64,000 bases of DNA, taken from the NCBI GenBank assembly GCA_020152595.1, contig JAIGNY010001647.1, forward strand, positions 1,443,501 through 1,507,500. Direction: 5' to 3'. Position numbers and translations under genes: made by a program. Numbering within the stretch: position 1 is the stretch's first letter; each line of letters opens with the position of its first letter. A model generated the notes under the pieces. It ran no database searches. It saw only the letters and a program-made list of their open reading frames with translations, and was not told where the DNA came from. This document shows, in pieces, positions 1 through 64,000 of the stretch. Source of the DNA: Chiridota heheva (lineage: Eukaryota; Echinodermata; Holothuroidea; Apodida; Chiridotidae).

Positions 1-400
1 GTGTGTGTGTACCTGTTTAGACACACCAACTGATGACATTCGTATGTTCACACACATTCAAAGCGATGACACACACACACAATCGATGGCTTTCTCGGTT
101 GTTTTTAGTTCTAAAAATGGCTGTTTTCAAAACTATTACAACTAAAACACTACTCTAGTTCAGTATTTTTGCATTTCGGTACATGTCACCTGTTAGATAG
201 GATTAATTAAAAATACGTGTGTAACCTAATTTCCTAATACAGCCATCCGATGTGTGTGTTTTGTAGATTGATTGGTCACTAGTTATATAGGATTACGCCA
301 CGTCATCAGTTGTAAGGTCTACACATGTATGGGTGATTGGTTACCAGTTATATATGATTATAAATATGTCACCAGTTGTAAGATCTAAACGCGTTTGGGT

Positions 401-427
401 GTGTGTGTGTGTGTGTGTGTGTGTGTC
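401..427. repeat. (GT)n microsatellite
   Basis: A run of about 13 GT dinucleotides sits directly before the first unit of a 305-bp tandem repeat. Shorter GT/CA runs also occur at positions 1-10 and 68-82. No gene is seen in 1-426. Confidence 0.95.
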
Positions 428-1245
428 TGTGACGCTTTGCTTGTAAACACGTTATCTCCTAAACAGTACACCTATGCCATATCATATTTGGCACATAGAT
501 GCATCATTACCCATAGATGGTCCCTAATGTTTTTACCATCGATATCGTACATATTAATAAGTGGGCGGGGCAAAATGTAAAAATATTAAAATGCTCAGAT
601 TTTGATAACCATATATCCGTTTTGTATCTTCTTTGGCATAAATAAGGTGTAAGGGTTGGTGTAGATGCCCATATTATAAAAATGTTCGAAATCACTGATA
701 TTAATTGTGGATGGGACATAACGTGGTGTGTCTGTAAGGCTTTGCTTGTAAACACGATATCTTCTGGAGGTAAATCTATGCCACGTCATATTTGGCACAT
801 AGATGCATCATGATCCATAGATGGTCCCTAATGTTTTAGTGTTCTATATCGTGCATAATGATGAGTGGGCGGGGCAAAATGTAAAAATATTAAAATGCTC
901 ATATTTTGATAACCATATATCATTCTGTTTTGTATCCTCTTTGGCATAAATAAGATGTTAGGGTTACTGTAGATGCCCATATTATAAAAAAATGTTCAAA
1001 ATCACTGATATTAATTGTGGACGGGGCATAATGTGGTTTTATTTAAAACAGTTTGTAAACACGGTATCTCGTAAACCATACATCAATGTTATGTCATATT
1101 TGCACATTGATTTATCATGACTCAAAGATGGTCCCTATTGTTTTTGGTGTGATATCATACATATTAATGAGTGGGTGGGGCTTAGTGCAAAAATCTTGAA
1201 CTTTTCAAATCTTTACAAGTGCATGCCAGTTTTGTTCTTATGTGG
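427..1245. repeat. 305-bp tandem repeat, about 2.7 copies
   Basis: The landmark GCTTTGCTTGTAAACACG occurs at 434 and again at 739, and a diverged version occurs near 1046. Each unit also holds the block GAGTGGGCGGGGCAAAATG or a close variant, followed by a short A/T stretch. The third copy is the most diverged and fades out after about 1245. The short open frames here are not protein-like and shift between copies. This looks like local satellite or minisatellite DNA. Confidence 0.85.
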
Positions 1246-2105
1246 CATGCATATGTCTTAATGAATTAATAGACGGTCACAGTGGCAAGACTACCACCTT
1301 TGAATTGCATTTGAAGTGTATTCGTTCTCAATGCCGGAAAAATCGCAACAGCTGCAAAGGATTTTTCACGGGTTGGTCATCATTAGTGACTTTGTATTAT
1401 TATCAAAAAGCTTAAAAACAAACAAATACTTTGGTCATATCTTGACATTGCTAAGCTAGATGTCCCTTGTTTAATTCCCGGCGGGTTCTCATCCATCAGT
1501 TCTTCACAGGTAGATTATCTCTAAATAATCTTAATTGTTAAAGACTAGATGTAAAATACTCAATTTATCTACCTACATTTTAAAACTTATGTAAAAACTT
1601 GTCAGTTTAAAGCATATAAAATACTTATACTGTATTAGCACCTACCAATCAAAGATTAATTCCCACAACTAGGGGAGTGGAAAAATTGACATCAAAGAGT
1701 CATTTGCACAACAAGGGCTTACAGTTGCTATTGCTTTAAAACCAGATTTTGACTTGAAATTCAGATGGGGTCTCACTGGGAGCTCTAAGTGATTAACAAA
1801 AAGAAATTGAGCAGATATCAATATACTCAAATGTTAATTGTAATGTAAGGAGTGACATTTAGTAGGAGTCCATAAAATAACGTAATCATCCCGCCTGCAC
1901 TACAACAGCTTCTAAAAAATAAGGTATCGGACCACACAACCTTTTGGTCTCTGGTTTCAAAGTTTGTTTCAAATTCAATATGCCACACTGCCAACCGTCA
2001 AAGACTTAAAATCACGCCACAAAATTTCAATAGTGTGCCATCATCACACTGTTATATCCTCAACTTTATCTTAAGGTGTACCAAACATGTGACCTTGCCC
2101 TCTTT
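1246..2105. other. No gene seen; probable LINE 3' flank at right end
   Basis: AT-rich sequence without a supported gene. The last 100 to 150 bases, read on the minus strand, follow the end of the LINE coding region and may be its 3' untranslated tail, but no poly-A or target duplication could be fixed. Confidence 0.5.
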
Positions 2106-2117
2106 CTATCTTTCTCT

Positions 2118-2781
2118 CTAGGTGCTGAGTCTGGAACATACATTGGCGATCATGGCCCTCCAGTCACTTCTGTTTGGAGCTAAATGCATAAACTTCTTGT
2201 TACTTAGGCTGTTGTTGGTTACCCAGTTAATTAAGCTTTGGAGATAATTAACTCGCTGCCTTCCTCTGCTTCTTTTGCCCTCAATTTTCCCACATACTGC
2301 AAGCTGTTCCAACCCACCCTCTCAATAAACAAGCCCCAAAAAATTCCATCTGTCTCCTTCTGATGGCATTGAAGTAGGGACCTGTCCATGCCTGAAGCTA
2401 TCAGGACATCATCATTTGTTTTCATTTCTGTCCAAGATATTTTCAACATTCTCCTAATGAACCACATTTTGGTAGCTTCTAATCTTTTCTTGATGTCAGT
2501 GGTAACTGTCCAACATTCACAGCCATAGAGAGTAGACCATACATATGCCTTCAAGACACGGACTTTCGTATCCATTCCAATATTTCTATTCTTCAGAATT
2601 GGATTAATTTTGTAAACATGTCTTTGGCAATTGCAATGCGTTTTCTAACTTCGTTAATACACCGACTATCTGATGTTAGTGTGCAGCCCAAGTACTTAAA
2701 CTTCCGTACTTGTTTAATTATTCCTCCTTGGCTTCGTATACTACATAATGGGTTTATGGCTTTTTTTAAACCACCATACAT
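2118..2781 (-). pseudogene. LINE ORF2 C-terminal region fragments
   Basis: Three overlapping pieces continue the LINE protein after the YADD box. KFKYLGCTLTSD lies in 2593-2781, LYGCECWTV and WFIRRMLKISWT lie in 2231-2575, and a terminal piece at 2118-2312 ends in WRAMIANVCSRL. These are the standard downstream blocks of LINE proteins of this type. The pieces lie in different frames, so at least two indels have occurred. No independent function is expected. Confidence 0.8.
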
Positions 2782-2883
2782 TCTGTTTTCTTTACATTTA
2801 CAGACAGCCCTATCTTTTCACTTTCCTCCACAACCTTATCCAGAAGAGACTGCAGTTTTTCTTCGACTCAGCTTTAAGTACCG

Positions 2884-3751
2884 TGTCATCTGCATAGCGT
2901 AGGTTATTCATATTATATGTAAATGTTGAAAAAATCTGGTGACAAAACATACCCCTGCCTGACTCCTTTTCGGATTACCTTAAATTCAATGTAATCTCAT
3001 TTAAGTCTTATTTCTGCTTCCTGGTCCCAGTATAGCTTTCTTATAAGTCTTAGGTCTTTTCCGTCAATGTTCAAATTACTGAGTATTTCAAAGAGATCTT
3101 CATGTTTGACTTTGTCAAAGTCTTTGGAGTAATCAACTAAACATGAATATACACCTTTCTGTACTTCTATGCACCTTTCCATGATCATTGATAAAGTAAA
3201 TATTGCATTCCTAGTGCCTTTGTCTACAACAAAACCAAATTGTGTTCCTGAATTTTCTGGCCGGATACTATTTCTCATCCTGGACATTAGAACACGAAGC
3301 AAGACCTTGGTGATATGGCTCATCAAGCTATTGGTCCTGTGTAGTTCACATTCTGTTCCACCTGGTTTCTTGAGTAAGGTTATGCGGATTGATTTGCTCA
3401 TATCTCTCCTGTATCATATATCATATTTAAAAGCCTAGTTATAGTTTCAATGCCTACATCATCAAAAGCCACAAAAAATTCAATTGGCATTTTGTCAGGT
3501 CCTGATGCTTTGCCATGTTTCATGTTACTGATGGCTCTTTGCACTTCCTCATTTAGTATTGGTGGGCCCTCCATGTTCTTTTTAATGGTAAGTTTTTCTC
3601 CTCTGTTATCATCAAAGAGTTCTTCGATGTATTCTGACCATCGATGTAGGATGTCTTCTTTGTCCATGAGGATGGTACCACCTTTTGATTTAATGCAACC
3701 TATCTGTGTACAGGTACATTTTCCTGTTAATTCTCTTACTTTTTTATGCAT
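2884..3751 (-). pseudogene. LINE reverse transcriptase palm fragments
   Basis: Two main open pieces (3398-3751 and 2997-3401) carry reverse transcriptase landmarks: GKASGPDKMPIEF in the first and FDKVKHEDL in the second. The catalytic YADD follows in another frame at 2884-2895. The enzyme would copy element RNA into DNA at the nick made by the endonuclease. At least two frame changes and missing sequence between pieces show it is dead. The same family's C-terminus lies directly downstream. Confidence 0.85.
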
Positions 3752-4261
3752 GTATTTACTGTTTATGTTACGTGTAATCTCAAATTCTTTGCACTGTCAG
3801 ACTGTTGATTGATCCAGATTTCTTTGGCTTCATTGTATCTTTCCTTTACTACTCTGTTTATTTCATGTTATCTTTCATCATCATCCTTTGCTAACCGTCT
3901 TATTTCCATTCTGCCATTAAGTCCAGGATTTCTTGGGTTATCCACTTTTTGTGATCCTTCTTTGCCTGTTTTGGAATCTGTTCACTCATTGCTTTTGTAA
4001 CAGAATCTTTCATTTTTGCCACTTTTTATCAGCCTCAGTGAGGGTTTCCCAGAACTTGGAATTTGTTCTTTCTTGAAAATGATAATCGCTCTTTTGTGTC
4101 TGGATCAGTTTTTAACAGGTTGGTCTGTAATTTAGGTTCCTTTTCAGGTTTCTTAAGTGATCTAAGTTTGACTTGGATTTTACATTTGACAGGAATATGA
4201 TCACTGTCATAATCAGCACCGGGCATTGACTTAGCTGTTTTGTCCAAATTTCGAACCGTTT

Positions 4262-4896
4262 TTAAATCAGTATGAAATCAATCTGATTTCTGACTCTGTC
4301 TCCTGGGCTCTTCCATGTCCAACGTCTTCTTGGGTGGTTTTTGGACCAAGTGTTTGTAATTATGAAGTCATGTTCTCTGCACCATTCAACCAGTCTTTCT
4401 CCACGGTCATTTATTTCTCCTAGTCTGTATGGTCCAACAATATCTTCCACTTTGCAGTTTCCAACTTTGTCATTGAAATCGCCCATAACAATCTTTATAT
4501 TCTGTGAATTGAGTTGTTGTTTGGCCTCTTCTACTTCTTCATAGAATTGTTCTATTTCTGTTGTTTTATATTCAGCTGTTGGCGCATATATCTGAATAAT
4601 GCCAATCTTAAATGGTGTACCTTGTATTTTTACCACTATAACACAATCAGATATTGGCCAGAACCCTTTGATACATCTCGCAGTTGCAGAATCGAACAAG
4701 ACACCGACTCCTTTTTGATGATGGTCTCCTCCAGAATACACCAGGGTGTAACCATCTGATGTTAAAGACCCAGCATCCTTCCATCTAACTTCTGAGAGAC
4801 CTAGTATATTGATATCCATCCTTTTCATTTCCTGCTTTATATTGTCTAGTTTCTGCATCATTGTTCTCACGTTCCATGCTGCTATACTTTTTTAGC
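4262..4896 (-). pseudogene. LINE endonuclease domain (EEP/APE family)
   Basis: This frame encodes an apurinic-endonuclease-like domain that nicks target DNA for target-primed reverse transcription. Visible landmarks in order are WNVRTM just before 4870, LGLSEVRW near residue 23 (catalytic E), IYAPT near residue 93, the metal-binding MGDFN near residue 129, and RNQIDFILI at the end. The domain is largely open over 202 residues. The expected SDH motif follows in the next fragment at 4035-4247, in a broken frame (DSDHIPV). It is followed on the same strand by the reverse transcriptase fragments of the same LINE. Confidence 0.85.
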
Positions 4897-5270
4897 AAAC
4901 TGTTACGGCTAGTCGTTGGATGACGATCTTGTGCCAATTGCCGCACATGACTGTCCCTACCGAGCGAGGTGTTCCATTTTGAACCCCATTCATGCTGTTA
5001 CTCTTATTCTGTGTTTGGAGTGTCATGATTGTGCTTGCGAAAGTACAGGTGTGGCTTCCCCTTGCCTTCTGCCGGTTTGCATCGGGTTACTCTGATAGCC
5101 TTTGACGAAGCAACATATTTCTGCAAGGCAGCAGGTATTCGTGGATGGCCGTTGACGCATAAGAAGTTCATCCGCCCTTTGACATGTTTTATTTTTGGTC
5201 CTGCTGGGGATCCACTACCCTTTTATCCGGCAAGCTGAATGGGGAACCGGTTTAGTCGCCGACCACTCGA

Positions 5271-7805
5271 CCCATGGACAGGTAGGACTGGATACATGGT
5301 TACCAGTAGCAGGTTAGGACTGACCTGACAGAGGACTTGCCTTAGCCCTTGCCCTAGCTTTTCTGAAATGATACATAATGAAAACCATATTTCTGACGTC
5401 TCTATACCCCTGTACAAAAACTGCACTAAGCAGTGGTACAACTAGGGCCCGTTTGGAAACTGGTTTCTAGGATGAATTTTGTATAATTATAATCATAGCT
5501 AGATATTTAGCTATGGGCAGTCCATCCTATTGTGCAAGTTATCGACATACAACAGTAACTTACCCCCACCCCCATCTAAGATAAAGAGTTTAAGGGGTGA
5601 ATGTTTTCGTTACACTCAAAATATTTGGAGGCTAGAGTGCATTAGGCCTAAAAAAGGTTAGTGCCCTCCTCCGCCGCCCCTAACTCGGCGTTTAAAAAAA
5701 GATATTTGTACGCTTCCTTCCAAAAAACCTACAAAATGGCGTGGCAACAACTTTTGCCTGTTGAATGTTGCTGTTACTTTGGAGGAAAGCCCGCCGCCCA
5801 CACGCGCTTGAAAAAACAAACTTGTCCAGCCTGTTTGTAATGAGTGTGTCATTTAAGGGAAAGAAAATCCCAAATCACACAAAAAGCATGAGCAGATGGG
5901 TGAGATATAAAAACTGAGCAAAATAAAAGGAACCAACCATCTAAAAGGAAGTAAAGTGTTTTAATTCCATTTTATAAACGTTTTGATACTTAATCCTGAA
6001 GGAGTCCAAAAAAAGAAAACACTTTTTCGCGCCTGTCTCTCCCTCACAATTTTCCCCATTTTTTAAGCTCCAACATCTGAAAAACCTTATCAATTCTAAA
6101 ATAGATCATAATTCAAATCATTTCAAATTTCAGCCCCTCGAATATAGCTTCATGGATTAGACCTTGCGTTAGCGGCCCTTCTATACCACTGGCTACAATC
6201 ATTTAAATTTTTATTTTCTACCATCTTTGATATTAGCACATGCCTTTAGATTAAGCCCATAGCTGCAACATCAATGTAGGGTAGCCACCAGGCAAGGGCT
6301 TCTAACAAATAACGCGGCATTATATCTGGTCTCAACATTAATGACCCCTTGCACAAGCCATTAAACTTTAGTGGTTTGGCGCCATCATAGGCTGCCTCAA
6401 CATATATGCTGAGATACTACATCATTGATGTTCTGCTTTAACATTAAGGGATTCTCTAAGCCTTAAACCAATCTCAGACAAGAGTCAGTTCGTCATTAAG
6501 TATTGGAATGCTTGAACGTGGACCACTTGTTTGAAATAAGATACTGGTATCATCTGCAAATAAGAAGAATTTTAATTTGTTGGAACAGAGGGGAAGATCA
6601 TTTTCAATCATGGGCGATGCCTCTGATACCGTAATGTTTGTAATTTATCAGTTCATGTAGAAGAATACTATGATTTACCTACAAAAATACCAAATGTATC
6701 TTCTCTGCCATCAAAACTTTTAGTTAATTAAATCAAGCGTGGCCATATAAGTAGAATACTTATTACGAAAACTGAGTTGGTTGACAGAGAGGCGAGTGTG
6801 TTGTTAAGGAATTCTGGTAACATATTATATATTACCTTTTCAAATATTTTGAGTCAGCCAATAGAACAGAAATAGGTCGTTAATTAGAAACAGACATGGG
6901 ATCTTCTCATTTAAATACAGGTGTGACTGTGGTAAGTTTTAACAGGGATACTGTTATATCTATAACAGTATTACTGGTTTAAGGTGTTCAGGAAAGATGC
7001 CATCGTGCCACTATTAACAATATGTGCAATTGGAGCGGCAATAATACGGTTATTTGAAGAATGTTGACAGCAATGCATGCTATCGATACCAGGGACTCAA
7101 TCGTTGGTTAAGTGGTTAATTATAGCAGGGAGTTGAAATAGACTCCCCGATTATAGTGATTATTTCAGATGGATTAGTGGGTGAGAGAATACAAAATCAA
7201 ATTGCTTACTTTGGAGAAAAAAGTGGCTAAAAGCTGAAAAGAAAATGAATAATCGGGATGGTACTAGCTAAAATTGATCATATAGTAGTACTAAAATAGT
7301 TAATGAACACATTAATAACTTGGGTTTTATCAGTGAAAAACTTATTTTCGTGCTTAATACAAGTATCATTATTCTTTGACTTAGATTAACCGATTATATC
7401 TTTATTTGTTCGACAGGTTTATTATTTTTAGGTTTTAAAAGGTTTTTGTCATAAATTTATTTAGATTTTTTGTGAAATTAGTTAATTTATTTGTATGGAC
7501 AGTATGATTAGTCTTTGTATTATCAGTATGTTTAGTAAGACAAGCTTTAACAAATTAATTTTTCAGGTTTATAAATTTTAAGATAAAGTGGACTTATCTC
7601 TGTAGAAATGCACTTTGCTTTCTTTTATAAAGTCTTTTAAACGTAAACTTTTTGTTGAATAAGGTAAAAAGTACATGAATAAAATTGTTATATGCAGCGT
7701 CAGAGATACTATAAATATTGTTCCAGTCTACACCATTACAACGGTGGCAAGTTTATACAAGGAGCATACAAAATATTATCACACTTATCTGACTTAAAGA
7801 TAACA
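5271..7805. other. No gene seen
   Basis: About 2.5 kb with no supported gene. 5271-5450 may still be the LINE 5' flank. 5540-5830 is C/G-richer, with purine and pyrimidine runs. The remainder is AT-rich unique-looking sequence with only short accidental open frames. Confidence 0.6.
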
Positions 7806-7810
7806 CTATG

Positions 7811-8081
7811 CAGGCGCGGATCCAGGGGGTGCGCGCGGGCTACATACCCTCCGAAACGAGTCTCTTTTTACTCAAAGTTCCCATTTTAATCAGCAAAATG
7901 AAATTATGGTTAATAAGTCTAGAGCTATATAATGTGAGAGGAATAACGTCTTTGAATTCTGCATCAAACCTCATGCACAGCGGAACAAAAGTTAGTAAAA
8001 ACTAATGTGCCCCAGCCCCCTCCAAGCCCTACCCCTCCTCCCCATCCCCCTTTCTTTCGGAAATTTCTGGATCCGCGCCTG
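7811..8081. mobile_element. Short inverted-repeat element (GCGCGGATCC ends)
   Basis: The left end reads CAGGCGCGGATCCAGG and the right end reads CTGGATCCGCGCCTG, an inverted pair enclosing about 270 bp. Both ends are far more GC-rich than the surroundings, and C-rich runs lie just inside the right end. The size and ends fit a non-autonomous DNA transposon (MITE). A target duplication is not certain; TATG lies next to the left end and one base away from the right end. Confidence 0.65.
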
Positions 8082-8089
8082 ATATGATG

Positions 8090-9560
8090 TATAAACAGGT
8101 AAATGTTCACTTACTTCATGCCAAGAAATGGATTTAAGCTTAAGGTCATTTCGAAATATGTTGTATATAAGACTTGATGAGTTGCCGTTGTTCTAGTTGG
8201 TTTAGAAATAAATGCGAGGTATAAAGTCAAACGATTAAAGAGGTCAAAAAACTCATTTATGCACTGGATAAGGCCAACATTAAAATCATTATAACAGATA
8301 ACAAGTTTTATTCTCAACAATTAATCAGATTTATCATAAGCTTTGACATGTTCCCATTAAAAAACGTGGCAGGGCGATATATGACTATAATCAGGGTCGT
8401 AACTTGACTTGGAGCCCAGGGGGTGGGGGCGTGGGGTGTAAGTCAAATTTTCCCAACATATTAAAGATATACATATATTTAAGATATACATGTGTATATA
8501 CATTTACAATATAGAACAGTTGGAGATAAAGCAACCTCCCCCCCCCTCCCCCCCCCTCACCCTCGCTACCAATGCAGTCGAAGTGAGGTGTCTGGCAAGG
8601 CTTATAGAACGAAGCCTTGATTGGTGTCCAGGAAGCCCGGGAAGCTCGAAGATTCCTTGTTTTTGATGCTCCAAAATGGCTGAAAATCAATACAAAGTTC
8701 GATAATTTGATTGATGAAAGAAGACAATTTTTTCTAATGTTAAAATCTATTGAGATAATCATTAAGGTTACCATTTCTCAACAGGTAGAAGGGAAATTGT
8801 CCCTGCAAATTGAGTAGTTTTGAGCAAAATTGTGGGGCTCACGGGAAAAGCTTTGCATTTAGCTTGGGTACAGGGGCGAAGCCTGGAAGCTTTTGGAGAT
8901 TTCTTGATTTTTATACGCACAATGGTTTAAAATTAACACAAATTTTCCAAATGTAAGTGATAAAAAGAAGACAATTCATGTTTGTTTGAATCTATTCAGA
9001 TAAGTATTTGCAGAATTTGCAGAATTTTCCCTAAAAATTAAGATAATTAAATAAAAATTGATGCAAAATTTTTAAAAATGAAAAAAATGGATGAAATTTA
9101 AAGCACATTTCCCAAAAAAAAAGGAATTTGTACGAAAATTGAAGCAGATTTTACGAAAATAAGAACATTATAAGAAAATTGAAGGAAATTTTCCGAAAAT
9201 TTAAGACAACATCTCCAAATGGGGGGAAGAAGGAGGGGGAGGGGGCTATGATTTTATCCAAAACATTTTCAAAAATATCTGCGAAGAAACAAAAACCTAA
9301 AGGTAGGCTATAACCATATTAATTTTCCTACAATTTTGTTTTAATACTAGGCCATTTTTTCCCGACGAAATATGGAATTGCCCGACGGAAAAATGTTTCT
9401 AGTGTTCTTATAATAATTACAGACGGGAACGTTCAATTGATAAAGATTCGAAATGAGAGGAATACTTATGTGACGTAATAAGCGCCCGGGCGCTTACGAA
9501 AATATAATTGCACCTGTTTTTAGGCCCAAAGTTTTTTCCTAATAAGCGCCTATGCTCCGT
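8090..9560. other. No gene seen; C-run and A-rich degenerate sequence
   Basis: No supported gene. 8530-8570 holds long C runs, 8400-8440 is a G-rich patch starting CAGGGTCGTAA, and 9000-9240 is A-rich low-complexity sequence built from variants of GAAAATT. The 127-residue minus-strand frame over 8391-8774 is a low-complexity artefact. Confidence 0.55.
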
Positions 9561-9565
9561 GGCCG

Positions 9566-10043
9566 TATACAGGTAGCACGAAACTAATGAGGTATCACTC
9601 CGCCATTGAAAAATGAGAACCCTTAAAGAACAGGCTAATACAAATGTTTTCGAGAGGTTATTTCATAGGACAGGAAGCTGAGAAGTTGGAAATTTCAGGT
9701 TTGGTAGAGAAAGGAATAGGACTTGACTATGCAAATCCAAACTCGACGAGATTTGTTTCTAAAAGTTTATGGGGAACTATTTTACCAAGAACCTACACCA
9801 AAATTTGAGTGATTTAGTGAGGGTGTATAACACCTCTTCACTGCAGCCTAAAAAAAGGGCCAAAACCTTTGTGACCCTCTTATTGAAAGTACCTTCATTT
9901 AAGAATATTAAAAGGTGTTTTTGGAAAACATCCAAAAAATCCCAAATCTATAACATTTTGGTACAAAATGGATCCCGAAGTTGACTCTTTCATCATAGGC
10001 TTTAATGGGGAAAATAATTAGTTTCGTGCTACCTGTAGCAAGA
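9566..10043. mobile_element. 470-bp inverted-repeat element, copy 1
   Basis: The left end reads ACAGGTAGCACGAAACTAAT and the right end holds its inverse, ATTAGTTTCGTGCTACCTGT. The 440 bases between them closely match the element at 11308-11796, including a stretch rich in AAAAAAGGGCCAAAACC. The partly open frames inside (for example 9769-9984) shift between copies and match no known protein. It is best read as a non-autonomous DNA transposon of unknown superfamily. Confidence 0.75.
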
Positions 10044-11305
10044 CTGGGTATATGTATATTACATGTACTTTTAAGAAGGAAAGTGTGGTTATTTCAAAAT
10101 ATTTGATAAAAATTTCATTAAATAAGCACAAAAAGTGACATTAGATGACCCAGATTGAGGAGAAAATTGGCGCGGCCATTTCATTGGTCCACTTGATCAA
10201 TTCTGCAAATGTTGACAGGTATACATGGTAAGGTAAGCTTCAAAAGCATGTTAGGCAATTAAAGCCTAAATCATATAGCCAATAGGTGATTATTCATGAA
10301 AAGAACTATTATATTTCACCTAAAATAATGTGCTTGAGGAAAATAAGGGGAAGGGGGGGGGAGCGGGACAGTAGGTTTTCTCTGGGCCTGCTTTTAAAGC
10401 TATTAAAGAGCTTTCCTTCATGAGAATAGGCATTTTCTGAGGTAAACTGACGCTATATTTTATTGAAAGACTAAACTTTAATAACTTTTTGTGTAAAAAA
10501 TGGTATTTTTCTTGAAATTAAGTCTTTTTGATGTATTTTAAGTTTCTTCGCAGTAGGTCTGGCCAATGGTAGCATTTGATTTTCATGAAAATGATGATTG
10601 GACTGAGAAATGTTCATATCTTCTTTTGAGCTAAACTCTGTCACTCAGATTAACATAGGTCATTACAGGTCACTAAATTACATTGTTTAGTAAATAAAGG
10701 TCATGACTTTGCACTTAAAAGTTGTCATAAAAGTTAGATATCAGTCATTTTTCATGGTCCAGCAAAGCAGAGAAACTAAAATTGCACTAAGTAGGCTTGT
10801 TTTGGGGTATAGCATACTTGTTGCTGAATTTTTGGTGGAGAGGGGGCATGTTTTTCAGAGATTTCTGTTTGCTTTAAAATATTTACCTCAATTGAATGGC
10901 AAGAGGCTTATTTTCAATGGGAAAATGTGCTTCTATGCTATAGAATAGTGCAATTAATGGATCTAATCATATTTTCATGCAAATTTGCTAATTTCTTGGT
11001 TATTAGCTATATTCTCAAGAGTACGCGTTCAAAGTTAGCCCTTATAACATACGTAAATGTTTGTAGAAACCACCCCCTATAAAATCATTATCCAAGGGAA
11101 TTTTTTTTTATTGTTTTTGTTGGTTTTAATGATAGACCATTATGAGCATATCATACTTGTGTATATTTCATGTTACACATTTCACAGTCAAATGCTAGCT
11201 GTTTTTCTGGGACACAAATGGTCCACTGGAATTTTGGGTCATACATGGTTGGTGAGAATCTAGTGCCGGATGCAGTGATATAAATCTTAAAGAAATAGGA
11301 AGAAG
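10044..11305. other. No gene seen
   Basis: AT-rich sequence between the two 470-bp elements, with a G run near 10350-10360. The open frames (10703-10948, 11057-11263) have no recognisable protein signature. Confidence 0.55.
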
Positions 11306-11307
11306 TT

Positions 11308-11796
11308 TGTGCTACTGTAGGTAGCACGGAACTAATAAGGTATCCCTCCGCCATCGAAAAATGAGAACCCTCAGAGAAAAGGGCAATACAAATATTTTCG
11401 AGAGGTCCCATTTCATGGGACAGGAAGCTGAGAAGTTGAAAATTTTATGAATGATGGAGAAAGGATAGGACTTGACTATGCATATCCAAACTTGACGAGA
11501 TTTTTTCAGTAAAAGTTTCAATGGGAACTATTTTACCAAGGATCTACACCAAAATTTGAGTGATTTGATGATATTATATAACACCTCTTTACTTCAGCCT
11601 AAAAAAAGGGCCAAAACCTTTGGTGACCCCTTATTAAAAGTACCTTCATCCAAGAGATATTCGATGGTGCTTTTTGGAAAACATTACAAAAATCCCAAAT
11701 CTATAACATTCTGGTACAAAAAGGATCCCGAAATTGACTCTTTCATCATAGGCTTCAATGGCAAAATAATTAGTTTGTGCTACCTACAGTGCATGT
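11308..11796. mobile_element. 470-bp inverted-repeat element, copy 2
   Basis: Same family and same orientation as the element at 9566-10043. The ends read ACTGTAGGTAGCAC on the left and the inverse GTGCTACCTACAGT on the right. Copy 2 differs from copy 1 by scattered substitutions and small indels, so the two inserted or diverged independently. A third, partial and reversed copy lies at 52846-53050. No target duplication could be settled. Confidence 0.75.
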
Positions 11797-12071
11797 GCTA
11801 TTTGAACTGCATTGTGAGAACTGGTTCTACGCTAGCCCCACAACAACCACCACAAAAACATCGTGAGGGCCAGACGCAAAATAAGCAAAAACCTAACGAA
11901 ACTTATTTTAAGTTTTCAAATTTAATCAAATAAATTATGTTATCAGTGATGAAATGTTGGGTGGGGGCTTATTAGAGCTGGCGCGCTTAATACGTCGCTT
12001 ACGGTACTTACTATAAGGTACTTACGGATAAATTTAACTATACAATCTTAGATATAAAAACCCACATTCCA

Positions 12072-12301
12072 CTCAGTTTGTCCGCCAGTGCACCACAACT
12101 GCTTATCAAAGGCCGTGGACATTGACTTGGTTGTCGATGTTATGTCTGTCTGTACGTCGTACCTGTGTTCTCGTCCGGGTCGTATTAAGCGTTTCGTGAT
12201 AGCATTTGTACTATCAGACTATCATAACCGAATACGCAGGCGACGACCCCGTCATTGTAATTGTATGTTCAACTCTCTCTCTCTCTCTCTCTCAGTTTGT
12301 C
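12072..12301 (+). mobile_element. SINE, 5'-truncated copy with 11-bp target duplication
   Basis: The body (12083-12290) matches the full-length SINE at 57979-58257 over about 200 bp, from CAGTGCACCACAACTG to a (CT)n tail. It lacks the tRNA-like head. It is bracketed by CTCAGTTTGTC at 12072-12082 and 12291-12301, a perfect 11-bp duplication. The truncation and the duplication together show LINE-mediated, target-primed insertion. The 77-residue frame crossing it is not a protein. Confidence 0.85.
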
Positions 12302-12330
12302 TGATTAGCATTACGAATTAGATAATAGTT

Positions 12331-12447
12331 GGGGATGTTAGGCTAACCAATCAAGACATAAAGCCAAGTTCGGATACTGCTGCGATGGTGGGGTTGTTAG
12401 GCTAACCAATGAAGACGGAAGCCAAGTTCGGATACTGCTGCGATGGT
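12331..12447. repeat. 59-bp direct repeat, two copies
   Basis: TTAGGCTAACCAAT occurs at 12338 and 12397, and both units end in GGATACTGCTGCGATGGT. The copies differ by a few bases and lie just downstream of the truncated SINE. Confidence 0.85.
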
Positions 12448-12449
12448 AA

Positions 12450-13040
12450 AGAAAAGGACATTGAGTACAGGTATGTAACAAATCAGTAACAGAATCATGA
12501 TTTTTTCATGAATTGCAAATATTCAAATTAATGACAGAACAATGAAAAGCATCAGTCTCTAAAGGAACTTATACAAATCATTAGCATTAATACAAGAATA
12601 TGAATTATGTTGATTGTAAGTTACATATCCATCATCCATTAAAGAGTTAATATTGCTTACATTAGAATAAGATATATTTAAACAAACAAACAAACTTGAG
12701 CTGCCAATATTAAATCATTACTATGATAAACTTTTAAAATAAAAAATTGAAAAAAAAAATGAAAAAAAAAAATCACAAAAATTAATGTTAATAAAATAAA
12801 ATATGTAATATATGATTATAATTATATGAACGGATGGGCTGGGGAGATCTCTGAGGGGAAAAACAATCGTCCTTAAAATGTTGTCGAAATAGTTGTCTAT
12901 TACACTGTCCGGTTAATTTTACTGAATAGCAAAAAAGTGATCGTCACCGTGACAAATTCTGGACTCTTTGCATATTGTTTGGATTTCTTTCAAACTTACT
13001 TGTTTTCTTTTCATTTTATGGGGTTCGTACGACACCCATA
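12450..13040. other. No gene seen
   Basis: AT-rich sequence with A-rich runs around 12740-12800. No gene or structured repeat was recognised. Confidence 0.6.
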
Positions 13041-13044
13041 ATAC

Positions 13045-13221
13045 CAGTGGCGTAGCTAGGACTTTCATATTGGGTGGCAGGCAAGTAAAACCGACCCGAC
13101 AAGATGAACCGACAAGTTCAAATCTGAAACGACAAGAACATATCTGAACCGACGGATTCAAATATCGAATCCCCCCCCCCCCCCACCCCCTCCCTCACCC
13201 CAACCTCTGGCTACGCCACCG
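13045..13221. mobile_element. Short inverted-repeat element (CAGTGGCGTAG ends)
   Basis: The left end reads CAGTGGCGTAGCTAGG and the right end is the inverse of CGGTGGCGTAGCCAG. Inside are three degenerate 20-bp units of the ACCGACGGATTCAAAT type followed by a long C run. The same 20-mer forms a clean six-unit array at 22941-23060. ATAC flanks the left end directly and lies one base from the right end, so a 4-bp target duplication is possible. The superfamily was not determined. Confidence 0.7.
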
Positions 13222-13556
13222 CATACTACGATGTGTGTGATGAGGCAGGGATGGATGTTGGGAGTGTGTAGAGACATGATTCCCTCTTTTCACTTGTTCT
13301 TTCACCATAGAGTGGTTACACGTGCGATAGTGCCCCTTTACACTGAACGAATGTAAAAATCCAATTTCAACATTACACCATTAAACATACATCTTAGTAT
13401 TAGAAAAGAAACTAACATAAGATTAACGCTGTTCCATTAGGTTAATAAAGAAAATTTAGAAAAAGTGGTCTCGACCAAAGTAATGTTTGATTGCCAGAAT
13501 AGCCTACTGATAGAATTACAACATGCAAAAAAAAAAAAAAGGCTTTTAATTAACTG

Positions 13557-13557
13557 T

Positions 13558-13592
<35 letters not shown>
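13557..13592. repeat. (GT)n microsatellite
   Basis: About 17 GT units followed by two copies of the 11-mer CATGGACAATG. The open frames crossing it on both strands are products of the repeat. Confidence 0.95.
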
Positions 13593-13599
13593 ATGGACA

Positions 13600-15850
13600 A
13601 TGCATGGACAATGCATGCCGTACCCTAATCCTATAACTTTAAGCTCTTTTTTTTTCATTTTGTTTCTGGTAAAGTTTTGGCGAATCCAAAGAAGCACTTC
13701 AATCTATAAGTACTAATGTCTTTAGAAAAATCAGAAACCCCCAAAACTGCTAAAAGAGTATATATTGTATTTGATAGTAGAGCTCATTTATGAAGAACGT
13801 TTACGTCATTTAACCCTATAGTTGCCCGTCTTTGTGAGAACTTAGATTACACTCAGACAATCGAAGAAATCTTTGTTTTGTATATATAAGCTTGTAATAA
13901 TCATATTCCTTTAAACTTTCTGCATTCTATGATGTTTTAAATTTTTTTCATAAATTTTAGGTACTGAAAATAATAAGTTTATTCCTGTTAGAATTGGTAG
14001 CGCACCGCAAATCAATATAAAGGTTTGTTTTGCAAAATTATATTAAAATGTCAGTTTTCCTAATATATGATAACTCTCGTTTGCTACTTTCATAGTTTTT
14101 TACAAATTCGAAAGCAATATATGAATGTTGCCCCTAAACGTCCGAATACAACGGAATACAGAGCGAGATGTTCATTTTTGCGATGATATTATGTCATTTC
14201 GCCCTCTCAATTGCTAATCTGAAAAAACGCTTAACACTTATTAGATGAGGGCGTTAACTGTCGTTTCTCACTACGGGTTTCATACCAATTGAGTGTGCTT
14301 ACATGTTCATTTAAAGGCCAGTTATGGTTTCTAACGACGTGGTAAATAAAAATAATTTTTTAATGAGTTTTGATTGGTTCAAATACAATGGTCCAATGTA
14401 CCCTTATGCTGATAGACCAATCAGCAAAAGTTTTGGAATACAGTGAAAAGTTCCATATTTCAATCACGATAGACAAATAGATGTCTTTTAAAGTCGAACA
14501 ATTAAATACGAAACTATTTTCTTCAGCTGAAGCAAGAAAGTATTCTTGTTCTTCATCTAGAATACAAAAATATTTTGTCAAATTTAAACGATATTTGCCA
14601 ACACTTAAATAATGAAAGAATTCTTCCAAACTTTTCTTGAAATAGTTGTTTTGTCTTTGAAAGTTTACTATTTTTTGATAGGAGATAAAACACAATACAA
14701 TTTTTCAAAGACCTTGAGATAGAAAATCTCAAGGACAAGTTGACAAACTTGATTTTTAATCAATATTGATTTTATTTACGCCTTCATTTTCGATGTGAAT
14801 CATGTCAGTCATGCAAAAAAGTACTCCGCCATCTATTTCTTGATTTATATCCGGGTGTTCAGATGTACGAATAAGGTTTCCCGGAAAGCAGATTATTTAC
14901 AATGATAGACTTTTCTTGTTATCACGAGAACATCCGGATAACATTGTTTTCATTTTTGTTTTTATTCTTTCTCAATCAAGTCCCCTGATTGGAACTCCCT
15001 TTTTACGATTTATACAAATTGTAAGAAGGTTACTATCGTCCCTAAGATATTTCGATTCTTCTCATTTGATATCAATCCTTACATCATATTTTGAAGCATT
15101 TTGCATTGATCTGCGGGTACAATTTATAACTTGATAGGTGCTCTTATTCCAAATGTAAAGTTCTGAATAATATATTTCGCGTAATTCTCTTAGACTTATC
15201 TCAATTGCGAATTCAAGCTGATCCAGCTGCTGATGTCAAGGACATGCATGACATACTGTGAATAAAAGAGGGAATATTAATTCGTGATGTTCATATAAGA
15301 TGCTTTGATTGATATTTTGAAGTATATTTTAAGTCAAAATATGATATACCGCACATAAAATTTCGAAATTATTCAGAAAAATAACTGATTTAATGATAGG
15401 CTTGATGTTATCGATAAAACTTTCATTGAGATGATATTGATCACATAAACTAGTACAGTAATATCAGTGAAGCAGGAATTTCAAACCGTGAAAATGAATG
15501 CAAACGTAAAATGTTTATATTTTTATGATTCTGGATATAAATGAGAATGCAAATGTAGTTCATGACATGACATGAATCGATGCAGGTTGCAATATTTTTT
15601 TTATTTTTTTAAAATAACAAATCTATATTCCTAATTTTGACACATCTGCTTTGAGCCGAATTGCAGAAAGCTGATGGACTTGTTTCGGTCGACATATTCA
15701 CGTAAATAGCTATGATGATCGTTCTTATTTGAAATGACCATCAGGCTCTGTGTATAGGTCATCCAATACGAAAGGATATAAGTTTTTTTTTTTTATTATA
15801 ATAATCAATTCATCTTTGTGACAAAGCAAAAATTTACATCAGAAACAGAT
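13600..15850. other. No gene seen
   Basis: AT-rich sequence without a supported gene. The longest frames (14360-14695 minus, 14916-15134 plus) show no recognisable domain. Confidence 0.6.
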
Positions 15851-15854
15851 TCAT

Positions 15855-17660
15855 TTGTTTTACAGTTTCCAGTCAAGGACACATACTGTATCAGTAACCA
15901 ACACACAGTGCTGCAGTCAATGCACCAATTGCACCCAGTTTGTGACCTTAATCCACATTGGTGTGTTATTTCCAACTAAATTTTCGGTGATTATTGGGTA
16001 GCTAGGCTTAGGGGCTGAAGTTTTAAACAATGTATTATTATACAGTAGAATAATTGATCTACTTTTCGATTTTCTGCAAGAACTTTTACTCATTTGTATT
16101 CAAATGACCTGCCGCCTCATTTAAACAATTTTTCTGGCTTCTAACTGTTGGTTTCATCTTAGAGAGTTTAGTAGCAATTCAAATCAATCTTAATGAGTGA
16201 AATTGCCGCTGTATACCAATATGAAGAAAACAATCTTTGTCCTATATCTATATCAAGACTGCAGTTAACTGTAATTGTATCGACTCATTCGTTTTATAGT
16301 TTCCAGTGAATTCAGGACACCTACTGTATAAATTACCAACACACAGTGCTGCAGTCAATGCACCAACTGCACCCAGTTTGCCTTAATCCACATTGGTGTG
16401 TTATTTCCAACTAAATTTTCGGTGATTATTGGGTAGCTAGGCTTAGGGGCTAAAGTTTCAAACAAAGTATTACTGTACAGTAGAATTATTGATCTACTTT
16501 TCGATTTTCTGCAAGAAATTTCTCTCATTTGTATTCAAATGACCTGCCTCCTCATTTAAACGATTTTTTTGGGCTTCTCACTGTTGGTTTCATCCTAGAG
16601 AGTTTAGTAGCAATTCAAATCAATCTTAATGAGTGATATCAGTCCGGGAGCAACCCCAAAAACTGGGTACTTTGAAATACCAAAAAAATTGGGTACTTTT
16701 ATGTATTACGTCATCGCATGAGCCTACACATTTGTCTAGCCCACGCTAAACATATGGGGTTTTTCATTTTCCGCTTTGGATTGTCCAAAATTCTAATGGA
16801 TATCCTGAAATTTGGAGACCGTGACGGATAATAAATAGATATTCAAAACTTTTTGTTGCTGCTTTTTTAAATTTACGGTTGCCTTTTTGAGAAAATGAAT
16901 AAAACAAGATTATGGGCAGTCTAATTTGTTCATTTTCCAAAAAACGCCACGATGAATTTCAAAAGCAGCGGAAAAAGTTTTGAATATCTATTAAATATCC
17001 GTCTCCAAAATTTAAGGATATCCAGTGAAATTTTGGACAATCTGGAGCGGAAAATGAGAAACCCCATATGTTTAGCGTGGGCTAGTCAAATGTGTATGCT
17101 CATGCGATGACGTAATATAATAAAAGTACCCAATTTTTGAGTATTTTAAAGTACCCATTTTTTTTGGTTGCTCCCAAACTGGATATTGCTGCTGTATACC
17201 AAATATAAAGAAAACAATCTTTGTCCAATATCTGTATCAAGACTGCAGTTAACTGTAATTTTATCGACTCATTCGTTTTACAGTTTCCAGTGAATTCAGG
17301 ACACCTACTGTATCAGTGACCAATACACAGTGCTGCAGTCAATACACCCACTGCACCCAGTTTGTGACCTTAATCCACATTGGTGTGTTATTTCCAACTA
17401 AATTTTCGATGATTATTGGGTAGCTAGGCTTAGGGACTGAAGTTTCAAACAAAGTATTATTATACAGTAGAATAATTGATCTACTTTTCGATTTTCTGCA
17501 AGAACTTTTACTCATTTGTATTCAAATGACCTTGTATTCATTTAAACAATTTGCTTCTCACTGTTTCCTAGAAATCTTATTAGCAAGTGATGCAAATCTT
17601 AATGAGTATATTGCCGCTGTATACCAATATGAAGAAACAATCATTGTACTTTATCTGTAT
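15855..17660. repeat. 438-bp tandem repeat, three copies, one interrupted
   Basis: CACAGTGCTGCAGTCAA occurs at 15904 and 16342, a spacing of 438. A close variant at 17326 is 984 further on. The excess of 546 is explained by the foldback element at 16640-17181 plus its 5-bp target duplication. Each unit carries TTATTTCCAACTAAATTTTC and GGGTAGCTAGGCTTAGG. No coding potential was recognised. Confidence 0.9.
16640..17181. mobile_element. 542-bp palindromic foldback element with 5-bp target duplication
   Basis: The left arm starts CAGTCCGGGAGCAACC and the right arm ends in the inverse, GGTTGCTCCCAAACTG. The arms are about 260 bp each with a short centre near 16905. The arms pair through GGGTACTTT, ACGTCATCGCATGAGC and CACGCTAAACATATGGGG. 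GATAT lies immediately on both sides (16635-16639, 17182-17186). The uninterrupted neighbouring tandem copies show the empty site. A second copy begins at 63642. No transposase is encoded, so it must be moved in trans. Confidence 0.9.
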
Positions 17661-17664
17661 CAAA

Positions 17665-20600
17665 ACTTCATTTAACTGTAATTTTCTGTTGACCCACAAT
17701 CCAGCCTTTCGACGTTGTACTTTTAATTGTCTTTTTTCATTAGGATGTTGTGCTACGTTTCATTAAGGTGCTTAGCAATCATTTCTGGTATCCCTTTGTA
17801 CTTTAAATGATCTTGAAATTGACCAACTTCCAAAGCAATTATTTATTGTAGGACTTTTGTAATTAAAAGAATAGTTGTCTTAAATGTAATAAAGAGATAA
17901 AAAAAAACATTTATATTTGGACCTGCGATACTAACTTAAACTATGGAGATGAACACTAATTAGCTAAGTGTATAGATATCAGTGTTGTAGTGTGCAGAAG
18001 AGAGAAATAATTGTGTAAATTAAAATGAAATCAATATGTCTAACATGATGTTTCATACATTCATGCTTGCACATGATCAAAGTTTACACGAGCAGTTTAC
18101 AACTATATACACCCATGTATGGATGAATCAGGCGCCATTTTGCACCCTTTTGAGTAAGTTTTGAATATTTTGTTTACCGTCAAGATTTGGTACATTTGTA
18201 TAGTTTTGGTACATAATATGTTCAAATGATGTTATATTTTCAACACCTGATGTGATTTTGAATTATTGTTTAATTTATTTTTGGTTTATAAATTTATATA
18301 TATATTAATTACATTTACTATTTTCTCCATAGTTCTGTAAATTGATTAGATTGGAGACCAAAATCGGAAAGATGCTTTCTTGGGCTTCGGACGTGAAATA
18401 GAACTTCGGATGCAATAAAACCCGCATCAATTAAAAAAAAAATGAGATCATCTTTACATATACCGGAATAAAAAAAATCATAATTTGGACGATTTTCTCA
18501 TCGATCCATTTGTATACCACATTTAAAAGGCAATGAATTCCAATGCAGATATCCAAATACAATTTAACGATAATTTAAGTGATATAATGCAACGACTATT
18601 ATTGGAAATATTCTTCCGTGAATGTGGTTATATAACCATCAAAAATAGTTAATAAGAAACATTTTCAACATATCTTATTTTTCTTCTAATATATTAGTTT
18701 GGTTACTAAACTTACAAGGGCCTTACTGATTTATTTTGACAAAATTTTCGATACAAGATTTTTAGCTCCTGATTACAGTAATTTGACGTAATGTTTTTCA
18801 TGTCTATAAAATCATACAAAAACATTATTAAAGGAGACTAGTATTCTTATTTCATATGATAAAGGATTAAAATCTAAACCAACTACCAAAAACAGCAAAT
18901 CACAATTTCATGCCTATCTCAAGTGTTTCATGTTTGAATTCGGTACATGGACGCTCCCATATTTTGTCTAATTTGTGTTGAAATGATATTAATGTGCTAT
19001 AACACACAAAATGTATTTCTTTACAACTTCTCTTTCCAAAATGCTAAAGTTCTAAGGGCTTGAATCATTAATATCATATACGAATAAAATTCCATAGACC
19101 CATGCAAAGGAAAATTAGTATCTTAAAAAATTTGAAATAAATTATAAAAACATTTAACGTTCTAATCCGTATTTTTAGAGGGCGTATGAACAAAAAGGTC
19201 ATTCCCATGTAAGTTTATCTTTACAGAATTAATGTTTTAATAAATTAGAAATATATTCTCAATTACAGAAGGACAGAAAGGACAGTTACAGATTGTAAGA
19301 TTCCCAAATTATGTTAAAAAAAGTGATTGGAGTATTAAGTCTGTTTCAACAGAATGATGTCGTGATTGCAGTTTCAAGAAAATTGTATATCTTTGAAAAT
19401 AAATTTTCTCTTTCATTGGAAATATATTTTGCTTAGTTATCAAGATGGGTATAACATGCACTTTACAAGAACATGCTTCACCCACATGCTCATGTACGTA
19501 TACACTCCAAATCAGAGGAAAATGAAACTTTATCTTAATAGAATTACATAGAAATTGTCTTGTATCTGCAAGTATCAAATTGTATACTGCACTGGTTACT
19601 TTTCAAATCGGTGGTGCCATTTTTGAAATGTAATAATCTCTAAGCCGAGTAGATATGTATGATCATGGTTTTCACCAATGTGTACCTTAAATAGCCGAAT
19701 ATCGTATAAGTGGACATGAAAATTCACAGAAATTATCTTTTTTTTCTAAGTTTATATTTTACTAATAGCCTCATTTAACTGACAATGATTACATGAATAA
19801 CTCTGTGGTGTACATTAGTGCAAGTGACAAGTAGTTTATATCTCCAACTTCTATCGTGATTTACGCGTTTGCATAGCTTGTTAAATGGTGGAGTGTATAA
19901 AGTACTTTGCTCGGTGATGTAAACAAACGTACTTTTGTCGACTGATTCATAATCAGGTCGCATACGAAAACAAACTTAATGCTAATTTCAAGCATATCTA
20001 CTTGAGCTATGGTAAGACTAATGGCGTCAAGAATTGGTAATTGTATATATCATCTAGTAAAATACGAAGTTAATTTTGATTTTTTTTATTTATCATAAAA
20101 GGTGTAATATTGTAAACAAGATTCTTGCTGAACTAAATCAGACATTGCAACTTGAAAATATGCAGTAATTTATTAGTTGAATTTAATACTTGCTGTATGA
20201 GATATATGTTTTGCAAAACCGCTCAAAATGGCATATTTATATAGAGGGCTACTACCTTCAAAATTGCTTGACCTAATTTTTCGCCATAACACAAAATACA
20301 AATCAGTTCAGATCTTGGATTATGTTTTTATTTGGTCGCCCGAATGCTGATAGACAAAGAACAAATGTTGATGGTAACCTGTATACCGTGAATTTAAAAA
20401 CTATGCATGAATTTCACAACACAGCACATCAATTGAGTTTGGCATAGCTCTGCTTCAACCTTTTTTTTATTTTTTTTTGCGTATTCCTGTGTTATGATAA
20501 ATTAAAATAAAACTGCATTACCCTTAATCTTTCTAAGAATCAAATTATTATTATGATTATTGTAGGAGCCTGAGAAAGATATTTACGTAGAGCAAATGCA

Positions 20601-22110
20601 GTTTTTTTGTGTTTATTTAGCGGCCGTAAACTTGACGAAATAGGAATCGTGGAACATGATCGAATCTTTAAGATAAAAGTTCCAAAGGTTCACAATAAAA
20701 TGTTAAAATGACAGAAGCAAGACTCAGTGGATTCAAAATGGGCCACTTGCAAGCCATGATTGATTGGACCCACACATGGACACCATGAAAAAATCTGAAC
20801 TCGACATTGGTCGGCTGTGGTCCAAATCTGAATTGAATTTACGGGTAAGCAAAACAGTACTCGGCCAGGGTATGCTCTTTTAAGGGGAAATTAGGAGAAA
20901 TAAAGAAGCATTTGATAGGCAATAAAACTTATGACAGGCCATGGATCTAAAACTAAAACGGCATCTAGCCAGAAGAACATATTTCCAACTATCGGTACAT
21001 GGACGCATTACTGGATCGGAATTTGTCCAGTATATATTGCAAACAATACAGATTTGAGAAATGTGGGTGTTAAGGAGAAAATTAGAAACACAAAGGCAGA
21101 AAATAAGCATAATATTTCATCTTTGTGGGGTTGATTTAACCCCAGGAAAACACACCGATTTAGAAACTTATTATATATAGAATAACGTCATTGTCTAAAC
21201 AACGTAAATTTCTGGCAAGGAACAAAAAGTGCAAACAAGGAAGCATGCTCGCTAAACCATTAAAGCAATTAATCAGATAATCTGCAATGTTTGATGAGCA
21301 ACAGTTAAGATGTAGATTATTGTGAAGCGTTCGTTTATCTGATAAGTTGATAAACCAAGTCATAAAAAAAAACAGATTGATCAGCTCGTCTGAATGTCTG
21401 CATTTGTTTCCCTTACCATACTGCAACACAAAAACGCGGAAACAGCAATCAAACTTTTAAATGAAGTTAAATGTATTTGATTTTGACTTTTACAATTATA
21501 TAGGGCGTGTCCGGCTCTACGATTATACGTTGTCTCGTGTCAGTGAAAAACCTGTCCGACACGTACATCATGAAAGCTATTATGCTAAGCTAAATGTTTC
21601 CCACTAAAACATCTGAGTACTGATGACATAGTGAACTTGGCTCACAGCTAATATTATATGTCATGGCGTGTTGTGTTGTATGTTTTTTTCTTATACGAAT
21701 TGACCATTCAATGCTTCAAATAGCGTGGTATTCTTACAGCGATACACACTTTCGTTTAGGTATGAATAAGAAAGTGAACATCTGTTAAGCAAATCTAATT
21801 ATTATCATGTTCATTGTATTTGACCGAGCTCAAGTTTAAAAGTATTTCAAAGCTATTGAATAATTATTATAAGTTGCTCAATAAGGATAGCTAGTGAGCT
21901 AACATATATACTAAAGACTGACTACGAGAAACTTCCTAACAAGAAATGACAGCACCGTGATTATCATTCTGAAAATGTCCATGGATTTTCAATATCTGCA
22001 TACTGTACTCTAGTACCTTAACAAAATTACAATAGAGGAATACGTGTTTTGAACATTTCTTGAAACTTTCATATAAGTTTCATTTTATTACAACCCCCAA
22101 AGTCCTCTAT
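17665..22110. other. No gene seen
   Basis: About 4.4 kb of AT-rich, mostly unique-looking DNA. Short open frames (for example 19309-19578 and 21160-21429, both minus) have no recognisable motifs or composition. No RNA gene or inverted-repeat element was identified. Confidence 0.6.
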
Positions 22111-22116
22111 TTCTTA

Positions 22117-22490
22117 ATAGCGCAAAGAGCTCGACTTGTCGGCGTGGCTCTCGCAAACTTGACATTTCAAGGGAAAAAAAGTATGTCACAACGCATAGTA
22201 AGAAGGTATATTATGCAAGTCAAAAAGAGCTATAATACACCATATACAAAACACAAAATCAAAGCGCAAAGGACTCAAGTTGTCGGCGTGTAGTCCAGGG
22301 GTCCGCTTAAAGGCTCCTGGTGGGGCTCAGGGGCGAAGCCTTGGTAAGGTGAAGGGGGCGAAGCCCCCGAAAGCTCTCGGAAAATGTACATTTTAAGAAT
22401 AAAAACGTATGTCACAACGCATAGAAAGAAAGTGTATTATACAAGTTTAAAATCATGCCAAAGAGAGCTATAATACACCATATATTGTTT
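22117..22490. repeat. 226-bp tandem duplication with G-rich insert
   Basis: GTATGTCACAACGCATAG occurs at 22181 and 22407, and GAGCTATAATACACCATATA ends both copies. Between the copies lies a GC-rich stretch (22293-22380) with AGGGGCGAAGCC and GGGGGCGAAGCCCCC, which can form a small GC-rich hairpin. Confidence 0.8.
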
Positions 22491-22935
22491 ACATTTGTAC
22501 ATGGTTAGGTTATCGTCACTCTTTAAAGAATATGGGTTGTCTAGCGAAAGGTTTTCAATAATTTAGTCCAAACTTGTGTAAATTTTTAAAATGTTTAAAA
22601 TGAGCTTGTTCTGTATTACGTGCACTCCGACACCCACCTCCCCTCCATCCCTCCCTCCCTCTCACCCTTTCTCCTTGCCTCCATTTCTCCCTCCCTCCCT
22701 CCCTCCCTTACCCTTCCTCCCTCCCTCCCTTTCTCCCTCCCTCCCTTCCTCTCTCCCTCCCTTTCTTTTCTCTCCCCTCTCTCTCTCTCCCTCTCTCTCT
22801 TTCTCTGTGTCTTAGTTCATGTATTTAAATATGAAATCGCACAAATGTTTAATTTATTATTATCGAAGAACTTTTTCTGAGAAAGTGCGCTTTTGAAATC
22901 TAAAAACATAATAAGCACCTGGAATGTCAAAGCTT
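22490..22935. repeat. Pyrimidine-rich (CCCT)n-type low-complexity tract
   Basis: 22632-22815 is almost pure C/T on the plus strand, mostly TCCC and CTTT units. The proline/serine/leucine-rich frames across it are artefacts. The flanks hold no gene. Confidence 0.9.
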
Positions 22936-22940
22936 GTTGA

Positions 22941-23157
22941 ACCGACGGATTAAAATCTGAACCGACGGATTAAAATCTGAACCGACGGATTAAAATCTGA
23001 ACCGACGGATTAAAATCTGAACCGACGGATTAAAATCTGAACCGACAGATTAAAATATTGCGGGCGATCGCCCAATACCCCCTCCCCCCCCCCCCTCCCC
23101 TCCCTCCCTCTCCCTCTTTTGGCTATTTTCCCCCTTCTGGCTACGCTACTGCTAACA
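22941..23157. repeat. Six-copy 20-bp tandem array in a truncated inverted-repeat element
   Basis: The unit ACCGACGGATTAAAATCTGA repeats at 22941, 22961, 22981, 23001 and 23021 without change, and a diverged sixth copy lies at 23041. It is followed by GGGCGATCGCCC, C runs and a right end that resembles GGCTACGCTACTG. The layout matches the element at 13045-13221, but no left inverted repeat is visible, so this copy appears truncated at that side. Confidence 0.85.
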
Positions 23158-23159
23158 TG

Positions 23160-24115
23160 TATTTGTTTTCTCGTATTTAAAAACTTATAAGTGACAATAT
23201 GCCCTGGCAAGCCTGCCTTACTCGTAAATATTCGGAATTGATTTTAGTGATGTTTGAGTGATATCAAAGCATTCTCACTAGAGACAAAATGTAAAAATTG
23301 AACCATTTGCTTTACAGAAGGCCCTTGAAAAAGAATTCATTATAACACAACAAACCGATCGAAGCCTATGTATATTTTTGAAATCACTGTTGGGGACGAC
23401 ATAGATGATCAATTTCTTTTTTAATCTTTATAAGTCAAGACAATGTTTACTCAATAGACCAAAATCTTGAGAAAGACGAGTTTTAAGGTTAGCTATAGAA
23501 TTTTGAAGTGACATTTGTAAATATAAGTGGAAAAGGGGATAATGTCTATACTGTCAAACAGAATTCTCAATGAGTAAAGGGTGACATTGAATGAATCGTC
23601 AATTATGAGGATAGAACGGTTTACTTGTAGTCGCTTGTTATTGAACACAATTCACACTGTGGGTATATTTTGCAAGTATTGCAAGGTAAAATTCATTTTA
23701 TATTTTCAAACCAAAAAAAAAACAAAGTTGAATATCATATCTTTAACTGCACAAACTTTCACAAAACGACTTGTCATCGAGCTTATTCTGTTAATACTTT
23801 TATGAAAAACAATTTTGAAATTTTGATAGCATTTTGGCATCTAATATCGATGTTTTGAATTTGTTCCGTTAGGCAAACAGTTTGCTAAACCCTTAATCAC
23901 ATATAAGATAACATCAAGATAAGATCAATTTATTTCGTTCACAACAAAATATGGAAATTTGTCGCCCTGTAGCAAAACGTACAAAGATTTTATAAAGAAA
24001 TATAAATTTAAAGTTACATAAAGTTAAATAAAACAAACCCCAGTAAATTTGGAAAATAACAATTTTAGTAAATATTAGTAAATGGTAAAATACAATATAC
24101 AATAAAGTCCAAGAT
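23160..24115. other. No gene seen
   Basis: AT-rich sequence before the (TA)n array. No gene or transposon recognised. Confidence 0.6.
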
Positions 24116-24116
24116 G

Positions 24117-24946
<830 letters not shown>

Positions 24947-25001
24947 TATTTTGAGTTTTCAGACCAAAATATTCAAATTTATGTTTCTCCCCAAGTCCCT
25001 C

Positions 25002-25247
25002 TTGTGATGTATGACATGGCGGAAGTTCCTATTTCCTTGTGTAAACCCTTTATTTCTAAATTGCTGTTCACACATTTGTGAAAAATGGAAAGGAATTTTA
25101 ACCTAACGTTTTTAAGTGTTGACATAGCCTTAGCCAAAATCTAGCAAGAATAGACTTTGTCATCATTTGCAGGAACTGAAATTTAGGAAGGAAATATAAA
25201 GAATTAAATCAAGATTTTCAGCTACCCGCCGTGGTCATACATCACAA
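25002..25247. mobile_element. 246-bp inverted-repeat element (TTGTGATGTATGAC ends)
   Basis: The left end reads TTGTGATGTATGACATGGCG and the right end is the inverse of TTGTGATGTATGACCACGGC. Size and structure fit a MITE. No convincing target duplication was seen, and there is no open frame of note inside. Confidence 0.65.
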
Positions 25248-25249
25248 AT

Positions 25250-27350
25250 CTAACATAAATTATGCATTCACTGCAGATCGCTGAATTTTAATCAGTTATA
25301 ATTCAAAAACTATACGTGCTATTAACAAGATTTTAAAATTGTTACATTTAGAATGTAATGCTCTTTGTTGTAAGCTAATTTCTCGTGAGTTAATTTCTAG
25401 GCGTCCATAGACCTTTAAGATAAATACATCTGAAATAGACTTAGCCTCATAAAAGTCCTAAAAATTTCATAGATTTGAAATATACTTAGCCTCATAAAAA
25501 TGCTTTGCGTGAGAAGTACCCATATTTTATAATTTGATCGATCCGTGAAATGAGATTACTAAGAAAAACGTTGGTAAAATAATAACTTCTCGAAGACGAA
25601 AATAATCGCATGGTCATAACGTCGATTCTTCATTGTGACAGCAGTCGTTTCTACATATTGCTCTAATTTCCATTTTAAAATAGATTGTTTGGTTAAGTTC
25701 TATGAAGAAAGCTTATATTTCGTATCGATTTTTGGGAATGAAGTTCCCTTTTTGGGATGTTGACATCGAGCAGGTATTACATTTGTCATAAAACCTACCA
25801 TAAGAACGGCAAAAATATCAAACAATAAAGAAACACAGTGATGCTATGTCCTTAGATTTTTCTTAAAATAAGTACCTTTTGATCCAAATTACAAATCCAG
25901 ATTCCCAGTGTATTTGCTGCGGTTTATAGGGATATCACAGAGCATGCCAATATTATGCCCCCAACATCTACGACATTGCTACTTACAGCCCCCTCACTCA
26001 ATATTTCTGAAATAAAGTACACGCTACGTCCGCTTAAATCATTCCCGAAATAGACACCGTACGTACAGTGTATATATAATTTTACTATATGCATGGAGTG
26101 CGAGGGCAGTGATGCGTAAATTTTCGGTGGCCTTCAGATGTTCGATTTTCTAGCATGTGGAAAAACCGAACATGGCTGATGTAAGGGCGCGAATCTTTTA
26201 TGGGGAAGACGGGGAATTAAATTAACGCTTAATGTTCTGTACAATGTTCTGTGTACATTCCGTCAATTAACATAAATAAATGTTCTTTATGTAAATTTTC
26301 CGATAAAAGTTCGGATTTTCAGTTTTCTTTCAATTTCTTCTACGGTACAACAAGTAGCTGCTTGAACTTTCATTTGTAACACTTATTGAAAAAGAACAAA
26401 TATATGAATTTTTGTCCCCCGGAGTAAACGTTTCGTATCACATTTTCCTGTGGGCGATGAGATAATTCGCGGAAACTATTCAGCATTCAGAAAGCCCATC
26501 CACTTAAGCATAAGCCTAATATATTATTGCAGACATCATTTGATATTCTGCATGCATAAAATACTTACGAAATATTCCATGAGCTTAAATTCCCTTATGT
26601 GTTAAAAGCGAAATTCCAGTTGTATAAGAATCGATTAAGTTGCACACTTGACACCTATGTTGTAACTCTATACAGAGGCGGGGCATTAATCATACCTGTT
26701 TTATTAGATTTTTCCGTTTATCTGGCTAGTTGGACGATGATCGTATAACAGTCAATACTAAATTTGACATGGTGATGAAAAAGCTACAAATCCTTTCGTA
26801 CAAAATATTTTACCTCCAATCTTACATTTTCCTGTTCAAACACAACCGTCACAAATTAATCTTCGCCATAGTAATTTCTTTAATGGAAATATTTTTACAT
26901 ATGAGCAAACTAAAACTGAATTTGCACATCAATTGCGCAAACAGCCCACACATGCACCCATTAGGAGTTGTTAATAAATTTAATAAGATTTCCGATTTAT
27001 AAGATTGAACATTATATTACTTAGTGTCACCCACGCAAATTACCTAATCAGATGTAATCGGGCTCACTTGTTTACGCAAAGTTTGCAACCTAATTTGGAT
27101 TATGGTTTTTGGAAAATAGATTTTTGTTCTAAAAGTATATAATTTTGACAATATCAGTTTTGTGTTTTTACTATTATGATTCTCTGGGAAATGTGATCCT
27201 TAAATACCTGGATTTGGGTTTATAATTGTTTTTAGAAATGGTTTAAAGAAGGTGTAACGCACAGAGATTGAATTGGAGGCAAATATGCAGTAGACAAAGT
27301 GGTGCCGGAAAATGTTCAGATGTCCGTTATAGTCTGGTTGCCAAATGCAA
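25250..27350. other. No gene seen
   Basis: AT-rich sequence with no supported gene. The 90-residue frame at 26730-27002 has no known signature. Confidence 0.6.
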
Positions 27351-27355
27351 ATTTC

Positions 27356-27467
27356 AGTTTTTGCTTAACTCCCAAAACAGTCCGTTTTTGCTTAACTCCC
27401 AAAACAGTCCGTTTTTGCTTAACTCCCAAAACAGTCCGTTTTTGCTTAACTCCCAAAACAGTCGGCA
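27356..27467. repeat. 27-bp tandem repeat, four copies
   Basis: TTTTTGCTTAACTCCCAAAA recurs four times at 27-bp spacing. Because 27 is divisible by three, the repeat keeps two plus-strand frames open, giving repetitive peptides that should not be read as a gene. Flanks 27470-27945 hold nothing recognised. Confidence 0.9.
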
Positions 27468-27945
27468 CAAAATGTTTTTGCATAGAAAAGTTCTACAACA
27501 TGTCCTTAATCAACAATTTAATGATACCACCTTGGCTCATTGGGGAAATTTAAACTATTCAAGATGGCGGAAAAAATGTCCGCTCAAACATAAAATCACC
27601 GTATCTTCTGCGTATATGAGCAAGAAGCATATTTTTTTTGGAAACGTTGTCAATGTTTAGAAAAGCCTTTGGGACAATATGAAAAATTCAATATCTTTTG
27701 TATATGAGCAAAACATGCTTTGTGTGTGACATTATGCCACTAAATTGTATCTGTACATATGTAATTGTACATATGAATATTCATTATCAAAAAATCACTT
27801 CCCTGACCTCCTAAACCTATAACAGGACACATTGATCAAGGCTGTATCGTCTCATTTAATAAAGGGGTTGCAGGATTGCCGCTTCAGCAAATTAGTTGTC
27901 TTTTCTTGAAAGCCTTACAAAAATCTAATTATCTCATAATGTAAA

Positions 27946-28664
27946 CAGTGGTGTCGCTAGGATTTTCCGGTGGGAGGTGGGGAGGGGGTGGAGGGGGGGG
28001 TAAACTTCCCGACATGGGGATACAATTCGAAAAATATTCTAATTCTGATCAAATTTTGTCCCTCCAAATACCCCAAATCGCAGAGCTTCTGGGGTTTAGC
28101 TCCCGGACTTTCACCAAAATCCCATATAGAGATTATGCGATACGTGCAATACAATCTAAATCGCTGACGTATTTCCCTAGAAATAAGGAAATAAGATGGC
28201 AGGCAGGAACGGAGGCCCTCAGCAACATAGTAAGAAGAAGGAGATTGGTCACATGCTGAGAATGAACTCAGATGAAATTGCCAGCACAGCACTGACCTAG
28301 ACACCAGAAGGTAAAAGAAGTGTGGGCAGACCGAAAGAAACGTGGGGGAGAAGCGTAGAGAGGGAGAGAAAGGAATTGGGTTTAAATTCATGGATGGAAG
28401 CGAGACGAGTGGCCACCGACAGAGTAAAATGGAGAACAATGTTCTCTGGCCATATACCCTACGAGGGAAGAAGGAATTAACTCAAGCAAGTCATTAAACG
28501 GAAAAAAAATGTGAATGAAATCTGACTGAATGTGCCATATCAAGGCGTCTAGGGTTTTAAATATCAAAAATTGTTCAACCCAGCCCCAACCATGCATAGT
28601 GGGGTTGTGATTAATGTGGTATCTCCATGGAGGCCTATTTAAATGGCACCTTACTACGCCACTA
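27946..28664. mobile_element. Inverted-repeat element (CAGTGGTGTCGCTAGG end) holding a LINE fragment
   Basis: The left end CAGTGGTGTCGCTAGG is inverted at the right end, where the minus strand reads TAGTGGCGTAGTAAGG. The interior contains G-rich and C-rich tracts and a LINE C-terminal fragment at 28181-28480. TAAA lies next to or overlaps both ends, which may be a 4-bp target duplication. It belongs with the elements at 13045 and 50984 by its ends. Confidence 0.55.
28181..28480 (+). pseudogene. LINE reverse transcriptase C-terminal fragment
   Basis: In two frames joined near 28240 the plus strand reads the usual LINE tail: an arginine-rich stretch, then IGHMLRM, TPEGKRSVGRPKETW, and a final WRTMFSG before a stop at 28478-28480. 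One in-frame stop lies between the last two blocks. It is a 5'-truncated, dead copy. The GRPKETW block differs from the LINE at 2106-5270, so it is probably another family. Confidence 0.75.
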
Positions 28665-30870
28665 AAATTTACTGCCGCAAATTTATCCTCTGCACCCACC
28701 CTTCCCCCTCCCCCTTCCCCTCCCATTCACCCCACCCCCTGCATTAGTAAAAAACTCTGATTAAGCTACTGTTCAACTAAAAATTGTTTTACATATTCGC
28801 GATAGCTTTTCTAGTCGGGTAAAAAGCCGCTGCCCTCCCCCACAACCCCCTCTCTCCTTCTGAGTAAGCCTCGTACAATCATGCTTTCGACAGAAAGTTC
28901 TTTTGTTTGTTTGTTTTCCTTGGTGGATAAATTTAGTCGGACCCCGATAAAATTGTAGATTTTTGTCTCGATCTGTTCGATTGGAACAGCCAAAGACAAT
29001 GCAAAAATTAACCATTTTGAAGAATTTACGTTTTTAAACTAAAGAAAGATGAAGCTTATGTGACTGTTCTGTCTCTCAGTGAATGTACGTACGTGTACCG
29101 CATGCACACCTACTTGTCCTCCGAGTCCAAATTTTCCTCTAACATGTCGCCGTAAAACGAACGGGCTTGGTACGCGCTAAAAAAACAGCGCGTACGCGAA
29201 TATATGTGACGTGGTATTGCATAAACTCTCTCTAAAAAAACCACCTGTATAACCACACGCCGCTAAGCTGCGCGCTACGCGCTCGCATTGTTTTGCTGGC
29301 TTAAATTCACATATACACAATTTGTCAGAAACCTCCCTCTTCCCCACCCTCCCAAAAGAACCCTAGGTATGCTCCTGCGTAAGGTTAACTAGTAGGACCC
29401 CCCAAATTTCCAAATGCCACCCCCCTCCCCCCCCCCCCCCCCAAAAAAAAAAAAAATATATAAAAAAATTACCGTAACGGTGTAATACAAATTCATTGAA
29501 AACAATGCATGCACAAACAGACAACAATGTGAATAATAACAATTCTTATGGGGAAAAGAAGCAATATATGCACAGATATGAACCAAGATTTATCGTAATG
29601 TAAAAACCAAAAACAAATCATTCGTTTGAAGTCATTAACTGAAGGTGATAGTATGATATTCAAGGGGAATCAATATAAATTCCTCAATCGCTATTACATA
29701 AAATATAAATATTTTTTAAACAGGTTTGTAAATCAGATATTTATATATACGTTTTTTTTTTTTATAAACAGAGAATACCAATTTAGAAAGAGAAAACAAA
29801 TTTGATCTTATTAAAACAACCTGGAATATGGGAATGGAAAGCGTTTGGTGTTCAAGGAAGAGCTTGAAACAAGCGCGTGCGTTTAAAAAAAAAAAATCTT
29901 CTCGCAATGGGAATACTCATATCTTTTTATTTTTACTAATTGGTGTATTCCGATTAAATTGATGGTCTATCCGCTCCAAATTTAGCTTTCTATTTCTTCA
30001 ATCTGTAAATTTACATCAAGATGAAAGCATCTTTCAAAACAAAAGTATGAATAGTTTGACTGAAACTACTTACTCATCTGCTTTTCAAAGAAGTTATATT
30101 TATTGTAGTAACAATAACCATCTAATCCTAAACTGATTAAAGGAGCTCTCGACCGAAAGTGAGGGCATCTTTTTGTGATAGTTTCTCAGATATATAGTAA
30201 GGTAGATACTAAACTTTGACGTCAGAGTGAGGTAAGGTGGGTTCTCATTAGAACGTGCGTACACCGTGTACATATGCAAGAATCCGCATTGGATATCATA
30301 TATAGAAGTCTGCTCAGTCGTAACTTCGGGAAGACTTACTTTTCCTTAAATTAGGATTCACTTTTGAATTAAAAATGCAGTAATTACTTGACAAAGAATA
30401 ATTAGTGTATCTTGATTATGTTTTAATTTAATTTACCAAATCATAGAAAATATACAGAATTTCCAAGTCAAATTTTTACCGCACTTGTCTACCTAAACAG
30501 CTGACTGATCAGCTGATTTCCTGGGTGTTGTAGTACGTTATTGCGCTATTACATGTGTACTGATACCACGAATACGTCTACGGAACAGTGTGTAGATGAA
30601 TAGAACGTTCGCTCGAGTAAATTCATGATATCAATTATAAGAGTCTCCCATGTACAGATGAATAGAGATGTTAGTAATAATGTTAGTAATATAAGCCTGC
30701 CTTACTGGTCTTAAATGAGAGCCAGAGGTGGCAAGTGGCAATGTTACGTCTCATGTGATCTAGCCTTTGCTTGATATGGCCAGTACTTAAGTTAGGCTAG
30801 TGAGGGAAGTTACTGTCGCTCAGCTTGCCTTCAGTTTCTTCAATTGAGATACGAACGCTACACTCCGCTT
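28665..30870. other. No gene seen; homopolymer tracts
   Basis: No supported gene. A long C run next to an A run lies at 29428-29457, C-rich patches at 28690-28740 and 28830-28860, and a T run at 29752-29764. The right end is the host flank of the Polinton. Confidence 0.55.
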
Positions 30871-30874
30871 TCAA

Positions 30875-30880
30875 GCATGA
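30875..30880. repeat. Polinton target site duplication, left
   Basis: GCATGA abuts the left terminal repeat and is repeated at 45824-45829. Polintons make 6-bp duplications. One base is ambiguous: if the element begins AG at 30880, as Polintons usually do, the clear duplication is GCATG. Confidence 0.8.
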
Positions 30881-31270
30881 GTAGTATACAAAAGGCTGGT
30901 TCTGGGCCACTTTTGCATCATTTTTGCGTCTTTTTTTGTTTTTACTGCTTCTGGGCCACTTTTGCGTCGTTTTTGTTTTCACTGGTTCTGGGCCACTTTT
31001 GCGTCGTTTTTGTTTTCACTAGTTCTGGGCCACTTTTGCGTCGTTTTTGTTTTCACTAATTGGGCTGTGTGGTTCTGGGCCACTTTCTATGTCGTTTTGT
31101 TTCGGGCTGGCGCACTTTTGTGTTGTTTTTTATTTCCCCCTTTTGTATACTACTACGGGCCACTTTTCATGTCGTTTTGTTTTCAAGCCCCTTTTTTATG
31201 TTGCGTCGTTTTTATAGGTTCTGACGCACTTTTTATGTCGTCTACCCACCTATCTTGAAAATTTATGATA
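30881..31270 (+). repeat. Polinton left terminal inverted repeat
   Basis: The tip GTAGTATACAAAAGGCTGG matches the inverse of the right tip. Inside are tandem units of 37 bp starting GGTTCTGGGCCACTTTTGCG (for example at 30984 and 31021). The inner boundary is the shared block CTTTTTATGTCGTC followed by AATTTATGA. At about 390 bp it is longer than the right copy, because the internal repeats differ in number and because 31139-31153 holds an inverted copy of the tip, CCTTTTGTATACTAC. Confidence 0.9.
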
Positions 31271-31305
31271 GAAAAAAAAAAATATATATATATATCTTTT
31301 TATGT

Positions 31306-34300
31306 TTAATCCCTGTAGCCAAAGGCCCTAGTGGTGGGTGATCCACTCACAACCCAGCGCTTGGTATCGAGAGGTGACAAGGACATTTTATTTATTCGCG
31401 TGCTATATATAATGTGGTGTTCGCTTCTCAATAGATTCATACCATGACGAAATGTCTTGCTCTCATATAGTGTTTCTTTGTACTGCTGATGTATATTTTT
31501 TCACAACATACTTTTTAACACCTTTTGCTTTTCGGATCTCGCTTCCATCTTCCTTCAGGATATTATACATTTTGGGTCGAACCCTATATACTCGCTGATA
31601 AGTACTCCAGCACACTCGTCTCTCATTTTACCAAACAATTTTTTGTTCGTGGTGCTGTGGAGCGGGTGGTCTGTCAGATAATCACTTGTGTCATAGAGGT
31701 GTGACTCAGAACTTCTATCAGCATACACACACTCGCTTTGGATTTCAAGCAGAAGACTATCCGTATCCGTATAGAGAAGATTGCGCCGCTCCCCATATTG
31801 CTCTTTCAGGATATTATAATAAAAATCGTACATCAGATGTTTACTGAGGTCCAGGACACACATCTCAAATTCAAGCGTTTTGTGCAAAATTGATGATGAA
31901 ATTGGTCAAAATAACCCAGCTTGATTTACCAATAAGCAAGCATCAGCCGACGTTTGTGTATGTGTAGGACGACTAGATCATCATCAAATACCACATGCTT
32001 TGCAAACGCGGGCTAGCTATCTACCGGCGAAGCTTGTCATCTTCAGAGGCTCTCACGAGTTTGACGTCTACACGCAGATTTTCCATAGTCTTACCAAAGA
32101 CGCTATTGTTCTTCAGTTTGTAGAGGTCCTTCTCAAAGCTAATCTTGGCCTTCTTGTGGAGTTCTGTATTCATTCTAATGTAGGGTTCCATCCACTTGCT
32201 TTGGTCGAACCGAATTGCACGATGTATTTTTGTCAGCTTCATACCTAGAGAGAGGTAGAGTTGTAAATTTCGGTAGTGCACAACAGCGCTTTTTATCACA
32301 GAAATTGGGAACCAACTTTTCAACATCAGTTGACGAGTTTAGAAGCCCTTTCTGATAATCTGACAGCCACTCCTTTGGAACCTTCTTACGTTCGGGGGCA
32401 AGTGGATATGCATAGCTCCTGAGGATACTCAAGGTCCACCTCGAGTATGTAATCCTTTTCTGCAGCGGGTGAAGGCGTCTCCAGCAAGGGCACTTCATCC
32501 GCCCACTCGAATCTACCCGTGGGTAGTGCTTGACTCATCGCCCAACCATACAGGTTATTCGCATCTAGGTAGAGAATATGATTGTAAGGCTTGGAATCGT
32601 CATAGCCTGAGACGTAAGGGTTGTTGGCTTTAGCATAGCGCTTGGATACCATGGAAATACCACCTCTCATACCTTTCTCAATAAACAGGTGCATGTCATA
32701 GTCAGTTAACACTTTCAATTCTACACCTGTATATTTCAAGAGTGCATCCCAGGATAATCCAGAGCTTGTATAATAGTGTGCTGAATCCAGACCATACTGC
32801 CTCAAGCAAGTCTTCTGATATATCTCGAAGACATCAGCTAGTAGAAGCACATCAGTCCGCAGGTATAGGTCATAATAATCTCTCATAGTATAACATTCGA
32901 ATTACCCCCTTAACCTTCTGCGCATCTTGATGATCCTCATTGGAGATATGTTCCTCCGTAAGCTTGCTATGATAGAAGGCATCTTGCGGAGGTAGGAACT
33001 CCCCAAACCGTTCCCACGAATCCATATACTCATAGGGATAAATCCCCTTACGCAATAACAATTGTCTCTTTTTATCATTCGATTCATATTCAGTTGTGAC
33101 ACGGAAGTCAACGGAGTCGTTAGCCGCAACCAGCTTATCAAATGACGCAAGCAGGAATTGTGCGCTAACGATAAACCTCAACTGACCTAGGGAGAAGGAT
33201 ATATATTTCTCCATGTTATTGGGGATGCAGGTTATCTTTCCTTCCACTTTGCTGATGGCTTGCATGATCAAATGAGAGTCATAGCCCCGCAGGTTATGGA
33301 AAACAACTGGGATTGTGGTTGGTTTGGGGCTCAGGCGCAACTTCAGGCTGCAGGCATCGTGCGCAGCACCTCTGTACTTACCAGTGATATGGCAGTAATT
33401 GCGGACAGAGTCACCATGTAGAGGTTTTTACATATATGACAATCCTGTGCTGTCTGGTGTACGCGCCAATCCTCTCTGGTGATTAGCATAGGTCAAGGGT
33501 TTGCCAGAACTGCTTTGATCTTAATTTCTTCCTGCTGCAAAGACTCATGGAACTTCTCAGCTGCATTTGTCCTCGATATACTACCGGAGGTTCTGTACGA
33601 CCATCGCATCTTACCACAACATACCCATAACCACACGCTTCGTGCTGTTGAGTCTTTTGGGTATTGGATTATTCGGGATTGGATCCAGGACCATCTATCT
33701 TACAGGTCACTGCCTCAAAATCTGCGTAGATTACGTAGGGCGCTGGAAGCTGCTTGTGATAGTTCTGGAAGGACAGCTTGTTTTTGCCTTCTTTCGACAT
33801 CTTAATACATACAGCTGTTTGACCAGGTACCATGCAATCAGGTCTATGGGCCTCGAGCAGATCTTCCCTGGAATAGCCATACAGACACCTCTCACAGAAG
33901 TGCTTACGCCTTTGATTGGCACTTTGATCAAAGAGCAGGCGGCTGAGGCTTTTGACCTACGTGTAGTGGAACTTGCATGCCTTCTCAATCGATAGAAGGT
34001 TGATCCTGGGGATGTTCTTGTCTTGTTTGCTGAGTCTGTGAACAATCATCCCTTTATTTCAACCAAAGACATTAATAGCCAGATTGTTTTGTTTTTCAAT
34101 CTTCCCAATATGGAAGAGTGGAGCTGGAGCCTCCATTCCTTTAAAGTTTAAGCCGTTTTTTGAGGAATACTTGTTGCATCTTTCTGGATATTTCTTGGCT
34201 GGAAACAGAACAGATCGGAGAGCCCAGCGAAGACAGTTATCATCACGATTTTTCACATTGATGATAGTCTTTTTAGCTATGAGTTCTTTCGACAAACAGA

Positions 34301-34653
34301 TATAGGACCCACTGCGTAGTGGTTGATACCGGGCAATATTTAGCCAGAGGTCCTTTACTCTATTCACCATCTATCCTAACCGTCTTTGAGTCCATTTCTC
34401 AAGAGATTCTATCATCTGTGGGGAAAGCGTTGTTGAGCGCTGCATCAATCTCATTCACTTGCAGGACATCCATCTGATGGCTGCGAAATACTGGATTTGT
34501 GAACTCTGTTTCTCCATCGATATTATCCTTCTTTAGTCCCAATCTGAGTGCTAACTGGAATTTTAACCCGCGAAGGGTTCCAACCTCTTCTGCTCCCTTA
34601 CGGTTAATTGCGAGGCAAAGATCATCCAACAGGGCTAGTGGGTCAGCTCCCAA
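31306..34653 (-). pseudogene. POLB: Protein-primed family B DNA polymerase (Polinton POLB), broken
   Basis: This would copy the linear element from a terminal protein primer. Landmarks in order on the minus strand: an N-terminal block at 34399-34653; the KNRDDNCLRWALRS block near 34250; a Cys/His finger and the exonuclease I motif YADFEA near 33700-33930; exonuclease II NLRGYDSH near 33290; exonuclease III YYDLYLRTD near 32880; polymerase motif A YLDANNLYG with its aspartate at 32563-32565; motif [12 protein letters not shown] near 32110; motif C YTDTDS near 31770. The reading ends at 31306-31308 just inside the left repeat. Catalytic motifs remain, but stops and at least five frame breaks separate them. 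The span of about 1,100 codons is normal for the family. Confidence 0.95.
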
Positions 34654-34678
34654 TTAGTCCATCTGCGATATTCATCTG

Positions 34679-34975
34679 TCAACTGCGGAGGTAAATACCA
34701 ATTGTCCCAGGAGCCTGTCTGAACCTTGGTGCAGGCACAGGTTTAGGAGCAGGAACATGCCTCGGTGCTCTATGAGCAGGAACCGACCTTAGTGCTCTAG
34801 GAGCAGGAACCGGTCTGCGGGCTGGCATATACTTATGAGCGATGATGGCATCTATGTAGTCCCTTTCAATATGTTTTCCTTTTTGACCTGATGGGTCATT
34901 AAGGAGAATATTGTTTTGAACCACATAGTTTCTCAACACCTCGACTCTCTCTCTCTCTTCTAAGTGCAGTTTTAT
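34679..34975 (-). pseudogene. SAP-like, proline-rich N-terminal region, probably of POLB
   Basis: An open frame of about 98 codons upstream of the polymerase, on the same strand, with no usable ATG. The first half is a short helical domain resembling a SAP/LEM-type DNA-binding fold (VEVLRNYVVQNN, then an ERDYIDAIIAHKY helix). The second half is a proline-arginine-alanine linker with repeated PAPR or PAPK units. Polinton polymerases often carry such an N-terminal extension, so I read this as the broken start of POLB, but it could be a separate small gene. It ends only 26 bp from the next block. Confidence 0.55.
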
Positions 34976-35122
34976 TTAAGTTATTCATCATACGCTGCTA
35001 TACTATAGTATGCTATTTTTCTAATTGGTCGTAGCACAGATTTGTATACTATGATACACCATATCTCTAATAGGATGTTGCAACAGAATGGTCTTTAAGT
35101 TCTGCGAGCACTTCTTGAAAGT

Positions 35123-35365
35123 TTATACAAGCTTGTTTTTCAATGTACATAGTTTTTCAACAACCCTTCTACCACCGCAACCACAGCAAAGTTGTGTCTG
35201 AGAACAAACACCAGCCCCACACTTGCGGCATAGTACTATTGGACGCTTACGATTTCTAATCACTACTCGATGCTGCCAGCATTGATCATACATAACAGGT
35301 CTTCCACACGTTTCTTTCTTACCTAGCGGTAGCCAATTACACTTGTTCTCTGCACGTACTGACAT
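35123..35365 (-). CDS. Small cysteine-rich zinc-ribbon-like protein
   Basis: An intact 80-residue frame starting with ATG, between integrase and polymerase on the same strand. It has an N-terminal C-x(10)-C pair and a C-terminal cluster, LCRKCGAGVCSQTQLCCGCG, with two CxxC-type knuckles that could bind one zinc ion. The C-terminus is basic. Small zinc-ribbon proteins of this kind occur in Polintons, and a nucleic-acid-binding or transcription role is plausible, but the function is unknown. It is one of the few genes here without a stop or frameshift. Confidence 0.7.
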   Translation of the reverse strand: MSVRAENKCNWLPLGKKETCGRPVMYDQCWQHRVVIRNRKRPIVLCRKCGAGVCSQTQLCCGCGGRRVVEKLCTLKNKLV

Positions 35366-35406
35366 CTTATATCGTTATAATACCCTATCTCTAATTGCAT
35401 GTTGCA

Positions 35407-36381
35407 TTATTTCGGTGGAGGCTCGGTGTTGTGAGGAACGATCAACAACTCTTCACGGAAAAATCCACGGTCCGGACCATCTTGAAGATAGTATAGGACA
35501 GGCTCCCCAGGCTTTGTACCAAGCCGTCTTATCCAATGAACATTGACAGACAACACAGGGTCTGTAGCACGACGTCGACCTCCTTCCAGCTCACCTGGTT
35601 GGTATAGATAACGCATTGAAACATCGGTAGGTACTTTTTGCTCCTCCAAGCCAACAGGGCGATCAGCTGGAGATGCTGATTTCTGTTTCACCATTTTAGC
35701 TTTGATAGCATTAACAGGCTTCTTTCTGATCAGTCGTGTGACTTCGTTGTTCAAAGCTGAAACAACGGCAGGTAGTTTCTCTACCCATTCTGTCGATCTC
35801 TCTCCCTTTGGCAATTCCATTTCCTGAGCATACTGATGTCCGAAGAACCGTTCTGCAAGTGTACGATTAAACCGCTCTGCAAAAGCTTGATCGCGATGAA
35901 TGTCTGGGATTCCACGTCTCACCTCAACATCATGCTTCTTTAATGTATTAATTACATAACCCATGAACTCACGCCCTGGATCCACCTGAAGTAGTTTCGG
36001 CTAATCGAGTGGACTACGATTATAGATGCGAGTAAATGCAGAAGCAACCTGTGTTGAGTACTTCGAATTTAAAGGCTCAGCCTCTTTATACCGACTTGCA
36101 ACATCGACCACAACTAATGCATATTTATAAGTCTAGCGTCCAACTTTGTTATGCGGTAGAAACAAGAGGTCGGCTTCATGGACTTGATTTGGTGTAGAAA
36201 TCTAAAACTTAGGTCGTGCTATATAGTGGGGAGGATACAGGTAGATCTGCCACATAGCCTGCTTCTTTAGCCAAGCTTGGAATTTATCTTCAGATACTTT
36301 TACAGCTTTTGCAAGTTTCTGTATATCTGGAGTTCCTCTCCAATACCCCTGAGGGCTATAATATATCTTTGCTAGTTTCAT
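35407..36381 (-). pseudogene. INT: Retrovirus-like integrase (Polinton INT), three in-frame TAG stops
   Basis: A frame of 324 codons from ATG at 36381, open except for three TAG codons. The rve catalytic core shows a first aspartate in HEADLLFLPH, a second in QVDPGREFMG, and the glutamate about 35 residues later in QAFAERFNRTLAE, a DDE arrangement. A C-terminal block (YQPGELEGGRRRATDPV to FFREELLIVP) resembles the chromo/SH3-like tail of Polinton integrases. The enzyme would join element ends to host DNA and make the 6-bp duplication. All three stops lie upstream of or just before the second aspartate. No frameshift was seen. Confidence 0.93.
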
Positions 36382-36412
36382 CTTATATTAGACATATACA
36401 TATGTATTTAAT
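36382..36412. promoter_or_regulatory. Divergent start junction between INT and capsid genes
   Basis: Only 31 bp separate the integrase start (minus) from the capsid start (plus). The stretch is AT-rich and contains the perfect 12-bp palindrome ATACATATGTAT at 36396-36407. Such a short gap must hold overlapping promoters for the two arms, or the promoters lie inside the coding ends. Promoter function is inferred. Confidence 0.45.
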
Positions 36413-37716
36413 ATGGCAATAAATTACGGAAAGAAACTAACGCCCACACGAAGGACCCGTACAGGTCTGGGTGTGAAAGGTGTACGCACAACTCATCAAG
36501 TTACTCTTGATACCCCAACGGCCACAGCAGGTAATCACGTGATTGTCAAATTCCCGAAGCTGCAGCAGCATCATGTCATTGTCCCAGGCACAGTCAGAAT
36601 GGCCTTCAACTTTACTCTGAATAGCACAGATGGGAATCGCATTATTATCAACAACATAGGCCGCAACATTGTGAGCAAACTAGAGGTAACACTTGGAGGT
36701 GAGGTTGTCATGAGTTTGGACAGCGCAGATGTGTTCTACAACTATGCAGACCTATGGCTCTCCTATAACGCGAGAGATAACGCTGACTACCAGGGCATAA
36801 GCAGAGAAAATTGTTTTAAAATTCGTGTAGGTGCTAGTGATAAAGCTGATAATAATAAGAGTGACAACGCGATTGCTAAAGCTTTTGGCAATAGATTTTC
36901 TATACCATTAGATTTTAGTCTTTTAAGTGGTCACGCCCCATTTTACCCATTAGGTCTGCACGATTGGCTTAAATACATCACATACTTTGCACCTAACGAG
37001 AAGGTTATCATTGCAAACGATGACACCAAGGCCTCCTACACTCTGAACAACTTGACTCTGGAATTTGATAATGTAAATCAAGCGAGCCTTGAGCAGAGAT
37101 CCGAAATAAAATGTTGAATGAATACCTGGTAAACTATACAGATATATAGAGGCACCGGAGAGAAATGCTAGACCTCACTAGCTTTATGTGGACTTTCCCT
37201 TTGAATTTACCTCGACACAGTACCAGCGGTGTTGTCCTGTTGTTCGTCAAACAAGTTGATGATAGTGGCTTTGCACAAAAACCTGAGACTTTTATGAACA
37301 CCGACATCACTAAGGTCAGTGTAACCATTAAAGGTGTTCCTAACCAGCTATATGCCTAAGGCATTCTCCCATACCAGCACTGGGACGAGGCTAAGAAGGT
37401 ATTCGGCCCAGAAAGATTGTCCATGAGCGAGGGCCTTAATCCCGATGTAGGCTTAGTTGTTAAGGAGATTGGCCTACATTTCATCGATTTATCAGATTAC
37501 CTCAAAAAATACTACGCACTTGTTCTTGATCTGCGCAGCACCGATGATGATGCGTTACATGGTAACGGCTGCAAGCTGGGTAACGGTAGCGTAGGCATGA
37601 CTTTGGAGATCAACCGCACTCCTGCAGATGAAGGTACAGTGATTATGTACTACTTCGTGCTCTCAGATAAACAAATGGTAATCAAGAACGGTCGCCTAGC
37701 CAGAGTGTGGAGTTAG
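36413..37716 (+). pseudogene. MCP: Candidate Polinton major capsid protein (jelly-roll), broken
   Basis: About 434 codons. The first 234 are open (36413-37117). A frameshift near 37108 and a TAG near 37147-37149 precede the piece from 37165, and a TAA at 37357-37359 precedes the last piece (37417-37716). It is rich in predicted beta strands, with landmarks GRNIVSKLEVTLGGEVVMS, ADLWLSYNARDNADYQGI, SGHAPFYPLGL and, near the end, VPNQLYA and QHWDEAKKVFGPE. These blocks match a family I recall as recurrent beside the polymerase and packaging ATPase in invertebrate Polintons. Capsid function rests on that context and size; double jelly-roll structure was not tested. It would form the capsomers of a virus-like particle. 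Confidence 0.75.
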
Positions 37717-37735
37717 ATGTAAAAACTATATAAAA

Positions 37736-38309
37736 ATGGATTTACCAAGAGATCCCCACACTGCGATTATATGCGGTAAAAGGGGCTCTGGAAAGACACA
37801 TTATGTGTTAAACCTATTAGAAACCAGCTATTCAGGTGTATTTGCAAGAATTTTCATAGTATGCCCCACCTGGTCCTACAATCAAACCATACTTACAAAG
37901 CAAGTCCCTTTCTGATGACTGCAGTGTCTTCTTTCTAAATTCATTTGCAGATTAATTGCAAAAGTATCTTGAAATCATAAGCAAGCTCTACCAAGGTATA
38001 ACTACCCTCTCCATAGTCGATGATTGTTATGCAGAAAGTGAACTTGTAAAAAAGAGGCGAACAATATTAAATTTAACTTTTTCAGGTAGACATCATCAGC
38101 ACTCGCTATGGTTTACTGATGTACATGAGCAGAATGAGTGGATTGCTTTTTTTCACTGCAAGTCATCCCATTGCTTTCATCTAGTTATGAAAGAAAGCAG
38201 TGGCATTCCACAAGAAAAGTGGCAAGAAATCCGTGATAAGCTATCAAGCACAAAGTATGCTAAACTTGTGTTAAAAAGTGGACCACCTTTTGAGTACACA
38301 ATTGAGTAA
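37736..38309 (+). pseudogene. ATP: FtsK/HerA-type genome-packaging ATPase, broken
   Basis: Starts 20 bp after the capsid gene. Walker A is GKRGSGKTH at residues 14-22 and Walker B is LSIVDD in the second piece. Later blocks are TFSGRHHQHSLWF and a lysine-rich C-terminal KYAKLVLKSGPP. A double stop and frameshift near 37910-37920 split it, and the sensor region after SLWF looks shorter than usual. The span of 191 codons is slightly short for the family. Polinton ATPases of this type pump DNA into the capsid; position directly after the capsid gene fits. Confidence 0.9.
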
Positions 38310-38311
38310 GT

Positions 38312-38775
38312 AATGCTTAGTAATAGTCAAGTAATGCTTAGTAATAGCTAGGTAATGTTCAGTAATGTTCAGTAATAGTTCAGTAATGCTTAGTAATAGT
38401 TCAGTAATGTTTAGCAATACTTCAGTAATGCTTAGTAATAGTTCAGTAATGCTCAGTAATGCTCAGTAATGTTTAGTAATAGTTTAGTAATGCTTAATAA
38501 TAGTTCAGTAATGCTCAGTAATGCTTAGTAATAGTTCAGTAATGCTTAGTAATAGTTAAGTGGTGCTTATAATTAGTTAAGTAATGCTTGGTAATACTCA
38601 GTAATGCTTAGTCATGCTCAGTAATGCTTAGTAATAGTTCAGTAATGCTTAGTAATAGTTCAATAATGCTTGGTAATAGTTCAGTAATGCTTAATAATAG
38701 TTCAGTAATGCTCAGTAATGCTTAGTAATAGTTAAGTAATGCTTAGTAATAGTTAATTAGTGCTTAGTAATAGTT
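38312..38775. repeat. Degenerate 21-bp minisatellite inside the Polinton
   Basis: About 460 bp made of variants of TTCAGTAATGCTTAGTAATAG, with units of GTAATG and GTAATAG alternating. It starts three bases after the ATPase stop and ends just before the next gene. Stops occur in the forward frames, so it is noncoding. Its expansion may have happened after or during element spread. Confidence 0.9.
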
Positions 38776-38780
38776 AGGAG

Positions 38781-38924
38781 ATGTCCAGCGCCATATTGAA
38801 CACAGCATTATTAATAATCATACTTGCACTACACCTGTGGTATGCTTATCCCATTGTAGTGCGTGTTCGTCGAGTGATAATGAATATTAATAGTCTTGTA
38901 GAAACACTAGATGAGCCGTCGTAA
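38781..38924 (+). CDS. 47-residue single-pass membrane protein
   Basis: An intact short frame directly after the minisatellite. Residues 5-27 form a clear hydrophobic segment (ILNTALLIIILALHLWYAY), followed by the basic stretch RVRRV and a polar tail ending DEPS. This would be a type I or II small membrane protein. Polintons commonly carry one small transmembrane protein; its role in the particle or host membrane is unknown. No homolog was identified, and the call rests on position, a sound start and clear topology. Confidence 0.5.
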   Translation: MSSAILNTALLIIILALHLWYAYPIVVRVRRVIMNINSLVETLDEPS

Positions 38925-39058
38925 GAGCCATCACAAGGTGACCACCGCAAACAGCTAGCTGTCGTTATCCATGGAGGCATGTCCATGACTGTTTAGGAAA
39001 GTGTATTTCATCTTATCAGCTTCAAGAGATGTCTGGTGCAGATGTGGAATGATTACAT

Positions 39059-39651
39059 GGTGTATATGAGGTCCGTCTTGGTAATAAAATGACTAAAAGC
39101 TTGGGGAAAACAGCAATAAATTTATATGCACGTGCAACAGCCACTATATTTAACATTGACAATGAGCAGGCCCTTGCTACAGACCTTGGAGAAGATCCCT
39201 TTATAAACACTGCATTCAGAAGTATTAGTTGCAGACTATTCCATAAATGGGGGTTCTGGATTGTACCAGTAAGTATGGTTCTTAAAAGTGGGCGTCATAT
39301 TGAATATACAAACACAAATGATATAAACAATGAAGATACAAAGGTTGAAAAACCCCAAGAGGGTGGAAGCCGGGAAACGTGCTGCGGAGACATGCAAGGC
39401 ACGGATAACGATGGATGTCCCGTATTCAAAGGAGACTGAGCGCTTTGAAGGGGAACTTCAGGAAATGACAAAAGAAACCCCAGCGGCCACCCGCTGCAGA
39501 GACAGATCCGCCTAGGGCTTCTTGGGATATTTGGTGGGGTGTACTAGCTGCTGCTGTCGTAGTTGCTTCTGCTGCTGTAGTTGTAGCTCAAAATCACCAT
39601 ACACCTAGTCCACCCAGCCCCCCCCCCCCCTCACGCCTGAAAACCAATTGA
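39059..39651 (+). pseudogene. Basic Polinton-associated protein with C-terminal membrane segment, broken
   Basis: Three frames line up as one gene. The first piece (39059-39439) holds VRLGNKMTKSLGK and FHKWGFWIVPVSMV. The second (to about 39500) has the basic block KNPKRVEAGKRAAETCKAR. The third ends at 39649-39651 and holds an Ala/Val-rich transmembrane segment after ASWDIWWGV, then a proline-rich tail. Two frameshifts are needed. The family recurs in Polinton-like elements, by my recollection, but its function is not known. The basic central block suggests contact with nucleic acid or capsid, an inference only. Confidence 0.55.
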
Positions 39652-39684
39652 ACATAACTGCAGATGGTTTATATATACTAAACA

Positions 39685-40281
39685 ATGACGCAGCCTAACT
39701 AAGTTATCGATTCCCTGTAGCAAGGCGGAACAATAGCTTTACTAGCCACGGGTTATGCAGTCCAAGGAAGTGCTGTTATGAAAAGCTTGAAGCCACCACC
39801 CTCGTTAGAGATGAAACCTCGTGATGTAGCACTCCTTGCATTGGACGTTACAGCAGCTACTATGACTCGTGAGTGGCTAGTTTCCCAAGGTATCATTCCT
39901 GATATCAGATCGTTACTACACCACCCAATTAAATATATATGTCTGATAGACGATGGCTCCGATTGCCTTGCTTGTTGGTGGGCTGTAGTAAACGCCCCAA
40001 CATTTTCAGGTTCAAACTTTGTATTTAGTCAGATTGCCAAGGATCCAGCTGCACAGGAAGAACAAGCGCGTCATGATAAAGCCGTGGAAAAACTGCAGGC
40101 AGCTCAAATTGAATGGGCTCGTGATAGGCAAGAGAAGCTGGATAGGATGAATCAAAGACTTATGGCAGAAAGACGTGCTGTACAGACCTTCAGAAATGTA
40201 GATGACGCAATGAGATTTTACAAGGCTTTTATTACAATTGCTACGATTGGAATAGGGTCTGCTTATTTCTTGCTAAATTGA
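39685..40281 (+). pseudogene. Coiled-coil protein with C-terminal membrane anchor
   Basis: The frame from ATG at 39685 runs 198 codons, with TAA and TAG near its start. From 39778 it is fully open. Hydrophobic GGTIALLATGYAV lies near the N-terminus. A charged helical region of about 60 residues (AAQEEQARHDKAVEKLQ onward) is a likely coiled coil. The last 20 residues form a membrane segment (ITIATIGIGSAYFLLN). If the upstream stops are real ancestral boundaries, the gene would start at 39778 instead. Polintons carry coiled-coil and transmembrane accessory proteins of this kind; the role is unknown. Confidence 0.6.
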
Positions 40282-40306
40282 AGTTAAAATCCATGATATA
40301 CTAACA

Positions 40307-41487
40307 ATGGAGGATATACCAATGGATGATTTTGATCGAAGGGATGACTTGGCTGATGACCCGACTGATGATCCGTACTTGAATTACGATTTCCTTCCCA
40401 TTGTACCCACTGCGGCTGAAACTAGCGTTGATGGGCTTGATTTGTCTATAGCAGAACAACAACGTGAAGTTGACAAGATTCAGCTTGTAGACAAATTTTA
40501 CGCTGATATGAAAATTGCTGGTACTCCAAAGTATGACTTATTTAAGTTGGATTCAGAGCATATTTTGTATCTAACACACTAAGGTAGTGATATCCGCTTC
40601 AACAACATTCGGACTGGTGGATGGATTTCCGTACCATCAATCAAGTTACAAAGAGGAGGGGTGGCGGGAATCAGGGAAGTATTTGGTGATAGACAAAATG
40701 CTGCTACCGAAATAGAGAATACGGCGTCTAACGTCCTTGATGACACAGATTACGATGCAACTGCACTTGTGGGTGATATCGACCAATCAATAGGGAAAAC
40801 AGATGTAGCTGTTCAGACTGATGCTCCCTTATTACCACTACGGGAGCGCATGGTCTCGACAAGCAGCATAGAACTATACGAGGTACATTATCGGCTCAAG
40901 AAAACAAGCTTGTGGAAACTGACCAACAACTCGCAGAGGCAAGAGACCGGCTCGAAGCAGCCAGCGATAAAGACGAAAAGACAAGTATACGTAGAGTAAT
41001 TGAACAGCTGGATGGTCTGCAAGACGCTTTACAGACTAGCATAGACACACTTCGTGGTGATCTGAAATCTCAGGTACGGCAGAAACGTGACCTTGCGCGT
41101 GAGCTTGTATATAGCGACCTTTCTCTGCGAGAAAACTTGGTTAAGTTGTGTCGAACGCAGGGTGTGACGATTGCTTCTATTCTGACCGCATTAGGGTTTA
41201 TAATATCCATTATCATACTGGCACTTGGACTGGAACCCGTGCCAACACCAGAGCCGACGCCGCCGCCAGATAATATTGTCAAAGTACTGGGTCAGGTGAT
41301 GAAACGTTTTGGTAAATGGCTCAGTGCAGCTGTACCGGGCATCATTGGTGGTGCCCTTTCTTTGCTTTTCAATCTTATTGGTGACACATTCACAAAGGCA
41401 TGAAAGGTAGGGAGTTACTTGTGGGCACTTATGCTTGCAATGGGTGGTGCACTTATCGCATGGGTATCCAGGCGATTAAAGAAAAGA
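40307..41487 (+). pseudogene. Large coiled-coil/transmembrane protein common in Polintons, broken
   Basis: An acidic N-terminus (MEDIPMDDFDRRDD) leads, after one in-frame TAA at 40580-40582 and a frameshift near 40905, to a coiled coil (KTSIRRVIEQLDGLQDALQ) and the hydrophobic block GVTIASILTALGFIISIIIL. A proline-rich spacer and a second hydrophobic stretch (PGIIGGALSLLFNLIG) follow. A TGA at 41401-41403 is followed in frame by another membrane segment, LWALMLAMGGALIAW, so the original protein probably ran on to about 41487. The GVTIASILTALGF family is one I recognise as a frequent companion of Polinton genes. Its function is unknown. Confidence 0.75.
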
Positions 41488-41511
41488 TATCATATGATAT
41501 TTAATACTACG

Positions 41512-42185
41512 ATGTATTACAGCACGCATATCGTCACCGGAGAACCCACCAATTTCCAATTCCCGCTCCAGGTAAGCGAAGTAGGAGTCAATGATGTGTG
41601 CTTTACCAGTGCTTAGTATAACCTTGATAAGGATGGCAAGATGGATATTTTGTCATTTGATAGTGAAACGGCCAGGATAACAAAGGTTGAGGCTGGCCTG
41701 TATAATTTCAATATGATTAAAAGAAGATTAGATAAAGGGATCGGTGCAGGAGGTTTTGATTTCCAGTCGGCCACTTCACTGATCCGTATAACTGTGCCAG
41801 ATGGGCTTGCGCTTCTTTTAAGTGAAAATCTCTTAGTGCTATTGGGATTCAAACTTACCAATGAAAATAAGGCAATGAACCCAGGTGTGAATAGGAGCAA
41901 TCGTGTACCTCCCCTTATGATGGATCTTTCATTAAGCATTCACCTCCGAGACTTAGATGTTTCGCATAACCTTATTGATGGGCATCCCACGGATAGACTT
42001 GGTGAATTTCTTGTGAATAAGACTGATATAGGCTGAATGACTCATATACGATATAGTCATCCAAGAATGCATCGACTTCCAATGATGTGCTGAATACCAT
42101 CACCTTAAGAGGTACGAAACAATCATATGGTAAACCTTTCAATAACCACAATCTCCCCAATGAAGTTACATTGCTATTGAAATAA
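41512..42185 (+). pseudogene. Penton/minor-capsid-like protein, copy 1, broken
   Basis: Starts MYYSTHIVTGEP and aligns along its length with copy 2 at 42189. A TAG at 41614-41616 stands where copy 2 has tryptophan in GWYNL. A TGA at 42034-42036 and a frameshift near 42080 break the end, but the last codons still read EVTLLLK before TAA at 42183-42185. The shared pattern, an N-terminal strand, WYNL, VPP and a final beta-rich segment, resembles the single jelly-roll minor capsid (PY/penton) proteins of Polintons. That assignment is from pattern memory and was not tested. It lies 3 bp upstream of its sister. Confidence 0.65.
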
Positions 42186-42188
42186 TCG

Positions 42189-42863
42189 ATGTATTACAGC
42201 ACATATCTAGTCACCAGAAAACCAAGAAACCTAGTAGAAACCCCTCTTCAAGTGAAAGAGGTTGGTATCACAGATGTGATCTTCGCCAAGGGTTGGTATA
42301 ACCTGAAGGAGCATGGATTTTTAGACATTAGATATTCAGAGGATAGGCGAATTCAACGAGTAATCATTGAACCAGGCATCTATACTTTCAATACACTTAA
42401 GAAAAGAGTTGAAAGGGAGATAGAAACAGAAGAAAGAGGAAGTGTGTTCTTAGAGCAAAACACTTTACAAATCAAATTAGTCATACCGGCTACTTGCGAA
42501 GTCAAATTCAGCAGTAACTTTATATATTTCTTGGGAATGAATTTCACGGATGAATGGGTGGGTGCAGGTGTATATAGGAGTGATCACGTGCCTCCCATTT
42601 CAAGGGATCTTTCTATATGTATTCACCTTCTGGAATTAAATGTCACTCGAAACTTTGTTGAGGGACGTCCTAGCAATAGACTGGCAAAAATGACTGTAAA
42701 TGAAGAAGTAGGGGAAACTACTCACGTAACATATTCACATCCCATGATGCATCCTCTTGCTAGAGATGTGTTGAACACTATCACCTTAGAAATGCGTGAT
42801 GGCTATTGCCAAATTATACATAATAATTATTTATCAATTGAAGTGACCTTACTATTGAAATAG
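42189..42863 (+). CDS. Penton/minor-capsid-like protein, copy 2, intact
   Basis: An unbroken 224-residue frame, the longest intact gene in the Polinton's rightward arm. It shares start (MYYSTYLVTRKP), centre (VEVG/VKEVGITDV, GWYNL, RSDHVPP, DLSICIHL) and end (EVTLLLK) with copy 1. The beta-rich sequence without membrane or catalytic motifs fits a capsid vertex (penton) protein. The tandem pair must come from gene duplication within the element, because the copies have diverged strongly in sequence yet keep the same length. Why copy 2 lacks lesions while its neighbours are broken is unexplained; chance is possible. Confidence 0.7.
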   Translation: MYYSTYLVTRKPRNLVETPLQVKEVGITDVIFAKGWYNLKEHGFLDIRYSEDRRIQRVIIEPGIYTFNTLKKRVEREIETEERGSVFLEQNTLQIKLVIPATCEVKFSSNFIYFLGMNFTDEWVGAGVYRSDHVPPISRDLSICIHLLELNVTRNFVEGRPSNRLAKMTVNEEVGETTHVTYSHPMMHPLARDVLNTITLEMRDGYCQIIHNNYLSIEVTLLLK

Positions 42864-42865
42864 CT

Positions 42866-43480
42866 ATGAAAGTTGTTGACAGCATTTATCCAACATTACC
42901 ATCAGCTCCTCCTAGGGAGAGAGCCAGCAATTTCCGTTTACAACATATGACACAACTAAAAAGTTACCTTGAAACCGAGATTTCTACTCCACAAATCTAA
43001 GCCGCAAATACACACAGGTCTCCCATGTGTTTGAAGCAGTAGACACAGTGCTTATACTAACAACCGTGGGACCTGGTGCAGCTGGAATAGGTGTTTTGGC
43101 TACGATTGTTGCTGCACCAGTAGCAACTGCTATGGAAGGTGCTGCTGATGTATGTGGTCGTTGGTAGTGTACTCTGTATTATTTAAGAACACGGATAGAT
43201 AAGAAAGTTGCATCGTCAGATTACAACAATTGCTTCCTCTAAGCTTAACAGCATCGTAGACCTTGTCAGTAAAGCCATTGAAGATGAGGACGTTTCTGCT
43301 TCGGAATTTAAGACTGTCGTTGAAGAATTTGAACGTTTTAAAGTCTTAAAAGAGAAGACCCGAGCTGCTAAAATGATTCAGTTAGGTGAGGATGAAAAAA
43401 GCAGCTTCTGGAAGATGGGAAACAAATTGGGCGGCAGGAGGCGCAGTTGGCTATTGCCAAAGCACTGGGTGAAGCCTTAA
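42866..43480 (+). pseudogene. Polinton-associated protein with glycine-rich hydrophobic centre, broken
   Basis: Starts 2 bp after the preceding stop: ATG at 42866 and SIYPTLPSAPPRERA. A TAA at 42998-43000 and a frameshift lead to a hydrophobic Gly/Ala/Thr-rich stretch (LTTVGPGAAGIGVLATIVAA) ending in TAG at 43165-43167. A further shift leads to a helical C-terminal region (SSKLNSIVDLVSKAIEDEDV, FKTVVEEFERFKVLKEKTRA). I recognise the C-terminal helix family as recurrent in invertebrate Polinton elements. Overall about 205 codons. Membrane association is suggested by the centre; the function is unknown. Confidence 0.6.
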
Positions 43481-43534
43481 GTTAAGCTTTCAGCGAGTTC
43501 CACCTCCATATTGAAGACATCATGATATGTATAT

Positions 43535-44560
43535 ATGGCAGCATTTAAACACATCCCCAGACATGTGCTAGGGGCTCCTGTTTGGCAGGATGCTGAGACT
43601 GTGGGTGTGAGTAATCTAACAGAACAGCGGTTATACCCAGGCGGTTCAAATCAGTACTTCTTGGCAAGGTTTTAAAACATCTTTAAAAACTACCGAATAC
43701 ACAGCGTACATGATGATGCCACTGTCAAAAGGTGGCGTTTCGACCCTATGATGTTTTGGCAAACGCAGTTGAACTTTTCCCTGTGTATTGCCGCGGATAG
43801 ATGTGGTGTTTCTCCCGAGCAGATGACTAACTACAAACAATGGACGGTTCGCATGATTTATCGCTTTCATGTGTACTACACCATACGGAGAACATTGAAA
43901 AGACTGGAAGTTTGTCTACCAGATGAGGATAACGTTGACCCTTACAATAACCCGTACAGTGACGGGGCGTTAAAGCAAATGTGTGATGAGTTTGGGACTT
44001 CGCCGGAGGTTACCCAGTGAACCCCACCAGGGATTCCAAACTAGGGACTAGAGATACCCTGGAAGTGGTACTCAACCACTTATTACCCTATCCAGTATGT
44101 GGCAAACGACATGGGTATCATCAGCAGCAATTACTATGATAAGAAAATCATGTCATTTGGTGACCTGTCAGCGATGCTGACCATCGACTACATCAGTCAA
44201 CCATCGAACATGAAAACTGGCTACTTAAAAATAATCAAACCAACTAGTGATGGTTTCACAGACCTTGGTATCAACTATATCAACAACAGCATTCGTGTTC
44301 TTGTGTGGGCTCTTTTAGATGTTCAAGCACAAACTCGCAGTCAAATTCTTGGTGGTGGTCTGGATGCTCAGCAACAATTTATTCGTAATGTTGAGGATGC
44401 GGTGGCTGCTCCTATAGATCTCCCATCTTCCATTCAACGTTATCAAGGTACTCTGACCTATGCCTTAACTCCTTTAGATTTCAGTCTGGGTCAAGATTTG
44501 TACATGATTCCTAGCAATATGCTTTTGCGTATAGATAGCCAAAATATTTTTCTGTCATAA
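43535..44560 (+). pseudogene. Polinton-associated 341-codon protein, three in-frame stops
   Basis: A single frame from ATG at 43535 to TAA at 44558-44560, interrupted by TAA near 43670-43672, TGA at 44018-44020 and TAG near 44042, with no frameshift. Landmarks: PRHVLGAPVWQDAETVGVS and GGSNQYFLARF near the start, RWRFDPMMFWQTQLNFSL near residue 70, a central YNNPYSDGALKQMCDEFG, and DLYMIPSNMLLRI at the end. By recollection this family sits at the end of the structural arm in related elements. It has no membrane segment or enzymatic motif that I recognise, so a structural or virion-associated role is only inferred. Confidence 0.6.
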
Positions 44561-45499
44561 ATTTTGAATAGTGGTGGGCCCAGGTATGAGAAAAAGCGTT
44601 ATAATAAGTGCACCAGTCCGATTTATAAAAACGAAGACTTTGTATTACTTTAACGTAGCTTGCTTAGAATAGTGGGTTAATTAATGAAAAATGCAGTACA
44701 TCTGAAAATGAAAGAGTACATATATCCTGAAACACTGCAAATCATTCAGCTATTTCCAAAACACAAAAGAGATACAAAAAAATAGCAGTATGAAATGACC
44801 TCTGTGAATTGAGTAAATATTGGTTTACCACATAACTCTCACATGGCGTGAAATAAGGTCAAATGAAAATACGTGTTAAATAGGTGAAATTACATGTTGA
44901 ATATTCATTGCTTGAATATTTGTATGCAAATAGGGTATCTAGAATACTTTTTTCTGATTTACTTCAAAAGATAAGTAAATATTTGTGCGTAAAAAATAAC
45001 AAAACAATTTGGTATGCACAATCAAACAATTTTGTATATAAAAATATTGGAAGGGTAAATTGTAATGACGTTTATAAATAATTGCAATGTATACACTGCT
45101 AATATTAGTATTGTATAATGTAATGGGTATATAAACAGTTTTGGACGTTGAATAATTGCCCGGGGTGAATGACTCTTCATTCGTGAACAGCGGCGCGGCA
45201 AGATCTCAGCAGCGGTGGACAGAGCACTCGAGGAGTCTAGTCTGCTGAAGTACAAAATGATGGTCGATGGTGACATGTTGGACTGTTGATCCCACGTGGC
45301 GAAGCTACTTAGGCTGGGCTAGGAGAGTGATATAATCTGTAAATAGGTGTACCTTTAGGAAGATGAACTAAAAAAGGCAGGAGCGAGCAGAGGTTGAAAT
45401 TGTAGTTAAAAGTGGCTCCTGCCTTTCTCCCACTGAAGTTTTGCTGTTCTTTTATTTATTGGTAAAAAATATAAGTAAATAAATAATTACAATATCTTT
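44561..45499. other. Polinton right interior, no established gene
   Basis: About 940 bp between the last recognised gene and the right terminal repeat. Mostly AT-rich, with one GC-richer patch at 45160-45300. That patch holds a plus-strand frame of 38 codons without an ATG at its start (45173-45289, beginning LFIREQRRGKISAAVDRAL). It may be the decayed end of a captured or lost gene. Confidence 0.5.
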
Positions 45500-45823
45500 C
45501 TGTCATAAATTTATAGGCGGGTGGACGACATAAAAAGTGGCCTAGAACCCCCAGCCCAATTAGTGAAAACAAAAACTACGCAAAAGTGTGCCAGAACCAG
45601 GGAAAACAAACACGACGCAAAAGTGGCCCAGAACCAGTGAAAACAAAAACGACGCAAAAACGACGCAAGAGTGGTCCAGAACCAGTGAAAACAAAAACGA
45701 CGCAAAAGTGGCCCAGAACTAGTGAAAACAAAAACGACGCAAAAGTGGCCCAGAACCAGTGAAAACTAAACCGACGCAAAAACGACGCAAAAATGGCCCA
45801 GAACCAGCCTTTTGTATACTACC
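45500..45823 (-). repeat. Polinton right terminal inverted repeat
   Basis: Read on the minus strand it starts GTAGTATACAAAAGGCTGG (one extra base at 45823), continues with several units of GGTTCTGGGCCACTTTTGCG, and ends with CTTTTTATGTCGTC and AAATTTATGA, as in the left repeat. About 324 bp. Unit number and order differ from the left end, which fits unequal exchange or slippage after the two ends were last made identical. Confidence 0.9.
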
Positions 45824-45829
45824 GCATGA
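45824..45829. repeat. Polinton target site duplication, right
   Basis: GCATGA, identical to 30875-30880, follows the right terminal repeat. Confidence 0.8.
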
Positions 45830-48800
45830 CCTATTTTATCATAACAGACATTTGCCAATTTTTGTATATACTTCTTATCTTGGCTGGCCAATTCGTTCAA
45901 TTATTCGTGAGATATCACTGGTCCCTGATTTCCATGTTATGGGGCCTAAGTAGTAATAGCACTGTGCATGCTTAAGCCTAACTCTTTCCTAGCAAGCACT
46001 GTTTTCGCCTGGAATTTCAAGCCATATGCATTTTATTCTTCAAAAATTGTGTGACTTTTTATGTTTGTGTTTGTCACGTTTATACGCTCTCAGAAAATCA
46101 AACAGCGCATTGCCGCATTCAGTGTTAATGTCTACAGAGTAAGACTAGCGAAAGCCTTTATTAAGTTGTGGTTCTTAAGGTAGAGCTAGATAATTACAGT
46201 ATACCTTTGTCAAAAAGCCTAACAAGATAAGTTGTTTTCCTTTCTGTATGGTGAATGCATTTTGTTTGTCTTTAAATGAATAATTTTAAAACCTATTAGT
46301 TTCATTTGGATCATTGTCAATGTCTTAAACTACATGTCATATTAGGCCTACATGCTCTGGCTCACCAGAAACAAACCTAGAGTGATAGCAAACACTTGTA
46401 CATGCAACAAAAACCTACCTGCAGTCACTGATACATTATTGAAAGAAATAGTTAGTGTAGTTTCCATATAGGCAATGGATTATTAAATTATGAGGAAAAA
46501 ATTGAACTGTAATTTTAGAGATATAGTTGCTCAGAGGTAATGGTATATCTCCCAGGCGGAAACAAGTTGTTATTCTAAAAAGAAATTGTTTGTGTATGTG
46601 TTAGATTCTTGTGGTATTCACCTCATGAATGGTTTTCTTATATTGATTTACTGCATATTAATTCAAATTAATCAGCTAAAGATAAACAGTGGGCTCACTT
46701 CATAATACTAAAAGTATGTGAAAAAAGTAAATTGTGTTTGCTGAGCTGACTAGTGACAATGTGAAAAATGTCTTTCCTAGATGACAAAGGTTGACAGTGC
46801 CACATAATGCGATTTGATTGTCACATGTTCTTATAAATGAATAGAAATTGATGTAGAAATGTTATGATAACAAAAGTGTATAATTTCAAACAGTATCTTT
46901 CACATTTAATTAATCTTTTTCATGACAATTTCAAATCGTTACCAGTATCTTGCACATTTAATCATTTTCATAACCTTCAATATCTGGTTCCTTCTCACCT
47001 GCCTCTTCAGTTTACCAGTTCATGGAAAGGTTGAATTATTAAATCACAGGTAAGAGCCTCATTTACAACATAAATTATACACATTTATATAAACCAATCA
47101 TTTTTCCAGCAAGTACAGTTCTGGATCACTTCATGATCCTTCTGACAACATAGCTCATGAAAATTCTTATAAACTAATAAAGCAAAATAATCCAGTGAAT
47201 GTACAAGACAGGTTGGTCATAATGGGATATTCCTCATGACATTTTCCTTCCATCTCACGGTTTTTCTGTATAGTTGTGCATCCCCATTCCCTTTATTGCA
47301 GGGCTTCTAATATCTTATCCACGTTTTGCCAAAACCAAATTAAGCTTATGACAAAGATGTTTGTGAACCACTTCTTGAAAGGACTATGGACATCTAACAA
47401 ATTTAAGATATGTGAAAGAGCATGGAATTCTGAAAAGAGTATTTGTTTCAATTTTGTAAAAGCTTTATTTAATTTTCAACTTATGACTAAATAAAGTTTT
47501 AAGATTTGTTAATTTGTGCGGAATTTGTGAAATAGTAAAAGAAACACATCTCAAAATCTTTATGTAAGTCTTTAAGTTTTTGTTCTTCGAATTCAGCTAC
47601 TTGTCTGCTTGTTAATTTTAGAATGTCTTTTCTAGATACATGATAATTCGGGATATGACCAAGTTCCAAAACCATTGCTCCAAGTCCAATGCTATATTTC
47701 AAACTACATTGACAGAGGAATAAAAAAAGGTTTGCAAAAGGTAATGAAGGATCCTTCCCCATTGATGTCACAGATTATTGTGCAATAACAGCTAAAAATT
47801 AAAAATGCAGTAAATTCGTCAATTTTCAACCAATTTTTGTACATCTTTTTTTTAAATTCATGGTTTACATCATATTTTAAGTCAATTAAGCATATGTTGC
47901 CTCTAGATGTCCATAGTCTTTTACAATTGATATGATTGCTAAATCAAAAGTAGCATGTTTACTCTCTTTTGAACTTGTAGCCAAGGTTATTCTTCTAATA
48001 AGAATCATCTATATTGGATGTACACCTTCATTTACTCGCATTCAATATAATGGGGGTAAGGTTCAAATAATTACTCCAAAGATTATAATTATCATTGTCT
48101 AATAAGATTCTGCTTCCAATGGTCATTGTTAAATTATAATTTGAGGCTGTTAAAGTGAATAGTTTTATTTCCATGCCCCCAATGGTATACACAAACTACG
48201 AAGTAATGTCATTTGTTTTGTTTTTCAGTTTGATCAATTAACTGAATATGTTATTTTTGCACAGTGTAAGGACATTCACAGCCACGTAGAGAAATACTGC
48301 AGTTGCATTTGAATTTGACATTCAAAATGATTAGGAAGAATCGTGTTTTATAAAAAAGATACCGGGTATGGGGGAGGGGTGGGTGCACTTCTTACTAAAA
48401 GTGGTAGGTATGTGCAATTCATCAACCGAAGACCATACCCACAATATGACATCTTTTTTCAGTACCTGCAGTATACAACTATTCAATTCTGATACCCGTA
48501 GTATCAAAGAAGTCAATTTTGATAACAGCAGTATCAAATATTCAGCAAACATATTGTAAAAATGGACCAGCGGTACAAAATGAACAGAGAAAAAACAGTA
48601 TTTGGGGGACCTGCACTATAAAAAAAAAGACACCTGCACTACAAAAATAATGCAGAAAAGACACCTGCACTATTAAAATGATGCAAAAAGCACCTGCTTT
48701 GGCGGCATATACAAACATATACCTCACATATGGTTGTGCCCCCCCCCCCCCCTCCGTCTGAGAGAGAGATATATACTACAGACATCTGTCTCAAATGTCT

Positions 48801-48905
48801 CTGTGTAATTTCATTATTTTGTGAACATAAACAATGTGTCAAAGAATGAATGCAAGTAACATTATCTACATCAATATTAAAGTTTATTGTACATATTGCA
48901 ACCAT
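45830..48905. other. No established gene; unassigned frame at 47499-47771
   Basis: AT-rich host flank. A minus-strand frame of 90 residues (47499-47771, near its start GKDPSLPFANLFLFL) has a more protein-like composition than its neighbours, but no domain could be assigned. 48480-48690 holds short imperfect repeats of CACCTGCACTA and GCAGTATCAAA. A C run sits at 48739-48753. Confidence 0.5.
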
Positions 48906-48908
48906 CAC

Positions 48909-49061
48909 CACGGACCGTAATTCCAAGGGGACATTCCCCTCACACTTTTCAGCAAAATAATAAAAATTCGGTTCATTATAGGGAAAATTTGCCTCTTGTT
49001 TCTCCACTTTTTGGATAAGAGGCCATGTCCCCCCATTTTTCAAATGAGAATTACGGCCCTG
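48909..49061. mobile_element. 153-bp inverted-repeat element
   Basis: The left end CACGGACCGTAATTC is matched by the inverse of CAGGGCCGTAATTC at the right end. CATCAC lies directly to the left and CATCAT directly to the right, a likely 5-bp target duplication (CATCA). Too short to encode anything; a MITE-like element. Confidence 0.6.
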
Positions 49062-49920
49062 CATCATCATGCAGGTACAGTTTTATGAATAAAAAGACAT
49101 TCACTTTTTCTGCCATGACATGATTAACAATTTATGATATTTTTATTTTAATTCCTTTCACTCACAGCAAGTTTTCCGGTGAATGCAAACAGTATGAAAA
49201 TATGATAATAAAACTGACATACATAAAACATTTCTCTAAAAATACATAATCGCTCCACTCAATGAGTATCTTTGTTTTGGTCAATATTATCTTCATGCAG
49301 TAGCTTACAAAGTTTAGCAGCTCCCAGGGTACTGTCATTTTTATATTTATATTAAAAGAAAAATACATTATGAAAGGATTTAATTATTTATTCTCCAAGT
49401 CTGGTTGAGCAAATCTTCTTGAATATATCATCTGGTACTTCTGAATTATTGAGGCTGCCCATACTTCATGTAAGGTCATTGACACCTCAGAAATTGTCTA
49501 CAAAAGAGAATTATACAAACTGAATGTTACCTCAATATTTGAAAATATCACAATTATTTAACAGAAATTAGATTTTAAGGTGTTGTTGGCATAGGTTTAT
49601 TTTTCTATTCATAAGATCCCCAGCATCAACCGTACTATTTCTACAAGCTGCCAAACAGTAGGTAACAGTCAAAATAACAGAAAAATTCAAGAAAAAACTG
49701 TTAAACTCTGATATATACTGTACATGTACAGTATATTCTGTTTAATAATAGCACTTCCAAGCACTAATAAAATTACATGCTGGAAATTGATTATAACCTT
49801 ATACTGTACCTGAAATAGGCCATTGAGAGGATTTTTTATCATTTTTTGGTGAATTCATGCAAAGTTTTGATTTCTGTGGAATATCTAACACAACAGTGTA
49901 CACAAAAACTGAACGTGGGT
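49062..49920. other. No gene seen
   Basis: AT-rich, no supported gene or repeat structure beyond the short palindrome ACTGTACATGTACAGT at 49718-49733. Confidence 0.55.
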
Positions 49921-49924
49921 TAGA

Positions 49925-52010
49925 TCAGTGGCAGTTTGCTTTCTAGTGTTGCTTCATAAATAAAAGAAAGTTTCCTATTTTCATTGGAAATACGGCTAGT
50001 TTGGTGTTTTGATAAAACTTAAATTTTCATATGATCACAAAAACCATTTATACATCAAATTCTGCTATAACTTCTGTCATAATTATTTGTTTACACTCAA
50101 CAACACTACACCCGTATTAAATGAATCAGCATCATGAAATAAAAACGGTTTTTTTTTATCATCTTCATGTCAGAACTTGCTCTAAATTCACTAAAAAACA
50201 GTTTCACCCGCTTCTGCTTCACCATAATATGCATACTCTCATTTTGGATTTATGTCATATGACATCATTTTAATAATCACTATTGTACTTTCATACCATT
50301 GGAATTTTGGTAAACTGCATCTTCATAGATCTCTCCTTAGTACTCTATGGCAAGGTTAGACCTATATCCTGACATCTTGCTCTGTTGCTGTATGTCCTTC
50401 ATCCTGCACTATAATGAAAATGATAGGTTGCTTAACTTTAATTTTCTAAACATCGTGCTAGTTGCAAGTAGTTTATTGATTAAATATGGCTTATCATTTT
50501 TATTCAAAATACATTAGTCGGCTTACTTGTGTATCAAGGTGGACTATGATATTCAGATAAAATCCTGATCAAATCAAGTATCATTCTGGATGGGAGAAGC
50601 TACTTATTACGACAAAATAAGTGACACATTTATTCTAAGAATTCACAAAAATGTCAGTTCAAATGTGGATACAAACAGTGGCAGTTTGATAATAAGCTTG
50701 TTTAATAAATTACACAACTGTATATAACCTTACTTGGGGAGTCAAGTTTGGTCTTTCTGTGAAACTTTAAGTTTCATATGATCACTCAACTCAATTGTTG
50801 TTACAAATTCTGTCACAAAAATTAATGACACTCAACTAACCTGTAAATAATCAACAGAATAAAATAAAAATGGTGGTATCAGTATTTATATGATTTTCAT
50901 TTCAGAGCTCCAAATTCACTAAAGAAACAGTATTGTGCTTCACCATCTTGTGCATCTCTCATTTTGGATTTATGTCATATGACCAGTGGTGTGTTTAGTG
51001 GGGGTCATGGGGTATAAAGAGATTGGGAGTTCCACTTAAGATAATGAATAAGAGACGTGAGACAAGTAATAGTTTTTTATAATATAATGTTGGACTGTCC
51101 GATTAAGCGTGTAAACAATGTGATTACATGGCGTTAAAAGAGGATGATTCAGATGTACATAATCTGAAGCAGGTTTATGATGAGTATTGATACGCATGGT
51201 GATGAGGATGATAAAGTAGATGTCATAATATTATAGGGCAAAATCCCCCCCCCCCCCCCTCCCCTCCTCCTTCCTCCCGTGAAATTATGTATGTAAATGT
51301 AATTATCGGGGTATACCAGTACACAATATGCTATACATCATATTAGGGAAACGATGAAAAATGAATTTATTATAAATTTGGTTCTAACGTTAATCTTCAC
51401 TTTTCCAGAAAATTCTTTAATTGTCAGGATTTTTTCTTCAATTTTCGGAAACTTTTATTTTACAACTTTTATTGCATTAACGTGCATTTTTGTGAAATTT
51501 GTATGAATTTCCAATAAATTGTACCAAAAATTTCAATGATTTGATTAAATTATCTAGTTTTATTTAAACAAATTTATATTAGTAATATTCCAAATTTACC
51601 TTCCAATCAGGAAGGTAAAATCAAAATCCCCATCGCTTCCTATACGCCTCTGCATACAGCCCTTTTCCGATGATTACCATTAGCCCCACCCCTGGCATCG
51701 AAAACTAAATACGCCACCGTGACTGCATATAACGCCACTTTAATGATCACTTGAAAAAATGTTTAGAATTGTACAGAAGACATACCAATCAGACTTTTCA
51801 TATTTCATAATTTTGGTAATCTGCCTTCTTGCATCTTCAAAATCATACATCCCTCTTTGGTAGGCTTTTACAAGGTAAGACTTATGTGGCAATGTTTTGC
51901 TTCATCCTGCATCATCAGGAAAAGATAAAAATGATACATTGGTTAACTTTGATTTCTAAGTTAGTGTAGTGCTAGTACAAGGCCTACCACAGCGTAACAT
52001 GAAGTTTGCT
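49925..52010. repeat. 720-760-bp tandem duplication, second copy interrupted
   Basis: ATTTTGGATTTATGTCATAT occurs at 50241 and 50961, 720 bp apart, in a shared context that includes TTTCATATGATCAC and a block ending GTGCTAG. Copy 1 continues without break after CATATGAC. Copy 2 is split there by the element at 50984-51719 and then resumes with matching sequence. Confidence 0.8.
50984..51719. mobile_element. 736-bp inverted-repeat element with TGAC target duplication
   Basis: The left end CAGTGGTGTGTTTAGT and the right end, inverse of CGGTGGCGTATTTAGT, bracket 736 bp. TGAC flanks both ends (50980-50983, 51720-51723), and copy 1 of the host tandem repeat shows the uninterrupted site. A C run is at 51246-51264. 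No transposase frame was recognised. The ends relate it to the elements at 13045-13221 and 27946-28664. Confidence 0.8.
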
Positions 52011-52630
52011 GGTACTAGTGCAGAGTGCTGCTAGGTTACAGGCCCTAAGTAATTTATTACATTTATTTATTCAAAAAGAAATTAAAATGAAGAACTTTTA
52101 TAAACGTTCTTTACTAACTTTGGGTATCTTTGCGTCTACTGTACTTTTCTTTTGTGGTGGCCCATATTTGGACTTTTTATGATGTGATATACCCCTTCTT
52201 CGCCTGTCATCTTGTTATGTTATTTGGGCCTAGGCTATATATAAATTTACTTAGGCATAATGCCTATTAGTCAGATAACATATCACTGTGTACTGTAGCC
52301 ATATGCATCGGCTGTACACAGTCAGAAGGCTGTGTATACTTTATAACGTGGAAAACGTTTACACTGCTCAACATAATAGCGTAAACGAATATTGACGACG
52401 CACGGCTTAAAATAAGCCTTTCCGCGACGAATTTGTGGCTGTTGCCTTTTGTAATTATAAGTTAAAAAATTCGTCCCACTATGTAAAAATAACATGAACA
52501 TACTCAAAAAGACTTAATCTTAATGGGCACCTACGTTTTAAACCTTAATGGCTGTTGTAAATTGGTTAAAACAAGAAATTATTTCACTAATCCTTCTCCG
52601 CGATGGTTTACTGTACAAAGCGTTGAAGTG
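52011..52630. other. No gene seen
   Basis: AT-rich sequence with no recognised gene between the tandem duplication and the 1.6-kb transposon. Confidence 0.55.
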
Positions 52631-52845
52631 TCTGTACCGCAATCGACAGAATCTTCAACCGGGTGTCTTTTTACGACGTCATAGCAGAGTAGACGCTTTT
52701 AGAATAATGACGTAATTTTTTTTTATTATTCTCTTAATATTGAACAATGACAGAATGAACACTCGCGCGGCATGTAAACACACGTGGGTTGGTCAATTGC
52801 GAGACGACTACAGGAGGTGAAGGCTGAACTTAGTGAATTAGTGTA

Positions 52846-53050
52846 AAACGGAACTAATTATTCTCAATATTGAAATCGATGATGAAAGAGTCAAGTTCGG
52901 GGTCCTTTTTGTACCAGAATGTCATAGATTTGGGATATTTTGTGATGTTTTCCAAAAAGTACCATCTAATATCTCTCGGATGATGGTACTTTCGATAGAG
53001 GGTCACCAGCGGTTTTTTTTTTTTTTTTTTTAGGCCGATGTGAACAGGTG
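52846..53050 (-). mobile_element. 470-bp inverted-repeat element, partial reversed copy
   Basis: The inverse of the right part of the elements at 9566 and 11308, from CGGAACTAATTATT through a poly-T block to AGGCCGATGTGAACAGGTGT. It is truncated on both sides and lies inside the 1.6-kb transposon, so it either inserted there or was carried along. Confidence 0.75.
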
Positions 53051-54158
53051 TTGTACATAAGCACATTTTAATGATTTCATTGACGCCGTCAGTGTCCCCC
53101 TCCCCTAACTCATTATAATAATTGTCCTCCCCCCTTCCCATTCAATATTGGCCATTGTTACTGTTTTTCCTGGAAATTTACGTTAAGAAAGGAATACATT
53201 TAACATTGAAAGGGAGGATAGGGGGTTACAATTCTCGGAAAAATATTAAAGAAACATGGCACTATAAAATATGAAGATCTCAAAAAGCTGAAGTGTTTCA
53301 GCCGTTTTGTCCAAAATTGTAGGCCTAGGCCTACTCCCAATAAAAAATATATCCCATAATATTTCCTTCAACTTATGATGATCTGCAAGAATTTAAACTG
53401 CAGTCACAAATGCTAAATTAAGCCTGTTAACGGTAGGTAAGGAAGTTTTGGCATTATACGGAGCCCCTCACCCAAATCCTATCACGGACCCACCCTTCTG
53501 AATCCCAAATTCTATCACCCCCACCCCCTCCCCTCCAATCCCAAATCAGCCCCCTCCCCCCTCACCCAAATCACGAGCCCCAAATCACGAAGCACCCTAA
53601 ATACCAAAACCATATGTCACTGACACCTATTCACCCCCATTCACCCCCACCCCGTGGGGTGGGGACTAATTATTAAGTATAGGGGCTAATTATTAAGTAT
53701 AGCCTAATCTTAGACCCCAGATAGTCTAGGCCATTCTACTTCCATTCAACAACTTGGAAGTTTTAAGCACTTGTATGACACCTGATGAAATCACTCCACT
53801 TATTCAGTGTTGTCATGCAAAATAAATGACACACTATCCATTTAATAGTACCTCAGACTCCATAACAAACGCTATTTAGAATTAGCTATCAGTCATAGTT
53901 GTATAGTAAGCTTGCTGCCTATGGATACAACTAACTGGCCAACACTAGTGTTACTGCTGTTAACGTGCGTGGGACGCGGGAAACAAACATTTAGATATTA
54001 ACAAAGTAAACAGTTTCAGGATATCCCGCGGGAAATTTACAAAAACTTTAATCAGGTGATGTATCACATGACGGTGTGCGCAGAATCATAGTGGCGTTTG
54101 CGTTATAATTTGCGACTTCAGTATGACATCACTCTGTGTAAGCTGCCGTAAGAAGAAA

Positions 54159-54203
54159 TGACGTCAAAAAGTCAAAAGGAAAAATGACGTCAAAATGACG
54201 TCA
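54159..54203. promoter_or_regulatory. Cluster of three TGACGTCA palindromes
   Basis: TGACGTCA, the cAMP-response/ATF consensus, occurs at 54159-54166, 54185-54192 and 54196-54203. The last is part of the right inverted repeat of the 1.6-kb element, and the left end carries the near match CGACGTCA. Binding in this organism is inferred only. Confidence 0.5.
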
Positions 54204-54249
54204 TAAAAAGACAACCGGTTAAAGATTCTGTCGATTGCGTCTATACCTA

Positions 54250-55600
54250 ATTAATTGAAAACACTGCGAACGTCCAAGCGTCAAAAGAATCCGCAGGCGC
54301 ACACCACTAAATCGAACAACTAGCGTGCGTACCAATAATGACGAAGCTTGGACGTTGAAAGTATAAACGAGACCTGACAACAATACGTAACATATAACAC
54401 ATGGTGAATGTAAACGAGAATATTTTTCATATTGGTCACCGTTATTCATCTACACAGGCGGGATTTGAGAGGGAAATTAAAAGAAAGGCCACCCCTCCTC
54501 CCCCGCCCCCACACACTGACACACACACTGTTCCCGAATTTGTACCTTTTGTAAGAATATTTGCTGCATTTTAGCGTGATTTTGTCTCCCCAAATTTTTG
54601 ATTTTGTCCCACTTTCGATAGGAAAATGCCGCCGACTTTTCATGTTGGTATGCGTCACGAGGCTGAATTGGTCCGGGATAAGGAGTATGGCAATTATTGA
54701 GCCAAAATATATGAATTTTGTTTGAACGAAATATTTTGTTACAGGTCTACAATTTAATTGACAAAACTGTTATCGTCTTAATTTCATTTTTGTTAATAAA
54801 TGGAGAAACCCCCTCTCCCTCCCAGTAGATATAATCTCTTAATCTCTGAGCCCATGCAGTATTCATTTTGAAAAGTTACTTTTGTAATATTTGTTTAAAA
54901 GTATCCGCAAATTCCGCCACAAAATCTCGCACCTTTGACAGTAATTGAGGTGAACTTTTCATTTTCAACAAGGGCACTTTATTCATTTGTGTGTAGGGCA
55001 CCGTTCCCCTGTCCTCCCCGTTCCTACACTTATGTATTGAGCATCACGACATGGAAATGAAATTCATTAAAACAAATATTCAATAAGTGCCTGAAGAACA
55101 ATTATTGACTAAGCTAGATTTTCTTTTAGTTGTATAGGCCTAAATTCTTTTCCCACAAATTTTTTACCATTTGCCACTTTTCTTTATTTCGCTTAAATGA
55201 TATTTTATTGCATATCAAACATGTCCTCTATCGTAATATGTGGTATAAACTTTTTCTCGCGCTGGTGACTTGTTGTCTCTCGAAGAAGATTGTAAGTGCG
55301 AATATCTGAAAACTAACACTCGCCAGCGTAATCTTGCCTGGGCTGTGCGTTACTTTTGTACGCCCGTCGCGAGTCAGACGGACAAAGTTGTCAAGGTAAA
55401 CGATTAGCTACGAAAATCATTCAATTTCATTCCTTTTTGTTGTATATAAGGAGATAAAAATGTTATTTAGTAAGTTTACAATATAATTGTCATCAAATTG
55501 GTAGCTCGTCAGTTCTATTTTTAATGGTTTTGCCATCATAATTTCTAAAAGTGTTGGTCGTATGATATGTCAAAATGAAAATCCCAATTGAAGTTTGTGT
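54250..55600. other. No gene seen
   Basis: No supported gene. 54490-54530 is C/A-rich. 55260-55400 is locally GC-richer (around GCCCGTCGCGAGTCAGACGG) but has no open frame of note; a host promoter or first exon cannot be excluded. Confidence 0.5.
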
Positions 55601-55603
55601 TGA

Positions 55604-55759
55604 GTTGTCTCACTCAGTGTTGCAAGTAGTGTGTAGCATGTAGGGCATACTGAGTGAGATGTTTATCTCACTAAATGCCTATGTGGTGAGTAGTGAGATA
55701 AACATCTCACTTAGTAGGCACTACTTACAAGGCAATACCTGCATACCGGGTGAGACAAC
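55604..55759. mobile_element. 156-bp foldback element with a perfect 21-bp inverted core
   Basis: The outer ends are GTTGTCTCAC and GTGAGACAAC. The core arms, 55653-55673 and 55691-55711, are perfect inverses (AGTGAGATGTTTATCTCACTA) with a 17-bp loop, and each arm itself has a small palindrome. Between core and ends the arms pair imperfectly (AAGTAGTG with CACTACTT). It could be a tiny MITE or a hairpin RNA source. Confidence 0.7.
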
Positions 55760-55764
55760 GCATA

Positions 55765-56845
55765 ATACACTCGTAATGTTGAAAACCACTCAGACGACAA
55801 CAAATAAGATAATCATGAAAAACACCTTCTCAAAACTGACACAGGTACTTACGAGCTACGATTTTTTTCATTAGCATCTTTAATCTTTAAAGTATCTTTC
55901 AAACTAAGTTACAAATGAAATGATGAACATTGTGTACGCAAAAACTCTAAATTACAGAAGAAATGACATTCCGATCACTTCGCGAATCTCTCACTTTTAG
56001 AAACGCGTACACAATTAGTGCGCGTATCACCCGAGTGCGCTGGCAACTGCTATTTTGAAAATTTTCGTCAGTAAATGCGCGCAGTATTTGATAAAATGCT
56101 ATACGCACCTTGATTTTACTGACGCTCTATTGTTCGACAACTTTTAAACTAATTAGATATATCAACTGTTAAAAAAAAAAAAAACCGCTAGCGAAAGCTA
56201 TTGCACAAAACGCAACTTTTGACAGTTTTTTTCATTGAACCCACGCACATTCCATGACGATAAAAGGCATTGTCAAAAGTTGACCTGAGATCGTTGCGGA
56301 AAGGCCGAGTTACTCTAGCGCGTAGTCGAAATTCATCTACGATTCTATGATAAGCCAATGCAGCAGTTTCAACGTTATAAAGTATATACCGTTTTCTGAC
56401 TGTGTATAGCAGCCATAGTGGCTATAGCGTATACTACAGTCAGATGTTATCTGACCTAAATTTCAAGCATCCTGAATTTCAACTACCCCTAATGTTACCT
56501 ACTTATCATACACATCCCTCAGTACGTGGTGACGACGTTACAACAGAGACTGAGATAATAATTTTTCAAACTAATCGCCACATTCATGTATTGTTTTAAA
56601 GTTGTAGGCCTAACGTTTAACATAAGTCCCAAATAATGCCTTGAAGATGTAACCTTGTGAAATAGTTATACATGCCACACTGTGGAGTTTAGTGAGACAG
56701 TGAACGTCTTTACTCTCGGTTCAATTTGAGATTACAATCGGGGCTTAAATTTTCTCTCTGGGCACTTAATATGGCTTGACTATTGCAACTAATTATTTTC
56801 TACTTAAATATTTCAGATTAATGAGCCTAAACATGAAATTAAGCA
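55765..56845. other. No gene seen
   Basis: AT-rich sequence with no supported gene or transposon. Confidence 0.55.
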
Positions 56846-56849
56846 TAAC

Positions 56850-57561
56850 CTACTTGCTTTTAAGTTTAAGTTAAGTTTAAACTTAAGTTTAAGTTTATTA
56901 CACTTATATGGCGCATTATCTAAATAACTTATTCTAATGCGCCTTACGGAATAGGCATATAGATAAAATAAATACAAATGTGTAAATAAGATAGGCATGA
57001 AATATAAAGAAAACAAAGAACAACAAAATTATGTAGAGGACTTGAAAGCACAATTAAATAAGTGAGTCTTAAGCAAGGTGTGGAATTGTTTAAGGGATTG
57101 AGCAGATTTGATTGAAAGAGGTAAGTCATTCCAAAGTTGTGGGCCAAATATTTGCAGAGAGCGATCGCCATATGTAAGTTTACTTTTTAGAACATAAAGA
57201 ATGAGGTGGTTTGAGAGCGAAGGCGGTAACTAGTTTGTTTATAATGAAACATTTCGGTCAGATATAACGGGGCCATGTTATGAAGGGATTTAAAAATGAG
57301 TATCAAAATCTTAAATTTAATTCTATATGAGACAGGTAGCCAATGAAAATTTTGCAATAGAATAAGTGATGGAGTGAAACGCTTGCTTCTTGTGACGAGC
57401 CTTGAGCCTTCGCTTACTCGGGAATCTATTGGTCGGCCGTAGGAAATGTTTGCTGAAGGTACGACGACTGAAAAAAAGCCTAGATTATGTAAATAAATTA
57501 GCATGTGGGTTCCAAATTTTGCACAGAAAGTTAGTGTGTGATCCACTGGTAGTGACGTCAA
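56850..57561 (-). pseudogene. LINE 3' end: reverse transcriptase C-terminus and tail
   Basis: On the minus strand, a frame within 57187-57561 carries LLQNFHWLPVSYRIKFKIL and FKSLHNMAPLYL, the classic C-terminal block of CR1/L2/Jockey-group LINEs. After a frame change it continues with FGPQLWNDLPLSIKSA to a stop near 57033. The 3' tail (56850-57030) includes GCGCCATATAAGTGTAATAA and ends in short AACTTA repeats. The 5' part is missing, as in most LINE insertions. One frameshift makes it dead. Confidence 0.85.
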
Positions 57562-57967
57562 AGTTTGGTATCTTATTATACATCGGTGGATGATTTATGG
57601 GTATTTCGTCCACATCTTATCGAATCTCGCGATACGTTTAATCTTAATAAAAGTTTGTTCACTCGCCGAATGCTCTCGATTGAGCGTTCATTGTGTGTGT
57701 AACTTCTACACACGTTATGCCTTGACATAATTTGATTGAATGATTGATTGGATTATCGATCGATCGATCGGTCGTTCGATTGATTGATTGAATATATCTA
57801 TTCACTGTAAGATCATATTTACATGCACAAATATACATAATGATGTTATAAAATAAAAATTTAACAGGCAAGAAATTAACAATTAAAATATGAAACAATA
57901 TTGCACTAGCAAACAAAATGATCGGCACAATGAAAAGGAAAGCACTCAAGGTTTAACTCAACTGAGG
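57562..57967. repeat. Low-complexity (GATT)n/(GATC)n patch; no gene
   Basis: 57736-57795 consists of GATT, GATC and GGTC units. The rest holds nothing recognised. The last 11 bases before 57979 are the left target duplication of the SINE. Confidence 0.75.
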
Positions 57968-58268
57968 GAGAAACTTATGAGAGAGAGAGAGAGTTGAACA
58001 CACAATTACAATGACGGGGTCGTCGCCCGCGTATTCGGTTATGATAGTACAAATGCTATCACGAAACGCTTAATACGACCCGGACGAGAACACAGGTACG
58101 ACGTACGGACAGATATAACATCGACAACCAAGTCAATGTCCACGGCCTTTGATAACCAGTTGTGGTGCACTGACGTGTCTACCCGCCCCAGGCTTGAACC
58201 CAGGGCCTCGTGGTCTGTAGACAGGTATGATAACCGCTACACCACAGTAGGTAGATAGAGAAACTTAT
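57968..58268 (-). mobile_element. tRNA-derived SINE with perfect 11-bp target duplication
   Basis: Minus-strand element of 279 bp (57979-58257) flanked by GAGAAACTTAT at 57968-57978 and 58258-58268. Its head looks like a tRNA: A box TGGTGTAGCGG at 58234-58244 and B box GGTTCAAGCC at 58191-58200, the RNA polymerase III internal promoter. The body matches the truncated copy at 12083-12290, and the tail is (CT)n rather than poly-A. It needs a LINE partner for mobility. The intact duplication suggests fairly recent insertion. Confidence 0.9.
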
Positions 58269-58299
58269 TTACATAGTGGTCCTGATCATAGGTAAAACA

Positions 58300-58900
58300 A
58301 AAGGGAAGTAACTGGAAACGGGATAAATAAAACAAACAGTAAAATATGCATAAAGATAAGAAATAGAATCAAATTTAAGGAGGGAACAGGAAGAGATGGT
58401 TAAGCGGGCATAAAAAAATGCATAACTAATAATACAAGAATGGAGCTTACATATGAAAATAGATGCCATAAGATCAAAAAACAAAAAATAATAAACAGTA
58501 AAAAAGTGAGCTTAATTAAGAGACAAACCCTAAACTTGAAAAATGATTAAAAAGCAAAAGCTAAAAATAGAAGAACAGTATGAGATGCTCAAATGGGTAT
58601 ATAAAATGCAAAACTGTTAAAAACAAAATAAACAGTAAAGAAGTGAACCCAAGTAAGAAAGAAACCCTAAACCTGAAAAATGACTACAAATTGAAGGCTA
58701 AAAATAAAAAAAAACAGTATGAGATGTTTAAATGGGCCTATAAAATGCAAAACTGTTAAACACAAAATGGAGCATAGATATAAAAATAAACGCAAAATAA
58801 TAGAATATATAAACAGTCAAACAGTGATCCTAAATTAGATACAAACCCTAAATATGAAATGACTCAAATGGCAAAAATTATTAAAGAACACTGAAAGGAA
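58300..58900. repeat. Degenerate A-rich tandem repeat, 140-180 bp unit
   Basis: The block AACAGTAAAAAAGTGA with a following AAACCCTAAACTTGAAA recurs in variant form near 58494, 58632 and 58813. ATAAAATGCAAAACTGTTAA occurs twice. The plus strand is very A-rich. No coding potential was recognised. Confidence 0.75.
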
Positions 58901-59780
58901 AACAATGGAGTTAAAATGAAATGACAAAAATAAATAAAATATGAATTGAATTAAAGATTAAATGCCAAAAGTGGGGATTTAAAAATTAAAAAAACAAAGG
59001 ACGAAAAAAATGTGCCAGGTACACAAAGAAAAAAACCCTTGCTTTTCACAGATGGGACAAAAATGGAGTCTCAGAGCTCACTTCGATTAGAAACCCTTGC
59101 TTGATTACACAGATAATGAGGTTTTTTGCCGAGGTAAATATTAAACATTGGCACAAGGTTAAGGTAGTCTACTCTTCTTTGAACATCAAGCCAGTTAAAA
59201 GTGGAGAGATGCATGCAGTCAGTATGGGATATGCACTTCAGACCAAGTATAGGATCCTGACTAACTTGTTTTGTGCACATTGCAGCCTGCAAAGTATTTG
59301 GTATAGCCTCTGAACCAGAAATTAACACTATAATCAAAGTGAGACTGAATTAAAGCAGAGAAAACTGATTTCCTCTCTTTAAGACCAAGGAAATGGTCAA
59401 AAATTGTAGGCCTAAATACAATAGCAACAAAATTATAGGGCCTACGTTAAGCTTAAAGCTTGATATTTTTAGCAGGTGAAGTAGTCTCACCTAGGAAGCT
59501 GTTCAGTGCTAAAACTGCAGTAACATGTGACTGAGTATTGGACTGTAACGTTTGTGTAATAATAAAACCTATTTCAATATATCATGTCCTAATGTTACAC
59601 TTGCCTAACAAGACAGCAAGATTCGACGTAAGACCTCGTGGCTGAATAACTACAAAATGACCATTGAAATGCATTCCAACCATGAAAAGACGCCAACTCC
59701 CAATCAAAGTTTACTGGGAATTTACAGATACAATAGTATCGAAATGGACTTTCTGTGCCGATTTCGCTACACACCTAGGC
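58901..59780. other. No gene seen
   Basis: No supported gene. The opposing frames near 59071-59337 are not recognisable proteins. Confidence 0.55.
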
Positions 59781-59879
59781 CTATGTGCATGGTCGACAGT
59801 GGCAGCAAATCTATGAATATTTAAATCCAGAGAGGCTGTCTGATTGTTCGTGTATATATATTGGTCTGATTGTTTGTTG

Positions 59880-60293
59880 TATGTATTGCCTTCTTCTTGG
59901 GGATCTTAACTCCAGACATATTTCCATGGGTGACTCTAAGTCCAACAGGAACGGCAACCTTCTTGTTCGTGCCATCACTCCCTCTACCCACTCGATCCTT
60001 AATCCTTATGGACACCCTACTTATCAACACCCCTCGGGCAGTACCTCTATCTTGGACTACGTCCTTGCTAACTCCCATGCTACTCTTCTCTTTCAAAATG
60101 TCACTACTTGCCATGACCTTAACAGTGATCATTTCCCTATTCTTATCTCTAGCAGCCCTTTATCCTTCCAGTCTGTGCCTGGCCCTCATTACAACAAGGA
60201 TATCCTTCTCTTTTCTAAAACTGACTGGGTCAATTTCCGCATTTATCTTTCTTCACTCCCCCTATCCTTTAATCCTTCCCACTACAGCGAATG
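59880..60293 (+). pseudogene. LINE endonuclease C-terminal half
   Basis: Landmarks LLLGDLNSRH near the start, STSILDYVLAN in the middle and CHDLNSDHFPIL near the end are the metal-binding GDxN, the DYV block and the catalytic SDH of APE-type endonucleases. The N-terminal half of the domain is absent, so it could not cleave DNA. It is followed on the same strand by the reverse transcriptase of the same element. Confidence 0.85.
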
Positions 60294-60419
60294 AGGTCGA
60301 TCAACATATTTCCATACTCACTTCTAATATCCAATCTGCAATCTCTCAGTGCATCCCTACTTTTACCCCCCGTCCCCATCGCTCACCCCTTCCTCGCCAC
60401 ATACTCGCCCTCATCTAGG

Positions 60420-61465
60420 ATAAACAGCGCCTACGGAGACTTTACTAAAGCCATCCCATTCCCCAGGTCAAAACCCGCATCAATTCTCTTGGTCACAAAA
60501 TTATCATCGCCATCAAACTCCACAAGAAATCTGAGTGGGAAACTGCTTATCAAGCTCTTCATAACACCAAAGACCCTAGGAAGTTTTGGAATAAACTCAA
60601 ATCGCTTTCTGGCTCCCGTACTTCATCCACCATTCCACCTCTCAAATTCTCTCCCACTGACCCCTCTTTTGTCTATGACATCCAAGCTAAAGTCGATCTT
60701 CTTAACCTGACCTTGTGTAACATTCAACAACTTCCCCTTCATCCTACCTTTCTTGAACCTCAGCTTACTCTTGTTGACAACTTTGTCAATGACAATTCTC
60801 ACCATCTCAATCCTTTACCTACGCCCACCGCTCCTTCTGGTTTCCCGCTGGATGCCCCCATCACTTTGACCGATGTCCTCCAAGCCCTTAAACGCACTCG
60901 CAACACTGCCCCGGGCCCTGATCGTATACACTACATCATTCCTAAAAACCTTGATGTTCATTCCCTTACCCATCTTCTAATTCTCTACAATGTTTCCCTC
61001 TCTGTTACTTTCCCTTAAGCTGGAAGTCAGGGAAAGTTATTTACTTTCCCAAACCTGGCAAAGACCCCAGCAGTTCTCAAAACTATCACCTAATCACCCT
61101 TCTTCCGACTCTGAATAAGATGTTTGAGAAGATACTTGCCAAGCGCATTTCCGACTACATGGAAAGCAACAACCTCTTCAACCCTTACCAGTTCGGTTTC
61201 TGTCCTAATAGATCCACCACTGACTCGCTTTTCTCATCACTGAAAGTATTTTCTCTTACATCAATTGTAACATTTCTTCTCTTGCTCTCTTCCTCGATGT
61301 AGAAAAGGCCTTTGGTGCTGTTTGGCACAATGGATTACGCTACAAACTTCTCTCTTCTACTCTAGCTTTCCCCCCTCGTATTACTCGCCTTCTCTCTTCT
61401 TTCCTCTCCAACAGACAACAGGCTGACAGGGTAACATCTGTCTCTCTCAGTTCGCTGATGATATT
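60420..61465 (+). pseudogene. LINE reverse transcriptase, frame-broken
   Basis: Successive pieces in different frames carry standard motifs: APGPDRIHYIIPKNL (within 60713-61018), KSGKVIYFPKPGKDP (61024-61070), FEKILAKRISDYM and NPYQFGFCPNRSTTD (61120-61302), ALFLDVEKAFGAVWH (about 61284-61330), and QFADDIATW at 61448-61474. The distance from the VEKAF block to FADD is shorter than expected, indicating a deletion near 61440. Confidence 0.85.
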
Positions 61466-61474
61466 GCCACCTGG

Positions 61475-62170
61475 TCCCCGGTTTTCCGCCCCACTCAATA
61501 AGTCTCTACCGTACAATCCTATCTCAACACCATCATCAACTGGTGCTCTACTTGGAAAATCAAAATCAACGCTTCAAAAACGGTCTCCCTCCCCATCTAC
61601 AATCGTAGGATTGTTAATGCCAAGAGGTTTCCTATGGTCCATATCCATGGGGCACCTGTACCTCACTCCTTCAAGGCCACTTTCCTTGGGCTTACCTTCA
61701 CCAGCAACTTTCGCCTTCACCCCTGGCTTACCCACATCAGGGCCACTTACTCCAAAGGCCGTCGTCGCCTTGCCCAACTGTGTAAGGTCTCTTCCTCAAC
61801 TCTATCCTCTACTAAATCTCTCCTCACTCTCTACAAAACTTTCGTACGTCCCATCTTTGAGTACGGCCTCCCAGCCATTTTCAACGCCCCATCTAACCAC
61901 GTTGCCAAACTCCAAGTCATCCAGAACAAGTCCCTTCGGCTGGCTCTAAGACCCCCCTGCAGAACTCGTCTCCCTGACCTTTACTCCCGGGCTAACGTTC
62001 CCCTTCTTAGAGACAGGCTTAATCATCGCATGGACACCCATCTCAGTGCCGATAATCAACGCAAACGACCCCACCTTTCTCAGCTGCTAGACATTCACAC
62101 CGGCCCTTCCTGCTTTCCTTCACCCCTGAACCTCTCCCCTCCCCCCATCCCACCTAGTCATCCCTCCTGA
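61475..62170 (+). pseudogene. LINE reverse transcriptase C-terminal region
   Basis: The frame open over 61634-62170 continues the protein: FLGLTFTSNFRLHPWLTHI, LLTLYKTFVRPIFEYG and LQVIQNKSLRLAL are typical thumb and C-terminal blocks of Jockey-group LINEs. It ends at a TGA at 62168-62170. The segment between FADD and 61634 is in another frame. It is part of the dead element at 59785-62170. Confidence 0.85.
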
Positions 62171-63640
62171 CTAGTTTTTATTCTTTTATCTTTTTTTCTT
62201 CTCCCTCTTCCTCCGCTGCCTGCTCTTTGCCTTGTCATCACGTCCTGATGTCATTGTTTGGTTGTTCTCTTGAGTTGTTTCCCATCTTTATGTTTGTTTG
62301 TCTGTGTGTATTTTATCATCCTCGGTAGTGTTTAGCAGAAGCCGGCAGTCACCTCTGGTGGTTGATGGGAAAATTCAGGTAACTACCGCGTCTGTCCGTT
62401 ACTGTTGTGTATTCAATTGTTGTTGTTGTGTTGTATATATTGTTCGCATACACAAGACACGCACTGAATTTTTTTGGAGAAATACGCCTTCACTTTTTGG
62501 TCGAGAGCTCCTTTAACAATGTGGGTTAAGAGGTCAAATCAATTTCATTACTGTTATTATGTGTAGAGATATATAAACAAAGTCAACAATGAGTGTAACT
62601 GTGACATGATTTCCCATACGAGCTAGACTTATATTCCACTAAACTACTGCATATTAAGGAGGAAAATTATATTTTAAAATTATTTCAATGCAGTTGCATT
62701 TTTGATGATTATTTCAGAATATATTTAACCACTTTACCTCTACTTTAAACGATTTCTGCATGAGGGAAATCGTCTTAATAACAGCTGTAAAAGAACACAC
62801 CACACAAAAACATGATTATCAAAGTAAAACTTTAAGTTCTTACTTCAAAATACTATATTTTGTAGATCCAATATCAAAGAGTCAATATTCTATTTTCTAC
62901 AAATGCAGATATCGACACAAAAGTTGAAAAAGTATATTGTACTGTCGAGTGGAGGAAGGCAAATGCTCGTACAAAGTAGTCCACCTAGAACAATGTTTAA
63001 CAAAGAAAATATAGAATATGCAAATACTAATATGTGACAACCTTATTGGAAATAAGTTTAAATAGCATAATCACCCACACACACAATCACAGACACACAC
63101 ACACAATGAAAAGACAAACGCATCAAAACCCAAGAAAATAAATAAATGTGAAGATAAACATCGTTCTTAAACAAAGTTTTTTTAAAGTCTATTAAATTCG
63201 TTTTTCCATAATTGTTGATAGGGATGATAAAACAAAGTTATCCTAGTCATGATCAACATCATTAATTGATTGATAAAGAATTTCATAGTCGTACGCATAC
63301 AATATTGACTTAACAATATTCAATGCCGTCTGACAGGTGTGTCTTTATAAAATGATATTCATTATTCACCTCATTTTTATGAAAATTATCGGTCACTGAT
63401 ATCTTTTGCAATGTTTCCAAACATGAAATTATATATATTATTAAACAATAAAAAAATTAAAAAAATTGATAAGTCAAAATTGATGTCTCTGTAATACGTA
63501 AATTTTATTTTATTTTATAAAGTGAACCAAATGAAGAAGAGTAGAGTGTATATAAAAAGTCAGGCAATTGACTTGAGGTATATATAAGTTCAACAAACAT
63601 CAAGTCTGATAATTGTTGGACAGATCTTTATGAACATTAA
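62171..63640. other. No gene seen
   Basis: The first 300 bp may be the 3' untranslated region of the LINE. The rest is AT-rich without supported features, apart from a CA-rich patch at 63075-63105. Confidence 0.55.
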
Positions 63641-63641
63641 T

Positions 63642-64000
63642 TAGTCTGGGAGCAACCCGAAAAACTAAGTACTTTGAAATATAAAAAAATTGGGTACTTT
63701 TATGTATTACGTCATCTCATGAGCCTACATATTTGTCTAACCCACACTAAACGTATGGGGTTTGTTATTTTCCGCTCCAGATTGTCCAAAAATTTACTGG
63801 ATATCCTGAAATTTTAGAGACGGATAGGAAATAGATTTTCAAAACTTGTTGCCGCTGCTTTTGAAATTCATTGTCATCTTTTTGAGAAAATCAACAAAAC
63901 TGATTGCTCGTAATCTGTGTTATTAATTTTCTTAAAAAGGCGACAATGAATTTCAAAAAGCAGCCGCAACAAGTTTTGAATATCTATTCATTATCCGTAT
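63642..64000. mobile_element. Palindromic foldback element, second copy, cut by window end
   Basis: Begins AGTCTGGGAGCAACC and follows the left arm of the element at 16640-17181, including GGGTACTTTTATGTATTACG and ACTGGATATCCTGAAATTTT. The right arm starts near 63935 and is running when the window ends. The two copies differ by scattered substitutions. Confidence 0.9.

What the first reader, a model, noticed from the sequence alone, without database searches (positions are those of the whole stretch)
30875..45829. Complete-ended Polinton/Maverick with readable gene map
Both terminal repeats, a GCATGA duplication and about twelve genes can be placed, so the element can be dated and classified. 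The divergent two-arm layout (replication left, particle right) is preserved although most genes are broken.
Basis: partly seen in the sequence, partly recalled or inferred. Interest (0 to 1): 0.75.

Follow-up and report, generated by a model that had tools for sequence, protein, structure and literature searches.

The report
Decayed Polinton virus-like transposon copy
This is an old, broken copy of a virus-like jumping element (a Polinton, also called a Maverick) that sits at well over a hundred places in one animal genome; its ends and gene order are still readable, and it is a clear but fairly ordinary member of a known kind.

Summary
The finding is real. Window 30880-45823 (14.9 kb) is one complete-ended, decayed Polinton/Maverick copy. 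Its inverted ends carry the Maverick motif (AGT)2//(ACT)2 (last base mutated on the right) and consist largely of 37-bp tandem units. Left arm (minus strand): integrase, a small Cys-rich gene, family B DNA polymerase. Right arm (plus strand): major capsid gene, packaging ATPase, seven further genes. Most genes are broken. The same 1.1-Gb genome holds 281 family tips (backwards control 0) and 153 capsid matches from 150 scored of 697 candidates. Ten sister copies are 84-92% identical along long blocks. Corrections: the target duplication is 5 bp (GCATG), not 6; of 12 end pairs, 6 match exactly over 5 bp, 4 differ at one base, none match over 6. The ATPase lies in the capsid arm, the integrase in the polymerase arm. 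No Ulp1/adenain protease was recognised, by weak tests. An AGTAAT array with about 10.5-bp spacing follows the ATPase in 10 of 10 sisters, well phased in 9. The only animal names among 120 listed capsid relatives are molluscs (Mytilus, Elysia). Dating is only relative. New member of a known kind.

The parts
30875..30879 (.). left copy of 5-bp target site duplication GCATG
   Evidence: 5-bp length from 12 end pairs
30880..31258 (+). left terminal inverted repeat, begins AGTAGTATAC, contains 37-bp tandem units (30922-31057)
31555..34370 (-). DNA polymerase gene, family B, in six open pieces; OTU-like stretch at 34062-34370
   Evidence: PF03175 E 5.7e-6 and 0.0015 in 2 of 5 window pieces, 4.9e-9 in sister L043, none in the 525-aa sister frame of L037; motifs read by eye; OTU label recalled, with PMC11071308
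34402..34975 (-). N-terminal polymerase region (terminal-protein position), with three 27-bp proline-coding repeats at 34744-34824
   Evidence: matches in 10 sister arms, dN/dS 0.38 and 0.48; repeats; terminal-protein role inferred from position
35126..35374 (-). small Cys-rich (zinc-ribbon-like) gene between integrase and polymerase
   Evidence: matches in 10 sister arms, dN/dS 0.42; weak Zn_ribbon match E 0.19
35410..36387 (-). retroviral-type integrase gene, broken (pieces 35410-36000 and 36205-36387)
   Evidence: rve E 3.4e-9, 1e-8, 4.6e-8 in sisters L041, L018, L019, 2.7e-4 in L031; no Pfam match in window piece 35410-36000; mean nucleotide identity to sisters 0.88-0.91
36392..37716 (+). 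major capsid protein gene, broken by a frame change and a stop
   Evidence: frames; own-genome copies; 591 homologues of a sister frame, one named Major capsid protein; Capsid_N in 28 of 30
37700..38309 (+). A32/FtsK-type packaging ATPase gene, broken by a frame change
   Evidence: PF04665 E 1.3e-5 in the first window piece, none in the second; 1.2e-9 in sister L034
38309..38771 (+). array of 34 AGTAAT motifs spaced mostly 10/11 bp (best period 10.40), between ATPase gene and g3
   Evidence: family-wide 2953 pattern places, control 0
39053..39439 (+). g3, unknown (sister frame 230 aa with N-terminal hydrophobic stretch)
   Evidence: 8 sister arms, but dN/dS 1.35; 39% identity over 120 aa to a gene beside a capsid gene in L082
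39721..40281 (+). g4, unknown; open frame lacking about 93 bp at 40223/40224 relative to sisters
   Evidence: 8 sister arms, dN/dS 0.41; gap
40277..41403 (+). g5, coiled-coil-like protein with C-terminal hydrophobic segment, broken
   Evidence: longest sister frames 396-429 aa; weak Spectrin match E 0.0056, below cut-off
41404..42036 (+). g6, one of two tandem paralogues, broken by an in-frame stop
42186..42863 (+). g7, second paralogue, full-length frame; minor capsid (penton) role is a guess
   Evidence: 42-46% identity of the g7 sequences to P0007 of the g6 group
42973..43480 (+). g8, small protein with hydrophobic alanine/glycine stretch, broken
   Evidence: 9 sister arms; dN/dS 1.25 and 0.71
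43676..44560 (+). g9, broken and missing its 3' end (about 400 bp absent at 44543/44544 relative to copy C2161)
   Evidence: 144 homologues of a sister frame
44561..45512 (.). variable, apparently non-coding subterminal region
   Evidence: shared in part with C2161, C944 (inverted), C80, C3612 and others
45513..45823 (-). right terminal inverted repeat with 37-bp tandem units (45562-45781); last base of ACTACT changed to C
45824..45828 (.). right copy of target site duplication GCATG

Best explanation
One decayed copy of a large Polinton/Maverick family. SHOWN here: inverted ends of Maverick type, a 5-bp target duplication, homologues of family B polymerase, integrase (in sisters), packaging ATPase and a capsid-gene family, two outward-reading arms, and many relatives in the genome. 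INFERRED from established knowledge of Polintons: the linear element was copied by a protein-primed polymerase starting at the repeated AGT tips; its integrase joined the ends to staggered cuts 5 bp apart, giving the GCATG duplication; the right arm coded for a capsid into which the ATPase packed the DNA. After insertion this copy drifted and collected stops, frame changes and deletions.
For: Ends and duplication; Pfam matches DNA_pol_B_2, Pox_A32, rve, Capsid_N; 591 capsid homologues including Mytilus edulis and an Elysia marginata entry named Major capsid protein; (AGT)2//(ACT)2 is the commonest end motif of vertebrate Mavericks (PMC8097293, section 4 part 1 read); ten sister copies with the same gene blocks, apart from deletions and inverted stretches in C3112 and C944; dN/dS below 0.75 in 23 of 25 gene pieces.
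Against: No Ulp1/adenain protease recognised among 40 window and sister ORF pieces scanned with Pfam nor by a crude motif scan of 10 right arms. Jelly-roll folds could not be tested: both structure models were useless (pLDDT 34 and 36). TSD is 5 bp, while vertebrate Mavericks have 6. Capsid_N match is weak (16 bits against a cut-off of 24 for P0005). Three of five window polymerase pieces and a 525-aa sister polymerase frame had no DNA_pol_B_2 match. The frame as annotated has the lowest dN/dS of three frames in only 17 of 25 pieces.
Confidence: 0.96

Rival explanations
1. The two inverted repeats belong to two different insertions, or the element is a composite of several elements that landed together.
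For: TIR identity is only 84-92%; the family has many single ends in the genome, so chance pairing is conceivable; the joined-flank empty-site search did not complete.
Against: Same 5-mer directly at both tips; collinear gene blocks in ten sister copies apart from deletions and inverted stretches in C3112 and C944; 11 inward-facing end pairs 7-16 kb apart, the window included, among the 100 places listed.
Confidence: 0.02
2. It is better called an adintovirus or polinton-like virus integrated from infection than a transposon that spread in the germ line.
For: Published adintoviruses share an OTU-bearing polymerase, an rve integrase and capsid genes (PMC11071296, section 16 read). The categories overlap.
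Against: Many copies and a star-like capsid tree suggest amplification in this lineage; homology to adintovirus hexon references was not tested.
Confidence: 0.25
3. The TSD is 6 bp (GCATGA) as first read, with a one-base asymmetry of the element ends.
For: GCATGA on both sides in the window; in 3 of the 6 exact pairs (window, C411, C47) the next right-hand base is A.
Against: In the other 3 exact pairs (C80, C2235, C1520) it is T; 0 of 12 pairs match over 6 bp with symmetric ends.
Confidence: 0.05

Closest known systems
Vertebrate Mavericks/Polintons (PMC8097293; outline, section 4 part 1 and passages seen)
   Same: (AGT)2//(ACT)2 tips; TIRs of a few hundred bp (published 46-1,447 bp); about 15 kb (published 12.7-24.6 kb); polymerase, integrase, ATPase, capsid gene; two gene modules; most copies decayed; strong amplification in some hosts (287 in axolotl).
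   Different: TSD 5 bp instead of 6; modules point outward (there mostly inward, outward in Rhinella); integrase lies with the polymerase and ATPase with the capsid gene (there ATPase with polymerase, integrase with capsid genes); protease not recognised; 37-bp tandem TIR units and a phased central array, which the section read does not mention.
Adintoviruses / meldviruses (PMC11071296; outline and section 16 seen)
   Same: rve integrase, OTU-like stretch before the polymerase by motif, capsid gene; duplicated pentons are reported there.
   Different: Hexon/penton relationship and integrase chromodomain not tested. Four IMG/VR scans confirmed no relative: capsid piece, polymerase piece, capsid alignment, g9 alignment; these scans start from short peptide patterns.
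Mavirus-type endogenous virophages (EMALEs, PMC8547959; passages seen)
   Same: Integrated, TIR-bounded, with TSDs: that paper gives 5-6 bp for mavirus and Maverick/Polinton elements and mostly 3-5 bp for EMALEs.
   Different: Named capsid relatives here are animal; the polymerase has an exonuclease-type N-terminal stretch by eye, which mavirus has largely lost (PMC11071308, section 11).

Membership tests
[quoted passage not shown]
   PF03175 E 5.7e-6 and 0.0015 in 2 of 5 window pieces, 4.9e-9 in sister L043, none in sister L037; protein priming itself not testable
Polinton/Maverick | Retroviral-type integrase | tested here: met
   rve in 4 of 4 sister frames, 3 above cut-off; the window fragment gave none. 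NCBIfam gave IS481 (E 5e-14) and IS3 (3.1e-8) transposases for L041, far below their cut-offs; kinship of such integrases with IS481/IS3 is stated in PMC2836005 (passages)
Polinton/Maverick | FtsK/A32-type packaging ATPase | tested here: met
   PF04665 above cut-off in window and L034
Polinton/Maverick | Double jelly-roll major capsid protein | tested here: inconclusive
   Capsid_N in 28 of 30 members, best E 5.2e-5; PDB profile searches found nothing relevant; structure model failed
[quoted passage not shown]
   g6/g7 or g9 are candidates; g7 model pLDDT 34; g9 profile no PDB match and no consistent Pfam match
Polinton/Maverick | Ulp1/adenain cysteine protease | tested here: inconclusive
   No match among 40 ORF pieces scanned; motif scan of 20 arms gave 7 hits, all in left-arm polymerase frames; whole-genome family searches did not complete
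Polinton/Maverick | Terminal inverted repeats with AGT-type tips | tested here: met
   motif from PMC8097293
Polinton/Maverick | TSD of 5-6 bp (6 bp in vertebrate Mavericks) | tested here: met
   5 bp: 6 of 12 pairs exact, 4 of 12 one mismatch, 1 of 12 two mismatches, 1 of 12 no match; 6 bp: 0 of 12; 5-6 bp from PMC8547959 passage
Adintovirus | OTU-like domain N-terminal to polymerase | tested here: inconclusive
   Motif read by eye in window:34062-34370 and P0006; 59% identical over 92 aa to the same stretch in L082; no structure test
Adintovirus | Hexon recognisable by BLAST against adintovirus references; integrase chromodomain | not tested
   No reference set held; no chromodomain hit appeared in the Pfam scans made

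The most novel reading that the evidence does not exclude
The family carries a dedicated cis-acting site: an array of AGTAAT motifs kept at about one per helical turn, always just behind the packaging ATPase gene, working as a packaging, replication-start or segregation signal bound by an element protein (loosely like the spaced packaging repeats of adenoviruses, recalled). Such a central phased site, together with 5-bp insertion and the swapped module content, would define a distinct invertebrate Polinton branch.
Probability: 0.12. Interest if true: 0.55.

Novelty: new member of a known kind. Interest (0 to 1): 0.33.

Why it matters
It gives an invertebrate-type Polinton family with well over a hundred places in one genome, readable ends, and a gene partition unlike that published for vertebrates. 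That makes module shuffling, insertion rules and copy ages testable from one assembly. The phased array is a concrete candidate for a cis-acting site. Two literature searches (8 of 8 papers listed, 8 of 35 listed) showed no paper on such an array by title or abstract start; the full texts were not checked for it.

Tried and rejected
Capsid piece against IMG/VR, proteins and PDB: no relatives. Polymerase piece against IMG/VR and phages: none. Capsid and g9 alignments against IMG/VR: none; capsid alignment against genome contigs: one (L082). Capsid profiles against PDB: none and one chance match at E 1.8; g9 profile and g3: none; integrase piece: one chance match at E 0.49. PHROGs: nothing better than E 0.063. 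NCBIfam: only the integrase gave clear similarity, to IS481 and IS3 transposases below cut-off. Single-sequence structure models of 36416-37114 and 42189-42860: too poor for any fold search, so none was run. Rfam and tRNA scans of the window: nothing. Empty-site search with joined host flanks and protease family searches in the own genome: not completed. I rejected a coding role for the AGTAAT array: on the minus strand it reads as heptads in a 63-aa frame, but spacings of 31 and 32 bp break the frame in several copies. I also rejected strict conservation of its phase: copy C1072 has an array without phase (R 0.38). Host identity was not determined.
Full report
WHAT IS THERE. The window lies at C1642:1443501-1507500 of a 1.10-Gb assembly in 3744 contigs. 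Inverted repeats at 30880-31258 and 45513-45823 face each other and contain 37-bp tandem units. Their identity depends on how gaps are placed: 268 of 290 aligned bases with free gaps, 84% over 262 columns by BLAST, 51 of 60 ungapped at the tips. The tip AGTAGTATACAAAAGGCTGGTTCTGG occurs 127 times forward and 154 times reverse in the genome at up to 3 mismatches; the backwards control gave 0 and 0. The answer lists 100 places: 64 exact and 36 with one mismatch, the latter list being cut. The window's own right tip begins GGTAGT, one change away.

TARGET DUPLICATION. With AGTAGT...ACTACT as the ends, the shared sequence is GCATG (5 bp). I had both flanks of 12 copies. Exact 5-bp matches: window, C80, C411, C47, C2235, C1520 (182894-195959), 6 of 12. 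One mismatch: C308, C3253 (in a T run), C135, C1319, 4 of 12. Two mismatches: C2575, whose left tip is eroded. No match: C2161. None of the 12 match over 6 bp. Not counted because the opposite end was not in the stretch that I fetched: C469, C939, C577, C818, C3612, C1555, C3502, C1011, C1920. Of the ten copies, C1072, C2588, C1205, C764, C3112, C944 and the C1520 copy at 378507 had at most one readable end. A published passage gives 5-6 bp for mavirus and Maverick/Polinton elements (PMC8547959, passages), so 5 bp is within the known range; vertebrate Mavericks have 6 (PMC8097293, section 4 part 1).

GENES. Left arm, minus strand: polymerase pieces 31555-34370 (DNA_pol_B_2 in 2 of 5 pieces; in sister L043 but not in L037), an N-terminal region 34402-34975, a Cys-rich gene 35126-35374, and the integrase 35410-36387 (rve in 4 of 4 sister frames; none in the window piece). 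Right arm, plus strand: major capsid gene 36392-37716, ATPase 37700-38309 (Pox_A32), then g3 to g9. A sister frame of the capsid gene has 591 homologues; among the 120 listed, the names given are Mytilus edulis, Elysia marginata (Major capsid protein), MAGs of Candidatus Thiodiazotropha, and hypothetical proteins. Of 30 members scanned, 28 match Capsid_N weakly. g9 has 144 homologues and no known family. g6 and g7 are tandem paralogues, 42-46% identical across groups. g3 is 39% identical over 120 aa to a gene next to a capsid gene on another organism's contig, L082. In the window g7 is full-length; the capsid gene has a frame change and a stop, the ATPase a frame change, g6 a stop; g4 lacks about 93 bp that 7 of 7 sisters aligned there have, and g9 lacks its 3' end with about 400 bp present in C2161.

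IS IT CODING. Over window-to-sister comparisons, dN/dS is below 0.75 in 23 of 25 gene pieces; the exceptions are g3 (1.35) and the first part of g8 (1.25). The annotated frame has the lowest ratio of the three frames in 17 of 25 pieces. The comparisons share the window copy and are not independent, and decay after insertion pushes ratios towards 1.

FAMILY AND AGE. The capsid piece has 153 matches from 150 scored of 697 candidates. Ten sister copies, taken from high-scoring capsid matches and partly for long frames, are 84-92% identical to the window along blocks of a kilobase or more, with shorter blocks down to 78%. A tree of 20 capsid pieces (window and 19 others) is star-like: all 17 internal branches are below 0.01; terminal branches run from 0.003 to 0.075 and the window's is 0.062, the second longest; dN/dS among the 19 is 0.50. 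TIR identity by BLAST is 84% for the window, 88% for C2161 (114 columns), 95% for C411 (413) and 95% for C80 (87). So this copy looks older than the three others measured. No absolute date is possible without host and rate. Published vertebrate counts reach 287.

LAYOUT. Both arms read outward. In vertebrates the modules mostly point inward; polymerase is grouped with ATPase, and integrase with the capsid genes and protease. Here integrase is grouped with polymerase and ATPase with capsid. Whether other invertebrate Polintons share this could not be checked; L082 shows a capsid fragment and g3 facing a polymerase fragment, but on a 4.6-kb contig.

PHASED ARRAY. Directly behind the ATPase gene lie 34 AGTAAT motifs at mostly 10/11-bp spacing (38309-38771). 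The array is present at that place in 10 of 10 sister right arms, with 10 to 56 motifs (one search leaves out motifs more than 60 bp from the cluster, one in C80). Best period is 10.40-10.55 with R 0.85 or more in the window and 9 of 10 sisters; C1072 is not phased (R 0.38). No other cluster of four or more such motifs occurs in the window. The pattern has 2953 overlapping places in the genome, control 0. Its printed list covers 19 contigs: on 11 (C1, C47, C80, C101, C168, C201, C231, C308, C334, C361, C469) the array lies within about 4.5 kb behind a capsid match on the same strand; on 8 (C3, C65, C71, C102, C145, C169, C278, C398) no printed capsid match is near, and both lists are cut. Tandem growth of a 21-bp unit explains the array without function; a cis-acting role is a guess.

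PAPERS. Seen: PMC8097293 (outline, section 4 part 1, passages), PMC11071308 (outline, section 11, passages), PMC11071296 (outline, section 16), PMC2836005, PMC8547959 and PMC12220804 (passages). Kapitonov and Jurka 2006 was not held.

VERDICT. A genuine, complete-ended, decayed Polinton/Maverick: new member of a known kind, with modest points of interest in layout, TSD length and the array.

Noticed in passing
window 24120-24943: 824-bp (AT)n array, 95% matches; GC falls to 0.198 in 24001-26000.
   Followed up: no
window 2231-4891 (-) and 59779-62170 (+): Frames that look by eye like endonuclease/reverse transcriptase pieces of non-LTR retrotransposons; GC skew is -0.44 in 60001-62000.
   Followed up: no
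window 22938-23056 and 13105-13153: Related 20-bp minisatellite units (TGAACCGACGGATTAAAATC, TGAACCGACAAGAACAAATC) at two places.
   Followed up: no
window 27357-27463: Four perfect 27-bp tandem copies.
   Followed up: no
L053 (C577:700780-700866): One family end carries its first 11 bases twice (AGTAGTATACA AGTAGTATACAAAAGG), as slippage at a repeated tip might leave.
   Followed up: no
L082 1-4602: A contig filed under a Candidatus Diapherotrites archaeon MAG holds a Polinton capsid fragment, a g3 homologue and polymerase fragments, most likely eukaryote contamination.
   Followed up: partly
proteins P0041, P0042, P0049, P0188, P0209: g9 and capsid homologues named as proteins of Candidatus Thiodiazotropha MAGs; probably host DNA binned with the symbiont.
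   Followed up: no
window 44531-44564 and 45479-45512: A 34-bp subterminal sequence occurs twice (82% alike), 948 bp apart, the first at the edge of the 3' loss in g9.
   Followed up: partly
C152:98852-105783 and C1534:898960-906699: Inward-facing family end pairs only 6.9 and 7.7 kb apart, possible internally deleted copies.
   Followed up: no
L043:1439-2581 (-), a sister polymerase frame: A weak Endonuclease_7 match (E 0.00033, below cut-off) lies just before the polymerase match.
   Followed up: no
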